Positions 1 through 64,000 of a stretch of DNA of 64,000 bases are shown piece after piece. A program made the translations under genes and the position numbers. Numbering within the stretch: the stretch's first letter is position 1; every line of letters starts with the position of its first letter. Source of the DNA: Paraburkholderia sp. Tr-20389 (lineage in GTDB: Bacteria; Pseudomonadota; Gammaproteobacteria; Burkholderiales; Burkholderiaceae). Under the pieces are notes generated by a model. It had not been told where the DNA came from. It made no database searches and saw only the letters and a program-made list of their open reading frames with translations. The stretch is from NCBI RefSeq assembly GCF_017104565.1, contig NZ_JAAGPD010000008.1, positions 186,001 through 250,000 on the forward strand. Direction: 5' to 3'.

Positions 1-1323
1 GACACACCCGTCTTCTTCATCTCGTCCGGCCGGTCTGCTGGTGTCGTCGGCGCCGGACGCCTCGGCGAAGCGCGCCACGATACCGACCTCGTCGTGTTCG
101 ACATGGGCGGCACCACGGCCTCGGCATCCCTGATTCATGACGGGCAGCTGGCACGCACGAATGAATACGAGTTCCGCGCAGGTATCTCGACGCCGAGCCG
201 CTTCATCAAGGCCGGCGGTTACATGATGCGCGTCCCGACGATCGACGTCGCCGAGGTGGGCAGCGGTGCGGGCTCGATTGCATGGATCGACGCAGGGGGT
301 CTGCTCAACGTGGGTCCGATTTCGGCTGGCGCCTATCCTGGTCCCGTCTGTTACGGCATCGGCGGCGAACGCCCGACCGTGACCGACGCGAACGCCGTAC
401 TTGGGTTCCTGCCGCAGAAGCTTGCCGGCGGCACAATGGAACTCAATCTGAAGGCTGCTCGCGGCGCAATTGAAGAAACGCTCGCCAAGCCGCTCGGGAT
501 CTCGATCGAACAGGCCGCGGTCGGCATCCGCGAAGTCGTCAACGTGAACATGGCGCGCACCATCAAGGCGGTGACGGTGGAACGCGGAGTCGATCCACGC
601 GACTTCACGCTGATGGCGTTCGGCGGTTCGGGTCCCGTTCACGCCTGCGATCTTGCCCGTACGCTGGAAATGAAGCGTGTCGTGTTCCCTGCGGCGCCCG
701 GCGTCTTCACGGCCATGGGGATGCTCGCAGGCGCAGTGGAGCGATACTTTGTCCGCCCGTTCCTCCATCCTCTCGACACGTTCGACCTCGACGCCCTTGC
801 CCAGCACATCACGTCCATGCGTGACGATGCCGCCGCGGCTCTTGCGGGTGAAGGCTATACGGCCGACCGTATCCAGTACGTGTTCGAACTCGATATGAGG
901 TTCCGCGGCCAGGACTATGAAATCCCCGTCGCGATTCCCGACACGCTGGACGAAGCAGGCCGCGAGTCGTTGCGGAAAGGCTTCCGGGAAGCCTACACGG
1001 CGATCTATGGCTATGCATCGAATGATGCGATCGAATGCGCGAACGTTCGACTGCTCGCACGCGGCATTGCAACCAAAACGCTTGATTTCCGCGACATTCG
1101 TAGCGCCGCTAACTCGACGGAAGTCCACAAGCGAAGCAATCGACAGGTCTATTTCAACCGCGAATCCGGCTGGGTCGATACGCCGATCGTCCCGCGCGCT
1201 CTGCTGGACAAGGAAATCGTCGGTCCCGTCATTCTCGAAAGCTCGGATACGACGATCGTCATTCCGCCAGGCTGGCGCGTCAGCACTGACAAGGTCGGCA
1301 GCGTCATCGCGTCGCTTGACTGA
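1..1323 (+). CDS. hyuA: Hydantoinase A / 5-oxoprolinase-type subunit (5' end outside window)
   Basis: The frame is open from the first base, so the N-terminus is missing; 440 residues are visible. It belongs to the HyuA/oxoprolinase family, whose members use ATP to open cyclic amides such as hydantoins or 5-oxoproline together with a HyuB partner. Visible support is the ATPase-like 'DLVVFDMGGTT' motif at residues 30-40, 'ERGVDPRDFTLMAFGGSGPVH' near residue 195 (a family hallmark), and the C-terminal 'GPVILESSDTTIVIPPGW' segment. HyuB follows after 18 bases, as is usual for this pair. The substrate cannot be told from sequence; N-methylhydantoin, oxoproline and acetone-carboxylase-like roles all occur in the family. 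Confidence 0.93.
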   Translation, partial: DTPVFFISSGRSAGVVGAGRLGEARHDTDLVVFDMGGTTASASLIHDGQLARTNEYEFRAGISTPSRFIKAGGYMMRVPTIDVAEVGSGAGSIAWIDAGGLLNVGPISAGAYPGPVCYGIGGERPTVTDANAVLGFLPQKLAGGTMELNLKAARGAIEETLAKPLGISIEQAAVGIREVVNVNMARTIKAVTVERGVDPRDFTLMAFGGSGPVHACDLARTLEMKRVVFPAAPGVFTAMGMLAGAVERYFVRPFLHPLDTFDLDALAQHITSMRDDAAAALAGEGYTADRIQYVFELDMRFRGQDYEIPVAIPDTLDEAGRESLRKGFREAYTAIYGYASNDAIECANVRLLARGIATKTLDFRDIRSAANSTEVHKRSNRQVYFNRESGWVDTPIVPRALLDKEIVGPVILESSDTTIVIPPGWRVSTDKVGSVIASLD

Positions 1324-1341
1324 AACCCAACGGAGTAGAAC

Positions 1342-3063
1342 ATGGCACAACGTAAAGTCGATCCCATTACCTTTGCTGTCGTCAAGAACGCGCTCGATAC
1401 GATCGTCGACGACATGGCATTTGCCGTGATGCGTACTGCACGCTCACCGATCATCCGCGACGTCCTCGACTATTCCGTGACGATGTGCGACGCGGCCGGC
1501 CGCATCCTCGCCCAGGCCAAGACCGTCGCACTGCACCTCGGTGCGGTGCCGGACGCCGTCGATGTCGTCATCAAAAAGTATTCGAACAATGTCCAACCCG
1601 GCGACGTGATCATCTTCAATGATCCGTACGAAGGCGGCATGCACTTGCCGGACATCTTCATGTTCAAGCCGATCTTCTTCGAAGACAGGCTGCAGGGCTT
1701 CTCCGTCGTCATTGCACACCATTGCGATGTGGGCGGCCGCGTTCCGGGCTCCAACGCTGCCGATTCCACCGAAATTTTCCAGGAAGGCCTGCGTATTCCG
1801 CCGACGAAGCTGTACACGCGAGGCGAAGCAAACGAGACCCTGGTGAACATCATCAAGAAGAATGTCCGTCTGCCTGACCTCGTCATGGGCGACCTGGACG
1901 CGCAACTGGCCACGTGCAACATCGGCGAGCGCGAGCTCGTGAAGATGATCCGCCGCTACGGCGAGGAAGAACTTCGCGAGTATTTCGACGAGCTGCTGGA
2001 CTATGGTGAGCGTCTGACCCGTCAGGCGATCGCGGCATGGCCCGACGGCGTCTACGAGTTCACGGACTATATCGACAACGACGGCTTTACCGCGGATGCC
2101 ATCCCGATCAAATGTGCGATCACGGTGAAGGGTTCGGGCGTGTCCGTCGACTTTGCCGGCTCTTCGCCGCAGGTGCGAGGTGCGATCAACTCGACGCTGT
2201 CGTTCGTGAAGTCGGCGACCTACCTGGCGATCCGCTGCGTTCTCGAAGCGGATGTCCCGAACAACGCCGGCGTCTATCGATGCATCGACATCACGGCGCC
2301 CGAAGGCTCCATTCTCAATCCGCGCCTGCCCGCTCCCGTCGCTGCTCGCGCGCTCACTGGCTACCGTGTGGTCGACACCGTGTTCGGCGCGCTTGCGCAA
2401 ATCGCGCCTACCAAGGTCATGGCCGCCGGAGAAGGCGGCAACACGGTGATCGCATTGAGCGGCTATGACAAGGAGGCCAGCGAGCCGTTCATTCTGGTGG
2501 ACATGATCAACGGCGCGTGGGGTGGACGCTTCAACAAGGACGGTATCGAGGGTGTGACCAATCCATCCCAGAACATGTCGAACATGCCGATCGAGACGCT
2601 CGAAGCGCGCTACCCGATCGTCATGGAAGCGTATGGCTTCGCTCAGGACTCGGGCGGAGCAGGCGAATATCGCGGCGGTCTCGGCCTCGTGCGCGAATAC
2701 CGGATTCTCGCCGAAGAAGTCGTCGCGCAGGTTCGTTCCGATCGCAGCGACCATGCCCCTTATGGTCTTTTTGGTGGATGCGCGGGCGCACCGTCGTCGA
2801 ACTATCTGAAGACCGACGGAGAAACCAAGCCGCTGCCGAGCAAGTTCACGATGACGCTGCATCGAGGCGCGACCGTCCGTCATGAACAGGCCGGCGGTGG
2901 TGGCTACGGCGATCCGGTGAAGCGCTCACTCGATCTGATCGAGGCGGACCTTGCCAATGGAAAGATCACACGCGACTACGCCCAGGCCTTCCACAAGGTT
3001 GCTTTCAAGGGCGAGCAGCTCGATCGCGACGCGTCCGCGAAACTACGCGGCACTCAGGTATGA
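1342..3063 (+). CDS. hyuB: Hydantoinase B / oxoprolinase family subunit
   Basis: The 573-residue product has the normal length for HyuB. It carries 'DPITFAVVKNALDTIVDDM' near the N-terminus, 'NDPYEGGMHLPD' near residue 95, and 'GGGGYGDP' near residue 520, all typical of the HyuB/acetone-carboxylase-alpha-like family. The start has a CGGAG ribosome site a few bases upstream. The product should pair with HyuA to form the ATP-dependent ring-opening enzyme in the cytoplasm. Its stop codon overlaps the next start in an ATGA arrangement, so the following gene is probably translationally coupled. Confidence 0.94.
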   Translation: MAQRKVDPITFAVVKNALDTIVDDMAFAVMRTARSPIIRDVLDYSVTMCDAAGRILAQAKTVALHLGAVPDAVDVVIKKYSNNVQPGDVIIFNDPYEGGMHLPDIFMFKPIFFEDRLQGFSVVIAHHCDVGGRVPGSNAADSTEIFQEGLRIPPTKLYTRGEANETLVNIIKKNVRLPDLVMGDLDAQLATCNIGERELVKMIRRYGEEELREYFDELLDYGERLTRQAIAAWPDGVYEFTDYIDNDGFTADAIPIKCAITVKGSGVSVDFAGSSPQVRGAINSTLSFVKSATYLAIRCVLEADVPNNAGVYRCIDITAPEGSILNPRLPAPVAARALTGYRVVDTVFGALAQIAPTKVMAAGEGGNTVIALSGYDKEASEPFILVDMINGAWGGRFNKDGIEGVTNPSQNMSNMPIETLEARYPIVMEAYGFAQDSGGAGEYRGGLGLVREYRILAEEVVAQVRSDRSDHAPYGLFGGCAGAPSSNYLKTDGETKPLPSKFTMTLHRGATVRHEQAGGGGYGDPVKRSLDLIEADLANGKITRDYAQAFHKVAFKGEQLDRDASAKLRGTQV

Positions 3064-3929
3064 CGGGGACTGACATGAACTATGATCTTTCGCGATTCGC
3101 GATCAACCAGATCACGACACCAAAATGGTCGATGCCTCAGGCCATCGAAGGGTACAGGCAACAGGGTGTGAACGGCATCGCCGTGTGGCGGCAATTCCTT
3201 GAAGACTATGGCGTCGCGCAGACCCGCAAGCATCTCCGCGAAGCGGAAATGTGGGTACCGTCTTTGTGCACGAGCGAATGGCTGAACGTTTCGGTTCACA
3301 GCAATATGAACGGAGCGATCGACACCAACCGTCGATTGCTCGACGCAGCTGCCGAAATCGGCGCGGGCTGCCTGATGATGGTCGTCGGCGGGATGCCGCT
3401 CGACAGCAAGGACATCGCAGGCCAGCGCGCGCGAGTTCGCGATGCGCTCTTCGCACTCGCGCCACACGCACGGGAAGTCGGCGTCAAGCTCGGTCTCGAA
3501 CCCCTGCACCCGATGTACGCGGGCGATCGCAGCGTCCTCAATTCGATCAGGGTCGCGAACGACCTGTGCGATGAACTCGGCGACGCAGCCGGCCTGGTGC
3601 CCGACGTGTACCACTGCTGGTGGGATCCTGTATTCGAGGCCGAGTTGAGACGTGCAGGCCCCGAACGGATCCTCACGTTCCACTACTGCGACTGGCTGGT
3701 ACCGACGCGCAATCTGCGCGATCGCGGCATGGTCGGCGATGGTGTCGTCGATATTCCGCGAATCAAGGGATGGCTCGATGACATCGGCTACACGGGCCCG
3801 TTCGAGCTTGAGATCTTTTCCGAACTCGACTGGTGGGAACGCCCGCCCGAGGAGACGACGCGTGTCGCTGTCGAGCGATGCGGCCCGTACGTTCAGACGC
3901 TGGGTTCCCGTTCACGTGGAGGTGCATGA
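3060..3929 (+). CDS. Sugar phosphate isomerase/epimerase-like TIM-barrel protein
   Basis: The 289-residue product belongs to the xylose-isomerase-like TIM-barrel family (AP endonuclease 2 superfamily). Metal-ligand segments are visible in the usual order: 'GLEPLHP' (Glu), 'PDVYHCWWDP' (Asp and His), 'FHYCDW' (His) and a final 'ELEIFSE' (Glu). Related enzymes isomerise hydroxypyruvate, epimerise keto-sugars or act on inositol intermediates. The start at 3060 overlaps the hyuB stop; an in-frame ATG at 3075 is possible. The stop overlaps the next ATG. Its place between hyuB and a RidA gene suggests it acts on a carbonyl intermediate of the same pathway; that role is inference. Confidence 0.88.
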   Translation: MTGTDMNYDLSRFAINQITTPKWSMPQAIEGYRQQGVNGIAVWRQFLEDYGVAQTRKHLREAEMWVPSLCTSEWLNVSVHSNMNGAIDTNRRLLDAAAEIGAGCLMMVVGGMPLDSKDIAGQRARVRDALFALAPHAREVGVKLGLEPLHPMYAGDRSVLNSIRVANDLCDELGDAAGLVPDVYHCWWDPVFEAELRRAGPERILTFHYCDWLVPTRNLRDRGMVGDGVVDIPRIKGWLDDIGYTGPFELEIFSELDWWERPPEETTRVAVERCGPYVQTLGSRSRGGA

Positions 3930-4402
3930 TGGGTGCAAGTCTTGAGCAACGGTTGCGCGAAGCCGGTATCGAGCTTCCGCCTCCCGTGACACCGGGCGCG
4001 AATTTCTCTGCGACAAAGCGCGTTGGAAACCTGCTCTATGTATCGGGTCAGGTTCCCGTCTCCGGAGGGGTTGATCGATACGTCGGCAAGCTTGGTACGG
4101 ATCTTTCTCTTGAGGACGGGCAGGCTGCTGCAAAGTTATGCGCGGTCAACATTCTGACTCAGGTAAATCAGGCGGTCGGCGGAGACTTTGATCAGGTTGT
4201 CGGTTGCGTCAGGCTTGGCGGATTCGTCAATGCCGCACCTGAATTCAAGGACCATCCGAAGGTTCTCAACGGTGCGTCGGATCTGATGATTGCAATCCTC
4301 GGTGACGCAGGCCGTCACACGCGTGCGGCAGTCGGATGCAATTCCCTGCCGCGTAACGTAGCCGTAGAGGTCGACGCCATTTTCGAACTGTCTACCCGAT
4401 AG
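3926..4402 (+). CDS. RidA/YjgF family protein (probable imine deaminase)
   Basis: The 158-residue product is a RidA-family protein, a trimeric enzyme type that hydrolyses reactive enamines and imines. Visible motifs are 'GNLLYVSGQVP' near residue 32 and the C-terminal 'LPRNVAVEVDAIFEL', whose Arg is the carboxylate-binding residue of active RidA proteins. The ATG at 3926 overlaps the preceding stop (ATGA) and follows GGAGG; a second in-frame ATG at 3929 is equally spaced. The frame stays open upstream to 3833, but that part lies inside the previous gene. Its presence implies that the pathway produces an imine or enamine. Confidence 0.92.
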   Translation: MMGASLEQRLREAGIELPPPVTPGANFSATKRVGNLLYVSGQVPVSGGVDRYVGKLGTDLSLEDGQAAAKLCAVNILTQVNQAVGGDFDQVVGCVRLGGFVNAAPEFKDHPKVLNGASDLMIAILGDAGRHTRAAVGCNSLPRNVAVEVDAIFELSTR

Positions 4403-4410
4403 CGTGCAGC

Positions 4411-4440
4411 GAGTGGAGCGGGTTCAATCCGGCTCCACTC
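4411..4440 (+). terminator. Hairpin after the RidA gene
   Basis: GAGTGGAGC (4411-4419) and GCTCCACTC (4432-4440) form a perfect 9-bp stem nine bases past the RidA stop. There is no T-run, so it is a weak terminator or a 3'-end stabiliser separating the hyu genes from the kinase/enolase pair. Confidence 0.5.
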
Positions 4441-4520
4441 TCACCGTAGCGAATGAAGCAAGCGGTATATCTATCGGTTAGTAGTACGACGTTGATTTTC
4501 AAAGAAACACATCGAGTGCC

Positions 4521-5930
4521 ATGAAGAAAATCCGAAATTCAGATGAAGTCCTCTCACAAGGCGACCTGGACTCAAGGCGCGTTGTGCTTGAGATCGCAGA
4601 CCGGACACTGGAGAAGCTCGACAGCTATCAGCGGATCCGGAACATCATGCGCATGGAAGGCAGCGTGTTGCACATCGGGACGCGCTCATGGGATCTATCG
4701 CGCAAGCGCAACGTCTACCTGATCGGTGCCGGCAAGGCTTGCAATCATATGGCGATGGCGGTGGATCACGTGCTGGGCGACCGCCTGACCCAGGGCATCG
4801 CCATCGTGAAGATCCACGAAGAATCAGACCGGTTCAACAGGACGGAAGTGTACGTTGGCGGGCATCCTCTACCAAACGAAGAAGGCCATCGGGCATCGAA
4901 GAGGATCATCGAGATCGTCGACCAGGCCGGACCCGAGGATCTGTTCATCGCGGTGATCAGCGGCGGCAGTTCGGCGCTCATGTCGTGTCCTATCGACGGC
5001 ATCAGTCTGCAGGATGAGATCGATACGACGGACGTGCTGCTTAAATCGGGTGCGGGCATTTACGAAATCAATGCGGTGCGCCGCCATATCTCGGCCTTGA
5101 ACGGCGGGATGCTGGCAAAGCGCATCCAGGCCGTGGGCGCCGAACTGATCGGCTTCGGTATCAGCGATGCCGTAGGCTCGCCCGCCACCGGCGATATCGC
5201 CGTGCCCTATTCAGCTTACAAGAGCACACCGATCGGCCCCGACATGACGACGCTGGACGACGCTCGCGCGACGATCATCAATCGCAACGTCGCCGATCGG
5301 CTGCCGAAAAGCGTTGTCGACTATCTGATGAACGCCGGACCTGAGTCAGAGACGCCCAAAGCGTTTCCCGACAACACATACTTCCTTCTCAACACGCTGC
5401 CCGACTCGTGCATTTACGCGAAGCACGTGTGTGAAGAGATGGGCATTCCCGCAGTGATCGTGTCGTCCTTCCTCGAAGGTGAAAGCCGTGACGCCGGCAC
5501 CTTTTTCGCATCGATCGCGCGAGAAATCCAGACCTATGGAAATCCGGTCAAGGCCCCGTGTGTGTTGCTCAGTTCCGGCGAGGTAACGACGCTTATCGAG
5601 GACAACAGCGTGATCCGCGGGCACGGCGGTCCTGGCCAGGAAATGGCCGTCAGTTTCGCCATCACGGCGGCGAAGACCAAAGGTGCGTGCCTGTTGTCCA
5701 TCGACAGCGAAGGCACGGACGGCACCGCCAAAGTTGCGGGCGGCATCACCGATTCCACCAGTCTGAAGGCCGCGTCGGACAAAGGCATCAGCCTGTATCA
5801 GGCCCTGCGCGAGCACAGCTGCTTTGAAGCGCTCGAAGCGATCCGCTCTACCGTCTTTACGGGTAACACAGGCACCAATCTGTGTGACCTGAACATCCTT
5901 TACGTTCCGGCATTGAAGGAGGGTGAGTAA
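4521..5930 (+). CDS. Glycerate 2-kinase-type protein (DUF4147/MOFRL family)
   Basis: The 469-residue product matches the two-domain glycerate-2-kinase family (N-terminal DUF4147, C-terminal MOFRL). Visible signatures are 'VYLIGAGKACNHMA' near residue 66, 'GGHPLPNEEG', 'AVISGGSSALMSCP' near residue 145, 'NAVRRHIS' and, in the MOFRL part, 'GHGGPGQEMAVSFAI' and 'DSEGTDGTAKVAGG'. Family members phosphorylate D-glycerate to 2-phosphoglycerate. The next gene begins directly after this stop and encodes an enolase-family protein, which would fit 2-phosphoglycerate as a shared intermediate. Because that enolase lacks key residues, the kinase may instead act on another hydroxy acid. Confidence 0.88.
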   Translation: MKKIRNSDEVLSQGDLDSRRVVLEIADRTLEKLDSYQRIRNIMRMEGSVLHIGTRSWDLSRKRNVYLIGAGKACNHMAMAVDHVLGDRLTQGIAIVKIHEESDRFNRTEVYVGGHPLPNEEGHRASKRIIEIVDQAGPEDLFIAVISGGSSALMSCPIDGISLQDEIDTTDVLLKSGAGIYEINAVRRHISALNGGMLAKRIQAVGAELIGFGISDAVGSPATGDIAVPYSAYKSTPIGPDMTTLDDARATIINRNVADRLPKSVVDYLMNAGPESETPKAFPDNTYFLLNTLPDSCIYAKHVCEEMGIPAVIVSSFLEGESRDAGTFFASIAREIQTYGNPVKAPCVLLSSGEVTTLIEDNSVIRGHGGPGQEMAVSFAITAAKTKGACLLSIDSEGTDGTAKVAGGITDSTSLKAASDKGISLYQALREHSCFEALEAIRSTVFTGNTGTNLCDLNILYVPALKEGE

Positions 5931-5931
5931 C

Positions 5932-7206
5932 ATGGAAGACCGGATCGCATCGGTTCGGGCACAGCAGATCATAGACTGCAAGTGCCGCCCAGCTGTGGAA
6001 GTGGAGATTCGCACCGAAGGCGGTGCAATCGGTCTCGGCGCGGCGCCCACGGGTACATCGGTAGGCATGCACGAGTCGTTCGTCCTGCGCGACGGCAACC
6101 CGTCCACATACAAGGGGCTCAGTGTTCACAAGGCCGTCGACAACGCGGTGAATGTCATCGGACCGGCACTGATCGGCATGAACGTGTTCGATCAGCGCGC
6201 CATCGATGACAAGATGATTGCTCTGGATGGCACGCCGGACAAGCGACGCTTGGGCGGCAACACGATCTATTCGGTATCCATTGCGGCGTTTCGGGCGGCA
6301 GCGGATGCGCTTTCGATTCCTCTTTACAAGCACATTGCAGGTCGCGACATCTGGACGGTACCTGTTCCCTGCTTCAACGTCGTCAACGGCGGACGATACG
6401 AGGGGTTCACTCAGGCGTTCAACGAGTTTCTGATCGTGCCGTACGGAACCGGTAGTGTCGATACATCGATCGAAATGGCCGTCGCGGTGTTCCAGAAACT
6501 CGCCGACGTACTGACCGCGTATCTGGGACACAAGCCACAGGTGGCCAGTTCCTATGGCTATGCCGCGCCATCCGACGATCCCGAGGTCGTTCTGACGCTG
6601 ATGCAGAAAGCGATCGATGACTGTGGTTATACCGGCAAGATCGCCTTCGCGCTCGACTGTGCTTCAAGCGAGATGTACGACAAGGAATCACGCACCTACC
6701 TGTTGAAGGGTAAGCAGGTGTCATCCGACGAACTGATCGACTATGCGCAACTCCTGACTGAAAAGTTCGATCTGGTTTTCATCGAGGATCTGCTCGATGA
6801 AAACGACTGGACGGGTTACATCAAAGCGGTAAAGCAGCTTACCCGCACCATCGTTCTGGGCGACGACCTCACGGTGACTAACCGCGAACTCCTCCGTAAA
6901 GCACACGAAACGCGCGCCGTCGATGGCTTCATCCTCAAGCCCAATCAGGTGGGGACGATCACCGAAGCAATGGATGCCTACCGCTATGCCACCGCTCACG
7001 GAATGATTGCGGTCCCGTCGGGCCGCTCGGGTGGCGTGGTCGACGATGTCGTGATGGATTTCTCGGTGGGTCTGGAGGTTCCGTTCCAGAAGAACGGCGC
7101 GCCGCGCTCAGGAGAGCGCATTGAAAAGCTCAATTTCCTGATGCGGGCAAACGCTCGAAGCCCAGGTTGCCGCCTTTACGACATCGCTCCACTTCTCAGA
7201 TTCTGA
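5932..7206 (+). CDS. Enolase-family protein lacking canonical catalytic residues
   Basis: The 424-residue product aligns along its length with bacterial enolase. Conserved positions include the metal ligands in 'ALDCASSE' (Asp242), 'FIEDLLDE' (Glu285) and 'LGDDLTVTN' (Asp311), the base in 'ILKPNQVGT' (Lys336), 'GRSGG' (Arg365) and Lys387. The catalytic 'GDEGG' loop is replaced by 'SSYGY' (Tyr208 at the Glu position), the substrate His of 'NGGEHA' is Tyr156, and 'SHRSGETED' has become 'SGRSGGVVD'. ATG 5932 has AAGGAGGG eight bases before it and is preferred over an in-frame GTG at 5923. It is probably a specialised enolase-superfamily enzyme and not the housekeeping enolase. Confidence 0.85.
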   Translation: MEDRIASVRAQQIIDCKCRPAVEVEIRTEGGAIGLGAAPTGTSVGMHESFVLRDGNPSTYKGLSVHKAVDNAVNVIGPALIGMNVFDQRAIDDKMIALDGTPDKRRLGGNTIYSVSIAAFRAAADALSIPLYKHIAGRDIWTVPVPCFNVVNGGRYEGFTQAFNEFLIVPYGTGSVDTSIEMAVAVFQKLADVLTAYLGHKPQVASSYGYAAPSDDPEVVLTLMQKAIDDCGYTGKIAFALDCASSEMYDKESRTYLLKGKQVSSDELIDYAQLLTEKFDLVFIEDLLDENDWTGYIKAVKQLTRTIVLGDDLTVTNRELLRKAHETRAVDGFILKPNQVGTITEAMDAYRYATAHGMIAVPSGRSGGVVDDVVMDFSVGLEVPFQKNGAPRSGERIEKLNFLMRANARSPGCRLYDIAPLLRF

Positions 7207-7270
7207 AGCGGCGAATCCGCGCAGACGCACTGTCTATCACTCACTCTCCTTTTGAAGAAAGGTTAGCCAT

Positions 7271-8389
7271 ATGTACCCGAAAATTGACTTCGTCTATCTT
7301 TCAGAGCCCGACATGATCGAAGCCGGTGTGCTGGATGCCGCGCGTTGCGTGTCCGTCTGCGAGGAAACCTTTAGCCTTCTCGGCAAAGGCGATTATCTGA
7401 TGGGGGGGCCCAATCACAACAACCACGGCATGAATATCGTCTTCCCGAAAGAAACCCGATTCCCCAACATGCCCGTGGCGGGCCCGGACCGCCGCTTTGC
7501 GGCCATGCCGGGATATCTGGGCGGGCGGTTCGATATCTGCGGAAACAAATGGTACGGATCGAACCACGCCAATGCGGAGAAGGGATTGCCGCGTTCGATC
7601 CTGACCATGATGCTCAACGACAAAGACACAGGCGCACCGCTGGCCCTGATGTCGGCCAATCTCCTGAGCGCCGCACGCACGGGCGCGGTGCCGGGCGTCG
7701 CCGCGAAGCACCTCGCGAACAGGGATGCGCAAACCGTTTCGGTCATCGGTTGTGGTCCGATCAACAAGGCGTGTTTCACTGCGATCATGACCCAGCTCGG
7801 CTCGGTGAAGAAGGTCATCTGCTTCGACGTCTTCCTCGACAAGGCGAATGAATTCGCCGGCTGGGTCGAGAAAACGTACGGCATCCAGGCCATCGGCGTC
7901 GATGAGGCCGAAAAGGGCTTCCGCGATGCGGACGTCATCACGATCGCAGCGTCACGCCTGAAGCCGCTTTACTTCAAGGACGAATGGATCAAGGAAGGCG
8001 CCACGCTACTGGTGTCCGGTCCGTTCAATACCGACGAGTCCTTCCTGACGAACTGCAAGATCGTCTTCGATCACACGCCTTTGCAAGAAGCGTATGTTGA
8101 AGACGCTATCGCGTCCGGCAACAAGGACGCGTACTACGGCGGGGTGATCGGCGGCCCGTTCTACCGCCTGATCGACGCAGGGAAACTGCCGGCACTGACG
8201 GATTCGACCGGTCTGGGTGACGTCGTGAACGGTGACAAGCCGGGCCGTGAAAACGCGAAAGAGCGCGTGATCTTCATTGCCTGCGGGATGGCTGTCTTCG
8301 ATATCAGCTGGGGCTTCGAGATGTACCAGATCGCGCAACAGAAGGGCATCGGCCAGTCGTTGAATCTGTGGGAAAAGCCCAGCATGTGA
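7271..8389 (+). CDS. Ornithine cyclodeaminase / mu-crystallin family protein
   Basis: The 372-residue product is an NAD(P)-binding member of the ornithine cyclodeaminase/mu-crystallin family, which includes cyclodeaminases, ketimine (pyrroline-2-carboxylate) reductases and amino-acid dehydrogenases. Visible are a Lys at position 93, 'SAARTGAVPGVAAKHLA' (133-149) and the Rossmann turn 'VSVIGCGPIN' (156-165). It has a clear ribosome site (AAAGG) before ATG 7271. Some close relatives are annotated as tyramine oxidase subunit B, so the exact reaction is open. With proline-racemase-family genes in the same island, reduction of a cyclic imine is a reasonable guess, but it is inference only. Confidence 0.85.
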   Translation: MYPKIDFVYLSEPDMIEAGVLDAARCVSVCEETFSLLGKGDYLMGGPNHNNHGMNIVFPKETRFPNMPVAGPDRRFAAMPGYLGGRFDICGNKWYGSNHANAEKGLPRSILTMMLNDKDTGAPLALMSANLLSAARTGAVPGVAAKHLANRDAQTVSVIGCGPINKACFTAIMTQLGSVKKVICFDVFLDKANEFAGWVEKTYGIQAIGVDEAEKGFRDADVITIAASRLKPLYFKDEWIKEGATLLVSGPFNTDESFLTNCKIVFDHTPLQEAYVEDAIASGNKDAYYGGVIGGPFYRLIDAGKLPALTDSTGLGDVVNGDKPGRENAKERVIFIACGMAVFDISWGFEMYQIAQQKGIGQSLNLWEKPSM

Positions 8390-8493
8390 TGGAACTCGCC
8401 GAGATGACGTGCGGGCTTACCGTGGGCTCACTTTCTCGGATCTGGCCGCGCGTCGTCTCGATTGGTTTGCCTGCATGTGTCTGCTAACGCAGC

Positions 8494-8529
8494 CCGCAAT
8501 CCGCGCGGTCGGTCCTGCGCGGATTGCGG
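8494..8529 (+). terminator. Strong 13-bp inverted repeat before the MFS gene
   Basis: A perfect 13-bp stem (8494-8506 with 8517-8529) encloses a 10-base loop. It lies 105 bases after the cyclodeaminase-like stop and 90 bases before the MFS start. No T-run follows, so it may be a factor-dependent terminator, an attenuator or a regulator site. It also argues against starting the MFS gene at the in-frame codon at 8409. Confidence 0.55.
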
Positions 8530-8618
8530 CTGCTTCAGTCGAAACGGAAGTCGCAGCAGGACCACTACCCATCACGTTTCGACTCACTAACGACCGCTAT
8601 CCTTATCGCATCCACTCC

Positions 8619-9950
8619 ATGTCAATCGACCACGCAAATCAGACAGGCACGTTCGCGCTCGGCGAGGCCAATCACGATGGTCTGTATCGAAAGGTCACCG
8701 TACGCCTGATCACCCTGTTCTTTCTCTGCTACTTTGCCGCCTATCTGGACCGGATCAACATAGGTCTGGCAAAGCTTCAGATGCTTGACGCGCTTGGCTT
8801 CAGCGACAGCATCTACGGCCTTGGAGCGGGACTCTTTTTCGCTGGATACATTGCGTTCGAGATACCGAGCAATCTGATCCTGCAAAAGGTCGGCGCCAAA
8901 GTCTGGATCGCGCGCGTGATGATCACATGGGGAATCCTGTCGGGCGCGACGATGCTGGTGAAAACGCCGGTCCAGTTTTACGTCGTCCGCTTCCTGCTCG
9001 GTGTCGCCGAGGCGGGATTTGTCCCGGGTGTCCTGCTGTATCTCTCACAGTGGTTTCCCTACAATCGACGGGCTCGCGTCGTGGCCTTGTTCATGATCGG
9101 GATTCCGCTGTCGAGCCTGATCGGCAACCCGATCTCCGGCTGGCTCATGAATGTCATGGATGGCGTGCGCGGACTCGGTGGCTGGCAGTGGCTATTCCTT
9201 CTGGAAGCGCTGCCCCCGGTAGTGCTCGGCGGATTCGTCCTCTGGTGGCTTCCAAACAGCATTGAAAAAACCCCATGGCTCGATACCGGCGAGAAACAAA
9301 CGCTGCTTGCAAGCCTCGATGACCACGTGGGCGGAGAGAGACTGTCGTCGTTGCCCCACGTGTTCACTGACAAAAGGCTATGGATCCTCGGCCTTATCGA
9401 CGTATGCATCATGATCGGCGTATACGCCACCAGCTTCTGGCTACCGTCGATACTTCGCGATACAGGCGTACGTGATCCATTCGAGATCGGCCTGTGGATG
9501 GGAATTCCCAACGCGGCGGCCGTGATCAGCATGCTGCTCTGTGGATGGAGTTCCGATCGCGCGAGCGAGCGTCGATGGCATATGGCCGTTCCGTGCCTCG
9601 TGGCAGGCTGCGGGCTGTTTCTGGCGGCAGTCATGCCGCACACCACGGGTATGACGGTACTACTGTTCTCGCTGATCAACGCGGGTGCCGCTGCGACTAT
9701 ACCGGTGATCTGGACGCTACCGCCGACCTTTCTCAAGGGAACCGGGGCAGCCGCGGGCATCGCCATGATCACCTCGCTCGCAAACCTGGGCGGATTTATC
9801 GGCACCTCTGTTCTCGGTTGGCTGAGAGACCAGTTTCACTCCCAGAGTGCGGGGCTTTACGGGTTCGGAGTGTGCATGCTGATCGGATGCATCCTGGCCC
9901 TTTCGTATCCGGCAGACAAGGTCGAATCATCGCTTCGCGAGCCAGCCTGA
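8619..9950 (+). CDS. MFS transporter, anion:cation symporter (phthalate/tartrate permease) type
   Basis: The 443-residue product is an inner-membrane major facilitator with about 12 predicted helices. 'FFLCYFAAYLDRINIGLAKL' in helix 1 and the 'AEAGFVPGVLLYLSQWF' segment are typical of the ACS family, which carries organic anions such as tartrate, phthalate, glucarate and galactonate. I chose ATG 8619 because it gives the usual N-terminus and length; the frame is open from 8409, but that extension crosses a strong hairpin and looks non-coding. Lying between the cyclodeaminase-like and dehydratase genes, it probably imports the substrate or an acidic intermediate. Confidence 0.9.
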   Translation: MSIDHANQTGTFALGEANHDGLYRKVTVRLITLFFLCYFAAYLDRINIGLAKLQMLDALGFSDSIYGLGAGLFFAGYIAFEIPSNLILQKVGAKVWIARVMITWGILSGATMLVKTPVQFYVVRFLLGVAEAGFVPGVLLYLSQWFPYNRRARVVALFMIGIPLSSLIGNPISGWLMNVMDGVRGLGGWQWLFLLEALPPVVLGGFVLWWLPNSIEKTPWLDTGEKQTLLASLDDHVGGERLSSLPHVFTDKRLWILGLIDVCIMIGVYATSFWLPSILRDTGVRDPFEIGLWMGIPNAAAVISMLLCGWSSDRASERRWHMAVPCLVAGCGLFLAAVMPHTTGMTVLLFSLINAGAAATIPVIWTLPPTFLKGTGAAAGIAMITSLANLGGFIGTSVLGWLRDQFHSQSAGLYGFGVCMLIGCILALSYPADKVESSLREPA

Positions 9951-10068
9951 TCCGGTGCGAATACGCATCCAGACGAGCGAATGAGTTCTTTCATCTTATT
10001 CACGGGATTTTCTTCTTGGGTACAGGGCGCTGTTCGCCCCGTTGTTTCCGATATTTGATGAGGTCAGC

Positions 10069-11796
10069 ATGACTAGCATAGTGCGGTCGCTTCGCAGTGA
10101 AGCATGGTTCAAACGCATCGATAACACGGGCTTCGAACACCGAACTCATTTGAAGGCCCGCGGTGCCCCTCCCGACATGTTCGAAGGGCGTCCCGTCATT
10201 GGGATCGCCAATTCAGCGTCTGATCTGGTTCCATGCAACGCACATCTAACGGGCATCGCCGACGCGGTCGTCAAGGGCGTGCTCGAGGCGGGAGGATATC
10301 CGTTGGTATTTCCGACCATGTCCATCGGTGACATGTTGATGCGGCCAAGCGGCATGCTCTTCCGAAACCTGATGAGCATGGAACTCGAGGCAACACTTCG
10401 CGCAAATCCGCTAGACGCCGTGGTCTTACTGTCCGGATGTGACAACACGGCGCCGGCCTACATGATGGGTGCTGCCAGCATCGACCTGCCGACCATTCTC
10501 GTGCATGGCGGCGCGATGATCAGCGGACGCGTCGGAGCCCGGACCGTGGGTTCCGGTACCGACATCTTCAGAATGCATGCCGACTATCGCGGCGGCAGGA
10601 TGTCTAAGGCAGCGTTTCTCGACGCCGAATACGGCATGTCGCGCAGCAATGGACACTGCAACACGATGGGTACGGCATCGACGATGGGTTCGATTGCCGA
10701 AGCCCTTGGCCTCAGTCTGACCGGTACTGCGGCTATTCCGGCTGTAGACAGCCGGCGCTACAGCTCTTCGCAACTGGCCGGCCGCCGGATTGTCGAAATG
10801 GTCCGCGAGGATTTGACCTTTTCAAAAGTCGTCGACCGTCGCGCACTCGAAAACGCGATCCGCGTCAACGCCGCGCTCGGCGGGAGCACAAACGCGATCA
10901 TTCACCTGATCGCGCTCGCCGGACGCGTCGGCATCGAACTGACGCTCGATGATTTCGAAAAGAACTGCGCCGGCATTCCGCTGATGGCGAACGTGCTGCC
11001 GAACGGCAAGTTTCTCGCGGAGGAATTTTACGGCGCTGGCGGCGTACGTGCACTCATGGGCGAACTGCGAAGCAAACTGCACCTCGACGCATTCACTGTC
11101 TCGGGAACGACCGTTGGCGAAAACCTCGAAGGCATCCAGTCGACTGATACGGCTGTGATCTCACGCCTCGACGAGCCGGTCAAGCCACAAAACGCATTGC
11201 GCATTCTGCGCGGCAATCTCGCGCCGGGTGGCGCGGTGATCAAGCCATCCGCGGCCAGCCCACGGCTGCTCAAGCATACGGGACGTGCGGTTGTTTTCAA
11301 CGACGTCGAAGATCTGGATGCGCGGATCGACGATCCGAACCTCGACGTCGACGCCGACAGCGTCCTCGTACTGAAGGGAATCGGGCCGCGGGGCTATCCC
11401 GGCATGCCCGAACTGGGCAATATCCGGCTGCCGGCTAAATTGCTAGCTGCGGGTGTCACCGATATGGTGCGAATTTCGGATGGACGAATGAGCGGAACGG
11501 CTTATGGAACTGTCGTGTTGCACGTTTCGCCCGAATCGTCCATCGGCGGACCGCTTGCGCTCGTCCAGGACGGTGACTTGATTTCCCTCGACGTCGAACA
11601 CGGTGTCGTGGAGTTGCAGGTTCCGGATCAGGAACTGGAGCGCCGGCGCACTGAACTCCGACTGTCGCCGGCATCCAGCGCTCGCGGTTATGAAAGGCTG
11701 TTCATTGAGCACGTGCTGCAGGCGGACAAGGGGCTCGACTTCGACTTTCTCGTGGGCAGCAGCGGTAACGCCGCGCCGCTGCGACGTCCGTTCTAG
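10069..11796 (+). CDS. IlvD/Edd family dehydratase with Asn at the carbamate-Lys position
   Basis: The 575-residue product belongs to the IlvD/Edd Fe-S dehydratase family (dihydroxy-acid, arabonate, xylonate and related dehydratases). The three cluster cysteines are present: Cys56 in 'LVPCNAHL', Cys124 in 'LSGCDNTAPA' and Cys197 in 'NGHCNTMG'. The catalytic Ser segment 'DGRMSGTAYG' is also present. The residue after the metal Asp125 is Asn126, where the well-studied members have a carbamylated Lys ('GCDKT'). ATG 10069 is preferred over a start at 10042, which adds nine residues. It probably dehydrates a sugar acid or hydroxy acid of this island; it is unlikely to be the housekeeping IlvD. Confidence 0.9.
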   Translation: MTSIVRSLRSEAWFKRIDNTGFEHRTHLKARGAPPDMFEGRPVIGIANSASDLVPCNAHLTGIADAVVKGVLEAGGYPLVFPTMSIGDMLMRPSGMLFRNLMSMELEATLRANPLDAVVLLSGCDNTAPAYMMGAASIDLPTILVHGGAMISGRVGARTVGSGTDIFRMHADYRGGRMSKAAFLDAEYGMSRSNGHCNTMGTASTMGSIAEALGLSLTGTAAIPAVDSRRYSSSQLAGRRIVEMVREDLTFSKVVDRRALENAIRVNAALGGSTNAIIHLIALAGRVGIELTLDDFEKNCAGIPLMANVLPNGKFLAEEFYGAGGVRALMGELRSKLHLDAFTVSGTTVGENLEGIQSTDTAVISRLDEPVKPQNALRILRGNLAPGGAVIKPSAASPRLLKHTGRAVVFNDVEDLDARIDDPNLDVDADSVLVLKGIGPRGYPGMPELGNIRLPAKLLAAGVTDMVRISDGRMSGTAYGTVVLHVSPESSIGGPLALVQDGDLISLDVEHGVVELQVPDQELERRRTELRLSPASSARGYERLFIEHVLQADKGLDFDFLVGSSGNAAPLRRPF

Positions 11797-12000
11797 CGCA
11801 CATGCTGCTAGGCGCCGAACAAGGCAGCGACCGGCCCCGATCGCAGCGGAAACGGCATGATCAGCTCCAGCGATTGGAAATCGTCACACTAAAGCAACAT
11901 GTAGAATGGTTCAAGGCATCATGTCGGCATTGGCACGCCCGTTGAACGCCGTCAGTCAACGTGAGGGCGCGGAATTGATGCAGCCCTTTCAGCGTTGGCA

Positions 12001-12028
12001 TTGACATTGTCGGCATATCGTCGACAAT
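12001..12028 (+). promoter_or_regulatory. Promoter -35 box with abutting inverted-repeat operator before the GntR gene
   Basis: A consensus -35 box TTGACA (12001-12006) is followed directly by TTGTCG (12007-12012), nine bases, and CGACAA (12022-12027), a perfect 6-bp inverted repeat extended by flanking A/T. Nearly the same 27 bases occur on the other strand before the ABC/racemase operon (20893-20919). This suggests autoregulation by the GntR product. Confidence 0.75.
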
Positions 12029-12092
12029 AAATAACCGGAACCGGGAAGGCATGAACTTTTGCCAGTACCGCACGAAATGATTGGGACGAACC

Positions 12093-12836
12093 ATGGCAAA
12101 GGCATCAACTGAAACTCAGCCGGTGAAAGAAACGGGCGCGGTCCGTGTCTACGGAATACTGCGCGACGAGATTCTTAGAATGCAGCTCGCTCCGGGCACG
12201 CCGCTCGATGAAATTGGTCTCGCGGAAAGGTTCAACCTCTCCCGCTCGCCGATACGGGAAGCGCTGGTGCGCCTCTCGGGCGATGGTCTGGTTCAGATCC
12301 TGCCGAATCGGAGCACGGTAGTGACGCCCATGGATTACCGGCGTATCCCGGAGTTTCTCGATGCCCTCGATCTGCTCCAACGGGTGACTACGCGCCTCGC
12401 GGCTTTACACCGGACGGCCTCGGATCTCGCAGTGATACGTGAAAAGCAGAAGGCATACGAGAAGGCAGTCGCCGCCAGTATCAAGACGTACGACAGTCTA
12501 TCGATGATCGACAAAAATTATGAGTTTCATATGGCCATCGCCAAGGCGGGGCGCAACATTTACTTTGCCGATCTGTATCGTCGACTGCTGGATGAAGGAA
12601 GACGAATGCTTCATCTTCACTTTGAGTACGAAGCGCTGGGTTCAGAGTTGAGCGTAGAAAAGATGGCGGCCGGTCACGCCGATATCGTCAACGCGATTGA
12701 GGCGCGCGATGCAGACCGTGCAGAGGAATACGCCCATGACCATGCGATGCAGTTTCGAGGGCGCTTTATGAATTTCCTGAATCGCAATCTGACTGCTGGA
12801 ATGCCCTTGAACATTCAGTTGGCTGAGACCGAATAG
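12093..12836 (+). CDS. GntR family regulator, FadR/FCD type
   Basis: The 247-residue product has an N-terminal winged helix ('VYGILRDEILRMQLAPGTPLDE', then 'LAERFNLSRSPIREALVRL', about residues 15-60) and a C-terminal helical FCD ligand-binding domain with a conserved 'FH' around residue 144. FCD regulators usually sense organic or amino acids and repress the neighbouring catabolic genes. ATG 12093 follows a weak purine-rich site; an in-frame TTG at 12081 is less likely. It lies between the plus-strand enzymes and the minus-strand operon. The inverted repeat in its own promoter recurs before the ABC importer operon and, weaker, before the tautomerase gene, so it probably controls all three. 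Confidence 0.92.
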   Translation: MAKASTETQPVKETGAVRVYGILRDEILRMQLAPGTPLDEIGLAERFNLSRSPIREALVRLSGDGLVQILPNRSTVVTPMDYRRIPEFLDALDLLQRVTTRLAALHRTASDLAVIREKQKAYEKAVAASIKTYDSLSMIDKNYEFHMAIAKAGRNIYFADLYRRLLDEGRRMLHLHFEYEALGSELSVEKMAAGHADIVNAIEARDADRAEEYAHDHAMQFRGRFMNFLNRNLTAGMPLNIQLAETE

Positions 12837-12995
12837 GCGACACAGCCTCTGTATCCGCAACCGCACGATATTGTGCAGGCAGCATGACCGCACACACTTG
12901 CCTGTCCGCTGCCCACTCTACGCAACCAGCGCGAGAAAACATGCCCACCCTGGTCGCATCTCTGACTACCTGAGACATGCATCGCGACTGGCCTT

Positions 12996-13877
12996 TCAGG
13001 CCGCGGGCTTCATCATCTCAAGCACCTCATCGGGGAAGAGCAGCGTTCGCACGACGGAATCGTCGCGACGCAACATGTTGCCAGCCTCCGGAAAGCCGAA
13101 GAAATCGAAAAAGAAAGGCGTCTGGAGGATCAGCATGTCGAAGCCCGGCTGGACCGCGTTACCCCTTGCCATTGCAGCGCGTAGCAATGGGGTGGGCTGA
13201 TTCTTCATCAGGATGTCGCAAACCTGCGCAGAACGATCAAGCCGTTCGGGCGGCACGGGCAGGGGATCGTCTGACTTCAGTCCCAACGGAGAGGCGTTGA
13301 TCACCAGGTCGAAACCGGCGGGATCGTTGGAAGGCGGCACCATCGTCTGGACGCCATACTGTGCCTCGATTGAATGAGCGAGTTGGTCGGCCCTGGTCGT
13401 ATCTGGATCGAACATAGCCAGCACCGACGGCCCCGCAGAGGCGAGCGCAGTCGCAATAGCCGAGGCGGCGCCGCCCGCGCCGATCAGCAGAATTCGCTTG
13501 CCGCGATATGTCATCGCATACCGCTCAAGGGACTTGACGAAGCCCAGCCCATCGAACAGATCGCCCTCGAGTTCCCCGGCGGCATTTTTGCGAATCGCGT
13601 TGACAGCATTCGCGGTTGCCGCAGCCTTTGAACAATGATCGACAAGCGCCGCTGCACCCGGCTTGTGCGGGATCGACAGCACGATTCCGGCCGTAGTCGG
13701 CGAACGGAACAGCGCTCGCACAACGTCCGACAGGTCCGATGCCGCGACCTGCAGCGGCACCATGACGGCGTCGATACCGCACAAAGGCAGTACCTCGTTG
13801 AATACTTCAGGCGTACGAACCTGCGAGATTGGATCAGCAATCGTATAGAAAACGCGAGTCTTTCCAGTGATAGTCAT
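12996..13877 (-). CDS. Shikimate/quinate dehydrogenase-like protein (AroE family)
   Basis: The 293-residue product has the AroE fold. Visible are 'ADPISQVRTPEVFNEVL' (substrate loop, 15-31), the catalytic Lys in 'SIPHKPG' (Lys72), 'NAVNAIR' (91-96), the catalytic Asp in 'DLFDGLGF' (Asp109) and the Rossmann turn 'LIGAGGAASA'. The substrate loop is of the 'DPI.QV..P' type found in catabolic paralogues, not in biosynthetic AroE. ATG 13877 is preceded by GGAG; the frame is open to 13916. It is the last gene of the minus-strand operon, after the racemases, and probably oxidises or reduces a cyclic hydroxy acid of that pathway. Confidence 0.87.
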   Translation of the reverse strand: MTITGKTRVFYTIADPISQVRTPEVFNEVLPLCGIDAVMVPLQVAASDLSDVVRALFRSPTTAGIVLSIPHKPGAAALVDHCSKAAATANAVNAIRKNAAGELEGDLFDGLGFVKSLERYAMTYRGKRILLIGAGGAASAIATALASAGPSVLAMFDPDTTRADQLAHSIEAQYGVQTMVPPSNDPAGFDLVINASPLGLKSDDPLPVPPERLDRSAQVCDILMKNQPTPLLRAAMARGNAVQPGFDMLILQTPFFFDFFGFPEAGNMLRRDDSVVRTLLFPDEVLEMMKPAA

Positions 13878-13953
13878 ATCGTTTGTACTCCAAAATTTCA
13901 TACGTCGTTCCGACACCCCGTCGATGAGATGTCATATAAACCCCGGTAACCTC

Positions 13954-14985
13954 TCACTTCGAGCCGATTCCTTCGCCCCATGTATCGCTGAGCATGAATC
14001 CCGCCGCGAGGGGATCATCCGGGTCGACGCCCAGTTGCTGAATGCCATAGATCCAGGCTCGTCCCTGAACGCGCGGCAAGACTGCCGCTTTAGCGCCGAC
14101 TTCGGTCGTGCCGAGCATCTCGACCTGGAACTCCCCGCCGATTGTCGATCGCGAAGTCAAGACGCTTCCGACGCGTACCTGACCACGAGCTGCGAGCGTG
14201 GCCAGGTTTGCCGAGCTGCCGGTACCGCACGGGGAGCGGTCCACGCGGCCCGGCGGCAGTGTCGTGCAGGTCTGGTAGATATCGTCGCTGACGCGATTAC
14301 GGAACATCACGTACGCAATCTCGTTGATCTGCGGATACAGCGGATGTTCGATATGGACCTGCCCGTTGATGATGTCCTTCAATTGCACGCCACGCTCGGC
14401 CAGTTGTCGTGCGTTTTCTGGCGCAATGGTCAACCCAACCTGGTCGACGTCGACAAGGGCGTAATAAACCCCGCCGAATGCAATGTCTGCGCGAATTCTC
14501 CCGAACTCCGGCGTGTCGACCTCGAAATCGAGGTATTCGACGAATGCCGGGACCATGTCCAGCGAAACGCTGATGCAGCGTCCGTCGCGGCACGTCGCCC
14601 GAGCCGTCACGAGTCCCGCGGGCGTGTCGAGCACCACCGTCGTCTGCGGCTCCTGCATCTGCACCATGCCCAGTTCCAGCAGCGCGGTAACGACGCAGAT
14701 CGAATTGCTGCCTGACATCGGATGCGCCTTGTCCGACTGCAACACGAAGAAACCGGCATCCGCTTCGGGACGGGTCGGCGGTAGCAGCAGGTTCACCGAC
14801 ATCTGCAGACAACCCCGAGGCTCGAGGACAACCAGTCGCCGCAAGCTGTCGTCGACTTCGTTGATATAGTTCATCTTGTCGAGCATCGTCTTACCGGGAA
14901 TATCAATGACACCCCCTGTGATGACCTTGCCGATTTCACCTTCGCAGTGTACGTCGACGAGTTGCAGCGTCTTCTTCCAGCGCAT
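13954..14985 (-). CDS. Proline racemase family protein with Ser/Cys catalytic pair
   Basis: The 343-residue product belongs to the proline racemase/hydroxyproline epimerase superfamily. The first catalytic position, usually Cys in 'MCGH', is Ser91 in 'HPMSGSN'; the second is Cys253 in '[11 protein letters not shown]'. Ser/Cys members are known and include hydroxyproline-epimerase-type enzymes, while a Cys/Thr pair marks trans-3-hydroxyproline dehydratases. The start has AGGTAGG upstream. It is the second family member in the operon; the other (16387-17403) has Cys/Cys, so the two probably act on different isomers or substrates. Confidence 0.9.
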   Translation of the reverse strand: MRWKKTLQLVDVHCEGEIGKVITGGVIDIPGKTMLDKMNYINEVDDSLRRLVVLEPRGCLQMSVNLLLPPTRPEADAGFFVLQSDKAHPMSGSNSICVVTALLELGMVQMQEPQTTVVLDTPAGLVTARATCRDGRCISVSLDMVPAFVEYLDFEVDTPEFGRIRADIAFGGVYYALVDVDQVGLTIAPENARQLAERGVQLKDIINGQVHIEHPLYPQINEIAYVMFRNRVSDDIYQTCTTLPPGRVDRSPCGTGSSANLATLAARGQVRVGSVLTSRSTIGGEFQVEMLGTTEVGAKAAVLPRVQGRAWIYGIQQLGVDPDDPLAAGFMLSDTWGEGIGSK

Positions 14986-15106
14986 GATTGCCTACCTGTA
15001 TTGACCTTCCAGACCTGATTCTTCTCTCGCCGTCATTTCGTCAAGCCGGACGGAGAAGGACCGCGAATTTCAGTGCGCAAATGGCGACGTGGCACCACCG
15101 CGAATT

Positions 15107-16390
15107 TCATGCATAACGGTAAGCGCTAAACGGCGTCATATTGAGTTCCGGCGTGCGTGCACTCACCAGATCAGCGACGAGTCGTCCCGTGGTCGCACCG
15201 AGCGTCAAACCCAATTGCCCGTGTCCGAAGGCCATCACGACATTTTCGAGTCGTCGCGAACGATCAATAATCGGCTTCGTGTCCGGCAGGAATGGGCGAT
15301 AACCCACTCCAAACTCGACGCCATCGGTACGAAGTTGCGGCAAGATCCGCCTCGCTTTCTCAAGGATGATTTCCGCACGCCGGAAATTCGGCTGCGCTCC
15401 CCGGCCGGCGATTTCAATCGTTCCGCCAATCTGCAGTCCGCGCGTCATGGGAGTAAAACAGAACCCGCCATCGGCATAGATGATGGAATGTCTGATCTCG
15501 ACACCAGAATCCGGCAAAAGCGCCTGATAGCCTGCAATGCCTTCGAGCGGAACGCGTACGCCAAGCGCATCGAAAAAGCGACGCGACCCGGTGCCGGCAG
15601 CCACCACAACGTGATCGGCAGCAACAGCGTCGCCGTCGCCGAGCGTCACGCCACACGCTCGTCCACCCTGCTCATCGATGCGCCTGGCCTCCGAGCGGAT
15701 ACGACGGCCACCCCGCGCAAGAAAACTCTCGGTCAACGCCGCAACGAAGCCTTCTGTGTCGCCCACCGAGCGCCAGTCCGGAAACAGCAGGCCATGCGCA
15801 AAGCGGCCTTTCAATGCAGGCTCCAGATCGCCGATCTCGGCGGGCGAGAGGCGCTGTGCCTTGAATCCGAGTGATGCGCGCAGTTCGAGATGCGGCTGTT
15901 CGCGCTCAAAGTAGGCAGAGTCGTTGAAGACCTCGATGATCGGTCGCTCACCCATCAGCGCCTTGTCACTGCACTCACTCAGCAGAGGTGCGTAGTCGGC
16001 GTAGATGTTTCGCGTGAGCGATGACAGCGATTGCGCGATATCCACGATCTTCGATTGCCGCGCGCAGGACATGAACCGAAAGAACCAGGGCAAAATGCCG
16101 GGCAACGCCCCCGGCCGCATGGCGAGTGGGCCATTCTGATCCATGAGCCACCCTGGCACTTTCATCAGAATTCCAGGCTTCGACAGCGGAATGATTTCAC
16201 TGACCGCCATCTGCCCACAACTCCACTTCGCCGTGCTATCGCCGGGCGCCGCAGGATCGACCAGCGTGACGGCAAAACCATTTCGCTGGAGATAAAGCGC
16301 ACAACACACCCCTACAATGCCGCCGCCGATCACAACGGTTCGCGCGACGGCCGCGTTGGAAACCGCTCCCTGGACAGGTACGGCGCTCAC
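15107..16390 (-). CDS. FAD-dependent D-amino acid dehydrogenase/oxidase (DadA-like)
   Basis: The 427-residue product is a DAO-family flavoprotein with the dinucleotide fold '[16 protein letters not shown]' at residues 19-34, '[10 protein letters not shown]' in the middle, and the C-terminal FAD-contact region '[20 protein letters not shown]'. Such enzymes oxidise D-amino acids or D-hydroxyproline and pass electrons to the respiratory chain. I chose GTG 16390, whose last bases overlap the upstream racemase stop (GTGA); the frame is open to 16471. Coupling to a proline-racemase-family gene is the classic arrangement for hydroxyproline use, where the epimerase makes the D-isomer that this enzyme oxidises. 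Confidence 0.9.
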
Positions 16391-17403
16391 TTCGTGAACT
16401 CCTGCAGGCTGAAGCCGTGTGCATACGGTTCGCCATCCTCGACGTAATGCTCGCCGCGTCCCGTGATCCACGCGCGGCCTTCAATGCTCGGAAACACGGC
16501 CTCCAGCCCGCTCTCCAGTCGCGTCCGTCCTTCGACACGGCCAGTGAACCGACTGCAGATCAGGCTTTCATGCCTGAACGGCTGGCTTTCTCCGAGCAGA
16601 CCGCGGGCGAATCGCTGCGCCACGCGCGCAGACGTGCCCGTGCCGCACGGCGAGCGGTCAACGATCGTGTCGCCTGCAATGACCACCGAACGACCGTCGG
16701 AATCGGCCGCCACTGGTTTTCCCGTCCACATGCAGTGCTTAACGCCACGGATAAGCGGATTGTCCGGATGAACCACATCCAGCGCTTTGTTGACGAGTCG
16801 CTGCGTCTCACGCCCCCACTTCAGCAACTGGTCCGGAGAAAAATGCTCGCATCCCGGGTACGTGTCCTGCACTTCGACGATCGGATAGAAGTTGCCCCCA
16901 TACGCAATATCGACCCGCAGCTTGCCAAAATGCGAGTGCGTGATTTCAATGTCCCGATGAAGCAGGAAGCTGGCGACATTCGTGAAACGAACGGATGTGA
17001 CCCGACCGTCCGCCATCGTGTAATTCGCTTTCACCTTGCCCGCCGGGACATCGACTATGACCTGTCCGGGCTGCTTCGGAACAATGAGCCCCGTCTCCAG
17101 TGCAAACGAGACCGAGCCGATCGTTGCATGTCCGCACATCGGCAGGCTGCCGGAGGATTCGATAAAGAGCAGGCTGAAATCGGCATCGGCCGTAAGCGGC
17201 GGATAAAAGATCGTGCCCGACATATGACCATGACCGCGCGGCTCAAGCGACAGCGAACGGCGGACCCAGTCATGCTTTTCAATGAAATAGAGGCGTCTGT
17301 CGTTCATGGTTGCGCCGTGGAGTTCCGGGCCGCCTTCAATCACCATGCGTACCGGCATACCTTCCGTATGACCCTCGATGCATTTGAACGTGTACCTGGA
17401 CAT
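16387..17403 (-). CDS. Proline racemase family protein with Cys/Cys pair (4-hydroxyproline 2-epimerase type)
   Basis: The 338-residue product has both catalytic cysteines of the superfamily: Cys90 in '[10 protein letters not shown]' and Cys253 in '[12 protein letters not shown]'. This pair fits proline racemase or 4-hydroxyproline 2-epimerase; the length fits the latter. It starts at ATG 17403 behind AGAGG and overlaps the downstream FAD-enzyme start. The ABC permease gene upstream ends 141 bases before it, so import and epimerisation are likely co-transcribed. I saw no DapA-like deaminase or ketoglutarate-semialdehyde dehydrogenase in the window, so a full standard hydroxyproline route is not shown. 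Confidence 0.92.
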
Positions 17404-17543
17404 ATTTATGTACCTCTTTGAAATAGCTGTTTTACCCTGCTGTCTAACGCGAATGTCGCGATGGACAGGCGATCATCCATCAGGCTGTTGCCGGCTTCGA
17501 TCCTGATCGGCGAAATGCGTGACCTAAGCACGCCAAGGCTTCG

Positions 17544-18209
17544 TCAATAGGCGAACCGCCTCAGGAAGCGCGTTTCGACCACGCCTACCAGCCGGGTCAA
17601 TGGAAAGGCCACGAGAAAATAGATAATGCCGACAATGGTCAGAAATTCGATTGGCCTCGCCGTGCTGTTCGAAATGTTCTCGCCGACAAACATCAGGTCG
17701 GCGACGCCCACCGACGAAATAAGCGCGCTCTCTTTGAACAGGCTCACGATGTTCGAGAGCAATGGCGGGATGGCCCGCAGCAGAGCCTGCGGAAAGATGA
17801 CGTAGAGAATCTTCGCATGCGGTGTCAGACTCAACGCAATACAGGCATCGTGCTGCTCGGCCGAAATCGATTTGAGAGCCCCGCGAAATGTCTCGCTGGT
17901 AATCGCCGTCATGTAAAGCACCAGAGCGATGACCACGCAAACGTACGGCGGAATGTTCACTCTGAACACGATCGGAAAACAGAAGTACACCCAGAACAAC
18001 TGGATCAGTAGCGGCGTGCCGCGGTAGAACTCTACGTATAAGGTCGTCGCCAGCGTCATCAAACGCCCAGGGGACATTCGCAATAAACTGAGCACGAAGC
18101 CCCCCACGCCGCCAAGTACCGCGCTGGTTGACGTGAAGGCCAACGTGAGTCCAAGCCCTTTAATGAGAACCAGCCAGTAAGGCAGAACCACCGAGAAATC
18201 GAGATGCAT
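17544..18209 (-). CDS. Amino acid ABC transporter permease (polar amino acid type)
   Basis: The 221-residue inner-membrane permease has about five helices. The cytoplasmic coupling loop is 'DACIALSLTPHAKILYVIFP', followed by 'QALLRAIPPLLSN', and 'EFYRGTPLLIQLFWVYF' is typical of HisM/GlnP proteins. ATG 18209 is preceded by AGAGGA; the frame is open to 18362 inside the upstream gene. It is the second permease of the importer and would form a heterodimer with the product of 18220-18891. Confidence 0.93.
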   Translation of the reverse strand: MHLDFSVVLPYWLVLIKGLGLTLAFTSTSAVLGGVGGFVLSLLRMSPGRLMTLATTLYVEFYRGTPLLIQLFWVYFCFPIVFRVNIPPYVCVVIALVLYMTAITSETFRGALKSISAEQHDACIALSLTPHAKILYVIFPQALLRAIPPLLSNIVSLFKESALISSVGVADLMFVGENISNSTARPIEFLTIVGIIYFLVAFPLTRLVGVVETRFLRRFAY

Positions 18210-18219
18210 GATGTTCCTC

Positions 18220-18891
18220 TTAGCGCTGCATTGCAGTGTCTTGCCGGCGCTCGATGATATGGACCAGCCGCGCGATAGGCAAAGACAGCGCAAAATAGAT
18301 GAACGCGACCACCGTGTAGGTCTCGAGCGGCCGGTACGCCTCCGTTGCGAGACTCTTGCCAACGTACATCAGGTCCGCGACAGCGACGATCGCGACAAGC
18401 GCACTTTGCTGTAGCGTGCCGATGCCGTTCGTCATCATCACGGGCATCGCACTGCGCAGCGCTTGCGGAAGTACTACGTAGATAGTGCGCTGCCATGATT
18501 TCAGCCCGAGCGCGACACATGCGTCCAGATGCTCCTTCGGCACGGCCTGCACGCCGGCGCGATAGGCTTCCGCATTGAACGCGGTCAGGTTCAGGCCAAG
18601 CGCCAGTACACCTAGCGTGATGGGATCGATAAACACGTCGACCATCATCGGGATGCAGTAGAAGAACCAGACGATCTGCAAAAGTTGCGGCGTGCAGCGG
18701 AAGAACTCAATGAAGAGTTGCGCAGGCCAGCGCAGGAATGCCGAACGGCTCATGACGACTAGGCACAGGAGGAAGCCGAGCACAACGCCCATCGCATTCG
18801 CCGCAACAGCGAGCTCCAGCGTCACACGCAGTCCCTCAAGGAGTTTCCCGGCACTGCCCGCGAGGAAGTCGAAGTCGAAGTGATAGTTCAT
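18220..18891 (-). CDS. Amino acid ABC transporter permease (polar amino acid type)
   Basis: The 223-residue permease shows the family segments 'EFFRCTPQLLQIVWFFY' and the coupling loop 'DACVALGLKSWQRTIYVVLP'. ATG 18891 lies 10 bases after the ATPase stop at 18902, so the genes are tightly packed. The frame is open upstream to 19053, but that part overlaps the ATPase. It is a partner of the adjacent permease (17544-18209) in a His/Glu/Gln/Arg/opine-type importer. Confidence 0.93.
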   Translation of the reverse strand: MNYHFDFDFLAGSAGKLLEGLRVTLELAVAANAMGVVLGFLLCLVVMSRSAFLRWPAQLFIEFFRCTPQLLQIVWFFYCIPMMVDVFIDPITLGVLALGLNLTAFNAEAYRAGVQAVPKEHLDACVALGLKSWQRTIYVVLPQALRSAMPVMMTNGIGTLQQSALVAIVAVADLMYVGKSLATEAYRPLETYTVVAFIYFALSLPIARLVHIIERRQDTAMQR

Positions 18892-18901
18892 GGTTTCGAC
18901 C

Positions 18902-19735
18902 TCACTCAAGGTGAAGAACTTTCTGCAGAAAATCGCGTGTCCGGGTTTCCTTCGGGCATTTGAACATTTCCGCGGGCGCGCCTTCTTCCACGACGTTACC
19001 GTCGGCACAGAAAACGACGCGCGTAGCGATATCACGGGCGAAATGCATATCATGCGTGACGATCATCATCGCCATTTTTTGCTCGGCAAGCTGAAGCATC
19101 ACGTTTTGCACTTCGACGACCATTTCCGGATCGAGTGCCGAAGTGACCTCGTCGAAGAGCATAAGCTTCGGTTCCAGCATCAATGCTCGAGCAATGGCGA
19201 CGCGCTGCTTCTGCCCGCCCGAGAGTTGGCTCGGATACGCGTGCAGCTTGCTTTCAAGTCCAAGACGCGCCAAATACATCCTCGCGCGCTCCGTCGCTTC
19301 CGTCCGGGAAAGGCCCCCCACCTTCACAGGCGCGAGGATCAGGTTGCTGAGCACGGACAGATGCGGAAATAGCGTGTAGTGCTGGAACACCATCCCGATC
19401 TGCTTCTGCAGTTTCAGGTCGATCTTGCGTGCTCTGGCCGAGTCGGTGCCGTGAATGTACGGCTTGCCGAGAAAGCCGATCTCTCCGCCCTGGATGCTTT
19501 CCAGGCCCATCATGACGCGAAGCAGCGTGCTTTTGCCGCTGCCACTCGGGCCGATAATGACCAGACGGTCGTCGGCGCGCATATCGAGACTCATACGGTT
19601 CATCACAACAAGTTTTTCACCGTACGATTTATAAACGTCACGCAACCTGACAAAGTGGGAAGGCGCCGTGCCAACTGCCGGGCGATTATCCGGTGCGGTG
19701 TATGACTCAACGATCTTGATCTGAGACGATAACAT
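18902..19735 (-). CDS. Amino acid ABC transporter ATP-binding protein
   Basis: The 277-residue ATPase has Walker A 'GPSGSGKST' near residue 63, Q-loop 'GMVFQHYTLFPH', signature '[15 protein letters not shown]', Walker B 'LMLFDEVTSALDPE' and the H-loop 'VTHDMHFA'. Walker B is followed by 'VTSALD' instead of the usual 'PTSALD', a small oddity. A roughly 33-residue N-terminal extension precedes the ABC domain. ATG 19735 follows GGGAGA. It energises the permease pair downstream. Confidence 0.93.
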   Translation of the reverse strand: MLSSQIKIVESYTAPDNRPAVGTAPSHFVRLRDVYKSYGEKLVVMNRMSLDMRADDRLVIIGPSGSGKSTLLRVMMGLESIQGGEIGFLGKPYIHGTDSARARKIDLKLQKQIGMVFQHYTLFPHLSVLSNLILAPVKVGGLSRTEATERARMYLARLGLESKLHAYPSQLSGGQKQRVAIARALMLEPKLMLFDEVTSALDPEMVVEVQNVMLQLAEQKMAMMIVTHDMHFARDIATRVVFCADGNVVEEGAPAEMFKCPKETRTRDFLQKVLHLE

Positions 19736-19877
19736 CAACGTTTCTCCCGCGACGCGCGTGGGGAGCGCGCTCAAGGTTGCAATGCCCTGCCCGGATGCCG
19801 GCGACTTCCCAGTCGCTGAAGCGGACCGGGCAGGAGATGGCGCTAGCTTCCGCCACCTCTCCACACGCTGTAATGGC

Positions 19878-20714
19878 CTACTTGCTCTGTGCAAGTACCG
19901 CTTTAACCGAGGTGTCGATCAGGCGATCGACGTTGCCGGATTTGACCTGCTGATTGATGTAATTGTTGAGGACGTCGAGATCGGCTGCCGAAATATCTTT
20001 GTGGACACCAAAACAGATCTGTTGCTGTGCAAGCGGCGGATTAGGACGAAAGACGACCGCCCAATCTGGATGTGCCGTCGTCAGGAGCATGTTGGTCGAG
20101 ACGTCATCCGCCACCATGTCGGCACGTTTCGACATCAGCGCAAGACGCGTTTCATCCACACCGGGCAAACGCAGAATCTGCGACTGTTTCAGCACCCCCG
20201 AGATGGCCTTGTCCTGAGCGGTCCCCGACATTACCGCCACTGTAAATCCCGGCTTGTCGAAATCAGAATAGGTGTGAATGTCCTTCGGCACCTTCGGGTT
20301 GTTTTTGTTGTAGACGAGCGTCACATTGTATGGAGTGACAGCGGTCGAAAACGAAATGGCTTTCCGGCGTTCCAGAGTGTCGTTGAGAGCCAGAGACAGA
20401 TCCCACTTGTCGGACTGCAATCCCGCGACAATGTTGTCCCAGTTCGTATCGACGAACTCGACCTTTACCTTCAGCACCTTCTCGCCGAAATTCCGACACA
20501 ACTCGGAAAAGGCTCCACTGTATTCACCGGTACTCGGATTTCGCATGACATACGGCGGGGAAACCGCGGCGCCGCAGCGCAAGACACCCGCCTTCTTGAC
20601 GCTCTGCCATGTATTGGCATCCTGAGCGTTAGCAGATGTTGCGGCAACAAGAAGCGAACCTGATACAGCAACACATACAAGCGCATTACGAACCAGCTCA
20701 GTCATCCGAATCAT
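19878..20714 (-). CDS. Amino acid ABC transporter substrate-binding protein
   Basis: The 278-residue periplasmic protein (SBP_bac_3 family) has a signal peptide ending in 'SANA' about residue 29, then 'GVLRCGAAVSPPYVMRNPST', 'WDLSLALNDTLERRKAISFS' and 'VAVMSGTAQDKAI', the typical lobes of polar amino-acid binding proteins. ATG 20714 is preceded by GAGG; the frame runs to 20843. It is the first gene of the minus-strand operon that continues through the ATPase, permeases, racemases, FAD enzyme and AroE-like gene. Its promoter carries the shared operator at 20893-20919. Confidence 0.93.
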   Translation of the reverse strand: MIRMTELVRNALVCVAVSGSLLVAATSANAQDANTWQSVKKAGVLRCGAAVSPPYVMRNPSTGEYSGAFSELCRNFGEKVLKVKVEFVDTNWDNIVAGLQSDKWDLSLALNDTLERRKAISFSTAVTPYNVTLVYNKNNPKVPKDIHTYSDFDKPGFTVAVMSGTAQDKAISGVLKQSQILRLPGVDETRLALMSKRADMVADDVSTNMLLTTAHPDWAVVFRPNPPLAQQQICFGVHKDISAADLDVLNNYINQQVKSGNVDRLIDTSVKAVLAQSK

Positions 20715-20892
20715 CTTGAACCTCACACTGTTACCTAATTCCGGTTGATAAAAATCGGCGTCCAGATCGCCGTGCTGTTCGTGTGGCGTCGTCCCCGCCA
20801 GGAATGCGTAACACCTGGTTTCCTGTTCGCCTCCAAGTGGCACACGATCTCAACTTTGTCGAGAAATTTCCGTCGACTCGTTGTACGGCATC

Positions 20893-20919
20893 TTGTCGAT
20901 CTAATGCCGACAATGTCAA
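20893..20919 (-). promoter_or_regulatory. Operator/promoter element of the ABC-racemase operon
   Basis: Read on the minus strand, TTGACA is followed directly by TTGTCG, nine bases and CGACAA. Its first 16 and last 7 bases are identical to the element at 12001-12027; only four central bases differ. It lies about 180 bases upstream of the binding-protein start. This is the strongest evidence that the GntR protein controls this operon. Confidence 0.75.
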
Positions 20920-21056
20920 CGCAAAAATAAATGATCGGTGACGTCGTGTCTCGACGTATCGCCCGTGTACAAGGGAGTTCGAGCAATTCCAGGGGTAAAC
21001 GTCAGGTAGCCAGGACAACCCATTTTCTTGACATGATGCACGTTGAAATGCAACGA

Positions 21057-21077
21057 TTGTCGACATTAGGTCGTCCT
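21057..21077 (+). promoter_or_regulatory. Partial copy of the shared operator before the tautomerase gene
   Basis: TTGTCG (21057-21062) followed by ACATTAGGTCG matches the left arm and centre of the element at 20893-20913 (16 of 21 positions), but the right arm is degraded to CGTCCT. A TTGACA box lies at 21028-21033. It could be a weaker site of the same regulator. Confidence 0.45.
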
Positions 21078-21205
21078 ATTGCCGGAGAGACGGATGGTGT
21101 GACCGTTCCGTACGGTTGCAGCTAGCTGCTTGCGACAATCGAACGGCCCTATGCCGCAGCGGTGCCTGTTAAAGATCACCCACGAGTTCAGCAGGAGAAG
21201 ACTCA

Positions 21206-21409
21206 ATGCCAATTATTCGACTCGAAATGCTTTCGGGAAGAACCCCCGAGCAGAAAGTTGCACTGGCCGAAGCCCTCACGAGGGAAACGGCTCGTATTGC
21301 CGAATGCGCGCCAAAAGACGTGCAGATCGTATTCGCCGAGGTCGCGCCAACCAACTGGGCCGTCGGCGGCCGTATCGTCGGAAACGGTGTCGCACAGTCG
21401 ACGTCGTGA
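21206..21409 (+). CDS. 4-oxalocrotonate tautomerase family protein
   Basis: The 67-residue product is the size of a classic 4-OT subunit. It begins Met-Pro-Ile, so removal of Met would expose the catalytic Pro1, and it contains 'EALTRETARIAECAPKDVQIV' and the 'NWAVGG' segment near residue 50, as in the family. Such enzymes tautomerise or hydrate keto acids. AGGAG precedes the start. An SDR gene follows after 89 bases, and a degenerate copy of the GntR operator lies upstream, linking it to the same catabolic island. Confidence 0.9.
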   Translation: MPIIRLEMLSGRTPEQKVALAEALTRETARIAECAPKDVQIVFAEVAPTNWAVGGRIVGNGVAQSTS

Positions 21410-21498
21410 AAGAACATCATTGACGGAATCCCCTCGTCCGCGTGGACGTATTTGTTCTGACGTGGGCAAGTTGACAAGACTTGATCAGGACCGGATGA

Positions 21499-22248
21499 AT
21501 GGACGAAAGAACCGTACTAGTCACTGGTGCCTCGTCGGGCATTGGTGCTGCGACTGCCTTACGACTTGCGGGCGCTTACCAGGGCCTTGTCCTGCACGCC
21601 CGGAAATCGCGCGATCAGTTGGAGAAAGTTGCCGCTGCCGTAGCTTCGACAGGGTGTAGGGTCGTTACAGTATTGGGCGATCTGTCGGACGAAAGGCTTC
21701 CCGACCGGTTGATCGGTGCAGCACGAGAGGAATTCGGCCGACTCGATGCGATCGTCGCAAACGCTGGATTTCCGGTGATGAAGAGCTTCGATGAGGGGAG
21801 CTTTGCTGACCTCGACTACGCGTTCAAGGGAAACGTGTACAGCTTCTTCGCGCTTGCGCGAACCGCCGCACCGCTGCTTGTGCAATCACCGGCCGGACGC
21901 ATGGTCGCAGTTGGAAGCATCAATGCTCACGTCTTTCGCACCGACCTTTTCCAGGCTCCGCTGTCGGCAGCATCCAAAGGTGCGCTTGAAACGGCCGTGC
22001 GGAGTCTCGCCCTGTATTTTGGCGGCAGTGGCGTCACGATCAACTGTGTTGTGCCGGGGTTTGTGCACAAAGATCCCGGCACGGATCACAGGCTCACAGA
22101 CGAACAGATGGCCGAGACTGCTGCACGGATTCCGCTGCAGCGGCTGGGACAGCCGACGGAGATTGCAGCGGCTATCGAGTTCCTCCTGTCCCGCGATGCC
22201 GGCTACATCACAGGTCAATCACTCCATGTCAACGGCGGCCTCATCTAA
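21499..22248 (+). CDS. SDR family protein with Tyr-to-Ser change at the catalytic site
   Basis: The 249-residue protein has the short-chain dehydrogenase fold: 'TGASSGIG' (9-16), 'NAG' (88-90), Ser140 in 'AVGSINA' and Lys160. At the catalytic Tyr position of YxxxK the sequence reads 'SAASK', so Tyr is Ser156. The codons are clear (tcg gca gca tcc aaa), so this is not an obvious frame error. The C-terminal 'GQSLHVNGG' is typical. It may be inactive as a classical dehydrogenase or use another base. AGGA lies before ATG 21499. It is co-directional with the tautomerase gene. Confidence 0.88.
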   Translation: MDERTVLVTGASSGIGAATALRLAGAYQGLVLHARKSRDQLEKVAAAVASTGCRVVTVLGDLSDERLPDRLIGAAREEFGRLDAIVANAGFPVMKSFDEGSFADLDYAFKGNVYSFFALARTAAPLLVQSPAGRMVAVGSINAHVFRTDLFQAPLSAASKGALETAVRSLALYFGGSGVTINCVVPGFVHKDPGTDHRLTDEQMAETAARIPLQRLGQPTEIAAAIEFLLSRDAGYITGQSLHVNGGLI

Positions 22249-23079
22249 GATCTCAAGTCAGATTGGAATCACATAGAACGCAATCGACAGTTCTGCTGCG
22301 CGGGATGTTCTAAACATGATCGGTCAGCCATATGTTCCCATCCCGATTCGACGCGAGCGTCGGCGTCGTTATAGATTGACACGCAATTCTGTCTCTATCA
22401 CGATGGGTTCCCCGCCATTAGATATCCTTTCTTTTGAAATCGGCTCTACCTTTAGATTCAGTCGGAGATAGCGATGCAGTCATATGCCTGGAACAAATTC
22501 ATCCGTCGTTACGCTGAAATGTGGATACCGGGAACTATCCTGCGGATATTAAGAACCAGTCGAATGATTTCGGCAAAACTGGTCGTCATCGCTGACGAGA
22601 CGCCCCCCGGGCGGCGCCCGTTCCTACCTCAGCGGCCTGACTGTGATGACGTGACGTTTGTCGAAACCTGGGCGTATCGCTGCCCACGACACTGATAAGC
22701 TTGTTGTCCGGCGCAACATCCCATTACACGAAGAAAGCCGTAGCTTGAATTCTCTTTCTCCGTGGGATCTAGCGTCGAGCAAGTCGCTATTGCAATAGAT
22801 GCTGCGTCCGTCATGCGAATACGCGCAGCCAAACTGAATGATCGACAGGCGCTGCATTCTGGCGCGCAACCTCGTCCATCCGCACAATCGCATTCCTCTA
22901 TGTCCGCCGATGACTAACGGACGGCAAGTTCGCCGTCTGATATCGCGCGTGAAAAAAATCCCGTACCGTGGGTATGTGACGGTACGGGATGAAACGGGCA
23001 TCATCCCGTGGAGATCCAGCTGTGAGTGAAAGATCGCGTCGTCTGGCGATGTATCACGCCGTACGGTTAATACTCGGAC
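22249..23079. other. 830-base region without a convincing gene
   Basis: Between the SDR stop and the porin stop I find only short open frames. The best has an ATG at 22474 behind GGAGATAG and encodes 73 residues of no family I know. Base composition looks less GC-rich than the flanks. The right part contains the porin terminator (22952-22990). Confidence 0.6.
22952..22990 (-). terminator. Rho-independent terminator of the porin gene
   Basis: On the minus strand a perfect 12-bp stem (22990-22979 with 22969-22958, 9-base loop) is followed at once by a run of T (A-run 22952-22958 on the plus strand). It lies about 90 bases past the porin stop. Confidence 0.9.
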
Positions 23080-24213
23080 TTAGAACTTGTGCCTTAAGCC
23101 AACCGTGATGAGCGCCTGCTTGTTCGACCCCGAATCGACATCGTTCGAGCCGATCACCGCCTGAGCTGCGCCCGCACCGTTCTGGCCGCTGGCAAGTGCG
23201 TAAGCGGCAACACCGTACACATCCGTCCGCTTGCTCAGGAAATAGTCCACACCAATCGAAAATTGATTCTGCTTGGCGGACGAATCGCCTGACGACTTCA
23301 AATAGTCGTAGCCGGCCTGTGTCAGCAGCGCAGGCGTAATCTGCCACACTGCATACACTTCGCCATTGTGATATTTCTCCGCCTTCGTGAATGTCGAACT
23401 CGCGTCGGGGTTGTATTGCGAGAAGCTGTAGTAGCCACCCAACGTCACACTTCCCAGCACATAGTTGCCGCCGGCGCGTGCAATATTGATTGAGCGCGAC
23501 GAGGCGTACGCATTGTTGACCGAACTGTTGAACAGCGAGTCTGCGGATGTCGTCCCGCGAGTCGAAAGCGACGTGTTGCCGTTGTCGATATGCAGATAGC
23601 CCGCAGCCAGTGAGAGCGCACCGTTGCTGTATGACGCCGCGCCGCTGTACGTTTGGCCCGAGCCAACCGAACCTGCAACGCCACCGAACGAGTACATCGC
23701 CTCCAGTTGCAGGCCTGACCAGTTTGGACTGGCCCATTTCACGGCGTTGTTAAAACGGACGCTGTTATCCGCGTTGTCGATGTCACCGGGGCTCGTGAAA
23801 AAGCCGCCGAGCCAGTTGTCGCCCTGAATGGGCTGCACGAGGTCGACCACAGGGTCGTACTGGCGGCCCAGCGTCACGGTGCCCCAGCCGTTACCGGTCA
23901 GCCCGACATACGCCTGACGGCCGAACATGCGGCTGCCCTGACCCAGCTTGCCATTGGTCGAATTGAATCCGTTCTCGATCTGGAAAATTGCCCTCAGTCC
24001 ACCGCCAAGGTCTTCGCTACCTTTGAGACCAAAACGGGATCCCGATTCGGAACCGCTCGTCATCAAGACCTGCGTGGAGTGGCCACCGCTGTTATGGATG
24101 TACATCAGGCCCGTGTCGACGACGCCGTACAGGGTGACCGTATTCTGAGCATGCGCCTGATATGCGAGGCAGGTCACTGTCAAAGCGATTCCTGTTTTTA
24201 CAACTTTCTTCAT
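23080..24213 (-). CDS. Gram-negative porin (Burkholderia OmpC-like trimeric type)
   Basis: The 377-residue outer-membrane protein has a signal peptide 'MKKVVKTGIALTVTCLAYQ' ending 'AHA' at about residue 22, then 'NTVTLYGVVDTGL', 'SRFGLKGSEDLGGGLRAIFQ' and the C-terminal 'LITVGLRHKF' with terminal Phe, the barrel assembly signal. ATG 24213 is preceded by GGAG; longer in-frame extension to 24348 is not needed. An AT-rich stretch around 24221-24260 probably holds the promoter. It sits after the CoA-transferase/ABC operon and may supply outer-membrane passage for its substrate. Confidence 0.95.
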   Translation of the reverse strand: MKKVVKTGIALTVTCLAYQAHAQNTVTLYGVVDTGLMYIHNSGGHSTQVLMTSGSESGSRFGLKGSEDLGGGLRAIFQIENGFNSTNGKLGQGSRMFGRQAYVGLTGNGWGTVTLGRQYDPVVDLVQPIQGDNWLGGFFTSPGDIDNADNSVRFNNAVKWASPNWSGLQLEAMYSFGGVAGSVGSGQTYSGAASYSNGALSLAAGYLHIDNGNTSLSTRGTTSADSLFNSSVNNAYASSRSINIARAGGNYVLGSVTLGGYYSFSQYNPDASSTFTKAEKYHNGEVYAVWQITPALLTQAGYDYLKSSGDSSAKQNQFSIGVDYFLSKRTDVYGVAAYALASGQNGAGAAQAVIGSNDVDSGSNKQALITVGLRHKF

Positions 24214-24395
24214 TGTTTTCTCCAAACATTCATATGTAATACTATTTATATGTTGCAACCTATCGCAGATGCAGATAGTCAACTTCGTGTCTGGTTGAAA
24301 TTGCACTACCTTGCGTAAGGCAGCGCACTCGAAGCCCTCAAGTGTCAAGCCTGTATAGTTGTGTAACCACCATGCGCCGAGTCATCCGCGCAGAG

Positions 24396-24833
24396 TCATT
24401 CTTCAGCATTCACCCATTTGAGAATGTGCTGGGCAACGGCTGCAAGACATCCATCCGACGTGGTGATCTTTACATCAGCGGTTGACCGGAGACGATAGCG
24501 ATCAATGCTCGTGACTTCGTAATGTACCGCGATCGTTTCTCCAATCCTGACGCCCTGCAAAAATCGGATACGGTCGTATCCAAGGGATACCGCGACCTTG
24601 CCGTTCCAGTTGCGGAAACGCTCGGATGCCATGGTCGAGCACGCGGACATGTAGCCCACCAGCAGGCCTCCGTGTGCAATGCGCCCGCCGTATCGGGACC
24701 GTTTCATCTGTTCTTCATCGACGTGGTTGGGTGATAGATCGCCCGTGATTCCCGCGAACAGATAGACATCCGATTCGGAAATCGTCTTGCGGAATTCGAA
24801 GCGCTCGCCGGCGCTAACCGGGAAATCGACCAT
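24396..24833 (-). CDS. MaoC-like hot-dog dehydratase/hydratase
   Basis: The 145-residue product has the MaoC/(R)-specific enoyl-CoA hydratase motif: 'GDLSPNHVDEEQM' (catalytic Asp and His near residues 32 and 37) and 'RIAHGGLLVGYMS'. I chose ATG 24833; an in-frame TTG at 24866 would add 11 residues. It is the last gene of the operon that begins with the CoA-transferase at 30284. With a crotonase-type hydratase in the same operon, it would add or remove water on a CoA thioester with R-stereochemistry. The substrate is unknown. Confidence 0.88.
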   Translation of the reverse strand: MVDFPVSAGERFEFRKTISESDVYLFAGITGDLSPNHVDEEQMKRSRYGGRIAHGGLLVGYMSACSTMASERFRNWNGKVAVSLGYDRIRFLQGVRIGETIAVHYEVTSIDRYRLRSTADVKITTSDGCLAAVAQHILKWVNAEE

Positions 24834-24914
24834 CGCGTGTCCGTGGAGAAAGCTGAAAACAGCCAAGGGCCAACCAAGGCCCGGAGGCGTTGCGCCAGAC
24901 CATATAGCGGCCGC

Positions 24915-25652
24915 TCAGTGCGCGAGAATTTGCGCAAGAAACGCCTGTGTGCGCGGGTGACTCGGCGCGCTGAAAAACTCCTTCGGCGGGCTGCTTTCGA
25001 TGATCTGACCTCCGTCCATGAACAGAACGCGATGCGCTACCGATTTGGCGAAGCCCATTTCATGGGTGACGCAAATCATCGTGATGCCGTCGTCAGCGAG
25101 TCCGATCATCGTGTCCAGTACTTCCTTGACCATTTCCGGGTCGAGCGCCGACGTCGGCTCATCGAAAAGCATGATCTTCGGGTCCATGCACAGCGCACGC
25201 GCAATCGCGACACGTTGCTGCTGACCGCCGGAGAGTTGTGCAGGGTACTTGTGCGCCTGGTCAGCTACTTTCACACGCGACAGATACCTCATCGCCCGTT
25301 CTTTCGCCTCGCTAGCTTTGACCTTCTGCACGCGCCGGGGCGCGAGCATACAGTTCTCGAGCACCGTCAGATGCGGAAACAGGTTGAACTGCTGGAAAAC
25401 CATGCCCACGTCGTTCCGGACTTTCTCCGCACCCTTTCCGTGCGTGCCGAGTTCGACGCCGTTGACCATGATCTTGCCGCCCTGTGTCTTTTCAAGGTAG
25501 TTGATGCACCGGATCAGGGTTGACTTCCCCGATCCGGACGGTCCGCAGAGCACCAGGTGTTCGCCGCGCTTTACCGTCAGATTCACTCCCTTGAGGATAT
25601 GCGCTTTGTCATACCATTTCTCCACGCCTACCATTTGGATTACGTCATCCAT
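24915..25652 (-). CDS. Amino acid ABC transporter ATP-binding protein
   Basis: The 245-residue ATPase is close to GlnQ/HisP types: Walker A 'GPSGSGKST', '[18 protein letters not shown]', signature '[15 protein letters not shown]', Walker B '[14 protein letters not shown]' and 'VTHEMGFA'. ATG 25652 follows CGGAGA; the frame is open to 25691. It serves the permeases at 26600-27926 and the binding protein at 25701-26537. Confidence 0.95.
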
Positions 25653-25700
25653 GATGTCTCCGGAACCAAGAAAAACAGAATCGCCAAACAAGTATTGGGT

Positions 25701-26537
25701 TCAGTTAGATGCCATCGGAATGTTGGGCAGCGACTTCGGCAACGACGGCTTCTCGACGCCAAACCACTTCTTGTACAGCGTGTTCCAGCTGCCATCCTTT
25801 TCGGATTTGTCCAGATACGTATTGATCCAGACCGCGAGATCCTTATCGGAAGGTCGCACGGCAATGCCAAGGAACTCCTGACTGAGTACGATCTTCTGTT
25901 CGTACTGGTTGGGCGCGGCCTTGTTCAAGACCGGAAAATAGTGGCTGTAGCCCGAAAGCACCTGAGCCTGCCCAGAGAGCAGCGCCTGAATTGCCGACGA
26001 ATCGTCGTCATAGCGCCGGATCGTCGCGGTCTTCGGCGCCACCTCTGAAATCGCCTTGTCCATCGAACTGGCGCGTGCGACGGCAATGCTTTGACCGGAC
26101 AGATCATTGACTGCGGAGATCTTGTCGTCCTTTTTCGCATACAGCGACGCGTTGATGACGGCATACGGCTCCGTGTACTGCACGACCTTGGCCCGGTCCG
26201 GATACATACCCAGGACGCAAATCAGCGCGTCGACCTTGCCCGTCAGAAGCAGCGGAATGCGGTTGGCCGCAGTCACGGGCACGAACTCGGCCGTGAGGCC
26301 CAGTTTCTTGGCCATGTCGCGGGCCAGTTCGATGTCGTAGCCGTCATTGTTGCCACTGCTATTGATGAAGCCAAACGGATTCTGGTCGGTGACGATGCCA
26401 AAGACCATTTTCCCTTTCGACTTCAACGTGTCGATCTCGCCAGCATGTACGGCCGCGAGCGGCAACATGACGCCGGCAAGAGCAGCACACAGTGCCTTGA
26501 TGCATTTACGGCGGTCTACCTTCAATGAGCTCTTCAT
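25701..26537 (-). CDS. Amino acid ABC transporter substrate-binding protein
   Basis: The 278-residue periplasmic SBP_bac_3 protein has a signal peptide ending 'AVHA' near residue 32, then 'KMVFGIVTDQNPFGFINSSG', 'GYDIELARDMAKKLGL' and 'ALICVLGMYPDRAKVVQYTEPY'. It ends 'WNTLYKKWFG', as in Glu/Gln-type binding proteins. ATG 26537 follows GGGGAA. It is encoded between the permeases and the ATPase of the same importer. The ligand is probably a small carboxylated compound that is then activated with CoA. Confidence 0.94.
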   Translation of the reverse strand: MKSSLKVDRRKCIKALCAALAGVMLPLAAVHAGEIDTLKSKGKMVFGIVTDQNPFGFINSSGNNDGYDIELARDMAKKLGLTAEFVPVTAANRIPLLLTGKVDALICVLGMYPDRAKVVQYTEPYAVINASLYAKKDDKISAVNDLSGQSIAVARASSMDKAISEVAPKTATIRRYDDDSSAIQALLSGQAQVLSGYSHYFPVLNKAAPNQYEQKIVLSQEFLGIAVRPSDKDLAVWINTYLDKSEKDGSWNTLYKKWFGVEKPSLPKSLPNIPMASN

Positions 26538-26599
26538 TTCGCGTTCCCCAATCTGCCTTCGCGGCATGTAAAGTCAATAACAGTTAAAACAACAGTGAT

Positions 26600-27250
26600 T
26601 CACCGTCCCGTAGCCAACTTCCGCTCGATCCGGGTTCCAAAATTCGAGAGCGGCCAGCACAAACCGAAATAGAGTGCACCGACAATCCCGAACACCATGA
26701 ACGGTTCAAACGTGGTGTTGGCAACAACCTGTCCCGCCCGCGTCAGTTCCGTGAAACCGATAATGGCGCACAGCGACGTGCCTTTGATCAGGCCAACGAT
26801 GAATCCCACCGTCGCGGGTAAGGAAACACGGAATGCCTGTGGCAACACAATCGCTTGCATACGATCGAAATACTTCAGGCCGAGAGCCTTGCTCGCCTCG
26901 CTTTGCCCTTTTGCGACAGCCTCGATCCCGCCGCGCCAGATCTCGCCAAGGAACGCACTCGCATGTGCCGTCAGCCCCAGTGCCGCCGCGGCCCAGGCAC
27001 TGATGTCGAGATTCAGCAGCGAAACACCGTAGTAGACGACGAACAGCTGCATCAACAGCGGGGTGCCTTGAAACACTTCGATATAGCCCGTCGTCAGCCA
27101 GCGGACGAACGGGTATTCAGACGTACGCAGAAGCGCGATGCCCAGCCCCATCACTCCGCCACCAATCACTGCAATTGCAGCCAGTGCGATCGTCCATTTC
27201 AGCCCCTGCAAAAGCAGGAAGACGTCGCTGATGCCAAATTCCGGAATCAT
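26600..27250 (-). CDS. Amino acid ABC transporter permease
   Basis: The 216-residue permease has 'GYIEVFQGTPLLMQLFVVYYG' as a membrane segment and the coupling loop 'EASKALGLKYFDRMQAIVLP'. It begins seven bases after the stop of the upstream permease. It pairs with the 27258-27926 product in a polar-amino-acid-type importer. Confidence 0.94.
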   Translation of the reverse strand: MIPEFGISDVFLLLQGLKWTIALAAIAVIGGGVMGLGIALLRTSEYPFVRWLTTGYIEVFQGTPLLMQLFVVYYGVSLLNLDISAWAAAALGLTAHASAFLGEIWRGGIEAVAKGQSEASKALGLKYFDRMQAIVLPQAFRVSLPATVGFIVGLIKGTSLCAIIGFTELTRAGQVVANTTFEPFMVFGIVGALYFGLCWPLSNFGTRIERKLATGR

Positions 27251-27257
27251 TCGTGCC

Positions 27258-27926
27258 TCACTTGGTCGGATAAGCGAAGTAGACCCGGCCGAACATCTTG
27301 AAGATGCTGGACAGGATGATCGACAGCATCAGATAGATAGCTGTTACGACGAGGTAGACCTCGAAGCTTCTGAACGAAGCGGATTCAACCTGCTGAGCTG
27401 CCGAAGTCAATTCGGGCGCCGAGATTGACGAGACAATGCTCGAACTCAGCACGAGCAGGATGAACTGGCTACACAACGCCGGATACACCGATCGGATCGA
27501 AGGTCGCAAGACGACGTTCCAGAAGATCTGGTAGGGTTTGAGACCGAGCGCGGCGCCCGCTTCCAACTGTCCTTTATGGATGGCTTCGACACCGCCGCGC
27601 ACGATCTCCGCTACATATGCCGCCGCATTGACGGTCAGCGCCGTGACTGCCGCCTCGGTCACGCTGAGCTTGACGTTGAGCGACGCAAGACCGAAGTAGA
27701 TGAAGAGCAGTTGCACCAGAAACGGCGTGTTGCGGATGATCTCGATGAACGCGGTACCGAACCACCTGATGGGTGGAACGGTGCTCTTCTTTGCGAGCAT
27801 CACGACGATTCCGGCGACCAATGCGAGGCCCATCGAGACCAGCGACATCTTTAGCGTCTCGACCGTCCCGTCGACCAGGAGTTGCCGGTATTGTGCTATC
27901 GCACTGAAGTCGAATTGATAGTGCAT
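27258..27926 (-). CDS. Amino acid ABC transporter permease
   Basis: The 222-residue permease has 'AFIEIIRNTPFLVQLLFIYF' and the coupling loop 'EAGAALGLKPYQIFWNVVL'. The usual 'LPQA' after the loop is 'LRPSIRS', a mild deviation. It starts 24 bases after the enoyl-CoA hydratase stop, so import and CoA chemistry are in one operon. Confidence 0.94.
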   Translation of the reverse strand: MHYQFDFSAIAQYRQLLVDGTVETLKMSLVSMGLALVAGIVVMLAKKSTVPPIRWFGTAFIEIIRNTPFLVQLLFIYFGLASLNVKLSVTEAAVTALTVNAAAYVAEIVRGGVEAIHKGQLEAGAALGLKPYQIFWNVVLRPSIRSVYPALCSQFILLVLSSSIVSSISAPELTSAAQQVESASFRSFEVYLVVTAIYLMLSIILSSIFKMFGRVYFAYPTK

Positions 27927-27949
27927 GACAGAACCTCAGTTGCCGTGTG

Positions 27950-28726
27950 TTAGCGAAAAATCGCCGCTCGCTTTTCGCGAAAGGCAGCGACGCCTTCCTC
28001 CGCATCGGGAGTCGCTTTGCAGACAGACGCGGCAAACTCGTGCGCTGCTTCAGTTCCCGACGGTTCAATTAACCGAAGCAGCCGCTTGGCGACCGACATC
28101 GATACGCCCGAGCGCTTGCCGAGCAATGCACAGACATCACGTACCTGCTCATCCAGTTGTTCGAGTGTCTCGCTGACGCCGTTGACCACGCCCCAATCCA
28201 GCGCCGTTGCGGCCGGGATCGACGTACCCAGCAGGATCATCTCCCTCGCACGTGCAGGGCCCACGAGATTGGCCAGGCGCTGGCAGCCCATCCAGCCGGG
28301 GATCGCGCCAACTGCCGCCTCCGGAAATCCAATCTGAATGGACGACAGCGCGTATCGCAGGTCGCACGAGAGCGCCAGTTCGAGACCGCCGCCAAGAGCG
28401 CTTCCATTCAGAACAGCGATAGTCGGCTTGTCCAGTTCAGCGATTCTTCGCATCACGCGGTTACCCGCGCGAATGAACCTGCTGCCCATTTTTTCCGGAT
28501 CGATTGCACCCCACTCATTCACGTCGGCGCCGGCGCAAAAGAAGCGTTGGCTTGCTGACCTGAGCACGAGTACCGAGATCTCGTTATTGGTTTCGACCTC
28601 CTCGAGTATCTGGTCGATGTGTTGCAGCATCTCCAGCGTCAGCGCATTCAGTCTCGCCGGCCGGTTCAAAGTTAGGATTGCTGTTGTTTCTGTACGGTGA
28701 AACAACACGGCATTTTCAGCATTCAT
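27950..28726 (-). CDS. Enoyl-CoA hydratase/isomerase family protein
   Basis: The 258-residue crotonase-fold protein has the oxyanion-hole segment 'RFFCAGADVNEWG' (about 61-73) and 'NGSALGGGLELALSCDLRYA' (about 109-128), and 'GFPEAAVGAIPGWMG' with the second catalytic Glu. These are the residues expected of an active hydratase. It lies between the CoA-transferase and the permeases in the minus-strand operon and would act on the CoA ester formed by the transferase. Confidence 0.93.
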   Translation of the reverse strand: MNAENAVLFHRTETTAILTLNRPARLNALTLEMLQHIDQILEEVETNNEISVLVLRSASQRFFCAGADVNEWGAIDPEKMGSRFIRAGNRVMRRIAELDKPTIAVLNGSALGGGLELALSCDLRYALSSIQIGFPEAAVGAIPGWMGCQRLANLVGPARAREMILLGTSIPAATALDWGVVNGVSETLEQLDEQVRDVCALLGKRSGVSMSVAKRLLRLIEPSGTEAAHEFAASVCKATPDAEEGVAAFREKRAAIFR

Positions 28727-28769
28727 TTCGATTGACGTCCCTGGAATACTCGAAGATCAAATGCGCAAA

Positions 28770-30284
28770 CTATTGCGCCGACATTCCCGTGAATTGCTCA
28801 TCCATGATTGGAATGAAGGCCATTCTGTCCAGGACGTCGCGTTGCAGATCGACTCCCCTGGCGACTTCGACCAGGTGGACGCCGTCCTCCGATAGCCTGA
28901 ACACAGCACGTTCGGTGATGTACAGCACTTCCTTGCCCTCATGGAGCGCCTGCAGGCCACTGAACGTAATATGCGCAACCTTCTCGACGAGTTTCGGCAC
29001 CTGGCCCGGGTTCAGAATCTGCAAATCGCCGTCTTGTCCACGGTCGACCTGAAGCCCCTTCGTTTCGAAAGCGCCGCAAAACACAACCTTCTTCGAACCG
29101 CGCGTGATGTCCATGAAGCCGCCGGGTCCGACTACCGTGCTGCCCAGCTTGGATACGTTCACATTGCCTTCCCGGTCCAGCTCACCCATTCCCAGGAAGG
29201 TCACATCGATTCCGCCACCGCTGTAAAAATCGAACTGATCGATGCTGGGGATGATCGCGTCCGCATTGCGTGCAGCGCCGAACATCACACCATCGAGCAT
29301 GTCGCCGTTGTGGATGCCCTGTTCGACAGATCCCCAGTAGCGACCATGGAGGTTCTGGTCGGCCAGAATGGCCGGGATAGCGCCAGGAAAGCCGAAGCCG
29401 AAATTGACTGACTGCCCCGCTTGCATTTCGCGCGCCGCCCGTTCGGCAACGATCCGGCGAATACCTTCGGGCGATTCGAATTCTCCTTGGCCTTCCGTGG
29501 TCGGCTGTTCGCCGCTCAGCGTCGGATCGTATTCAGTGATCGCGCACTGACGCTGGGACGCGACTTCAACCAGCGTGTCGACCAGAATGCCCGGTACGCG
29601 AACCAGGCGAGCCGGGACGTGGCCCTCGGTCCTCTTCTTGACCTGCGCAATAACCTTCCCGCCGGAGTTGTGTGCCGCCAGACATACGGCATAGATGTCG
29701 AGGTCGGCCGGCTCATGACGAACCGTGAGATTGCCTCGGGTATCGGACGACGAGGCTTTGACGATCGCGAAATCGATCTTGAACGGCTTGAAGCGCAGGA
29801 ACTCTTCTCCATCCAGTTCGATGACTTCCACCAGATCTTCCGTTGCGGACCGGTTGATCTTGCCACCGCCAAAACGCGGATCGACAAACGTACGCAACCC
29901 TACTCGGGTGATCACGCCCGGACGCCCAGCTCCGATTTCCCGGAACAACGTGGCGATCACGCCGGCCGGGAAACTGTACGCTTCGATCCGGTCTTCCTTC
30001 GCCAGGTCTTGCATCGTGCGAGACCAGCTCCAGTGACCGCCGATTACCCGCTTCACCAGGCCCGGATGCGCAAAGCGTCCGACACCACTTCCTTTACCGT
30101 CGCCGATACCCAGCGCATGCACGAGCGTGAGATTGCGCGGATGTCCGGTGCGCAAAAAACGCGCTTCGATTGCGGCCAGCACGGCATCCGCTTCGAGCAG
30201 CCCACCACCCGAACCCGTGATCGCGATGGTTGCCCCGTCGGGGATGTCAGCGACAGCCTCCTCGATTTTTTTCCATTGAGCCAC
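28770..30284 (-). CDS. Family I acyl-CoA transferase (fused alpha-beta, propionate-CoA-transferase-like)
   Basis: The 504-residue product contains both halves of a family I CoA-transferase. The N-terminal half shows 'ITGSGGGLLEADAVLAAIEARF'-like sequence; the C-terminal half has the catalytic Glu region 'GSVEQGIHNG' and 'GMGELDREGNVNVSKLG', 'GGFMDITRGSKKVVFCG'. Such enzymes move CoA from acetyl-CoA to a carboxylate through a glutamyl-CoA intermediate. It is the first gene of the operon, divergent from TetR, with an inverted repeat over its likely -10 box. It would activate the compound imported by the ABC system downstream. Confidence 0.92.
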   Translation of the reverse strand: MAQWKKIEEAVADIPDGATIAITGSGGGLLEADAVLAAIEARFLRTGHPRNLTLVHALGIGDGKGSGVGRFAHPGLVKRVIGGHWSWSRTMQDLAKEDRIEAYSFPAGVIATLFREIGAGRPGVITRVGLRTFVDPRFGGGKINRSATEDLVEVIELDGEEFLRFKPFKIDFAIVKASSSDTRGNLTVRHEPADLDIYAVCLAAHNSGGKVIAQVKKRTEGHVPARLVRVPGILVDTLVEVASQRQCAITEYDPTLSGEQPTTEGQGEFESPEGIRRIVAERAAREMQAGQSVNFGFGFPGAIPAILADQNLHGRYWGSVEQGIHNGDMLDGVMFGAARNADAIIPSIDQFDFYSGGGIDVTFLGMGELDREGNVNVSKLGSTVVGPGGFMDITRGSKKVVFCGAFETKGLQVDRGQDGDLQILNPGQVPKLVEKVAHITFSGLQALHEGKEVLYITERAVFRLSEDGVHLVEVARGVDLQRDVLDRMAFIPIMDEQFTGMSAQ

Positions 30285-30310
30285 GCTACCTCCTAGCAGG
30301 ATTACTCAGT

Positions 30311-30347
30311 GTTTGGTTAAATACCGAACTGGATCGTTACTTGTGAA
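30311..30347 (-). promoter_or_regulatory. Promoter of the CoA-transferase operon with overlapping TetR-type operator
   Basis: GTTTGGT (30311-30317), five bases, ACCGAAC (30323-30329) forms an inverted repeat with 6 of 7 pairs. On the minus strand TTCACA (30347-30342) and TATTTA (30323-30318), 18 bases apart, make a plausible -35/-10 pair, so the repeat covers the -10 box as expected for a repressor site. Confidence 0.6.
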
Positions 30348-30465
30348 TTATCGTGCTCTGGTCGAAAATGCATGTCAAGCGAAGATATCGGGGATGGGGT
30401 AAACGATAGGTTTGACTCCGTCCACCTCCCTTAAACTGGTCATTCCCCCAAATAGAACCTCTGAG

Positions 30466-31152
30466 ATGTCTACTTCCGCAGCGATACGAGCCAGAAAACT
30501 GCGTGCTGCCGGTGAGCAAGCCGAGCCGCGAGCCAAGCAGGTCCGTAACCCCGCGCTCACCAAGGAAAAGATTCTTGCCGCCGCCAAGGAAGAGTTTTCT
30601 GCGGAGGGGCTGGGCGGTGCGCGAGTCGACTCCATTGCCGAAAGGGCTGGGGTCAACAAGCGGCTGATCTACGAATATTTCGAGAACAAGGACCAGTTGT
30701 TCCAGTCGGTTCTCGAAGAAGCCTGGGGAGGGATTCGGGAAGCTGAAGCGGAGCTCGATCTGAAACATCTGAGCCCGACTGAAGCCATCAAAAAGCTGAT
30801 GACATTCACATGGGATTTCTATCTGAAGAACCCGGACTTCATGTCATTGGTGAATAGCGCGAACCTTCATCATGCGCGCCACGTCGCCCATTCGGAACGG
30901 TTCAAGGAACTGCATGTCGGCTTCATCGACATGCTGCAGGACATCCTCGATCGCGGCGTCGCGACGGGTGAGTTTCGTGCGGGCGTGGATGCTCGCCAAC
31001 TTCATATCACACTGGCCGCGATCGCCTACTACTACCTCAACAACCGCTACACGAATGAGGTGATTTTCGGATTCAGCTTCGTTGACAAGGACAGACGTGC
31101 GGAGCGGCTTGCGTTCAACATCGATACGATATTGCGTCTTCTTGCACCGTAG
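30466..31152 (+). CDS. TetR family transcriptional regulator
   Basis: The 228-residue product has an N-terminal helix-turn-helix: 'ILAAAKEEFSAEGLGGARVDSIAERAGVNKRLIYEYFENKDQLF' lies at about residues 36-79, with the recognition helix around 'NKRLIYEYF'. The C-terminal part is helical, as in ligand-sensing TetR domains of fatty-acid/CoA regulators. A basic 30-residue tail precedes the domain. I prefer ATG 30466; TTG 30412 would add 18 residues. It is divergent from the CoA-transferase operon and probably represses it through the repeat at 30311-30329. Confidence 0.92.
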   Translation: MSTSAAIRARKLRAAGEQAEPRAKQVRNPALTKEKILAAAKEEFSAEGLGGARVDSIAERAGVNKRLIYEYFENKDQLFQSVLEEAWGGIREAEAELDLKHLSPTEAIKKLMTFTWDFYLKNPDFMSLVNSANLHHARHVAHSERFKELHVGFIDMLQDILDRGVATGEFRAGVDARQLHITLAAIAYYYLNNRYTNEVIFGFSFVDKDRRAERLAFNIDTILRLLAP

Positions 31153-31172
31153 TCGCTCAAACGGCTGACGTG

Positions 31173-32324
31173 TCAGTTAGAGTGGGTATGCTCGACCGCC
31201 AGTACTGCCCACTTGCCACCCTGCTCCTGATACAAGGTTGCCGAAGCATTTTTCAGATCTCCGCTTCGGGTAAAGCCGATACTGCCCGTCACGCCGTCGA
31301 ACGTATTGGTCCGCAATGCGTCGGTGTAGATCTTCGGGTCTGTCGAATTGGCTTTCTGCATTGCATGAATGAGTGCCCACGACGCGTCGTATGCAAGCGG
31401 CGCGTACTGCACAATGCCGACACCAAACCGCGCCTTCATCTTCCGGTCCAATTCGGCAGCACGCGGCATCCGCTCGAGTGGCAATCCGTATTCCCAGCTA
31501 TACATGCCTTGCGCACTGCTCCCTGCAAGCCGAAGAAAGTTCTCGTTGGTGAACCCGCCTTCGCCCATGAACCTGGCCTTGATCCCAAGCTGGTAAATCT
31601 GTCGTACAAGGCCCGCGGCCTGCACATCCTGGCCGACGTAAAAAATAAGGTCGGGCCTAAAACCTTTAATCGTCGTGAGAATCGCTCGGAAATCGATTGA
31701 TCGCGTCGTCGTGTATTGCCACGAAACGATGTCGCCGCCCGCTTTCTGGACAGCTTTCACATACTCCGTCACGAGATTCGTCCCGTAGTCCGTGCTGTCG
31801 TCAATCACCGCAATCCGTTTCGCGCCAAGTTGCCTGACCGAATAGTTCGCAGCGACGACAGCCATCTGGTCGTCGTTGCTGATCGTGCGGAACGTTGTAT
31901 TGAGACCCCGTGCGGTGTACAGAGGAGAGCTGGAGCCTGGCGATATTTGCGGAATACCAGCCCGTTGATAGATGGACGACGCAGCGATGGAACATCCAGA
32001 GTTATGGTGACCAATTACACCGCTCACTCCTTCGTCGACAAACCGCTGCGCAATCAGTACCGCCGTTTTCGGGTCTGCCGCGTCGTCCTGAGCGTCGACT
32101 TCAAATCGGACCTTCTGACCGGCGATCACGATACCGGCCTGATTCGCTTCTTCAAACGCAAGACGGGCGCCATTCTCTTCATCTTTACCATACGATGCCG
32201 AGAAGCCTGTCAAAGGCGCGACGATGCCGATCTTGACCACTTTGGAAGCGTCGGCATATGCGCCAGCAGCTGCCAGACACCACAGCAGAAGGAAAACCGG
32301 CTTCATCAAACTGCGGAAAATCAT
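31173..32324 (-). CDS. Branched-chain-type ABC substrate-binding protein (LivJ-like), orphan
   Basis: The 383-residue periplasmic binding protein has a signal peptide ending near 'GAYA' (residue 24), then 'VVKIGIVAPLTGFSASYGKD', 'GVSGVIGHHNSGCSIAAS' and 'AVIDDSTDYGTNLV', typical of Peripla_BP_6 (Leu/Ile/Val or aromatic acid binding). ATG 32324 is preceded by CGGAG. No Liv permease or ATPase gene is nearby. It converges with the TetR gene. It may supply ligand to a Liv system elsewhere or act as a sensor. Confidence 0.92.
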   Translation of the reverse strand: MIFRSLMKPVFLLLWCLAAAGAYADASKVVKIGIVAPLTGFSASYGKDEENGARLAFEEANQAGIVIAGQKVRFEVDAQDDAADPKTAVLIAQRFVDEGVSGVIGHHNSGCSIAASSIYQRAGIPQISPGSSSPLYTARGLNTTFRTISNDDQMAVVAANYSVRQLGAKRIAVIDDSTDYGTNLVTEYVKAVQKAGGDIVSWQYTTTRSIDFRAILTTIKGFRPDLIFYVGQDVQAAGLVRQIYQLGIKARFMGEGGFTNENFLRLAGSSAQGMYSWEYGLPLERMPRAAELDRKMKARFGVGIVQYAPLAYDASWALIHAMQKANSTDPKIYTDALRTNTFDGVTGSIGFTRSGDLKNASATLYQEQGGKWAVLAVEHTHSN

Positions 32325-32466
32325 CGAGTCGCTCCGTGAGCTTGTTAAATCAATTCCAGGAAGTTTAATCCTGACAAAACGAGCCAGACACATGCTTTCC
32401 ATCGGTTGCACGCGGTGGCCCCAGACTGCCCCGATCCGGCCACCCGACCTAAGATCCTGTTTCGAA

Positions 32467-33414
32467 CTACGATCTCTTCTGCACAGTCTTCGTTTTGCGC
32501 GTTTGCGTCGCCGAGTCTGCGAACAGGTCGATCACCATCTCACGCAGCCAGCGATTGCCTTCGTCGTGATGGACTCGCGCGTGCCAGAGCAAATGGATCG
32601 GCGCGGCGGGCAACGTCGAGGGCAAGGCGCGCAGGCTCAGTGAGAATGGTGCCGCCAGTTGCAAGGCTAAACGCTCCGGCACAGTGGCAATCAGATCGGT
32701 GCGTTGCAGGATATAGCCGACACTCATGAAGTGCGGCACCGTCAATCGCACCCGGCGCTGCACGCCCCGCTGCTTCAACCAATCGTCCACCTGACCGTGT
32801 CCGGTGCCCGCGGCCACCACCACCAGATGCTCGGCTTCACGCCAGGCAGCGAGCGTGAGCGGCGCATCTTCCAACGCATGGCCACGCCTGAAAAGGCAGA
32901 CATACCGCTGATCGAACAGGCGGCGCTGATAGAACCCGCCCTTGAGTTGCGGCAGCAAGCCGATGGCGAGATCGACCCTACCCTCTGCCATCTCGTTGCT
33001 CAGATTGACGCTCGTGTCGCGGACGGTATTGAGCGAAATACCCGGCGCCTCGCGCGATAGCCGTTCGACAAGTGCGGGCAGAAAGACGACCTCGCCGATA
33101 TCGGTCATGCCGATCGTTATCGTGCGCATGACGCGCAATGGATCGAAACCGGTCTCGGGATTGAGTGCGGCGTGCAGGATTGCTAGCGCCTGTGAAACCG
33201 GCTCTGCCAGGCTCAACGCGAACGGCGTGGGCACGACTCCGCCCGGCCCACGCACGAACAGCGGGTCTCCCAGCCGTCGACGCAGTTTGGCGAGGGCGTT
33301 GCTCACGCCAGGTTGACTCATGTTCATCTGCTCGGCCACGGTCGATACTCGCCGCTCCTGCATCAACCGTTGGAAAAGCAGCAACAGATTGAGATCGACT
33401 TCACTCAGATTCAT
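32467..33414 (-). CDS. LysR family transcriptional regulator
   Basis: The 315-residue product starts 'MNLSEVDLNLLLLFQRLM', with the winged HTH 'VSTVAEQMNMSQPGVSNALAKLRRRLGDPLFVR' following (residues 23-55), as in NodD/NahR-like LysR proteins. The rest is the two-lobed co-inducer domain. It is divergent from an FAD monooxygenase gene. The intergenic space holds CATTT-N7-AAATG (33465-33481), a T-N11-A type site, so it probably activates the monooxygenase in response to an aromatic compound. Confidence 0.93.
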   Translation of the reverse strand: MNLSEVDLNLLLLFQRLMQERRVSTVAEQMNMSQPGVSNALAKLRRRLGDPLFVRGPGGVVPTPFALSLAEPVSQALAILHAALNPETGFDPLRVMRTITIGMTDIGEVVFLPALVERLSREAPGISLNTVRDTSVNLSNEMAEGRVDLAIGLLPQLKGGFYQRRLFDQRYVCLFRRGHALEDAPLTLAAWREAEHLVVVAAGTGHGQVDDWLKQRGVQRRVRLTVPHFMSVGYILQRTDLIATVPERLALQLAAPFSLSLRALPSTLPAAPIHLLWHARVHHDEGNRWLREMVIDLFADSATQTRKTKTVQKRS

Positions 33415-33464
33415 GACACGGGTATCCCGGGCTCATTGATTTCAGTGATGATGCAGATTCAGCC

Positions 33465-33481
33465 CATTTTATTGTGAAATG
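33465..33481 (+). promoter_or_regulatory. Candidate LysR binding site
   Basis: CATTT (33465-33469), seven bases, AAATG (33477-33481) is a perfect inverted repeat matching the T-N11-A rule for LysR proteins. It lies 51 bases before the LysR start and 105 before the monooxygenase start. Confidence 0.5.
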
Positions 33482-33585
33482 GACAACGAGTGCCGAGAAT
33501 TCAGACAAGGCCCACGCATCCCGCTTCAGCAGAGTATGCGTGCTGCGCCGGCTCAAACACACAGTCTGAAAACTGGAGACACTGC

Positions 33586-34803
33586 ATGGAACGGCTTGAT
33601 CTGAAGATTGCAATCATTGGTGCAGGCATCGGAGGCCTCACGCTCGCGCTCGCATTGCAAGAACACGGTATCGACGCGCAGCTCTACGAGCAGACCGACG
33701 AACTCCGCGAGGTCGGAGCGGCAGTCGCACTGTCGGCGAATGCAACGCGGTTTTACGAGCGCATGGGACTGCGTGCACCCTTCGATGCGGTGTGCGCCGA
33801 AATTCCCGCGCTGATCTACCGGGACGGGCGCAACGGCGAAGTGATTGGACAGCATCGTGGCGAACCCAGCTATCGCCAGCAGTTCGGCGGGTCCTATTGG
33901 GGCGTGCACCGCGCGGACCTGCAAGCCGTGCTGTCGAACGCGGTCGGCCTCGATCGCATCAATCTCAGTCATCGGCTGACCGATCTCGTGCAGCATCCGG
34001 ATCGTGTGAGTCTGAGTTTCGCAAACGGTCAGCGCATCGACGCCGATCTGGTCATCGGCGCGGACGGGGCACGCTCGATCACGCGGCGCTGGATGCTCGG
34101 CTACGACGACGCGCTGTATTCGGGTTGCTCAGGTTTTCGTGGCGTGGTGCCGGCCGAACGCATGGATCTGCTGCCCGATCCCGAGGCCATCCAGTTCTGG
34201 GTCGGACCACAAGGCCATCTGCTTCACTATCCGATCGGCGACAAAGGCGACCAGAACTTCCTGCTCGTCGAGCGCCATCCTTCGCCGTGGCCCTCGCGCG
34301 AGTGGGTCGCACCTGCGAGCGAGGGCGAGCAGCTACGTCTGTTCAAGGACTGGCATCCGGCGGTGGTGCAAATGATTTCGGCGGTGCCGATCAGCCAGCG
34401 TTGGGGTCTGTTCCATCGTCCTCCGCTCGGGCGCTGGAGCAAGGGCCGCGTGACGCTCATCGGCGATGCCGCGCATGCGCTCGTGCCGCACCATGGCCAG
34501 GGCGCCAATCAGTCGATCGAAGATGCCGTCGTACTGGCCGCGCAACTGGCCAAAGCGGGCCCGGGTCGGTGGCGCGAGGCGCAGGAGGCCTATGAACGGC
34601 TGCGGCGGGGCCGCACGCGCAAAGTGCAATACGCGTCGATATCGACGGCTGATGTGTTGCATCTGCCGGACGGACCCGAGGCGCAGGCGCGCAACGCCCG
34701 CCTTCGCGCACGCGACAGCCTGCTGCACCATCTTGACTGGATTCACGATTTCGACGCCCTCGCCCAAGAACCGACCGAACGTCAGGGCGGCACCTGGCTT
34801 TGA
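33586..34803 (+). CDS. FAD-dependent aromatic monooxygenase (salicylate/6-hydroxynicotinate hydroxylase-like)
   Basis: The 405-residue product is a class A flavoprotein monooxygenase: 'IAIIGAGIGGLTLALAL' (GxGxxG near residues 9-14), 'DLVIGADGARSITRRWM' (the DG motif) and 'VTLIGDAAHALVPHHGQGANQSIEDA' (the GD motif, FAD ribityl contact). Sequence around 'YWGVHRADLQAVL' fits salicylate- or hydroxynicotinate-type enzymes. ATG 33586 follows GGAGA; the frame is open to 33490. It is the only enzyme gene in this LysR pair, so the ring-cleavage genes must be elsewhere. Confidence 0.92.
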   Translation: MERLDLKIAIIGAGIGGLTLALALQEHGIDAQLYEQTDELREVGAAVALSANATRFYERMGLRAPFDAVCAEIPALIYRDGRNGEVIGQHRGEPSYRQQFGGSYWGVHRADLQAVLSNAVGLDRINLSHRLTDLVQHPDRVSLSFANGQRIDADLVIGADGARSITRRWMLGYDDALYSGCSGFRGVVPAERMDLLPDPEAIQFWVGPQGHLLHYPIGDKGDQNFLLVERHPSPWPSREWVAPASEGEQLRLFKDWHPAVVQMISAVPISQRWGLFHRPPLGRWSKGRVTLIGDAAHALVPHHGQGANQSIEDAVVLAAQLAKAGPGRWREAQEAYERLRRGRTRKVQYASISTADVLHLPDGPEAQARNARLRARDSLLHHLDWIHDFDALAQEPTERQGGTWL

Positions 34804-34899
34804 ACTGCGCGTCTTTCGTTGACGTCTGCACGGCGGATCTGAACGTGACACCAGCCATCGTTTCCGCCGTGCCTTCCGGGTAGCCGCCAAAACGGCGGG

Positions 34900-35889
34900 T
34901 TACCGCTGTTCAGCAGGGAGATATCGGTAGTCGTTCAGACGCATTTCCTGCGGTGTCGTCTCATAGACGCGCCGAAAAGCACGCGTAAAGTCGGATGCGC
35001 TTTTGAAGCCGACTGAATAGCCGATGTCTTTGATCGAGACCGTCGGAAATCGAACGAGATCGTCTGCCGCGGCGCGCAAGCGGAGGTGACGGATGTAGGC
35101 ACCAAGACCGCCTTCATGCTCGAACAGCCGATAAATCGTGCTGCGCGGAAGCCTCAACGATTCGATCACGCTCTCAGGTGAAAGTCCGCATTCATGCAGA
35201 TTGGCGCGGACATGTCGTCGGGCGCTTTCGAACATCAGCGCGCGTGAGACGGCTCGCTTGCTGCCGCTCAAGCCGGCGTCCTCTCCGAATGCATCGACGA
35301 TCAGTTGCACGAGGTCGGCGACCCCGCGACGAGCGTCCTCGAGCGGCACGTACCGGAAATTCTCGACAAGGCTCCTGGCACGCCGGACGACGAGCCGCGT
35401 GCCAGGCTTGTTCGGGTCGAGCATGCGGCCGTGTATCGCTCCCGGATCCGGGAACACGTGCCCCAGTTGATTGCGGGGTACGACAAGCGTGATGTATCGG
35501 CACGCCTGACGTTGAAGGCGTATGGGTTGATCGAGGTCCGTCGCAAATACGCTGCCCCCATACACGGTGTACTCACGCTTCGTGGCGTGCGTCATTGCCG
35601 AGTGAGTTTCACCATCCATGAAAATGGTGAATCCGATGCCGCGCGCGGTATCGCGCGAAATGCGGGCGATGGTGCGCTCGATAACAACGTGATCCGTATA
35701 GGTGTCGCTCATACGGAATTCGCCGATATCGTAGCGGTCGTTGACGCAAATAAAGGACTGTCGGACTTGCTCACGCGACGGCACTAATTCGATGATATGG
35801 CCAAGCTGCTCCCAATAAGCCAGAAGCTGCTGTTGCGGTGGCAGCCCGGCAACATCGAACCGGCTGTAAGCGATGCCATTCGCGAGCAT
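34900..35889 (-). CDS. AraC family transcriptional regulator
   Basis: The 329-residue product has an N-terminal AraC-type ligand-binding region and a C-terminal double HTH: 'LHECGLSPESVIESLRLPRSTIYRLFEHEG' precedes 'VSIKDIGYSVGFKSASDFTRAFRRVYETTP', the second including the 'GF.S.S.F.RAF...' signature. I prefer ATG 35889; an in-frame TTG at 35922 would add 11 residues. No neighbour is an obvious target: the divergent gene is absent, and the H-NS gene lies upstream on the same strand. Confidence 0.9.
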   Translation of the reverse strand: MLANGIAYSRFDVAGLPPQQQLLAYWEQLGHIIELVPSREQVRQSFICVNDRYDIGEFRMSDTYTDHVVIERTIARISRDTARGIGFTIFMDGETHSAMTHATKREYTVYGGSVFATDLDQPIRLQRQACRYITLVVPRNQLGHVFPDPGAIHGRMLDPNKPGTRLVVRRARSLVENFRYVPLEDARRGVADLVQLIVDAFGEDAGLSGSKRAVSRALMFESARRHVRANLHECGLSPESVIESLRLPRSTIYRLFEHEGGLGAYIRHLRLRAAADDLVRFPTVSIKDIGYSVGFKSASDFTRAFRRVYETTPQEMRLNDYRYLPAEQR

Positions 35890-35993
35890 GAACAGTGACC
35901 CTGTGCCAACGTAAAGCGACAAGCGTGCAACCCGGTAACGAGAGACTGGCGGCGGCGTTCGCGCGACTCATTACCGGGTGATCGATGAGGTGG

Positions 35994-36590
35994 TTATCCT
36001 TTCTTTCTCGCAGCCTTCCTGGCCGGTGCCGATGCTTTCTTCGCTGCGGGAGACTTCGACTGCGTCGCACTCTCCGTCGCCCCGGCAATCAGAAATTTCG
36101 TACGGTCGTTTGCACTCGCCAGCCATGCGGGTGCGGGGCCACGGCCACTCCATGTCGCACCGGTTTTGGGGTCGCGGTACTTCGGTGCCTGCGGGCCTCG
36201 AACATAGTTCCCGACCTTGGCGACCGTGGCGACCTTGCGGCCCGCAGGCGTCGAAGCGTCAGAATTGCCGTCAATGAGAAACCTGTTGCGATTCTTCGCA
36301 TTGGCAATCCATGCGGGCGCCCGGCCATGACCTGTCCAGGTAGCGCCACTTTTCGGGTCGCGATATTTTGCAGCCGATGTGGAAGTTTTGACGGCAGCCT
36401 TGATGCCCGGCTTGCGTCCGCGTTTCTTCGATCCGCCGATGTGCGCTTCGATATCGGCCGTCGTCAAACCGTGCTTTTCCATGATGCTGTGAATCTTCGC
36501 GACGACGCCGGACGACTGTTTTGCAACCAGCACTTCCGCCCGTGCCTGAAGCTTCGCAATCTGTGTGTGAAGCTTTTCGAGTGTTGCCAT
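35994..36590 (-). CDS. H-NS family nucleoid protein with two DNA-binding domains
   Basis: The 198-residue product has an N-terminal coiled-coil oligomerisation part (about 1-45), then a basic linker ('KKRGRKPG') and two H-NS C-terminal domains at about 75-106 ('KYRDPKSGATWTGHGRAPAW') and 137-168 ('KYRDPKTGATWSGRGPAPAW'). It ends in a Lys/Ala-rich tail. The loops 'GHGR' and 'GRGP' match the AT-minor-groove contact of H-NS. Duplicated C-terminal domains occur in Burkholderia H-NS/BprA-like proteins. GGGGGAA precedes the start. It is divergent from a small H-NS-like gene. Confidence 0.93.
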   Translation of the reverse strand: MATLEKLHTQIAKLQARAEVLVAKQSSGVVAKIHSIMEKHGLTTADIEAHIGGSKKRGRKPGIKAAVKTSTSAAKYRDPKSGATWTGHGRAPAWIANAKNRNRFLIDGNSDASTPAGRKVATVAKVGNYVRGPQAPKYRDPKTGATWSGRGPAPAWLASANDRTKFLIAGATESATQSKSPAAKKASAPARKAARKKG

Positions 36591-36762
36591 TTATATTCCC
36601 CCCCGTCGTTAGTAATGGCCGCACTATGCCATATAACCGTGCATATCGACCATTTAACGACAGATCTTTCAGGTGGCATTGCGCCGATAATGTTAATCTC
36701 AAGGCATGACGCTTGCGCTGACAAAGACGCGCCTCAAGGCGTAATTCGTAAACGGGGAATTC

Positions 36763-37101
36763 ATGGATGAACGAAAACGCGACAGTATCGTCGCCTACCT
36801 GCGCCGCAGAATGTCCGAGGTCGGCATCGAACTCGACGATCTCGCTGCGGCGATTGCCGCAGACGAGCTTCGGCAAGGGTCCGCACGGTATCGCAGCGCC
36901 AGCGGCGAGATCTGGTCAGGCGACGGCGAAATGCCTCAATGGCTCAAGCAGGCTATCAGTGCCGGTCAGTCAATGGAACACTTCGCCGTGCGCGGCGCGA
37001 CCCAATCCCGGGCCGCTGCGCGTCCGGATGTGGACTGGAGTCAGGATCCGTTTGCAGGCAGCCGGCTGGCCGCCGTACAGCCCTTGCAACGCGATCTGTA
37101 A
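36763..37101 (+). CDS. Small H-NS-like protein with altered DNA-contact loop
   Basis: The 112-residue product has a short helical N-terminus (1-38) and one H-NS-type C-terminal domain at about 42-75: 'ARYRSASGEIWSGDGEMPQWL'-like spacing with a conserved Trp pair. The DNA-contact loop that reads QGR or GRG in H-NS proteins is 'DGEMP' here, so the key Arg is replaced by an acidic residue. GGGGAA precedes ATG 36763. It is divergent from the two-domain H-NS gene and could modulate it, for example as a non-DNA-binding partner; that is inference. Confidence 0.8.
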   Translation: MDERKRDSIVAYLRRRMSEVGIELDDLAAAIAADELRQGSARYRSASGEIWSGDGEMPQWLKQAISAGQSMEHFAVRGATQSRAAARPDVDWSQDPFAGSRLAAVQPLQRDL

Positions 37102-37252
37102 ATTCGGGAATCATTGACTGCCTGGCTCCTTCAAGTACCGGCAGTGGTTATTAAATATCGACTGGACTTTATTGAATTGAATACGTAGTCTGTGGGCGCA
37201 AGATGATGTCTGTTGGCCACGCTGACCTTGACCTTTCGTCCGGGGAGGACTC

Positions 37253-37564
37253 ATGGAAGTGAGTACGGAAACGCTTGTCGACATGCTTCGTGAAGTTGAA
37301 GCCGAAGACCCGATCGACTACGCAGACCTGCCGTTTGGAGAACAGGAACTCAGGCGCCTCATCGTCAGTTCGCTCGTTGAACGTCACCACACCGTGGAGA
37401 CCGGTATGTCAGTCTCCGACGTTCATGCGCTGTATCTTCTGAGCACCGCCAAGCTGGTTCTGGAAAACACGGTGCTCCATGCGCGCCTGCTTCTCCTGCA
37501 AGGGCATCCGCTCGACATGGAAGCTTTGCTGGCGCCCTTCACGCTCAAAGGGAAACGTAGCTGA
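37253..37564 (+). CDS. Hypothetical 103-residue protein
   Basis: A clear GGGGAGGA site precedes ATG 37253, and the codon use looks like its neighbours. The product is acidic at the N-terminus ('VEAEDPIDYADLPF') and helical and Leu-rich at the C-terminus ('LVLENTVLHARLLLLQ'). There is no signal peptide or obvious membrane helix. I do not recognise a family. It stands alone between the H-NS-like gene and a small exported protein. Confidence 0.65.
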   Translation: MEVSTETLVDMLREVEAEDPIDYADLPFGEQELRRLIVSSLVERHHTVETGMSVSDVHALYLLSTAKLVLENTVLHARLLLLQGHPLDMEALLAPFTLKGKRS

Positions 37565-37736
37565 CCGGCGGGCCGCTCTGTCGCGAGCGGCATATCCCCC
37601 ATCATTCAGGCGGCCGGCCCGAACCATGACTTTGTAAGCATGGAAATGCGCCGTTACCAATTGCATAGGTTATTTCATCAGCGCTTGCTTACGATGTTCT
37701 CCATGAACCCGTCAAACGGGAAAACGGAGAAGTCTC

Positions 37737-38066
37737 ATGAAACGCACTGCGCTCGTCTTGTTGCTAATCGGTAGTTTGTCAGTCGCCCAGCAGGCGTCCG
37801 CGCATGGGCACGGTGGCTGGGGTAATGGTCGCGGTGGCGACGATGGCGGCGCGATTGTCGGCGCGCTCATCGGCGGCGCCGTGCTCGGCGCGCTCGTGAC
37901 GTCTGTTGTGAATGCACAGCCTGTCTACGCGCAGCCGGCTTATCAGCAACCGGTCTATCAGCAGCCGGCTTATGCGCAACAGGTCTATGCGCAACCGGCG
38001 CCGGCCGCTTGCTACGACAGCTATCGACGCGCCTATGTGCCTTGCCAGGGCGGCTACGGATATTGA
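37737..38066 (+). CDS. Small exported glycine-zipper protein with Gln-Pro-(Val/Ala)-Tyr repeats
   Basis: The 109-residue product has a signal peptide ending 'QASA' (residue 22), a Gly-rich 'HGHGGWGNGRGGDDGG' part, a glycine-zipper segment 'GALIGGAVLGALVTSVV' (about 42-58) and a tandem repeat of the type 'QPVYAQPAYQQPVYQQPAY' (61-84). Two Cys near the end may form a disulphide. Similar small PXPV-repeat proteins are common in Burkholderia and are envelope-associated with unknown function. GGAGAAG precedes the start. Confidence 0.85.
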   Translation: MKRTALVLLLIGSLSVAQQASAHGHGGWGNGRGGDDGGAIVGALIGGAVLGALVTSVVNAQPVYAQPAYQQPVYQQPAYAQQVYAQPAPAACYDSYRRAYVPCQGGYGY

Positions 38067-38119
38067 TCGAAAATGGCGCTCGCCGCGGCCTCGCTTTGAG
38101 GGTTCGCGCGTGAGCACCA

Positions 38120-38866
38120 TCAAAACGGGCTGATCCCTGACATACCTCCGTCTACGGCAAGATCGGCGCCTGTCATATACCGCGACGCATCAGATGCGAG
38201 AAACAGGATGGCGGCTGCAATTTCATCGGGCTGAGCCGGCCGCTTCATCGGAATGACGTTCGACCATTGCAGCAGTTGCGCGTTGGATATTCCCAATGTG
38301 TCGAAGATCGGCGTTTCCGCAACCCCGGGTGAGATGCTGTTGACGCGTATATCGTGTTCGACGAATTCGGCGGCAAAGCTCTTTGCAAGCGAAACCACCG
38401 CCGCCTTCGACGCACAATACGCGGAAAAATTCTTCGTGCCCTGATTGGCCGCAAGCGACGCAACGAGGATGATCGATGCAGGTCGAGCGAGAAACGGCAG
38501 TGACTCACGCACGGTCGCATAGACTCCGCCGACATTGACATTGAACACGTCGGAAAATTGCTCCCACGACGTCTCACGCACGGGTGTTTGCCGGGATATG
38601 CCGGCATTCGCAATCACAACGTTCACGTCGCGCTTAAAATGGCCCACTGCGCTCTCGTATAGCCGTTGCATGTCTTTCGGGCTTGCGGCGTCTGCAACGA
38701 CAGCCAAAGCGTTCGCGCCGAGCTTCTGCGCAGCCAGGCCGAGCTTGTCCGCATGACGCCCGCTGATGACCACGCGTGCGCCTTCGGATACGAATCGTTC
38801 GGCGGTGGCAAAGCCGATGCCGCTGCTGCCGCCCGTCACTACGGCCAAAGCATGCTCGAGTAGCAT
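38120..38866 (-). CDS. SDR family oxidoreductase
   Basis: The 248-residue classical short-chain dehydrogenase has 'VTGGSSGIGFATAERF' (cofactor, 11-26), 'VIANAGIS', Ser in 'ILVASLAA', and an intact 'YCASK' active site, and ends 'TGADLAVDGGMSG'. It follows the cupin gene by a few bases in an operon with a PrpD-family gene. It would reduce or oxidise a hydroxyl group of an intermediate; the substrate is not evident. Confidence 0.92.
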   Translation of the reverse strand: MLLEHALAVVTGGSSGIGFATAERFVSEGARVVISGRHADKLGLAAQKLGANALAVVADAASPKDMQRLYESAVGHFKRDVNVVIANAGISRQTPVRETSWEQFSDVFNVNVGGVYATVRESLPFLARPASIILVASLAANQGTKNFSAYCASKAAVVSLAKSFAAEFVEHDIRVNSISPGVAETPIFDTLGISNAQLLQWSNVIPMKRPAQPDEIAAAILFLASDASRYMTGADLAVDGGMSGISPF

Positions 38867-38870
38867 CGCC

Positions 38871-39233
38871 TCATCCTCGCAAGTTGACGACTAATGCGCG
38901 GCCTGCAAGGATCGCGCGCGTCGTATGGCCTTTACCATGCGAATCACCTGCAATGAAAACGGCGCCTGCCGCAAAGCGTTGCGCAGCGTCCCCATTCCCC
39001 ACCGCAATTTCAAGCTCCCCTGCAAGCACGAATACGTACTGCCTGGACGGCGGATTGTGCCAGCCGAGGAAATAGTCGCTGTCGAACTCGTGCAGCAATA
39101 CGCTCTCACACGCTTGCGGCGAAGACAACGACACGTCAACACCGTTGAAAGACACCGGGCTGACTTCGAACGCTTCGATCCGTCTGAAGTGCGAATGTCC
39201 GTCGCTGCCGGTATAAATCTCGATGCATTCCAT
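38871..39233 (-). CDS. Cupin-domain protein
   Basis: The 120-residue product has a single beta-barrel cupin: 'FLGWHNPPSRQYVFVLAGELEIAVGNGDAAQRF' with a His in motif 1 and 'AGAVFIAGDSHGKGHTT' with a His in motif 2. Metal ligands are fewer than in classical cupins. ATG 39233 follows AGAAGGAGA; the frame is open to 39287. It lies four bases before the SDR gene and after the PrpD-family gene, so it is probably a small binding protein or enzyme of that operon. Confidence 0.88.
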   Translation of the reverse strand: MECIEIYTGSDGHSHFRRIEAFEVSPVSFNGVDVSLSSPQACESVLLHEFDSDYFLGWHNPPSRQYVFVLAGELEIAVGNGDAAQRFAAGAVFIAGDSHGKGHTTRAILAGRALVVNLRG

Positions 39234-39301
39234 CGCTTCTCCTTCTGCTAGCAAACGAACACATCTGTGACCCGGCGACACCCGCAACGATCTGCCGGAA
39301 A

Positions 39302-40723
39302 CTAACCGGGCAAGACGAACTTCTTCAAGATGCGTGTCAGCTCGCTAAAATCCGCTCTGGTTTCAAGACTTAGAATGAAGTCGAGGATCTCATCGTCGGT
39401 ACGCTCGTCGACGACGCCGGCGACGATGCTGCGGTGCTTGGCGATCACCTCGTCCTGGCTCAACGGATTCCGTGGATCGCCCTTGGCATATCGAGTGGCC
39501 GCGACAAGCGTGCGACCGTCGGCAAGTTCGACTTCGACACGTGCAGGCCACGCGTCCGGATACTGTGCATCCAGCGCCGGATCGACGTGGCACGTGACCT
39601 TGTCCATCAGGCGCTCGATCTCGGGGCTGGTGAATTCCGCCGAAGTGAAGTCCACGAAAGAGACGCGTCCCTTGACCAGGCCGAGGGCAACGTTGAACGG
39701 CACGCTGAACTGCGCGTCGATCATCAGCTTCGGGCGGCGCTTCTGCCCGATTGGTTCGCATACCAGTGGCATGGCCGCCCGCACCGTATAAACGGCGATG
39801 CGTTCGATTGCTTCAACAGACAGATTCGCGCGCACAGCAAGCTGCAGCACGGAATCGTTGATCGACTGGATATAGTAGTTGCAGGGGTAGTACTTCATTG
39901 CCGTCTGCGCAATGGCAAGCGTCTCACCTTCGCCAACCGGCAGCGCCTGCATCAACGGATCGCCGGAATAAGCATGCAGGTAGCCATACTTGCCTTCGAC
40001 GGACGTAGGCGGCGCTGTGATCCCGTGCTGCGCCAGTTCCGCCGCGACCATGCCGGCATGCGAGGCCCAGCCGCCGTGAAAGCGCTTCGTCCAGGCGCCG
40101 TCGGTGACGAATTCGAGCAACCCCGCCGCCTGGCTACACGCAACCCCGAGCGCATTCGTAGTCTGCGCTGAATCCAGCCCGAGGAGCGTGGCCGCGGTAG
40201 CGGCGGCGCCCACTGCGCCGGTGGTGCCCGTTGGATGGAAGCCGCGCGCGTTCGTCACTGCCGGCTTAAGGGCGGCGGCGACACGGCAGGCAACTTCGAA
40301 TCCAGCAACGACGGCGGTGATGAAGCGTTTTCCGCTGACACCCCGTTCTTCCGCCAACGCCAGTGCGGGGGAAAAGACGAATGACTCGTTATGAATCGAA
40401 CCGGGAAGATAGGTGTCATCCAGCTCCATGCTGTGCGCGGCCATTCCGTTGGCCAGTGCGGCCCAGCCGGAGTGCACCGGGTCGGACCGGCCGAGCAGCG
40501 TAGCGCCGCCCGGGATCGGCCGGGAGGCAGCCAGCATGCGCACGGGTCGGCTCGAATCCAGCGTGGAACCGTGCAGCGCGATAGCGATGTAGTCGATGAA
40601 GAAATGCTTGGCCCGTTCGACCACGACGGGTGACAGCGCGTCGTATTCGAGTCCGGCGCAGAATCGGGCGAATGTCTGCGCCACAGTTGACTGCGCACCA
40701 GGGTCGTATGTCGGCGTCTCCAT
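39302..40723 (-). CDS. MmgE/PrpD family protein
   Basis: The 473-residue product fits the MmgE/PrpD family (2-methylcitrate dehydratase, cis-aconitate decarboxylase and relatives). Visible are 'GMAAHSMELDDTYLPGSIHNE' spacing near residue 95, where PrpD has 'HALDFDDT', 'HPTGTTGAVGAAATAA' near residue 165 and 'AMKYYPCNYYIQS' near residue 280. GGGAGG precedes the start. It heads an operon with the cupin and SDR genes. No prpB or prpC is nearby, so this is probably not the propionate pathway. Confidence 0.9.
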   Translation of the reverse strand: METPTYDPGAQSTVAQTFARFCAGLEYDALSPVVVERAKHFFIDYIAIALHGSTLDSSRPVRMLAASRPIPGGATLLGRSDPVHSGWAALANGMAAHSMELDDTYLPGSIHNESFVFSPALALAEERGVSGKRFITAVVAGFEVACRVAAALKPAVTNARGFHPTGTTGAVGAAATAATLLGLDSAQTTNALGVACSQAAGLLEFVTDGAWTKRFHGGWASHAGMVAAELAQHGITAPPTSVEGKYGYLHAYSGDPLMQALPVGEGETLAIAQTAMKYYPCNYYIQSINDSVLQLAVRANLSVEAIERIAVYTVRAAMPLVCEPIGQKRRPKLMIDAQFSVPFNVALGLVKGRVSFVDFTSAEFTSPEIERLMDKVTCHVDPALDAQYPDAWPARVEVELADGRTLVAATRYAKGDPRNPLSQDEVIAKHRSIVAGVVDERTDDEILDFILSLETRADFSELTRILKKFVLPG

Positions 40724-40868
40724 GAAACACTACCTCCCAATACCGCATTTCGCGGGCTAATGGGGAACAGGACGAGTCGCTGTCACATTATAGGTAGTGC
40801 CTCGGCGGGGTCCGGGTTGCCGCTGACTTTATTTTGAGCCCAGGCCAGCGGACCAGAAGCCCGTCAGG

Positions 40869-41639
40869 TCAATCGACGAAAGCGCGCTCGATCACATAGT
40901 GTCCCGGTGCGCTGTTCTTGCCTTCGACAAGCCCCGCGTTCTTCAGCAACACGGTCGTATCCTTGAGCATCGCGGTGCTGCCGCACAACATCACGCGATC
41001 GTTCTCGGGAGAGAACGGCGGTACGTCGAGATCCGTGAAAAGCTTGCCGGATGCAATCAGGTCGGTGATCCGGCCTTCGTTTTCGAATTCCTCGCGCGTC
41101 AGGGTCGGATAGTAGACGAGCTTTTCCTTGATGACGTCGCCCAGATATTCATGCCCCGGAAGATCGTGTTTGATGTAGTCCATGTAGGCGAGTTCGCCCT
41201 TCATACGGCACGTGTGGGTCAGAATCACCCGCCCAAAGCGCTCATAGATGTCGGGATCGCGAATGATGGACATGAACGGTGCGAGGCCCGTCCCCGTCGA
41301 CAGGAGCCACAGTGTCTTGCCGGGCAAGAGGTTATCGGCCAGCAGCGTGCCGGTCGGCTTCTTGCCGATCAGCACCGTGTCGCCCACGTTCAGATGCTGC
41401 AGGCGCGACGTCAAAGGGCCGTCCTGCACCTTGATGCTGAAGAACTCAAGATGGTCTTCGTAATTCGGACTCACGATGCTGTAGGCGCGGCTCAGCGGCT
41501 TGCCATCGACTTCGAGGCCGACCATCGTGAACTCGCCGTTCTGGAAGCGCATGCCCGGTTCACGGGTACAGGTGAAACTGAAGAGGGTTTCGGTCCAGTG
41601 ATGGACAGACTGGACGATAGCGGTGTCGAATTTGCTCAT
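40869..41639 (-). CDS. fpr: Ferredoxin--NADP(+) reductase
   Basis: The 256-residue product is a bacterial FPR: FAD-binding 'SRAYSIVSPNYED' (49-61), NADP-binding 'LLSTGTGLAPFMSIIRDP' and the C-terminal 'GHYVIERAFVD' ending in an aromatic region. It moves electrons between NADPH and ferredoxin or flavodoxin in the cytoplasm and is usually linked to oxidative stress and Fe-S repair. I see no strong ribosome site. A decayed class V aminotransferase lies just upstream on the same strand. Confidence 0.94.
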   Translation of the reverse strand: MSKFDTAIVQSVHHWTETLFSFTCTREPGMRFQNGEFTMVGLEVDGKPLSRAYSIVSPNYEDHLEFFSIKVQDGPLTSRLQHLNVGDTVLIGKKPTGTLLADNLLPGKTLWLLSTGTGLAPFMSIIRDPDIYERFGRVILTHTCRMKGELAYMDYIKHDLPGHEYLGDVIKEKLVYYPTLTREEFENEGRITDLIASGKLFTDLDVPPFSPENDRVMLCGSTAMLKDTTVLLKNAGLVEGKNSAPGHYVIERAFVD

Positions 41640-41724
41640 TACGGTGCGAAGTAGCGGAGGTGACGGTTAGCGCCGAAAGCGACGGAACAGGCGGGATTTT
41701 ACGCCCAACTGCTCCGTCGCCCGA

Positions 41725-42157
41725 TCAGCGGCCGCTCCGGGTTGCAAGAGACCTGATGACGGACACCATTGCATCGACCTCATCGCAGGTGTTGTAGAAC
41801 GCCAGCGATGGACGCACGGTGGCTTTTGCGGTACTGGTCGAGCAGCACCTCGCCCGAATCGTCGACGGGAATCACGCGCAGCTTCGCACCGGTTTGCGCG
41901 ACCAGTTGCTGCCACGGCACGATGTTCGCGTGATGTTCGAGATGCGACACGATGATCTCGTCACCTACGCCGACGTTGGCGACGCCCCACGTCTTCGCGA
42001 TCGGGTTGATCGCCTCCGTCGTTCCTCGCACGATCACGATCTCTTCCGGCGATGCCGTGCCGATGAAGCGATGCACGATCTCGCGTGCGTTCTCGTAGGC
42101 GTCCGTGGCACGTCCCGCCAGTTGTTGACTACGGATGCGATCGCGCGCGGATGGCGG
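41725..42157 (-). pseudogene. Decayed class V aminotransferase (cysteine-desulfurase-like) remnant
   Basis: The minus strand encodes 'DAYENAREIVHRFIG' and 'VRGTTEAINPIAKTWG', then 'HLEHHANIVPWQQLVAQTGA' and 'VIPVDDSGEVLLDQY', the N-terminal-middle part of a SufS/cysteine-desulfurase-type protein. Directly after LLDQY the frame changes, and the C-terminal end 'RPSLAFYNTCDEVDAMVSVI' is encoded in another frame, ending at 41725. The PLP-lysine region between them is missing, so an internal deletion has fused the two ends. An in-frame stop at 42158 and no N-terminal part show the 5' end is gone too. Confidence 0.82.
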
Positions 42158-42328
42158 TCACGGTTTCGATTTCTAGAAGCGTTGATGAAACATGCTGACG
42201 CCGTGAGGCGTTAGTTCGAGTCGCCGCGCGTTTTGCTCAAGTGCGTTTGTGCGGTCGGATGGCGGGCGGCCGTATTGACGACCTATGAATCCAAAGCCGT
42301 CACTGAGCCGCAGTTTTGGTCACGTCCA

Positions 42329-42712
42329 CTACTTCGCTCCCTGATTCCAGCTCGTGACGGTGAGGCGATCCACTGCGGCAAAGTACTGCGCATGCGAAGC
42401 CTCGACACTATCCTTCCGAGCCTTCTTCGGCGTATCGAACAGATGGGTAGCGACCACGGAGCCGATCGCGTGAACAGCGTCGTGTCGCGTCAACCCTCCT
42501 CCTGTAAGGCGATGCATGGCTCGGACCACTGGTTCGACATTCATCGCTATCTGGTTTTCGACGATGGCGTGGAACACGGCGTGCAGTGTGACGTTCGGAA
42601 GTTTGACATGTGCGGCGCGATGCCAGGCTTCGACCAGAGCAATGCGTTCCTGTTCGCCCAGTTCCAGCCATGAAGAAGGTTCGGGTGCGCGCTCAGGATT
42701 GTATGTTTCCAT
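42329..42712 (-). CDS. DUF1841-like hypothetical protein
   Basis: The 127-residue product contains 'TLHAVFHAIVENQIAMN' (about 42-58) and 'LTRHDAVHAIGSVVATHLFD' (about 74-93), a His-rich helical pattern resembling the DUF1841 family. No function is established for it. There is no signal peptide. The ribosome site is weak. It stands alone between the pseudogene and the dipeptidase gene. The family call is from memory and moderate. Confidence 0.75.
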   Translation of the reverse strand: METYNPERAPEPSSWLELGEQERIALVEAWHRAAHVKLPNVTLHAVFHAIVENQIAMNVEPVVRAMHRLTGGGLTRHDAVHAIGSVVATHLFDTPKKARKDSVEASHAQYFAAVDRLTVTSWNQGAK

Positions 42713-42905
42713 GATGCTTGTGCTTTAAACGGCGGAGAGCTGGAAGTTGAGCTGCCCGACATATCGGTGTTTGAACGGCGTGGACTCGAGTTCGACTACC
42801 TTGTCCAGCCGCGTGCAGAGATGAAACCACGTCGATTATGACGCAGGTTGCTGCGCAAATTCCGGTTCCAGCGCCCGCGTCGAATCCACATCATGATATC
42901 CACCC

Positions 42906-44366
42906 TCAACCCACCGACACCTCGAACACCCGCCGATAATTGCCCCCAAGAATCTGCTCAATCTCCGACTGCGAGAACCCCGCAGCAAGCAATGCTGCCC
43001 CGAGCGCCGGCAACTGTTCATAGCTGCGGAAAACGGGAGGAGAGATGAAGCCGAGCATATCCGTTCCCAGTCCTACGTGTTCGACGCCGACCGCATCCGC
43101 CATGCGTCTGAAGCCGTGCGCCATCTCATCCAGATTGTGGAACGACCCCGAACTCGGCCAGACGCCGATAACGCCGCCCGTCTCCGCGATGATGCGTGCA
43201 TGGTCGACCGTGATCAGCCGGCTGCGCGCACCTGGATGCCCTGCCAGCGCCGTATGGGAAAGCACCAGCGGCTTCGTCGTCACGGACGCCGCCCGTTTCA
43301 CGAGATCGTAGGTGCCGTGGGCCACGTCCACGACGATTCCAAGCGCATTGCAGCGGCGAATGACGTCTGCACCAAAGTCAGTCAGTCCGCCATGAACAGG
43401 CGGTTCTGTCTGGATGTCGCCGAGTTCATTGACCCGATAATGCGTCAATTGAAGATGCCGAAGCTGATGGAGCGAATGTGCTTCGTCAACACGGTCCAGT
43501 TGGCCCTCCAGAAAATCGGCGCCCTCTGCCGCGACGATCGCGCGTGGTTTCTGTCGATCGGTCGACGCGAGCATGGCGGCACTCGTCACGATTTCCAACT
43601 GCTCGCGATCGACCAGTTCTTTCGCGCGGACAAACTCGGTCTGACCCAGCTGATACAGTTCCCCGGGTTGCGGCGTGCGCCACGCTTCAAAGCGCTTTCG
43701 GTCGGCTGACACACGCGTCACCACCGTATCCGTCACAATCGCGAGGCAGATCACATTCATGCCGCCTGCGCGCATCGGTGCGCTCACGGGCGTCAACGGC
43801 CTGGTTGCGCCGATAGCCGGATCACGCGAGACGATGACGTGGCCAGCATGGCTGTGCATGTCGATTGTCAATACGCCTGCGGATGCCTGCCACCGCGTTG
43901 GTTCGCTGTTAGCCGACTCGCTCTCCGCACGCGTATCGGTGTAGCCCGCAAAGCGACCAGGCATGCATGCCGCAAGCCCTAGTGCGGTCCCCGACGCAAG
44001 GAACGCTCGCCTGCTCACGCCAGTCGCGCCGAACAACCGCTCCGCCGATTCGAGCCGGTAGCGCCAGCCTGCGGGATCGTCGACCAGCCTTACCAGACGG
44101 CCTCGAATACGAACGGGGCCCGTGTCGAATGCAATCGCCTGATGTGACATCACTTCGATGCAACGGAAAGCATCGCGTGGCACGCACCCGCCGCAGCAGG
44201 GTTCTTGCGCGGCAAGCAGGAAATAATCGACAGCGCTTGCGGTCTGATCGAGTGGAATCATCCACCCGGTGATCTCCACCTGCGACCCTTCGAAAGCCAT
44301 TGCAAAGTCAGTGCGGATCCCGGCCCATATCGATGATGATGTAAGGGACTCGTCGTCGGTTCGCAT
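42906..44366 (-). CDS. Membrane dipeptidase (M19 family) with N-terminal domain and internal Tat/lipobox signal
   Basis: The last 340 residues of the 486-residue product form a renal-dipeptidase-like M19 enzyme: 'TIDMHSHAGH', 'AAEGADFLEG', 'LTHYRVNELG', 'VVDVAHGTYD', 'LVLSHTAL' and 'GLGTDMLGF' give the metal and substrate residues. Before it lies a cytosolic-looking domain (1-112) with 'EPCCGGCVP', resembling DUF3299. In the middle is 'SRRAFLASGTALGLAAC' (118-134), a twin-arginine motif running into a lipobox Cys. Either the start is internal (a GTG encodes the Val just before SRR) or this is a fusion. I chose ATG 44366. Confidence 0.85.
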   Translation of the reverse strand: MRTDDESLTSSSIWAGIRTDFAMAFEGSQVEITGWMIPLDQTASAVDYFLLAAQEPCCGGCVPRDAFRCIEVMSHQAIAFDTGPVRIRGRLVRLVDDPAGWRYRLESAERLFGATGVSRRAFLASGTALGLAACMPGRFAGYTDTRAESESANSEPTRWQASAGVLTIDMHSHAGHVIVSRDPAIGATRPLTPVSAPMRAGGMNVICLAIVTDTVVTRVSADRKRFEAWRTPQPGELYQLGQTEFVRAKELVDREQLEIVTSAAMLASTDRQKPRAIVAAEGADFLEGQLDRVDEAHSLHQLRHLQLTHYRVNELGDIQTEPPVHGGLTDFGADVIRRCNALGIVVDVAHGTYDLVKRAASVTTKPLVLSHTALAGHPGARSRLITVDHARIIAETGGVIGVWPSSGSFHNLDEMAHGFRRMADAVGVEHVGLGTDMLGFISPPVFRSYEQLPALGAALLAAGFSQSEIEQILGGNYRRVFEVSVG

Positions 44367-44554
44367 TGTCGTTGTTATCCGGTTGAAGGTCTGAAGGCAA
44401 TATGGAGCAGCGTGGACCCCTCGCAAACATGCGGGAGTATGATCGGCGCCAGCGCCTGTTTATCCAGCGTGAAGACGACACATTAATACGCTTCGCCTCG
44501 GCAACGCATCACTCGATGCCATTCGATCAGATCAACGATAACAAGGAGATCATC

Positions 44555-45538
44555 GTGAGATTGATGGTCATGTTCACTATCGTCTTTGCGTTGGTCTCCG
44601 CGCCTGCTCACGCCGCCGACGTCGGGTTCGAAGAGATCAAGATTACGAACGGCGCGGAGCCGCCGCTAACGGCCGGAATCTGGTATCCAACCGATGCGCC
44701 GGCGACGCCGCACACCTTGGGCAATGTCACTCAGATGGTCGCGCCGGGCGCTCCTGTGACCGGCCATGATCTGCCGCTAGTGGTGATGTCTCATGGCGGC
44801 GGCGGATGGTACGACGGCCATTACGACACGGCCATCGCCCTGGCTCACGCGGGCTTCGTGGCGGCCGCGGTCAGTCACGCCGGCGACACGTTCGATGACC
44901 AGAGCCGCGTCCTGGAACTATGGCGCCGGCCCGCCCAGCTTCATCGTATGGTGGACTACATGCTCGATGAGTGGCGTTGGCACGGGCGGCTCGATGCGTC
45001 CCGTGTCGGCGCATTCGGCTTTTCCAACGGCGGATTTACCGTGCTCGTGGCAGCGGGCGGGACTCCGGACCTTTCGTCGATCGCTCCGCATTGTGAAGCC
45101 CATCCGGACGATGACCTGTGCGAGGCCCTGAAGCATATGGGCGTCGATCCTCGCATTGGCGCGGACGTTCCTGCCAGCGCGTGGGTCCACGATCCGCGCA
45201 TCAAGGCCGCAGTCATCGCCGCGCCCGCATTCGGCTTCACATTCGGCCGCGCGGGGCTGGCCAACGTGCATGTCCCCGTTCAACTCTGGCGCGCAGCCGA
45301 CGATCGTCATCAGCAGCATCCCTACTACGACGAAGCAGTACGCGCCGCCCTGCCCCACGCGCCTGACTATCACGTAGTCGCGGGCGCGGGCCACTACGAC
45401 TTCCTTCCACCCTGCGATGTCCGCCTCGCCCACAAGCGGCCGGAACTGTGCAACAGCTTGCCGGGTTTCGACCGCGCGGCGTTCCATGAACAGTTCAACG
45501 CCGCTGTAGTGCAGTTTTTCCAGGCAACATTACGGTAG
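44555..45538 (+). CDS. Exported alpha/beta hydrolase (dienelactone-hydrolase/PAF-acetylhydrolase-like)
   Basis: The 327-residue product has a signal peptide 'MRLMVMFTIVFALVSAPAHA' (start codon GTG 44555 behind AAGGAG), then an alpha/beta-hydrolase: oxyanion 'LVVMSHGGGG', nucleophile 'GFSNGG' and the catalytic His in 'AGAGHYDF'. The family cleaves esters or lactones and related lipids. The frame is open upstream to 44402, but the good ribosome site and signal peptide decide the start. It is divergent from the M19 dipeptidase. Confidence 0.88.
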   Translation: MRLMVMFTIVFALVSAPAHAADVGFEEIKITNGAEPPLTAGIWYPTDAPATPHTLGNVTQMVAPGAPVTGHDLPLVVMSHGGGGWYDGHYDTAIALAHAGFVAAAVSHAGDTFDDQSRVLELWRRPAQLHRMVDYMLDEWRWHGRLDASRVGAFGFSNGGFTVLVAAGGTPDLSSIAPHCEAHPDDDLCEALKHMGVDPRIGADVPASAWVHDPRIKAAVIAAPAFGFTFGRAGLANVHVPVQLWRAADDRHQQHPYYDEAVRAALPHAPDYHVVAGAGHYDFLPPCDVRLAHKRPELCNSLPGFDRAAFHEQFNAAVVQFFQATLR

Positions 45539-45914
45539 GCGATGTCTCGTATGTCTCTCAGATGCGACGCCGAATACAAACCTGACATCTATTTCGACCC
45601 ACACAGACCGTAACGCGACGCGACGCCTGTCGTGTATCTGTATGTCGACCGTCTCGGAACGTGGCTGCGCTCGCGCATGCGAAAGCGGGAAATCAGGCGC
45701 CGTAAGGTTGCGCTGAAAATGATGTCAGGAAATCCTGCTTTCGCCGCACACCTGGCAATCGCCTGCGTTGGCAGCGCACATCGTCGAGATTCTCATGCGG
45801 TGCAGCAAGGCGTTAATGGATCGCGCAACTGATTGACACGACTCTCGTGATCCACTCGCTCCTGCTCCCGATCGAGAACATGCAGATGTCCTTCATGAAT
45901 CTTTGTTCCGTAAA
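45539..45914. other. 376-base intergenic region
   Basis: No gene is supported here. A short open frame at 45632-45832 begins with GTG, has no ribosome site and resembles nothing I know. A TTGACA-like hexamer near 45833 could belong to the promoter of the cyclase gene. Confidence 0.5.
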
Positions 45915-46961
45915 ATGCGGGGCAACGTGCTCGTGGAGAGAATCTTGCAGACAGTTTTCAGCAATGCTGTACCCAGCAGCGAGACGCTACTCGCAATCGT
46001 GAGAGCGCAGACGGAGATCGCCAAACTCGGACTCGACCTGGGCGGTGTCATGAGCTTCGTCGCCGAGCGGGTCCAGCAATTGACGACGGCAGACGGCGCG
46101 GTCGTCGAGCTTGCGGAGGGCGATGAGATGGTCTACCGCGCGAGCTCGGGCATCGCTGCGAATCTGCTGGGCTTGCGTCTCAAGCGTAGCGGCAGCCTGT
46201 CGGGTCTGTGCGTCGAGTCGGGCGACATTCTGCGCTGCGAAGATTCGGAAACCGATCCTCGCGTCGATCGCGAGGCATGCCGGCGCGTGGGCCTGCGCTC
46301 GATGATCGTGACGCCGCTCAGGCATCTCGATACGACAGTAGGCGTACTGAAGGTCGTGGGCAAGGCCGCCGACGCATTCACCGACGACAACATTCGCGCT
46401 CTGGAGTTGATGTCGGAACTGATCGCCGCAGCCATGTTTCATGCTGCCAGATACGAAACAAGCGAGCTTTACTTGCTGGCCACGCGCGATGCGCTGACGG
46501 GGCTGCCTAACCGGGCGCTGTTTTACGACCGGCTGCGACAGGCCATTCATCTGGCGCAACGGTCGTCGGAAAGGCTCGGCATTCTCAATCTCGACCTCAA
46601 CGACCTGAAGCCGATCAATGACCGCTATGGCCATCGCGCGGGAGACGCAGCACTCAAGGAAGCTGCCATACGCATGAACAGAGCAGCGCGACGCTCGGAT
46701 ACGGTGGCGCGTGTCGGCGGCGACGAGTTTGCCTTCATTCTGCCCGGCATCAGTTCGAAGGCAGACGCCGAAACACTCGGCATGCGCATCGTCGAGCAGA
46801 TTCGTGAGCCGTTCGAGTTCGAAGGACGGGCGCTGGATCTCGACATCAGCGTCGGCGCGGCCGTGCTCCCCGATGACGGCGTCGAGATGACGACGCTCAT
46901 CGATCGGGCTGATCAGGCCATGTACGCGGCCAAGCGGCGGCGAAAAGAGGAACGTATGTGA
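45915..46961 (+). CDS. GAF-GGDEF diguanylate cyclase
   Basis: The 348-residue product has an N-terminal GAF domain (about 25-180; 'GLCVESGDILRCEDSETDPR') and a C-terminal GGDEF domain ('DALTGLPNRALFYDRL', then 'RVGGDEFAFILPG', with GGDEF at 268-272). The inhibitory I-site RxxD ('RRSD') lies five residues before GGDEF, so product feedback is likely. It makes the second messenger cyclic di-GMP in the cytoplasm in response to a GAF ligand. The start is uncertain: ATG 45915 is chosen, TTG 45903 is possible, and neither has a strong ribosome site. Confidence 0.92.
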   Translation: MRGNVLVERILQTVFSNAVPSSETLLAIVRAQTEIAKLGLDLGGVMSFVAERVQQLTTADGAVVELAEGDEMVYRASSGIAANLLGLRLKRSGSLSGLCVESGDILRCEDSETDPRVDREACRRVGLRSMIVTPLRHLDTTVGVLKVVGKAADAFTDDNIRALELMSELIAAAMFHAARYETSELYLLATRDALTGLPNRALFYDRLRQAIHLAQRSSERLGILNLDLNDLKPINDRYGHRAGDAALKEAAIRMNRAARRSDTVARVGGDEFAFILPGISSKADAETLGMRIVEQIREPFEFEGRALDLDISVGAAVLPDDGVEMTTLIDRADQAMYAAKRRRKEERM

Positions 46962-47002
46962 CGTTTCCCCGATCGGCATCGAACACGAAGCCAATCAATG
47001 CG

Positions 47003-47845
47003 TCAGGTGAAGTCTGGCATCTTGAGAGCAGGTCCCGGCGTATGCGGGCGGTTCGACTGAAGCAACGTAAAAGCCACGAGGGCCACCATTCCCGTGTACG
47101 GAATCATGACTGACCACGGATACGCGATGAAGCGGAACGGCGGCGGCAGATATCTGACGAGCGGCGTGCTTGTCGCGACGTTCACGATCAACTGACCCGT
47201 CATCGACACCGAAAAGACCATCAGCGTGACGCCACAATTCCAGGCTCGCCGCCCCTGCTGAGAAAGTGCGAGACCAATGACGAGTGCGACCGCTGCGACG
47301 ACAAGAAGATCCAACGGGCGCCCATTCGGCATTAGCATGGCGAGCCACCCTGTGCGGCTTACCGAAAACGACATCGCCAGATAGTGAAGCGAACACGAAA
47401 CAGCGAGAGCGCCAATCCGGATGCAATCTCGCAGGGATCGTTCGCGCGGGGTACGGTGCTCTTCCAGGAAGTCGCGGCTCTGCCGACTGTACAGTATGGC
47501 AATCAACGCGCCCGAGAACGGTAGCGAAATCAGCGAAAAAAGCCGAAACGGCGTCAAGAGCCCAATGGCGTGATTCGCAATGAGCGTCCAGACGTACAGC
47601 GTTCGCCCCCATTTGCGTCGGTCAAACAAAGCGATACTGGCGACCAGGCTCGTAATGGTAGATGCAAGCCATACCGCTTCACACATCAATAGTTGCGACG
47701 GCATTGCCGCCTTGAACGTAGACCACGAGTGTGAATACAGAAAACCCAAATAAGAGAATAACTGCAGCGAGTGAAGGCTTTGCAGCATCATCGTGCAAAC
47801 GACCACCCTGAAGGTCGTATATCGCTTCGGAAAACTCAAAGACAT
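47003..47845 (-). CDS. Hypothetical polytopic membrane protein
   Basis: The 280-residue product has about seven or eight hydrophobic segments (for example 'LLVVAAVALVIGLALS' and 'MIPYTGMVALVAFTLL') and short charged loops, so it is an inner-membrane protein. It begins 'MSLSFPKRYTTFRVVVCTMM'. I do not recognise a family. It converges with the diguanylate cyclase gene and has no clear operon partner. Confidence 0.78.
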   Translation of the reverse strand: MSLSFPKRYTTFRVVVCTMMLQSLHSLQLFSYLGFLYSHSWSTFKAAMPSQLLMCEAVWLASTITSLVASIALFDRRKWGRTLYVWTLIANHAIGLLTPFRLFSLISLPFSGALIAILYSRQSRDFLEEHRTPRERSLRDCIRIGALAVSCSLHYLAMSFSVSRTGWLAMLMPNGRPLDLLVVAAVALVIGLALSQQGRRAWNCGVTLMVFSVSMTGQLIVNVATSTPLVRYLPPPFRFIAYPWSVMIPYTGMVALVAFTLLQSNRPHTPGPALKMPDFT

Positions 47846-48102
47846 GGCGGATGTGAACTCTGTTTTATTTTTTTGAATCGGGACTCGGTCAAGCGCGATT
47901 CTGCCATAGCTGAGTTGTCACGGCCTTTACGCTTTATGCATGGAGCGTCCTTGAAGAGCACCCCTTTTTATACGCATGTTTGTCCTCGCCATGCTTTCAA
48001 TAAGCTGACATAAAATCTGCATATCTCAGGGATTTCGCCAAGTATTCGTGAAGGGACTACTGTGCGACGCTATAGCCAGTGCCATTCCTCATGGAGACAG
48101 GC

Positions 48103-48366
48103 ATGCAATCTGAGACGCAAAAGAAAGCGAAGGTCGCAGCTTTTCTTAATTGGTCGGCTCTGTCCGCACTGATGTCACCAGTTGCCTGCTTTTTATGGGC
48201 ACTCCACGCCTACCCACCTGAATATGCATGTTGGCTTGCCATCGCGGCCGCCATCTATGTCTGGCCTGTAGCCGGAATCCTCTTTGTCGTCGGCGCGGCG
48301 TTCCACGTCCGCCCCAGTGAACGACGGAGAACGGCCGCCGAATTGCGCGAGGCGCACGGGCACTAG
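48103..48366 (+). CDS. Small two-helix membrane protein
   Basis: The 87-residue product has two hydrophobic stretches ('FLNWSALSALMSPVACFLW' and 'LAIAAAIYVWPVAGILFVVGAAF') and a basic C-terminal tail. GGAGACAGG just before ATG 48103 supports this start over in-frame ATGs at 48079 and 48091. The function is unknown. Confidence 0.7.
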   Translation: MQSETQKKAKVAAFLNWSALSALMSPVACFLWALHAYPPEYACWLAIAAAIYVWPVAGILFVVGAAFHVRPSERRRTAAELREAHGH

Positions 48367-48397
48367 CCAGTCGAGAGTTGGCCGGTTCGAGAATAGC

Positions 48398-48420
48398 GAG
48401 GAAGAGCCTCGGCCTTCCTC
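48398..48420 (-). terminator. Hairpin between the small membrane protein and MFS genes
   Basis: GAGGAAG (48398-48404) and CTTCCTC (48414-48420) form a perfect 7-bp stem, extended by inner GC pairs. It lies after both converging genes and lacks a T-run; a two-way transcription end is possible. Confidence 0.4.
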
Positions 48421-48620
48421 ATGCTCTTGAGGGCCAGCAGATCGGTCGACCCGCCGTGTGATCTCCGGGCATCACCTGCCCGGACTCGGTGCGTACCGCC
48501 GAGGATAGCCAACGCGTCGGCCAGACCGATCTTTCTCGCCGCAAAGTCAGCGACGAGTGCTCTGCATGCGCGTGCTCGTGCAGCTTTCGTTTCAGCGTCG
48601 AAGAGCGACGCGCTGAAGGT

Positions 48621-49931
48621 TCAGCCTCGAACCTCCAGCTGATTCGTATGCGTGTCCGCGCAGCCATCGGCGTGCTCAGTGCGATCGTGCGTCGTCTCAT
48701 GGAGTTCAGTGCCGCTGGTCTCGGGCAGGAACACCGCTGCACAGAAAGCAACGCCGTAAGCACACAGGGCGCACGTGCCCATCGCGGTTCCGAGCGGCAA
48801 AGCCGCTGCGAGCAAGCCAACGGTTGCCGGAACGATCGAGCCAAAGCCGCGGCCGCCGCCCAGGCAGAAGCCTTGACCGCTTGCCCGGATATTGGTCGGA
48901 AATAGTTCGGCAAACGTAGGAAGCATGCCGGACGCCAAAGCCCCTTGGAACGCGCCGAGGAAGAAACTGAGTACCACGGTCACGCTGGGTCCGATCGGCG
49001 CGAGCAGATAGATGGCTACGTTGCCGGCCTGCAGAACGAGGAACGTCATGAACGCAGGTCGGCGGCCAAGACGGTCGGACAACAAGCCGTATAGCAGCGG
49101 CCCAACCAGCGAGCCAAGGATGTTGCACGCGAGATAGCCTGCACTCGAACCAACCGACAGGTGCAACGTGGTGCGCAGATAAGTCGGCAGCCAGGTGATC
49201 ATCACATAGGCCCCGCCGAAGATTCCCGTCGCCATGATGACCGCCGCCACGGTACGACGCAGATGACCCCGCGCGAAGATTGCCCAAAACGGTGTTGCCG
49301 CTACGCCGCTGCGACTCGCGACCTTTGCCTCGGCGTAGACACCCGACTCGGGCACCAGCCGGCGAATGAAGAAGACCAGGCCGGCAGGCACCACACCGAG
49401 TGCGAAGAACACACGCCAGCCGATCTGCTCGGGAAACAATGAAGCGATGATCGGCAGCAACGCAACCGATATCGCATAGCCAAGCGCGTAGCCGCTCTGA
49501 ACAGCGGCAGCAACCCGGCCGCGCAGCGCAGGCCGGATGACCTCGCTTATCAGGACCCCGCCGACGGCTGCCTCTCCACCGTATCCCAGGCCTTGCAGGA
49601 ACCTGATGCCAAACAGCATCGGGAACGAGCTTGCGAAAGCTGCGGCGATGGTGGAAATGGCGACCCACAAGATGGTGAACTGCAAGATACGCACACGCCC
49701 GATCTTGTCGGCGAGAATGCCGGCCCCCCATCCGCCGATGGCCGTCCCTATCAGTGCAGCCGTGGCGAGGTAGCCCACCTGAGGATGCGTCAGGCCCAAG
49801 GTTGCGATAAGCGCCGGAATGACCAGCGAGAAAATCGTCGCATCCATCGAATCGAGGCCGAAGCCCGCAAAACAAGCCCAAAAAGTGCGCCGCTCGACAG
49901 GCGTGAGGCCAGAGTACCAACCCAAACGCAT
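48621..49931 (-). CDS. MFS transporter (organic/aromatic acid symporter type)
   Basis: The 436-residue inner-membrane transporter has about 12 helices. 'GFGLDSMDATIFSLVIPALI' in helix 1, 'GWGAGILADKIGRVRIL' as the loop 2-3 motif and 'LFPTNIRASGQGFCLGGGRG' are typical of the sialic-acid/lactate/aromatic-acid symporter families with the conserved helix-1 Asp. The C-terminal tail is hydrophilic. It is a single gene with no adjacent enzyme, so the substrate is unknown. Confidence 0.9.
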   Translation of the reverse strand: MRLGWYSGLTPVERRTFWACFAGFGLDSMDATIFSLVIPALIATLGLTHPQVGYLATAALIGTAIGGWGAGILADKIGRVRILQFTILWVAISTIAAAFASSFPMLFGIRFLQGLGYGGEAAVGGVLISEVIRPALRGRVAAAVQSGYALGYAISVALLPIIASLFPEQIGWRVFFALGVVPAGLVFFIRRLVPESGVYAEAKVASRSGVAATPFWAIFARGHLRRTVAAVIMATGIFGGAYVMITWLPTYLRTTLHLSVGSSAGYLACNILGSLVGPLLYGLLSDRLGRRPAFMTFLVLQAGNVAIYLLAPIGPSVTVVLSFFLGAFQGALASGMLPTFAELFPTNIRASGQGFCLGGGRGFGSIVPATVGLLAAALPLGTAMGTCALCAYGVAFCAAVFLPETSGTELHETTHDRTEHADGCADTHTNQLEVRG

Positions 49932-50287
49932 ACTTCCCTCTTCATCTGATTGAATGTGATCTGGCCTCGAATGTGAGCAAGCCCTGGACCGTGTGCCGGA
50001 GACGATGGATATACGCCGCGTGGGGTAGCGGCCATCGTTCCTTGCATCGGCGCACGTTAAGCGGATCGAGGAACGATCGGAAGGGCCGGGTAAACCATAT
50101 GAATACGCATCACTTCCGGTGACCCGGAAGCCGGCTCATATAAGTGACGGATTGCGATTCGCGAGGGAAGCCGCTCGCTTGCGGCGCGACGGGGGATTTC
50201 CGATGCTACGGCACAGCATGCTTCGGTAACGCTACCAAAGCCATGCGATAAACAAAACAGATAGCAATGCGTGCAGTTCGAAACAGG
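49932..50287. other. 356-base intergenic region with hairpin
   Basis: No gene is supported. CTTCCGG (50113-50119), a four-base loop and CCGGAAG (50124-50130) form a perfect 7-bp hairpin, about 160 bases past the end of the PI-PLC-like gene on the minus strand; it could end that transcript. The left part should hold the MFS promoter. Confidence 0.5.
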
Positions 50288-51178
50288 CTAGACACCTGCC
50301 GCAAAATTGCACGCGACCAGCGCGCGCACGAGTTCCCAGTTCTGCCAGTCGCAAAAGTCGAGTAACACGGTCCCGCACGGGCGCCGACTTGCGGCGAGTT
50401 TCGCGGCGAGACGCGCATGAATGCCGCGTACGTGCGCGTCGCCGCATGCCACGACCACGGGCGGCGCCGCCATGCCCGTGCCGCTGCAGAAGTTGATACG
50501 CCAGCGCTCCCGCATACCCGCGCTCGCGACATCGAGTTGCGCTTCGATTGCGCGCCATTTGAAGTCGATCGATGCCGCCACCGGCACGCGGAATTCGTCC
50601 TGAATGGAGAACCGCGCGGGTCCTTCGTCGAGTTCGAACGTGGCGTTGTCGGGCCAGGCCGTCAGGTCGATGCCGAGTGGCCGTGCGCTGGCGAAGCGCC
50701 TCAGCAGCACGATCGTGCCACGCGCGGCTCCCACCGTCGGAATCTCGTTGCCGAGGTGCCAGCGCACGCCCGCATACCGGGCGACGTACCACTCGAACGT
50801 CTGCGAAAAGGTCCGGCTGCATGCATCAGGCGCCCACTCGTCCTTCACCGACATGACGATGCACTCGCCAGGGTGATGGTCAAGAAAGCGGCTGCATGTC
50901 TCGAGCACTGCGTCGAACGCAAGGCCGAGCGCGATGCCGCCATGATGAATCGCGAACGTATCCCGTTCGTGGCGGCAGCGAATGTCGAGGACGCGCACAC
51001 CGTTGTGCAACTGTTCGTCGAGTGACGCGCGCTGCGTACGTGCGAGGCGGTCGTCGACCGTGTAGGCGCAGGTGTCGTGGCTGCCCGGCAGCGTCAGCGT
51101 GGAAAGCAAAGCGTTGGAATCGAGCGTCGACATCCAGTCGGTCATCGGCGTCATCGCATCGGTCGTGAAGGCATGCAT
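50288..51178 (-). CDS. Phosphatidylinositol-specific phospholipase C X-domain protein
   Basis: The 296-residue product matches bacterial PI-PLC. 'LPGSHDTCAY' holds His34 and Asp35, 'VLDIRCR' holds Arg67, and 'FAIHHGG' holds His78/79, the same order and spacing as the catalytic His, Asp, Arg and His of Bacillus PI-PLC. 'LDFCDWQNWELV' lies at the C-terminus. There is no signal peptide, so it may act in the cytoplasm on a soluble inositol phosphodiester and not on membrane lipid. It is divergent from a LacI gene beside an ABC importer and an inositol-phosphatase-family gene. Confidence 0.87.
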   Translation of the reverse strand: MHAFTTDAMTPMTDWMSTLDSNALLSTLTLPGSHDTCAYTVDDRLARTQRASLDEQLHNGVRVLDIRCRHERDTFAIHHGGIALGLAFDAVLETCSRFLDHHPGECIVMSVKDEWAPDACSRTFSQTFEWYVARYAGVRWHLGNEIPTVGAARGTIVLLRRFASARPLGIDLTAWPDNATFELDEGPARFSIQDEFRVPVAASIDFKWRAIEAQLDVASAGMRERWRINFCSGTGMAAPPVVVACGDAHVRGIHARLAAKLAASRRPCGTVLLDFCDWQNWELVRALVACNFAAGV

Positions 51179-51365
51179 GAGTGAGTGAGATAGGAAGATG
51201 GAAATGCCGCGTTCGGAGTCATTTCACTCCACGCGATTAAACATCCGGTAAACAGCTCGCCCGGTTCGTCACGAAATTTGGCTGGTAGAGGCCGTATCAT
51301 GTGCGCCAACGACTTCACCGGCCATAGCGAACGGCCCGTCACCCCGCACTTTCGTCCCTCACCGC

Positions 51366-52388
51366 ATGACAGAGAAAGAGAAGAAGCATTGGGTCACCGC
51401 CGCCGACGTCGCGCGTCGCGCAGGCGTCTCGCGCTCCGCCGTCTCCCGCGCGTTTTCGCCCACGGCCAGCATCGCGCCGGAAACGCGCGAGCTCGTCATG
51501 GAAACGGCCCGCGCGCTCGGCTATCAGGTGAACATGATTGCGCGCGAGATGATCATGCAGCGCAGCACCACGGTGGGCGTCGTCACCGCTGGCTTCGAGA
51601 ATCCCTTTCGCGCGAAGCTGCTCGCGCAGATCATCACCGCCCTGAGCCGTCATTCGCTCACGCCGCTCGTCGTCAACGCCGAAGACCCGCGACAGATCGG
51701 GCAGTCCCTCGAAATGCTGCTGAGCTATCGCATCGCGGGCGTCATCATGACGTCGGCGTCGCCGCCCGTCGGGCTCGCGCGCCAGTATCTGGATTCCCGT
51801 GTCCCCGTGATGCTGATCAACCGCGCGGAAGATCTGCCGGGCGCCGACCTGATCGTCAGCGACAACGCCGCGGGCGCCACGGCAGCCGTCCGCGCGCTCG
51901 CGGACTCCGGCGCGAAACGCCTCGTATTCGTCGGTCCCACGAAAACGAGCTATAGCGCACGTGCGCGCAACGAAGGCTTTACGCGAGCGGGGAAACGTCT
52001 CGGCAAGGGTAGCGCGCTGAACACGGCGACGCACGTCAGCACGTCGGACACGTATGAATGCGGCGTGGCCGCCGCGCACGCGCTGCTTGAAGGAAAGACG
52101 CGGCCCGATGGCGTGTTCTGCTCGTCGGACCTGCTCGCACTCGGTTTCATCGATACCGCGCGGCTGCACTACGGGCTGCACGTGCCCGGCGATCTTTCGG
52201 TGATCGGCTTCGACGACATTCCTGCGTCCGGCTATGAGAACTACCAGCTCACGACGATCCGCCAGGACGCGAAAGGGCTTGCCGACGCGGCGATCGACAT
52301 GCTGCTGGATCGCATCGATGCGCCCTCGGCGGGTTCGCGCACACGCGTCGTGCCCGTCGAGTACGTGATGCGCAAGACCTGCGGCTAG
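51366..52388 (+). CDS. LacI family transcriptional regulator
   Basis: The 340-residue product has the LacI HTH at 9-60 ('VTAADVARRAGVSRSAVSRAF' then 'TARALGYQVNMIAREM' with the hinge) and a periplasmic-binding-protein-like effector domain ending 'PVEYVMRKTCG'. It is divergent from the PI-PLC gene and converges with the ABC operon, whose binding-protein gene has a perfect 22-bp palindrome upstream with a central CG, as LacI operators have. It probably represses the importer until a sugar, polyol or inositol derivative binds. Confidence 0.94.
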   Translation: MTEKEKKHWVTAADVARRAGVSRSAVSRAFSPTASIAPETRELVMETARALGYQVNMIAREMIMQRSTTVGVVTAGFENPFRAKLLAQIITALSRHSLTPLVVNAEDPRQIGQSLEMLLSYRIAGVIMTSASPPVGLARQYLDSRVPVMLINRAEDLPGADLIVSDNAAGATAAVRALADSGAKRLVFVGPTKTSYSARARNEGFTRAGKRLGKGSALNTATHVSTSDTYECGVAAAHALLEGKTRPDGVFCSSDLLALGFIDTARLHYGLHVPGDLSVIGFDDIPASGYENYQLTTIRQDAKGLADAAIDMLLDRIDAPSAGSRTRVVPVEYVMRKTCG

Positions 52389-52399
52389 TCGCGCGGCCA

Positions 52400-53500
52400 T
52401 CAGTCGACGCGGCGGCCGGACTCGGCGTCGAAGAAGTGCATGCGCTCGGACGGCACGTGAATATCGAGTCCCTCGCCGGTCGCAGCACGCTGCCCGTGAG
52501 GCAGGCGCACGATCATCTGCTGGCCCGCCCATGTGCAAAACGCCAGGTTGTCGGCACCGAGCATTTCGCACAGTCCAACGGCAAGGCGTGTGGTGCGGGT
52601 CGCACGCATTCCATCGGCACCACCCGTGACCACGTGCTCCGGACGGATACCCAACAGATACGCACGACCCGGCATCAACGCGTGACGCTCCGATGCGCCA
52701 GTCAGATCGATCGCATCTTCGGTCTCACCATCGAGCACGAAGTTATCGCCATTCGCGCTCAGCCGTCCCTTGAGTAGATTCATCGCGGGCGCCCCCATGA
52801 AGCTCGCGACGAAAGCCGTCTGCGGCCGCTCGTAGATCTGCGCAGGCGTGCCGATCTGCTCGATGCGCCCCTGGTTCAGCACGACGATGCGCTGCGCCAG
52901 CGTCATCGCCTCGACCTGATCGTGCGTGACATAGAGCGTCGTCGTGCCGAGCCGCGCGTGCAGGCCACGCATTTCCACGCGCATCTGCGAACGCAGCCGT
53001 GCGTCGAGATTGGATAGCGGTTCGTCGAACAGAAAGAGTTTCGGCTCGCGTACGATCGCACGGCCCATCGCCACGCGCTGCCGTTGGCCACCGGAGAGTT
53101 CGCCGGGACGGCGCTCCAGCAGCGCTTCGAGCGCGAGCAATCGCGCGGTAGCCTGAACGCGTTCGCGCAGCGCCGCTTCGCCCATACCGCGCATTCTCAT
53201 ACCGAACGCGATATTGTTTGCGACGCTCATGTGCGGATACAGCGCATAGTTTTGAAACACCATCGCGATGTCGCGCGCCTGCGAAGGCACGTCGTTCACC
53301 ACGCGCGAGCCGATCAAGATCTCGCCCGACGTCACAGACTCGAGCCCTGCTGTCATCCTCAGCAGCGTCGATTTCCCGCAGCCCGACGGGCCGACCAGCA
53401 CGACGAACTCGCCATCGGCCACGTCGAGATCGATCTCGTGCAGCACACGATGCGCCGGCTTTCTGGTCTTGCCAACCGAACGAAATGCGAGTGTGGACAC
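52400..53500 (-). CDS. Sugar/glycerophosphodiester-type ABC ATPase (UgpC/MalK-like)
   Basis: The 366-residue ATPase has Walker A 'GPSGCGKST', 'AMVFQNYALYPHMSVANNIAFG', signature 'LSGGQRQRVAMGRAI', Walker B 'LFLFDEPLSNLDA', and a C-terminal TOBE/OB regulatory region ('LGIRPEHV'). This is the MalK/UgpC subfamily. GTG 53500 behind GGAGAG is the start; the frame continues upstream through the porin gene only by chance. It lies after the porin, at the end of the operon, instead of next to the permeases. Confidence 0.93.
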   Translation of the reverse strand: MSTLAFRSVGKTRKPAHRVLHEIDLDVADGEFVVLVGPSGCGKSTLLRMTAGLESVTSGEILIGSRVVNDVPSQARDIAMVFQNYALYPHMSVANNIAFGMRMRGMGEAALRERVQATARLLALEALLERRPGELSGGQRQRVAMGRAIVREPKLFLFDEPLSNLDARLRSQMRVEMRGLHARLGTTTLYVTHDQVEAMTLAQRIVVLNQGRIEQIGTPAQIYERPQTAFVASFMGAPAMNLLKGRLSANGDNFVLDGETEDAIDLTGASERHALMPGRAYLLGIRPEHVVTGGADGMRATRTTRLAVGLCEMLGADNLAFCTWAGQQMIVRLPHGQRAATGEGLDIHVPSERMHFFDAESGRRVD

Positions 53501-53603
53501 GTAAGCACTCTCCAGACTGGAAAAGAGAATCGCACCGGCGCCGCCCCGCCGCGCAACCGTCGGCGGCGCGAAGAGCGGAGCGGGCCGGGATGGGTTGTCG
53601 AGA

Positions 53604-54809
53604 TCAGAAGCGATGCAGGATGCCCGCGCCGACCACCACCTGGCTGCCCGACGACGACGGCGTACTGTTGAAACCGTCGCCAACCGTTGCCGTAGCGTTG
53701 ATGATCTGCACGCCGTTCGAGCCGAGCGTCTGGCCGTTCGCGCGCGTGAAGGCCTCACCCGTGTACACGCCCGTGCGCTTCGAGAGCGCGTAGTACTGCG
53801 TGAGCGAAATCTGGTGATACTGCGCGGCATGATGGATGCCGTTCGCTTCGGTGGCCCACGTGTAGCTGTAGCCGGCCGCGAGATCGAGCGCAGGGCCGGG
53901 CTTCCAGTGCAACGCGAGGCCGCCCGTGTTGAAGATCGCTTCCTGATGGAACGCCGACCCGATGCCCGGCACGTATTGCACGTTCGAATACGAGAACGAG
54001 ACGTCCCACGCGGGCGTGAAGCGATAGCCACCCGTCACCGCGATTCGCTGCTGCGCCTGCGCCGTCTGATACCCGTTGTTGAGCGCCGAAAGACCGGGCT
54101 GACCACCCGAGTTCGTGGTCGAATCGGTGCCCCACGTGCCGCCGCCCGGCGTGGAGTTGTTGATACGCTGCACGCCCGCCGCGATCCCGAACGGACCGTT
54201 CAGGTACTGTGCCGCGACGCTCCAGGTGGAACCGCGATTGAAGTCGCCTGCTACGCCACCAAGCGCATACGACGCGCTGAATGTGAAGCCCGCGATCTTC
54301 GGCGACGTATACATGACCGCGTTGTTGACGCGGTACGTCGTGTCGAGCGAATCGATATCGCCAGGATGCGCGCCGAAGAAGCCCGTGAGATACGTAGTCG
54401 GGCTATACGGCGAGAGCATCAGATAGTAGGCCGTGTATTGTCGACCGAGTGTGAGGGTGCCGTAGTTCGCGTTCGCGAGGCCCGCGAAGGCCTGACGCGT
54501 GAAAAGACCGCCGGTGAACTGCGACTGTCCGTTTTCGCTGTTGAACCCCGCCTCCAGCTGGAAGATCGTCGATGTGCCGCCACCCAGATCCTCCGATCCC
54601 TTCAGGCCGAAGCGGCTGCCCGCCCATGCGCCGTTCGTCATCGTGACGGCCGAATGGCCGCCCGACGTCGAGCCTTTCGACGTGCTGCTGTTCTGCCACG
54701 CGATGCCGTTGTCCACCACGCCGTACAGCGTGACGCTGGTCTGCGCGTTGGACACGGATGCAACGGTCAGCCCCGCCAGTGCGACGCTCAATGTGTAGTG
54801 CTTTTTCAT
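53604..54809 (-). CDS. Gram-negative porin
   Basis: The 401-residue outer-membrane porin starts 'MKKHYTLSVALAGLTVASVS' with cleavage after 'NA' near residue 22, followed by 'QTSVTLYGVVDNGI'. It contains 'GSRFGLKGSEDLGGGTSTIF' and ends 'VVVGAGILHRF' with terminal Phe. It is a different paralogue from the porin at 23080-24213. Its place between the permeases and the ATPase of one importer suggests it opens the outer membrane to the same substrate. Confidence 0.95.
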   Translation of the reverse strand: MKKHYTLSVALAGLTVASVSNAQTSVTLYGVVDNGIAWQNSSTSKGSTSGGHSAVTMTNGAWAGSRFGLKGSEDLGGGTSTIFQLEAGFNSENGQSQFTGGLFTRQAFAGLANANYGTLTLGRQYTAYYLMLSPYSPTTYLTGFFGAHPGDIDSLDTTYRVNNAVMYTSPKIAGFTFSASYALGGVAGDFNRGSTWSVAAQYLNGPFGIAAGVQRINNSTPGGGTWGTDSTTNSGGQPGLSALNNGYQTAQAQQRIAVTGGYRFTPAWDVSFSYSNVQYVPGIGSAFHQEAIFNTGGLALHWKPGPALDLAAGYSYTWATEANGIHHAAQYHQISLTQYYALSKRTGVYTGEAFTRANGQTLGSNGVQIINATATVGDGFNSTPSSSGSQVVVGAGILHRF

Positions 54810-54910
54810 TCGAATTGGACTCCTAAAATATTTGTATTCGCAGATGCCTTCCCGTCACTTCCGTCTCCTGCGTGCACGCCGTCACCGCGTGGGCGGCGCG
54901 CGCTTTCTTC

Positions 54911-55762
54911 TTATTTCAAACCACCCGTGAAGCCCCGCACCAGGTAGCGTTGCACGTAACCCGCCAACGCGAGCGTGGGCAATGAGGCGATCAGCCCGGC
55001 GCTCATGAGTTCGCCCCAGTCGATGCCGTTCTCGGTGACATAGCCCGCAATCGCGAGCGGCAGCGTGAAATGACTCGGCGACGACACGAACAGCAGCGCC
55101 AGCAGAAACTCGTTCCACGCCGTGATGAACACGAAAATGGCAGTTGCCACGAGCCCCGGCATGCACAGCGGCAACACGATATACACGATGCACTGCGCGA
55201 AGTTCGCGCCATCCAGCCTCGCGGCCTCTTCGCACTCCAGCGGGACCTCACGCACGAATGGCAAGAGCATCCAGATCGCCATCGGCAGCGTGTAGATCTG
55301 ATAGACGAAGATCAGACCCAGCGACGAATTGAGCAGATGGAGCCACCTCGCGAGCGAGAAAAGCGGCACGGCAACCGTGATCGGCGGCATCAGCTTGAGC
55401 GCCAGCACGACCACGAGGAAGAGCACATCAAGCCGCGCCGGAAACGCGAGCCGCGCGAGCGCATAGGCGGCTGGAAAGGCAAGGGCCAGCGCCAGCAGCG
55501 TGGCGCCGAGCGCGACGAGCACGGAATTCAGCACGGGCCGCCCGATGCCGCTCTCCCACACCACCTTGAGATGCTCGAGCGTCGGCGCAGCGGGCCACAA
55601 GGCGAGCGGATGATCGAGACGCTCCAGCGTCGGCATGAACGCGGTGCCCGCCATCCACACGCAGGGCAGCAGCACGAACACCAATGCGCCGCCGCGCAGC
55701 AGTCCGCGCGCGATCGCACCGCGCCGGCGCAGCAAGCGAGAGCCGCTTCGTGCAACCTGCAT
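54911..55762 (-). CDS. Sugar-type ABC transporter permease (MalG/UgpE-like)
   Basis: The 283-residue permease has six likely helices and the coupling loop 'EAARLDGANFAQCIVYIVLP', then 'ATAIFVFITAWNEFLLALLF', hallmarks of MalG-type subunits. ATG 55762 overlaps the stop of the upstream permease (ATGA), so translation is coupled. It pairs with the 55762-56631 product. Confidence 0.94.
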   Translation of the reverse strand: MQVARSGSRLLRRRGAIARGLLRGGALVFVLLPCVWMAGTAFMPTLERLDHPLALWPAAPTLEHLKVVWESGIGRPVLNSVLVALGATLLALALAFPAAYALARLAFPARLDVLFLVVVLALKLMPPITVAVPLFSLARWLHLLNSSLGLIFVYQIYTLPMAIWMLLPFVREVPLECEEAARLDGANFAQCIVYIVLPLCMPGLVATAIFVFITAWNEFLLALLFVSSPSHFTLPLAIAGYVTENGIDWGELMSAGLIASLPTLALAGYVQRYLVRGFTGGLK

Positions 55763-56631
55763 CAACGGCCCCGCTTGACGGCTGATTTCCATATGTATCC
55801 CGAGACGAGCACGGCACACGTGACCAGCATCAGCACCGACGCGGCGCTGGCAGGCCCGACGTTGAAGAAGCGAAAACCCGTGTCGTAGATGTAGGTGGAC
55901 AGCGTCTGCGTCGCGTTGCCCGGACCGCCGCCCGTGAGCGCGTACACCTTGTCGAACAGCTTGAAGGTGTCGATGGAGCGCAGCAGCAGCGCGAGCATGA
56001 TGTGCGGCGCGACAAGCGGCAGCGTGATGTGACGCAGACACTGCCATTCGCTCGCGCCATCCGTGCGCGCCGCCTCAAGAATTTCAGGCGCGATCGATTG
56101 CAGCCCCGCGAGAATCACGAGGAACGCCATCGGCGTCCACTGCCACACGTCGACGAGCATCAGCGACCACAGCGCCAGATGGGGATCGGAAAGCCACTGC
56201 ACCGGCTCCACGCCGATCGTCGTCAGCAATGCGTTCAGAAAGCCGCTGTAGTTGAGCCAGTTGCGCCAGATCGCGGAACATACAAGCGTGGAGAGCATCA
56301 TTGGCAGCACCGCCAACGGCAACGCAATCTTGCGGCCCGGAAACGAACGCGCAAAGAGCAGTGCGAAGCCGAGCCCGAGCAGCACCTCGGCAAGCGACGC
56401 GACGATCATGAACTGCAACGTGTTGAAGAAGCTCGTGCCGAACGCGCTGTCCGCGATCACCGCGCGATAGTTGGCGAACCCGGTGAAGATGCGCCGCCCA
56501 GAGGCGAAATCGACATCGAAGAACGAGTCGATCATCACGCGCGCCATCGGATAGAGCGCGAGCACGCCGAGCACGAGCACGGCCGGACTCATCAGCACGA
56601 TCAGCGGCAGGTTACGGCGCAGCGCATTCAT
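55762..56631 (-). CDS. Sugar-type ABC transporter permease (MalF/UgpA-like)
   Basis: The 289-residue permease has the coupling loop 'EAARTDGASEWQCLRHITLP' and 'SIDTFKLFDKVYALTGGGPG', the latter a strong signature of UgpA/MalF-type subunits. ATG 56631 follows GGAGACG; a GTG at 56649 is less likely. It begins 27 bases after the binding-protein stop. Confidence 0.94.
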   Translation of the reverse strand: MNALRRNLPLIVLMSPAVLVLGVLALYPMARVMIDSFFDVDFASGRRIFTGFANYRAVIADSAFGTSFFNTLQFMIVASLAEVLLGLGFALLFARSFPGRKIALPLAVLPMMLSTLVCSAIWRNWLNYSGFLNALLTTIGVEPVQWLSDPHLALWSLMLVDVWQWTPMAFLVILAGLQSIAPEILEAARTDGASEWQCLRHITLPLVAPHIMLALLLRSIDTFKLFDKVYALTGGGPGNATQTLSTYIYDTGFRFFNVGPASAASVLMLVTCAVLVSGYIWKSAVKRGR

Positions 56632-56658
56632 CAGGCGTCTCCAGTGCACTCGCGCAAG

Positions 56659-57918
56659 TTACTTCACGGCGCGAGGCATAGCCTGCGCAATCTTTTGCGC
56701 GGCCTGATGGAGCGCAGCATCGGGCGCAACCTGACCGGTCAGCGCCAATTGCAGCGAGTCGCCGAGAATCGCTTCGATCTGCTGCCAGTCGTTCACGCGC
56801 GGCCGTGCACGCCCTGCTTCGAGCGCTTTCAGCTGATCGGGATACCAGCGGTATTGCTTCACGAGCGCGGCATTGCCAAACACACTCGCGCGCGTCGGCG
56901 GAATGCCGAGCACGGCGAGTTGCGTCTGCACGGCGGGCGAGGTCAGGTATGCAAGGAAATCCGCCGCAGTCTTCGCGTGCGCCGCATCCTTCGGAATCCC
57001 CATCTGCCAGATGCCGAGCATCGGCGCCGGCCCCTGCACCTGACCCGGCGGCGACTGCAACGCGATCTGGCCGACCACGCGCGACCTGGACGGATCGTCG
57101 AGCGCCGGGATCCAGGCGGGCCAGACCTCGATGGCCTGCGCGGCCGCACCCTTCTGAAGCGAATCGCGCACTTCGGCCGCGCCGTACACGTCCACGTCCT
57201 TCGGCGCGTAGGCCTTCAGTTGCATCAACATCTTCAGCGCAGCCAGCGCCTGGGGCGAATCGATCGTCACCTTGCCGCCCGCGTCCAGCACGTCGCCGCC
57301 ATAGGCCCAGAGGATCGGCAGAAAGCCGGTGACGACGGGGTTGCCCTTCACGCCGCGAAACACCACGCCGGCCTGGCCCTTGTCCGCCGCGCCGAGCGTG
57401 CGCGCGATCTTCAGCACATCGTCCCAGTTGCGCGGCGGCTGAAGGCCGTGGGACGCGAGCAGGTCCTTGCGATACGCGAACATCTCGACGTTGCCGACAA
57501 CCGGCAGCGCGTACAGCGCGCCCGACGAGGCACGGCCCAACGCGACGGTGGAGGCCACCATGTCCGCGTCGGCGAGCGTCGCCGGCAACTGCTGCAGCCA
57601 GCCGTTGCCGATGAATTCGGGCGACCACGTGTCGTCCATCATCACGACGTCGTAGGCGCCCGTGCTCTCGCGCATCGACAGCTTGAGCTTCTGATAGAGA
57701 TCGTTGTTCGGCAGCTTGAGCAGTTCGATATCGACGCCCGGATGCAGTTTCTCGTAGCCCGCGACCGCCTGTGCGAGACCACGGCCGTATATGTCGTCGC
57801 GGCCCGCGATCACCAGATCAGCGGCGTGCGCCGCGCACGCCGCAGCGGACAGCGCGAGCATCGCCGAAACGGCGCGCAAACAGGTGAACACGTTCATTCG
57901 CTTTTTCATGGCAGCCAT
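56659..57918 (-). CDS. Extracellular solute-binding protein, family 1 (sugar/glycerophosphodiester type)
   Basis: The 419-residue periplasmic protein has a signal peptide 'MNVFTCLRAVSAMLALSAAA' region ending 'AHA' near residue 35, then 'DLVIAGRDDIYGRGLAQAVAGYEKL'-type sequence and 'VDIELLKLPNNDLYQKLKL'. 'YDVVMMDDTWSPEF' and 'AADFLAYLTSPAVQTQLAV' are typical SBP_bac_1 segments. ATG 57918 is chosen; ATG 57909 and 57897 are in frame. It is the first gene of the importer proper, 63 bases after the palindrome at 57982-58003. The ligand is unknown. Confidence 0.92.
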   Translation of the reverse strand: MAAMKKRMNVFTCLRAVSAMLALSAAACAAHAADLVIAGRDDIYGRGLAQAVAGYEKLHPGVDIELLKLPNNDLYQKLKLSMRESTGAYDVVMMDDTWSPEFIGNGWLQQLPATLADADMVASTVALGRASSGALYALPVVGNVEMFAYRKDLLASHGLQPPRNWDDVLKIARTLGAADKGQAGVVFRGVKGNPVVTGFLPILWAYGGDVLDAGGKVTIDSPQALAALKMLMQLKAYAPKDVDVYGAAEVRDSLQKGAAAQAIEVWPAWIPALDDPSRSRVVGQIALQSPPGQVQGPAPMLGIWQMGIPKDAAHAKTAADFLAYLTSPAVQTQLAVLGIPPTRASVFGNAALVKQYRWYPDQLKALEAGRARPRVNDWQQIEAILGDSLQLALTGQVAPDAALHQAAQKIAQAMPRAVK

Positions 57919-57981
57919 GAATCTCGATCCATTCGATGGGAAACGACGTCCGCGCACCACAGGCAGCGGACCCTTTGTCGA

Positions 57982-58003
57982 GCGTTGCACACGTGTGCAA
58001 CGC
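57982..58003 (-). promoter_or_regulatory. Perfect 22-bp palindrome, probable LacI-family operator
   Basis: The two 11-base arms, GCGTTGCACAC and GTGTGCAACGC, are exact reverse complements with no spacer, centred on CG as usual for LacI-family sites. It lies 63 bases before the binding-protein start. The LacI gene at 51366 is the obvious candidate to bind it. Confidence 0.8.
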
Positions 58004-58100
58004 CGCGCAAAAATAAGTGCCGATTGACGGCAGCCCAGATTCTGGCGACAGATCGTGACGAATGTGTGTCGGGCGAGGTTTGCGGCGCCGCGAGGTGCGC

Positions 58101-58883
58101 TCAGGCGTCCATGGCGTCCTCGAGCGCCGCGCGCAATGCAGGCGTACAGGCGATCACACGATTGCCGTGCGCCAGACACTCCGGCGTGAGGAAGTCGTTG
58201 ACCCAGCCGCCCGCCTCCGCGACGATCAGCACGGCCGCGGCGGCGTCCCACGCGTTGATGTGCAGTTCGCAGTAGGCATCCTGGCGCCCCATCGCGACAT
58301 ACGCGAGACCGAGCGCGCCCGAGCCGCGCCGCTTCACGCCCGCACCCAGCGCATGCAGGCGGCCGTGCACGATCGCATAGCGCTCGTAAGGCACGCGTGC
58401 GGACCAGCCCAGCTCCACTGCCGACCGTGCGATGTCGTCGATCGTGCTTACCTTTATCGGCTGACCGTTCAGCGTCGCCCCGCCGCCACGGCAGGCCGCG
58501 AACAGCTCATCGCGCATCGGATCGTAGAGCACGCCGATCTGCGCCTGCCCGTCGAGCAAAAAAGCAATTGACACGCAGAAGTACGGTACGCCGCGTGCGA
58601 ACTCGGACGTCCCGTCGATGGGATCGACGACCCAGGCGCGCGGGCCGTATGCGCCACCACCCTCTTCTCCGAAGAAGCCATCGTCCGGGAACGCGGCGCG
58701 CAGTCTCTGCGCGATCAGGCGCTCCGCTTCGCCGTCCGTTTCGGTGAGATAGTCCTGCGGTCCCTTGAACTGAAGCGCAAGCGTGTCGTCACGCTCCATG
58801 AAGCGCTTGCGGATAAGTGCGCCGGCCTCACGCGCAACTGCGCAGGCTGTGAGAAAGCGCAGTTGCTCTTGCATGTCGTTCAT
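58101..58883 (-). CDS. Inositol monophosphatase family protein
   Basis: The 260-residue product has the lithium-sensitive phosphatase motifs: 'GEEGG' after 'DDGFF' (metal Glu), 'WVVDPIDGTSEFARG' (the DPxDGT motif) and 'HINAWDAAAAVLIVAEAGGWV' (WDxAA). Related enzymes hydrolyse inositol phosphates, histidinol phosphate, fructose bisphosphate or adenosine bisphosphate. ATG 58883 is chosen; the frame is open to 58934. It precedes the importer operon, with the LacI-type palindrome between them, so a role on an imported phosphorylated polyol is likely. Confidence 0.92.
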   Translation of the reverse strand: MNDMQEQLRFLTACAVAREAGALIRKRFMERDDTLALQFKGPQDYLTETDGEAERLIAQRLRAAFPDDGFFGEEGGGAYGPRAWVVDPIDGTSEFARGVPYFCVSIAFLLDGQAQIGVLYDPMRDELFAACRGGGATLNGQPIKVSTIDDIARSAVELGWSARVPYERYAIVHGRLHALGAGVKRRGSGALGLAYVAMGRQDAYCELHINAWDAAAAVLIVAEAGGWVNDFLTPECLAHGNRVIACTPALRAALEDAMDA

Positions 58884-58907
58884 TGATCGAACTCGCGGAT
58901 GAGATGC

Positions 58908-58926
58908 GAGCGCCACGATGGCGCTC
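58908..58926 (-). promoter_or_regulatory. Inverted repeat before the phosphatase gene
   Basis: GAGCGCCA (58908-58915), CGA and TGGCGCTC (58919-58926) form a perfect 8-bp repeat 25 bases before the phosphatase start and 39 bases past the hemerythrin gene stop. It could be an operator or the end of the hemerythrin transcript; there is no T-run. Confidence 0.45.
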
Positions 58927-58964
58927 ACGGACAAGCGTGCAGTTTAGGCGCACGCGTGCCGGCG

Positions 58965-59540
58965 TCAAGATGCCGGAACCGCACTGACGATCAACGCGTA
59001 CAAACGGTCCAGTTCGCCTTGAAGCTCGCTGCCGTTGAATGGATCGCGATTGTCGCCGAACGCTTCGTCCAGCTCCATCCAGTCTGCAGCAGAAAGCAAC
59101 CGCAACGCCGCCGGCAAGATCACTTCCTCCTCCAGCAGCCTGTGACGGCTGTAGAACGCCGCGTATTGAGCGACCATCGTCCGCAATGCCGGCGCCGCGG
59201 ATTGCCCGATCAGTTCATAGCGGGTCAGCGCGCGTTCGAGATCCCGCACCCGCGCTTCGCCTTCGACATGCTGCGCCTCCAGTTCTTCGATGACGTCGTC
59301 CAGTTCATCGGTGCGCGATCGCAAGCGCGTGAACAGATATTTGTCTTCCTTTGGATGATGAACCTGCTCCGGATATTCCCGAATGTAGTAAAGCATGGCC
59401 CGCATGACGATCGCTGGCGGCGCATGCGCACCTTCAGACAAGGACTCGACAAACCGGCTCATGCCGTTGATCACAGCCGAAAGCTGTTGATGTTCGCGGA
59501 CGATGGTGTGTACCGCTCTCCGTGCAATTGGCTGCTGCAT
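58965..59540 (-). CDS. Hemerythrin-domain protein
   Basis: The 191-residue product has hemerythrin-like iron-ligand positions: His17 in 'VREHQQL', 'HHPKEDKYLF' (HxxxE near 61-66), 'EAQHVEGE' and 'HRLLEEEVILP' (HxxxE near 133-138). It is cytosolic and would bind oxygen or nitric oxide at a di-iron site, or act in iron/redox stress. A small gene of the same direction lies 50 bases upstream and may be co-transcribed. Confidence 0.9.
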   Translation of the reverse strand: MQQPIARRAVHTIVREHQQLSAVINGMSRFVESLSEGAHAPPAIVMRAMLYYIREYPEQVHHPKEDKYLFTRLRSRTDELDDVIEELEAQHVEGEARVRDLERALTRYELIGQSAAPALRTMVAQYAAFYSRHRLLEEEVILPAALRLLSAADWMELDEAFGDNRDPFNGSELQGELDRLYALIVSAVPAS

Positions 59541-59589
59541 GTGAGTTCTCCAGCAGGTCGGATCTTTGGGTATTGCACAGCCAGAGCGG

Positions 59590-59787
59590 CTAGTGAATCC
59601 TTCCGACGGACTTCAATACCGAACGGCCTTGCGCGGTCAATCGCCTTTGCGCGTGTCCCGATGCGAGGTTTTCCAGCAAGACAAGTTGGCGCTCGCACAG
59701 CGCGTGCAGATCGCCAAGATCGAGATCTTCTGACTGTGAATCCGTCTCGAGCAGCATGAGCGCTGCGATCTCATGAAGGCTGAGCAT
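59590..59787 (-). CDS. Small hypothetical protein upstream of the hemerythrin gene
   Basis: The 65-residue product begins 'MLSLHEIAALMLLETDSQS' behind CGGAGACG, is helical, and ends 'RRLTAQGRSVLKSVGRIH'. The 'HALCERQLVLLENLASGHAQRRLTAQG' spacing looks like a degenerate winged-helix fold of the kind in small MarR/phage-type regulators, but this is weak. It probably shares a transcript with the hemerythrin gene. Confidence 0.65.
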   Translation of the reverse strand: MLSLHEIAALMLLETDSQSEDLDLGDLHALCERQLVLLENLASGHAQRRLTAQGRSVLKSVGRIH

Positions 59788-59953
59788 CGTCGTCTCCGTT
59801 GATTCGAATGTTCCATGTATCAAGGTCTTTTCTCAAGGATAGATGCGCATCCAAACCTGTCGACGCGCATTTTGTCGCATGCCACAAGACCTGGAACCGG
59901 AGACGGTTTCGAAGATTCGCCTGGTTCGACTCGTCCGCTCTGGGACGCTCTAA

Positions 59954-59980
59954 CCCGGCCCGGCGACTGGCCGGTCCGGG
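59954..59980 (-). terminator. GC-rich hairpin after the small glycine-zipper gene
   Basis: Two 5-bp helices (59954-59958 with 59976-59980, and 59960-59964 with 59970-59974) separated by one C/T mismatch enclose a five-base loop, 30 bases past the stop at 60010. It probably ends that transcript; the T-run is weak. Confidence 0.5.
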
Positions 59981-60009
59981 CGAATGCAATGGTCACTTAT
60001 CGACGTTGG

Positions 60010-60243
60010 TCACTTGTTCGCGGCGCCTTTCGCAGCAGCATCGCTCGCCGCCTTGTCTTTCTTCTTCGCTTCGTGGTGCCCGATCGCGCACCCTGCTGCT
60101 GCGCCGGCGACGCCGTGTTTGCCCGCGACGTGTCCCGTCACGCCGCCCACCGCCGCACCTTTCGTACAGCCTTCCGCATAGCTGACGTTGGCGAAAGCAA
60201 GAGACACAGTGGCTGTAACGGCCAGGAGTACGATTCTGTTCAT
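60010..60243 (-). CDS. Small exported glycine-zipper protein
   Basis: The 77-residue product has a signal peptide 'MNRIVLLAVTATVSLAFANVS' ending 'YA' near residue 23, then a Gly/Ala-rich zipper ('GAAVGGVTGHVAGKHGVAGAAAG') with one Cys on each side, and a Lys/Ala-rich tail. It resembles short periplasmic or membrane-associated glycine-zipper proteins of unknown role in proteobacteria. GGAGC lies before the start. Confidence 0.8.
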   Translation of the reverse strand: MNRIVLLAVTATVSLAFANVSYAEGCTKGAAVGGVTGHVAGKHGVAGAAAGCAIGHHEAKKKDKAASDAAAKGAANK

Positions 60244-60478
60244 CCGAAAGCTCCATTTCTTAACTGGTTAAACACTTGCGAAGTGCGCAATCACCGCAGC
60301 AGAAAATGGGCCCGGGCATATCCATTCGAAGGTGGAAATGAAGGACGCAGCGCATCCGTCGGTCAGGAAGGATCCGATGCGATTGAATCGTCTTGTCGTG
60401 CACGGAGACATGCCGCGCGAGAAGGCTGGGTATGAAGTACTTGCAGATGTGTTCGATCGGCGAAACCGGGGATGCCGG

Positions 60479-61693
60479 TCAGCTGGTGCGATCGGCGGAC
60501 GAGCGCTCCGGCTCGACCGTCAGCAACCCACGGCCATCCACCCGGAAGCTGACCCCACGCCAGACCACATGCGAGGAAGAAAAACTCAGACAGAGTATGG
60601 CGAATGCGACGAGGTCCCAAAACGGCAGGAGCCACAAGCTACGAACGGGCCGCTTCAGGAGCATGTCGATGCGCGACTGAAGCAGTGCCCTCGCGCCAAG
60701 CGCGATCAGGAACTGCGCCACCGCCCAGACAGGCGCCCCTCCCGTCACGAGCGCAAGCGTCGCCCACGCGATGGGATAGCTCAGCGCGGATCCTGCGTGG
60801 CCAACGGGATCGACACGCCGGATGGTCCGGCTCCATCGCAACTCGTGTTCCATCAGGCGTACCGCCGTGGTCTCTGGACATGCATGCCCGATCACGAAAC
60901 CCGGCACCACTACCTTCTGTCCGGTGGCTCGCACGGCGACCCCGATCGCGTGGTCTTCCGCTAACAGACCGGCAAACTGGCCAAGACCTCCGATGGTATC
61001 GAGCGTCTGACGCCGCATTGCGATCGTCTGGCCGAAGCAAGGTTGTGCGAGGCCCGCTCTGAGCGCTGTCACCACACCCGGCAAAAATTGATAGTCGACT
61101 GCACGCGCGGAGAGCTGCGGCCAGAAGCCTGGATCGGGTACGCCCACATACGCGCATGTCACGAGTCCCACGCCCTCAGCCTGAAGTTCTCCGACCACAC
61201 GCGAAAGATAGTCGTTATCAACTGTGACGTCGCTGTCGGCGAACACGAAGACATCATGAGCGGCGGCCGGCAGCATGTTGATGAGATTGCTGACCTTTCG
61301 GTTACAGCCATGCAGCGCACTGTTGGCGATCGTGGTGATGTGCGCAGCGGGATAGAGGCGCTGCAATTCCCTGACGGCTTCGAGCGCGGGGTCGCGCGCG
61401 TCATGCACACCAAACAGGTACTGCACTTCTCCCGGATAATCCTGCTCGCAAAAGCTGCGCAGATTCGACAGGAGCGCCGCTTCCATTCCGCTCAGCGGCT
61501 TGATGACGGTCACCGCGGGATAGCGGGTACATGGCGGAGAACGGCGAGCGAAGAAAGAACCGATCAGTGCCGCGGCAACTATCGTATAGATGACGCCAAA
61601 GGCAGAGCACAAGCCGAAGAAGTATGTCAACGCAAGCCGGGCCCCATCGAATGACAGGAATGACGCTGCGTTAGCGAGTGCATCTGGCGCCAT
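60479..61693 (-). CDS. hpnI: Hopanoid/ceramide-type glycosyltransferase (HpnI-like, GT21)
   Basis: The 404-residue membrane glycosyltransferase has an N-terminal helix ('LALTYFFGLCSAFGVIYTIV'), 'VTVIKPLSGMEAALLSNLRS', the DxD-like 'FADSDVTV', 'LLAEDHAIG' and a '(Q/R)xxRW'-type 'HELRWSRTIRR', then C-terminal membrane helices. This is the GT21 pattern of ceramide glucosyltransferase and of bacterial HpnI, which adds N-acetylglucosamine to bacteriohopanetetrol. ATG 61693 is 12 bases past the preceding gene stop. No other hopanoid gene is visible, so the symbol is tentative. Confidence 0.82.
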   Translation of the reverse strand: MAPDALANAASFLSFDGARLALTYFFGLCSAFGVIYTIVAAALIGSFFARRSPPCTRYPAVTVIKPLSGMEAALLSNLRSFCEQDYPGEVQYLFGVHDARDPALEAVRELQRLYPAAHITTIANSALHGCNRKVSNLINMLPAAAHDVFVFADSDVTVDNDYLSRVVGELQAEGVGLVTCAYVGVPDPGFWPQLSARAVDYQFLPGVVTALRAGLAQPCFGQTIAMRRQTLDTIGGLGQFAGLLAEDHAIGVAVRATGQKVVVPGFVIGHACPETTAVRLMEHELRWSRTIRRVDPVGHAGSALSYPIAWATLALVTGGAPVWAVAQFLIALGARALLQSRIDMLLKRPVRSLWLLPFWDLVAFAILCLSFSSSHVVWRGVSFRVDGRGLLTVEPERSSADRTS

Positions 61694-61704
61694 GTGGTGT
61701 CTCG

Positions 61705-62076
61705 TCAAATGAAACGGCGTTCGGCAGCGCCGCAGTCTTTGGTTGCGCCGGCAAAACGAAGATGCAGCGACACGAGGGCCCGAAAACGACACCCTTGGTG
61801 CACATAGTAGGGCTCGCCCACGATCGCGTCCATGCCCCACTCCCGCAACGCAAGGCGGTATGCGTCAAGCGCGAACAGCCGTGTCAACACAGTGACAACG
61901 ACGATCGCAGCGACAACTGCCAGCCTGAAACCTGTCGTTTCAAACGTGGCCTCATCGATGTTGAAGAAAAACATCAGCACGAGGACGACCACTTCGATGC
62001 CCGTTGCGGCAATCGACGCGGTCATCAGATGCGCCCGGATTGATCTAACCATTGTGCGATTCATTCGCGTTCTCAT
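61705..62076 (-). CDS. Small membrane protein upstream of hpnI
   Basis: The 123-residue product has two hydrophobic helices ('IAATGIEVVVLVLMFFFNI' and 'LAVVAAIVVVTVLTRLFAL'), then 'AYRLALREWGMDAIVGEPYY' and a Cys-containing C-terminus. It ends 12 bases before the glycosyltransferase start, so the two are probably an operon. I do not recognise a family. Confidence 0.75.
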   Translation of the reverse strand: MRTRMNRTMVRSIRAHLMTASIAATGIEVVVLVLMFFFNIDEATFETTGFRLAVVAAIVVVTVLTRLFALDAYRLALREWGMDAIVGEPYYVHQGCRFRALVSLHLRFAGATKDCGAAERRFI

Positions 62077-62409
62077 CGACGATCGCTCGACAGAGGTGTC
62101 ATCGATTGACGGCCGCCGGCAACTCTCGTGTATTTAGCCCGATTCATGTGATCGTAATGGGGCAAATCTGAAGAAGACGTTAAGCGACTGTTACGCAGGT
62201 TTACCGTAGCTTTCGATAAGCTGAGGCAAGCGAACCAATCTGAAAGCTAACGCCATCCCGAACCAGAGCAATGACACGGAGCTGCCATAACATACTCCTC
62301 TTAATGTTTCGTTAAGGCCACTCATGTAGCATTGCCAACGAATCAGATCTGATTTGTCCTGGCGACAGGCTATCGCCAAGGCCATGCGCATCCAACAGCG
62401 ATCGCAGCG
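62077..62409. other. 333-base divergent intergenic region
   Basis: It lies between the small membrane protein (leftward) and the phospholipase gene (rightward) and must hold both promoters. AGCTT-N5-AAGCT near 62205-62220 is a short inverted repeat. A minus-strand frame ending at 62191 could encode a very short hydrophobic peptide, but it lacks a well-placed ribosome site. Confidence 0.5.
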
Positions 62410-64000
62410 ATGAAAACCACTCGCAAAAACCAGCACGGTCTGCGCGATGCAGAGCAAAGCAAGGCTCGCACGCGGCGGCGTGCGTTTCTGCGAACGGCTG
62501 TGGGCGGCCTAGGGGCATCGATTGCGGCGGTCGTGATGCCACGGCTCATACAGAAGGCACTCGCGACGCGTCCCGCCACCCAGACGGGCACGGTCAACGA
62601 CGTCGCGCACATCGTGATCTTCACGCAAGAGAATCGCTCATTCGACCACTACTTCGGCATGCTGCGAGGCGTGCGCGGCTTCAACGACCGGATGGCGATC
62701 GCGCTGCCCAACGGCGACCCCGTATGGATGCAGCCCACCGACACCGGCCCGATCCTGCCGTTCCATGCAGACACCGCCGCCACGCGGGCGACATGTGCGC
62801 CGGCGCCCGCGATGAACTATCCGGTCGACATTGCGATGTGGGACAAGGGCCGATGCGACGAATGGAACAAGGTTCGTTCCACTGGACTCGGGATGAGCTA
62901 TTTCGACCGGCGCGATCTGCCGTTTTACTACGCACTGGCCGATGCTTTCACGATTTGCGACCAGTACTATGCATCGACTTTCACACAGACGAACCCGAAC
63001 CGCCTGCATCTCTTCAGCGGCAGCAACGGACTGTCAGCCGGTTTTCTACCGATACTGGACAACGCCGAGCCGGCCCCCGGCTTCGAATGGCCGACGGTCG
63101 CCGAAACGCTCGAAGCGGCGGGCGTAAGCTGGCGCGTGTATCAGCAGGCAGATAACTTCGACGATAACGCGCTGGCGCTGTTTCGTAACTTCCGGTCTGC
63201 GTCGTTATCCAGCGCGCTTTACCGGAAAGGCATGGCAAGAGTCGACGATGTCGTGCGCGCTTTCGCTGCCGATGTCGCCGCCGGCACGCTGCCGCAGGTT
63301 TCATGGATCATCGCACCAGCGGCGTTATCCGAACACGCCAGCTACCATCCGCAGGCGGGAGAAGACCTCACGGCGCGTCTGCTTGCGGGTCTTGTCGCCA
63401 ATCCTGATGTCTGGTCGAAGACCGTGTTCCTGCTGAACTATGACGAGCAGGGCGGCTACTTCGATCACGAGCCGCCACCGACACCGCCTGCGACAGACGC
63501 AGACGGCAGGACGACGATTGCCACGACGGGAGAAATCTTCGAGGGGCTGCCGCTGGGTCTCGGTTTCCGCGTGCCGATGACCGTCATCTCACCGTGGTCG
63601 AGAGGCGGCTACGTGTGTTCGGAGATCTTCGATCACACGTCGGTCATTCAGTTCATCGAGCGGCGCTTTGGGATCCACTGCCCGAACATCAGCACGTGGC
63701 GTCGCGCGATATGCGGCAACCTCATGTCGGCGTTCGACTTCCGCACTCGGGACGTGACGTGGCCGTCGCTGCCCGATACGAGCAAGTATGTATCGGAAGC
63801 CAACCGTCAGTGCAGCTCGTTGCCGGAGCCGACTGTGCCTGTAACGCAATCGATGCCGGAACAGGAGCGAGGCATCCGCGTGTCGCGGGCACTGCCCTAC
63901 GATATCGAGGCCAATGTGGACGTGCGTGACGGGATGCTTCGCCTCGTGATGACGAACGCCGGGCCGGGAGGCATCGCGCTATCTGTCTACGATCTTCAGA
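62410..64000 (+). CDS. Tat-exported phospholipase C / acid phosphatase family protein (3' end outside window)
   Basis: The frame is open to the last base; 530 residues are visible of a family that usually has about 700. The N-terminus has a twin-arginine signal, 'RRRAFLRTAVGGLG' (22-35). The catalytic domain shows 'IFTQENRSFDHYFGMLRG' (about 70-87), 'YYASTFTQTNPNRLHLFSGS', 'FLLNYDEQGGYFDHEPPP' and 'SPWSRGGYV', the PlcH/PlcN-type phospholipase C pattern. It should hydrolyse phosphatidylcholine-like lipids outside the cytoplasm. The last visible part starts the C-terminal domain ('VRDGMLRLVMTNAG'). The ribosome site is weak. Confidence 0.93.
   Translation, partial: MKTTRKNQHGLRDAEQSKARTRRRAFLRTAVGGLGASIAAVVMPRLIQKALATRPATQTGTVNDVAHIVIFTQENRSFDHYFGMLRGVRGFNDRMAIALPNGDPVWMQPTDTGPILPFHADTAATRATCAPAPAMNYPVDIAMWDKGRCDEWNKVRSTGLGMSYFDRRDLPFYYALADAFTICDQYYASTFTQTNPNRLHLFSGSNGLSAGFLPILDNAEPAPGFEWPTVAETLEAAGVSWRVYQQADNFDDNALALFRNFRSASLSSALYRKGMARVDDVVRAFAADVAAGTLPQVSWIIAPAALSEHASYHPQAGEDLTARLLAGLVANPDVWSKTVFLLNYDEQGGYFDHEPPPTPPATDADGRTTIATTGEIFEGLPLGLGFRVPMTVISPWSRGGYVCSEIFDHTSVIQFIERRFGIHCPNISTWRRAICGNLMSAFDFRTRDVTWPSLPDTSKYVSEANRQCSSLPEPTVPVTQSMPEQERGIRVSRALPYDIEANVDVRDGMLRLVMTNAGPGGIALSVYDLQ

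What the first reader, a model, noticed from the sequence alone, without database searches (positions are those of the whole stretch)
5932..7206. Enolase paralogue that has lost the GDEGG catalytic Glu and the substrate His but kept the metal site
Compared from memory with E. coli enolase, the three metal ligands, the Lys base, the Arg and the second Lys are kept. The 'GDEGG' acid loop is 'SSYGY', the active-site His is Tyr, and 'DSRGNPT' is 'DCKCRPA'. The gene follows a glycerate-2-kinase-type gene with almost no spacing. A decayed gene would not keep the metal site, so a new reaction on a phosphorylated hydroxy acid is possible. This pair is the best candidate for undescribed chemistry in the window.
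Basis: partly seen in the sequence, partly recalled or inferred. Interest (0 to 1): 0.78.

Follow-up and report, generated by a model that had tools for sequence, protein, structure and literature searches.

The report
Repurposed enolase in a three-gene pathway
A relative of the glycolysis enzyme enolase, found beside a kinase and an amino-acid-type dehydrogenase, has lost the parts that remove water but kept the rest of its active site, so it probably carries out a different, undescribed step in breaking down a small nitrogen-containing acid.

Summary
The protein at 5932-7206 is an intact enolase fold. In 44 family sequences (the window's and 43 relatives, 61-88% identical to it) the Mg ligands, Lys base, second Lys, Arg and Mg-II Ser are kept, while the GDEGG acid Glu and both active-site His are gone in all 44. 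Purifying selection is strong (dN/dS 0.06-0.12 in nine pairs), and the genome has a normal enolase too. It belongs to a fixed trio: DUF4147/MOFRL kinase, enolase-like protein, ornithine-cyclodeaminase-family (OCD) dehydrogenase (43, 43 and 42 of 43 loci; same 12 of 398 genomes, OCD in 11). Glutamate dehydrogenase follows in 6 of 43 loci, pyruvate kinase in 2. Best reading (0.42): the kinase makes a 2-phospho acid, the enolase-like enzyme removes the alpha proton and expels a C3 group other than hydroxide, most likely an amine, giving PEP or an analogue; OCD handles the nitrogen part. Substrate unknown; nothing measured. Ten literature searches found no description. New variant of a known kind.

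The parts
5932..7206 (+). enolase-like protein: Mg ligands D242/E285/D311, base K336, K387, R365/S366, S43 kept; general-acid Glu -> S207, His -> Y156, His -> G364
   Evidence: AlphaFold2 model pLDDT 93.2, pTM 0.90
4521..5930 (+). DUF4147/MOFRL (glycerate-2-kinase-type) kinase, ends one base before the enolase-like gene
   Evidence: upstream of the enolase-like gene in 43 of 43 relatives
7271..8389 (+). ornithine cyclodeaminase / mu-crystallin family dehydrogenase (NCBIfam PRK06199 'tyramine oxidase subunit B', 504.8 bits, cut-off 362)
   Evidence: downstream in 42 of 43 relatives
1..1323 (+). hydantoinase/oxoprolinase subunit A; the gene starts upstream of the window
1342..3063 (+). hydantoinase/oxoprolinase subunit B
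3060..3929 (+). xylose-isomerase-like TIM barrel protein
3914..4402 (+). YjgF/Rid family protein (start uncertain; the ORF opens at 3833)
8409..9950 (+). MFS transporter
10042..11796 (+). IlvD/EDD sugar-acid-type dehydratase
   Evidence: scanned from 10069
12081..12836 (+). GntR-type regulator (named by eye; not run against a library)
12996..13916 (-). shikimate-dehydrogenase-like protein
13954..14985 (-). proline racemase family protein (best model trans-3-hydroxyproline dehydratase, below its cut-off)
15107..16471 (-). D-amino-acid-dehydrogenase-like FAD protein
16390..17403 (-). 4-hydroxyproline epimerase (PRK13971, above cut-off)

Best explanation
It is a dedicated 'phospho-lyase' that evolved from enolase. 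(1) The kinase phosphorylates the 2-hydroxyl of a small alpha-hydroxy acid (inferred from family and position). (2) The enolase-like enzyme binds that 2-phospho acid as enolase does, with two Mg ions, R365, K387 and S43; K336 removes the C2 proton to give the enolate (residues shown, chemistry inferred). (3) Instead of expelling hydroxide with a Glu acid, it expels a C3 substituent that leaves without that acid. The most likely leaving group is an amine (ammonium or an amino acid), and the product is PEP or a PEP-like enol phosphate (inferred). (4) The OCD-family dehydrogenase, with glutamate dehydrogenase in some copies, processes the nitrogen part, and pyruvate kinase or pyruvate carboxylase in a few copies processes the PEP/pyruvate part (inferred). 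Candidate substrates are isoserine (3-amino-2-hydroxypropanoate) or an N-substituted isoserine such as N-(2-carboxy-2-hydroxyethyl)glutamate.
For: Binding and proton-removal residues kept and the acid Glu and both His lost in 44 of 44 (S366 in 41). Mtb enolase E204A (the same Glu) is reported non-functional (PMC10619443, section 8 read); E211 is described as the general acid that helps hydroxide leave (PMC4450660, passages). Purifying selection, dN/dS 0.059-0.121 in 9 of 9 pairs tried. One clade, 100/100. Kinase upstream in 43 of 43, OCD downstream in 42 of 43 loci; strong matches to enolase-like and kinase in the same 12 of 398 genomes, to OCD in 11 of those and no other. Glutamate dehydrogenase 132-944 bases after OCD, same strand, in 6 of 43; pyruvate kinase 86 and 172 bases after OCD in 2 of 43; same-strand pyruvate carboxylase in 1 of 43. 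The best-scoring solved chain of the OCD protein is 4m54, 'putative ornithine cyclodeaminase' (132.6 bits; recalled to be SbnB), then alanine dehydrogenase (103.6); SbnB is also its second-best NCBIfam model, below cut-off. LarA-like hydroxy-acid racemase in 2 and a TRAP transporter in 3 of the 3 Planctomycetota loci. Own genome has a normal enolase.
Against: No reaction was measured, and nothing in the sequence names the leaving group. Neighbours beyond the trio differ widely (amino-acid, branched-chain and sugar-type ABC, MFS, TRAP), so substrate inference from them is weak. Pyruvate kinase is absent from 41 and glutamate dehydrogenase from 37 of 43 loci (some flanks are short). A Salmonella plasmid cluster with an enolase paralogue, a DUF4147 kinase and pyruvate kinase keeps the acid Glu, so a linked pyruvate kinase does not itself point to a leaving group other than water. 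Planctomycetota copies have Ala in place of S366 (3 of 44). TIGR01060 (enolase equivalog) is passed: 360.6 bits against 300. The LarA-like protein is below every NCBIfam cut-off. Isoserine is not a well documented growth substrate to my knowledge (one search, two papers listed).
Confidence: 0.42

Rival explanations
1. It still eliminates water, but from a different 2-phospho-3-hydroxy acid, with Tyr156, Tyr208 or a metal-bound water replacing the Glu acid.
For: Two Tyr, Y156 (43 of 44) and Y208 (44 of 44), stand in the changed loops. A sugar-acid-type dehydratase (IlvD) in 3 of 43 loci and in the window, and a kinase of the glycerate family, fit polyhydroxy acids.
Against: Both His and the Glu were lost together; Tyr is a weak acid at neutral pH (general knowledge); the nitrogen-type partners (OCD in 42 of 43, GDH in 6 of 43) are unexplained; one copy (L008) has Cys at the Tyr156 place.
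Confidence: 0.25
2. It uses the kept proton-removal half for a reaction without a C3 leaving group, such as epimerisation at C2 or decarboxylation of a 2-phospho acid, or it expels phosphate.
For: K336, K387 and E165 are kept in 44 of 44, and other enolase-superfamily members epimerise (recalled).
Against: Residues that hold the retained phosphate in enolase are kept (R365 44, S366 41 of 44); pyruvate kinase beside 2 of 43 copies suggests an enol phosphate product.
Confidence: 0.2
3. It is an inactive or moonlighting protein kept for structure or regulation.
For: Three catalytic residues are gone.
Against: Metal ligands and base are invariant, dN/dS is 0.06-0.12, and it is tightly co-inherited with two enzymes.
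Confidence: 0.08
4. It is an ordinary glycolytic enolase with sequence drift.
For: Passes the TIGR01060 cut-off.
Against: The genome has a canonical enolase; the general acid whose Ala variant is reported non-functional is missing.
Confidence: 0.04

Closest known systems
Enolase (phosphopyruvate hydratase, EC 4.2.1.11)
   Same: Both Pfam domains; fold (Foldseek query TM 0.91-0.94 and 34-38% identity in the 50 rows shown); Mg ligands, Lys base, second Lys, Arg, Mg-II Ser
   Different: No general-acid Glu, neither active-site His, changed DSRGNPT and SGETED motifs; in a kinase-OCD operon
Methylaspartate ammonia-lyase (enolase superfamily)
   Same: Proposed type of chemistry: alpha-proton removal then loss of ammonia (recalled)
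   Different: Different subgroup; its Pfam families were not among the hits at E <= 0.001
Carboxyphosphonoenolpyruvate synthase (phosphinothricin pathway), a divergent enolase homologue (recalled)
   Same: An enolase homologue recruited to another reaction (recalled)
   Different: Biosynthetic phosphonate context (recalled); no sequence compared here; one search found no held paper
SbnB and other OCD-family dehydrogenases (for the third gene)
   Same: 4m54 (recalled as SbnB) is the best-scoring solved chain
   Different: 163.1 bits against the SbnB cut-off of 326.9
Other kinase-linked enolase paralogues ('type B': Salmonella India plasmid, Paraburkholderia caribensis, Haladaptatus, Halorubrum)
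   Same: Enolase paralogue beside or near a DUF4147 kinase
   Different: Keep the Glu acid but have His->Leu and His->Glu; outside this family in the tree

Membership tests
Enolase EC 4.2.1.11 | Enolase_N plus Enolase_C fold | tested here: met
Enolase EC 4.2.1.11 | three carboxylate Mg ligands, Lys base, second Lys, Arg | tested here: met
   44 of 44
Enolase EC 4.2.1.11 | general-acid Glu of GDEGG | tested here: not met
   0 of 44 have Glu at that column, 41 of 41 canonical do
Enolase EC 4.2.1.11 | active-site His pair (H159 and H373, yeast numbering recalled) | tested here: not met
   0 of 44 at either column, 41 of 41 canonical at both
Enolase EC 4.2.1.11 | NCBIfam equivalog score | tested here: met
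   360.6 bits, cut-off 300; a score, not a function test
Enolase EC 4.2.1.11 | dehydrates 2-phosphoglycerate | not testable with these tools
   needs an assay
Methylaspartate ammonia-lyase | its own Pfam domains | tested here: not met
   only Enolase_C, Enolase_N and MR_MLE_C hit at E <= 0.001
Mandelate racemase/muconate lactonising group | MR_MLE_C as the best domain | tested here: not met
   35.5 bits (over its cut-off of 29.4), far below Enolase_C 210.7
Carboxyphosphonoenolpyruvate synthase | sequence or context match | not tested
   no sequence in hand
Glycerate 2-kinase (MOFRL), for the kinase | DUF4147 plus MOFRL domains | tested here: met
Glycerate 2-kinase (MOFRL), for the kinase | NCBIfam glycerate 2-kinase equivalog cut-offs | tested here: not met
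   178.8 against 550 and 138.3 against 670
SbnB, for the third gene | TIGR03944 cut-off | tested here: not met
   163.1 against 326.9

The most novel reading that the evidence does not exclude
A PLP-free route that turns a 3-amino-2-hydroxy acid, perhaps released from an N-substituted glutamate by the OCD-family dehydrogenase acting as SbnB does, into PEP: kinase, then an enolase-derived ammonia- or amine-lyase. It would be a functional switch inside the true enolases, a group usually treated as having one function (recalled).
Probability: 0.25. Interest if true: 0.85.

Novelty: new variant of a known kind. Interest (0 to 1): 0.62.

Why it matters
True enolases are treated as one-function enzymes (recalled), and databases label by that rule: this family passes the enolase cut-off, and some plasmid copies are annotated 'enolase' (2 of the 9 close records; one 'enolase C-terminal domain-like', the other six without a gene listed there). 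A conserved subfamily, scattered over distant bacteria, with part of the active site replaced suggests that the enolase scaffold has been recruited for a second reaction. It also gives a testable three-enzyme pathway and an annotation trap.

Tried and rejected
Chance or decay: rejected by conservation and dN/dS. Plasmid enolases: the three I fetched with DUF190/fluoride-type neighbours and one Priestia copy have canonical motifs; the other listed distant hits were not examined except Haladaptatus, Halorubrum, Salmonella India and Arthrobacter. Sulfolactate (sulfite as leaving group): considered; I noticed no sulfite-handling neighbour but did not search for one. 3-Hydroxyaspartate (phosphoenol-oxaloacetate product): possible, not separable here from isoserine. 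Hydroxyproline catabolism: 4-hydroxyproline epimerase, D-amino-acid-dehydrogenase-like and DapA-like genes lie near some copies (11, 21 and 8 of 43), none as constant as the trio. Phosphate elimination: less likely, because phosphate-site residues are kept. Residue distances in the model could not be measured. No fold other than enolases was sought in the structure lists, which one family fills. Literature: ten searches. Searches returned nothing; two papers, one (the Mtb enolase paper), one unrelated paper, 57 papers of which 15 were listed; only two papers were opened. The library holds only CC0, CC BY and CC BY-SA papers, so absence there is not absence from print.

Full report

Active site. 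I compared 44 family sequences (the window protein, 38 loci, 5 plasmid loci) with 41 canonical enolases (40, mostly Firmicutes, plus the window genome's own). Kept in 44 of 44: S43, E165, D242, E285, D311, K336, R365, K387; S366 in 41 (Ala in the three Planctomycetota). Changed: acid Glu to Ser (43) or Ala (1, L003); first His to Tyr (43) or Cys (1, L008); second His to Gly (44); DSR to DCK (44); the neighbouring Gly to Tyr208 (44); both Glu of SGETE to Gly and Val (44). The alignment over these motifs has no gaps. Acidic residues that are new and shared by at least 38 of 39 sequences are E181, D216, D372 and D417; none is in the aligned Glu column, though a spatial replacement was not measured. 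In published work the same Glu in M. tuberculosis enolase (E204) is needed: all Ala variants tested except S42A, so E204A among them, are reported non-functional (PMC10619443, passages and section 8 read), and Glu211 is described as the general acid for hydroxide loss (PMC4450660, passages read). So the family lacks the known way of expelling water but keeps the half that binds a 2-phospho acid and removes its C2 proton.

Real and selected. dN/dS against nine relatives is 0.059-0.121 (nine pairs that I chose, compared without gaps, synonymous sites near saturation). In a 47-row tree the 22 family rows form one clade (100/100); its branch is 1.84 changes per column below a midpoint root, 2.77 across it. 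The family is rare: 12 of 398 genomes of the window's own family at E <= 1e-120 and 1 of 369 of its class, the one being the window's own. Members lie in Burkholderiaceae, Rhizobium/Mesorhizobium/Shinella-type Alphaproteobacteria, Pantoea and Erwinia, Pseudomonas, a Moraxellaceae bin and three Planctomycetota bins. The scan needs a short pattern match and kept the best 80 of 156. Horizontal spread is an inference from the high identity across classes.

The unit is a trio. In 43 relatives the DUF4147/MOFRL kinase lies directly upstream in 43 (gap about -4 to +70 bases) and the OCD-family gene directly downstream in 42 (about 25-76 bases); the exception is L026 (gaps from tblastn ends, some contigs short). 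In 398 genomes the strong kinase match and the enolase-like match occur in the same 12, and the strong OCD match in 11 of those 12 and no other; in the twelfth the OCD match is in two pieces (L088), and in one genome the kinase match is partial and on another contig (G491). On plasmids the nine records with a close copy of each gene are the same nine; one further record, Paraburkholderia sabiae, has a close OCD gene (76%) and no kinase or enolase-like match of 60% or more.

What the neighbours say. Of 43 loci: glutamate dehydrogenase after OCD in 6 (L025, L029, L030, L037, L040, L082); pyruvate kinase after OCD in 2 (L005, L032); same-strand pyruvate carboxylase in 1 (L082); a weak opposite-strand one in L017 is not counted. 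The three Planctomycetota loci have a TRAP transporter, two of them a LarA-like racemase (the third contig ends early); L038 has a weaker, opposite-strand TRAP hit. The LarA-like protein is below every NCBIfam cut-off. D-amino-acid-dehydrogenase-like (21), TIM (19), proline racemase family (17), hydantoinase B (16) and Rid (8) genes are common but not constant (tblastn hits at 35% or more anywhere in the locus, so some may be other family members or belong to other operons). Two distant OCD relatives (44%) that I looked at sit with Rid and FAD oxidoreductase genes, one of them beside 5-oxoprolinase genes. This points to a nitrogen-containing alpha-hydroxy acid whose carbon ends as PEP or pyruvate, but not to one substrate.

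Mechanism. Most likely: the kinase makes the 2-phospho acid; K336 and two Mg ions form the enolate; a C3 amine leaves without the Glu acid; PEP or an analogue results; OCD and sometimes GDH deal with the nitrogen part. Shown: sequence, conservation, fold, linkage. Inferred: every reaction. Confidence 0.42. A water elimination with a new acid (0.25) and a reaction without a C3 leaving group (0.20) remain open.

Compared with what is known. By score it would be filed as enolase (TIGR01060, 360.6 against 300), but two defining features were tested and not met, so I do not file it as phosphopyruvate hydratase. It works like enolase in its first half. A second set of kinase-linked enolase paralogues, on a Salmonella plasmid, in Paraburkholderia caribensis and in two haloarchaea, keeps the Glu but has Leu and Glu in place of the two His. 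They fall outside this family; the two pairs join each other at 100/95, but the tree program warns that this join of long branches may be false. So kinase-linked, non-standard enolases may be a wider pattern. Ten searches of an open-licence library found no description of the module.

Noticed in passing
L103 (Salmonella India plasmid), L110 (Paraburkholderia caribensis), L102 (Haladaptatus), L108 (Halorubrum): Other enolase paralogues beside or near a DUF4147 kinase keep the acid Glu but have His->Leu and His->Glu; the Salmonella cluster also has a pyruvate kinase, the P. caribensis one FAD oxidoreductase and RidA genes.
   Followed up: partly
L099:12001-13122: Paraburkholderia sabiae Mimosa-nodule plasmid has the OCD gene (76%) without a close kinase or enolase-like gene, near a PLP lyase-like gene, a 'putative hydro-lyase', biotin-carboxylase-type genes and dsdA.
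   Followed up: partly
L100:10681-12001: Rhizobium jaguaris plasmid: the enolase-like match is in two pieces and no gene is listed there between the kinase and OCD genes; probably a broken copy.
   Followed up: no
L105, L106, L107: Plasmid enolases with canonical motifs lie near DUF190 genes (all three), chloride channel genes (L105, L106) and fluoride exporter CrcB (L106, L107).
   Followed up: partly
window 7271-8389: The NCBIfam name 'tyramine oxidase subunit B' for this OCD-family protein finds no paper by phrase, and nothing in its neighbourhood here suggests tyramine.
   Followed up: partly
L082:17583-18275: A DMSP-lyase-family cupin gene follows the trio on an Agrobacterium cucumeris plasmid, with hydantoinase, glutamate dehydrogenase and pyruvate carboxylase genes.
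   Followed up: no
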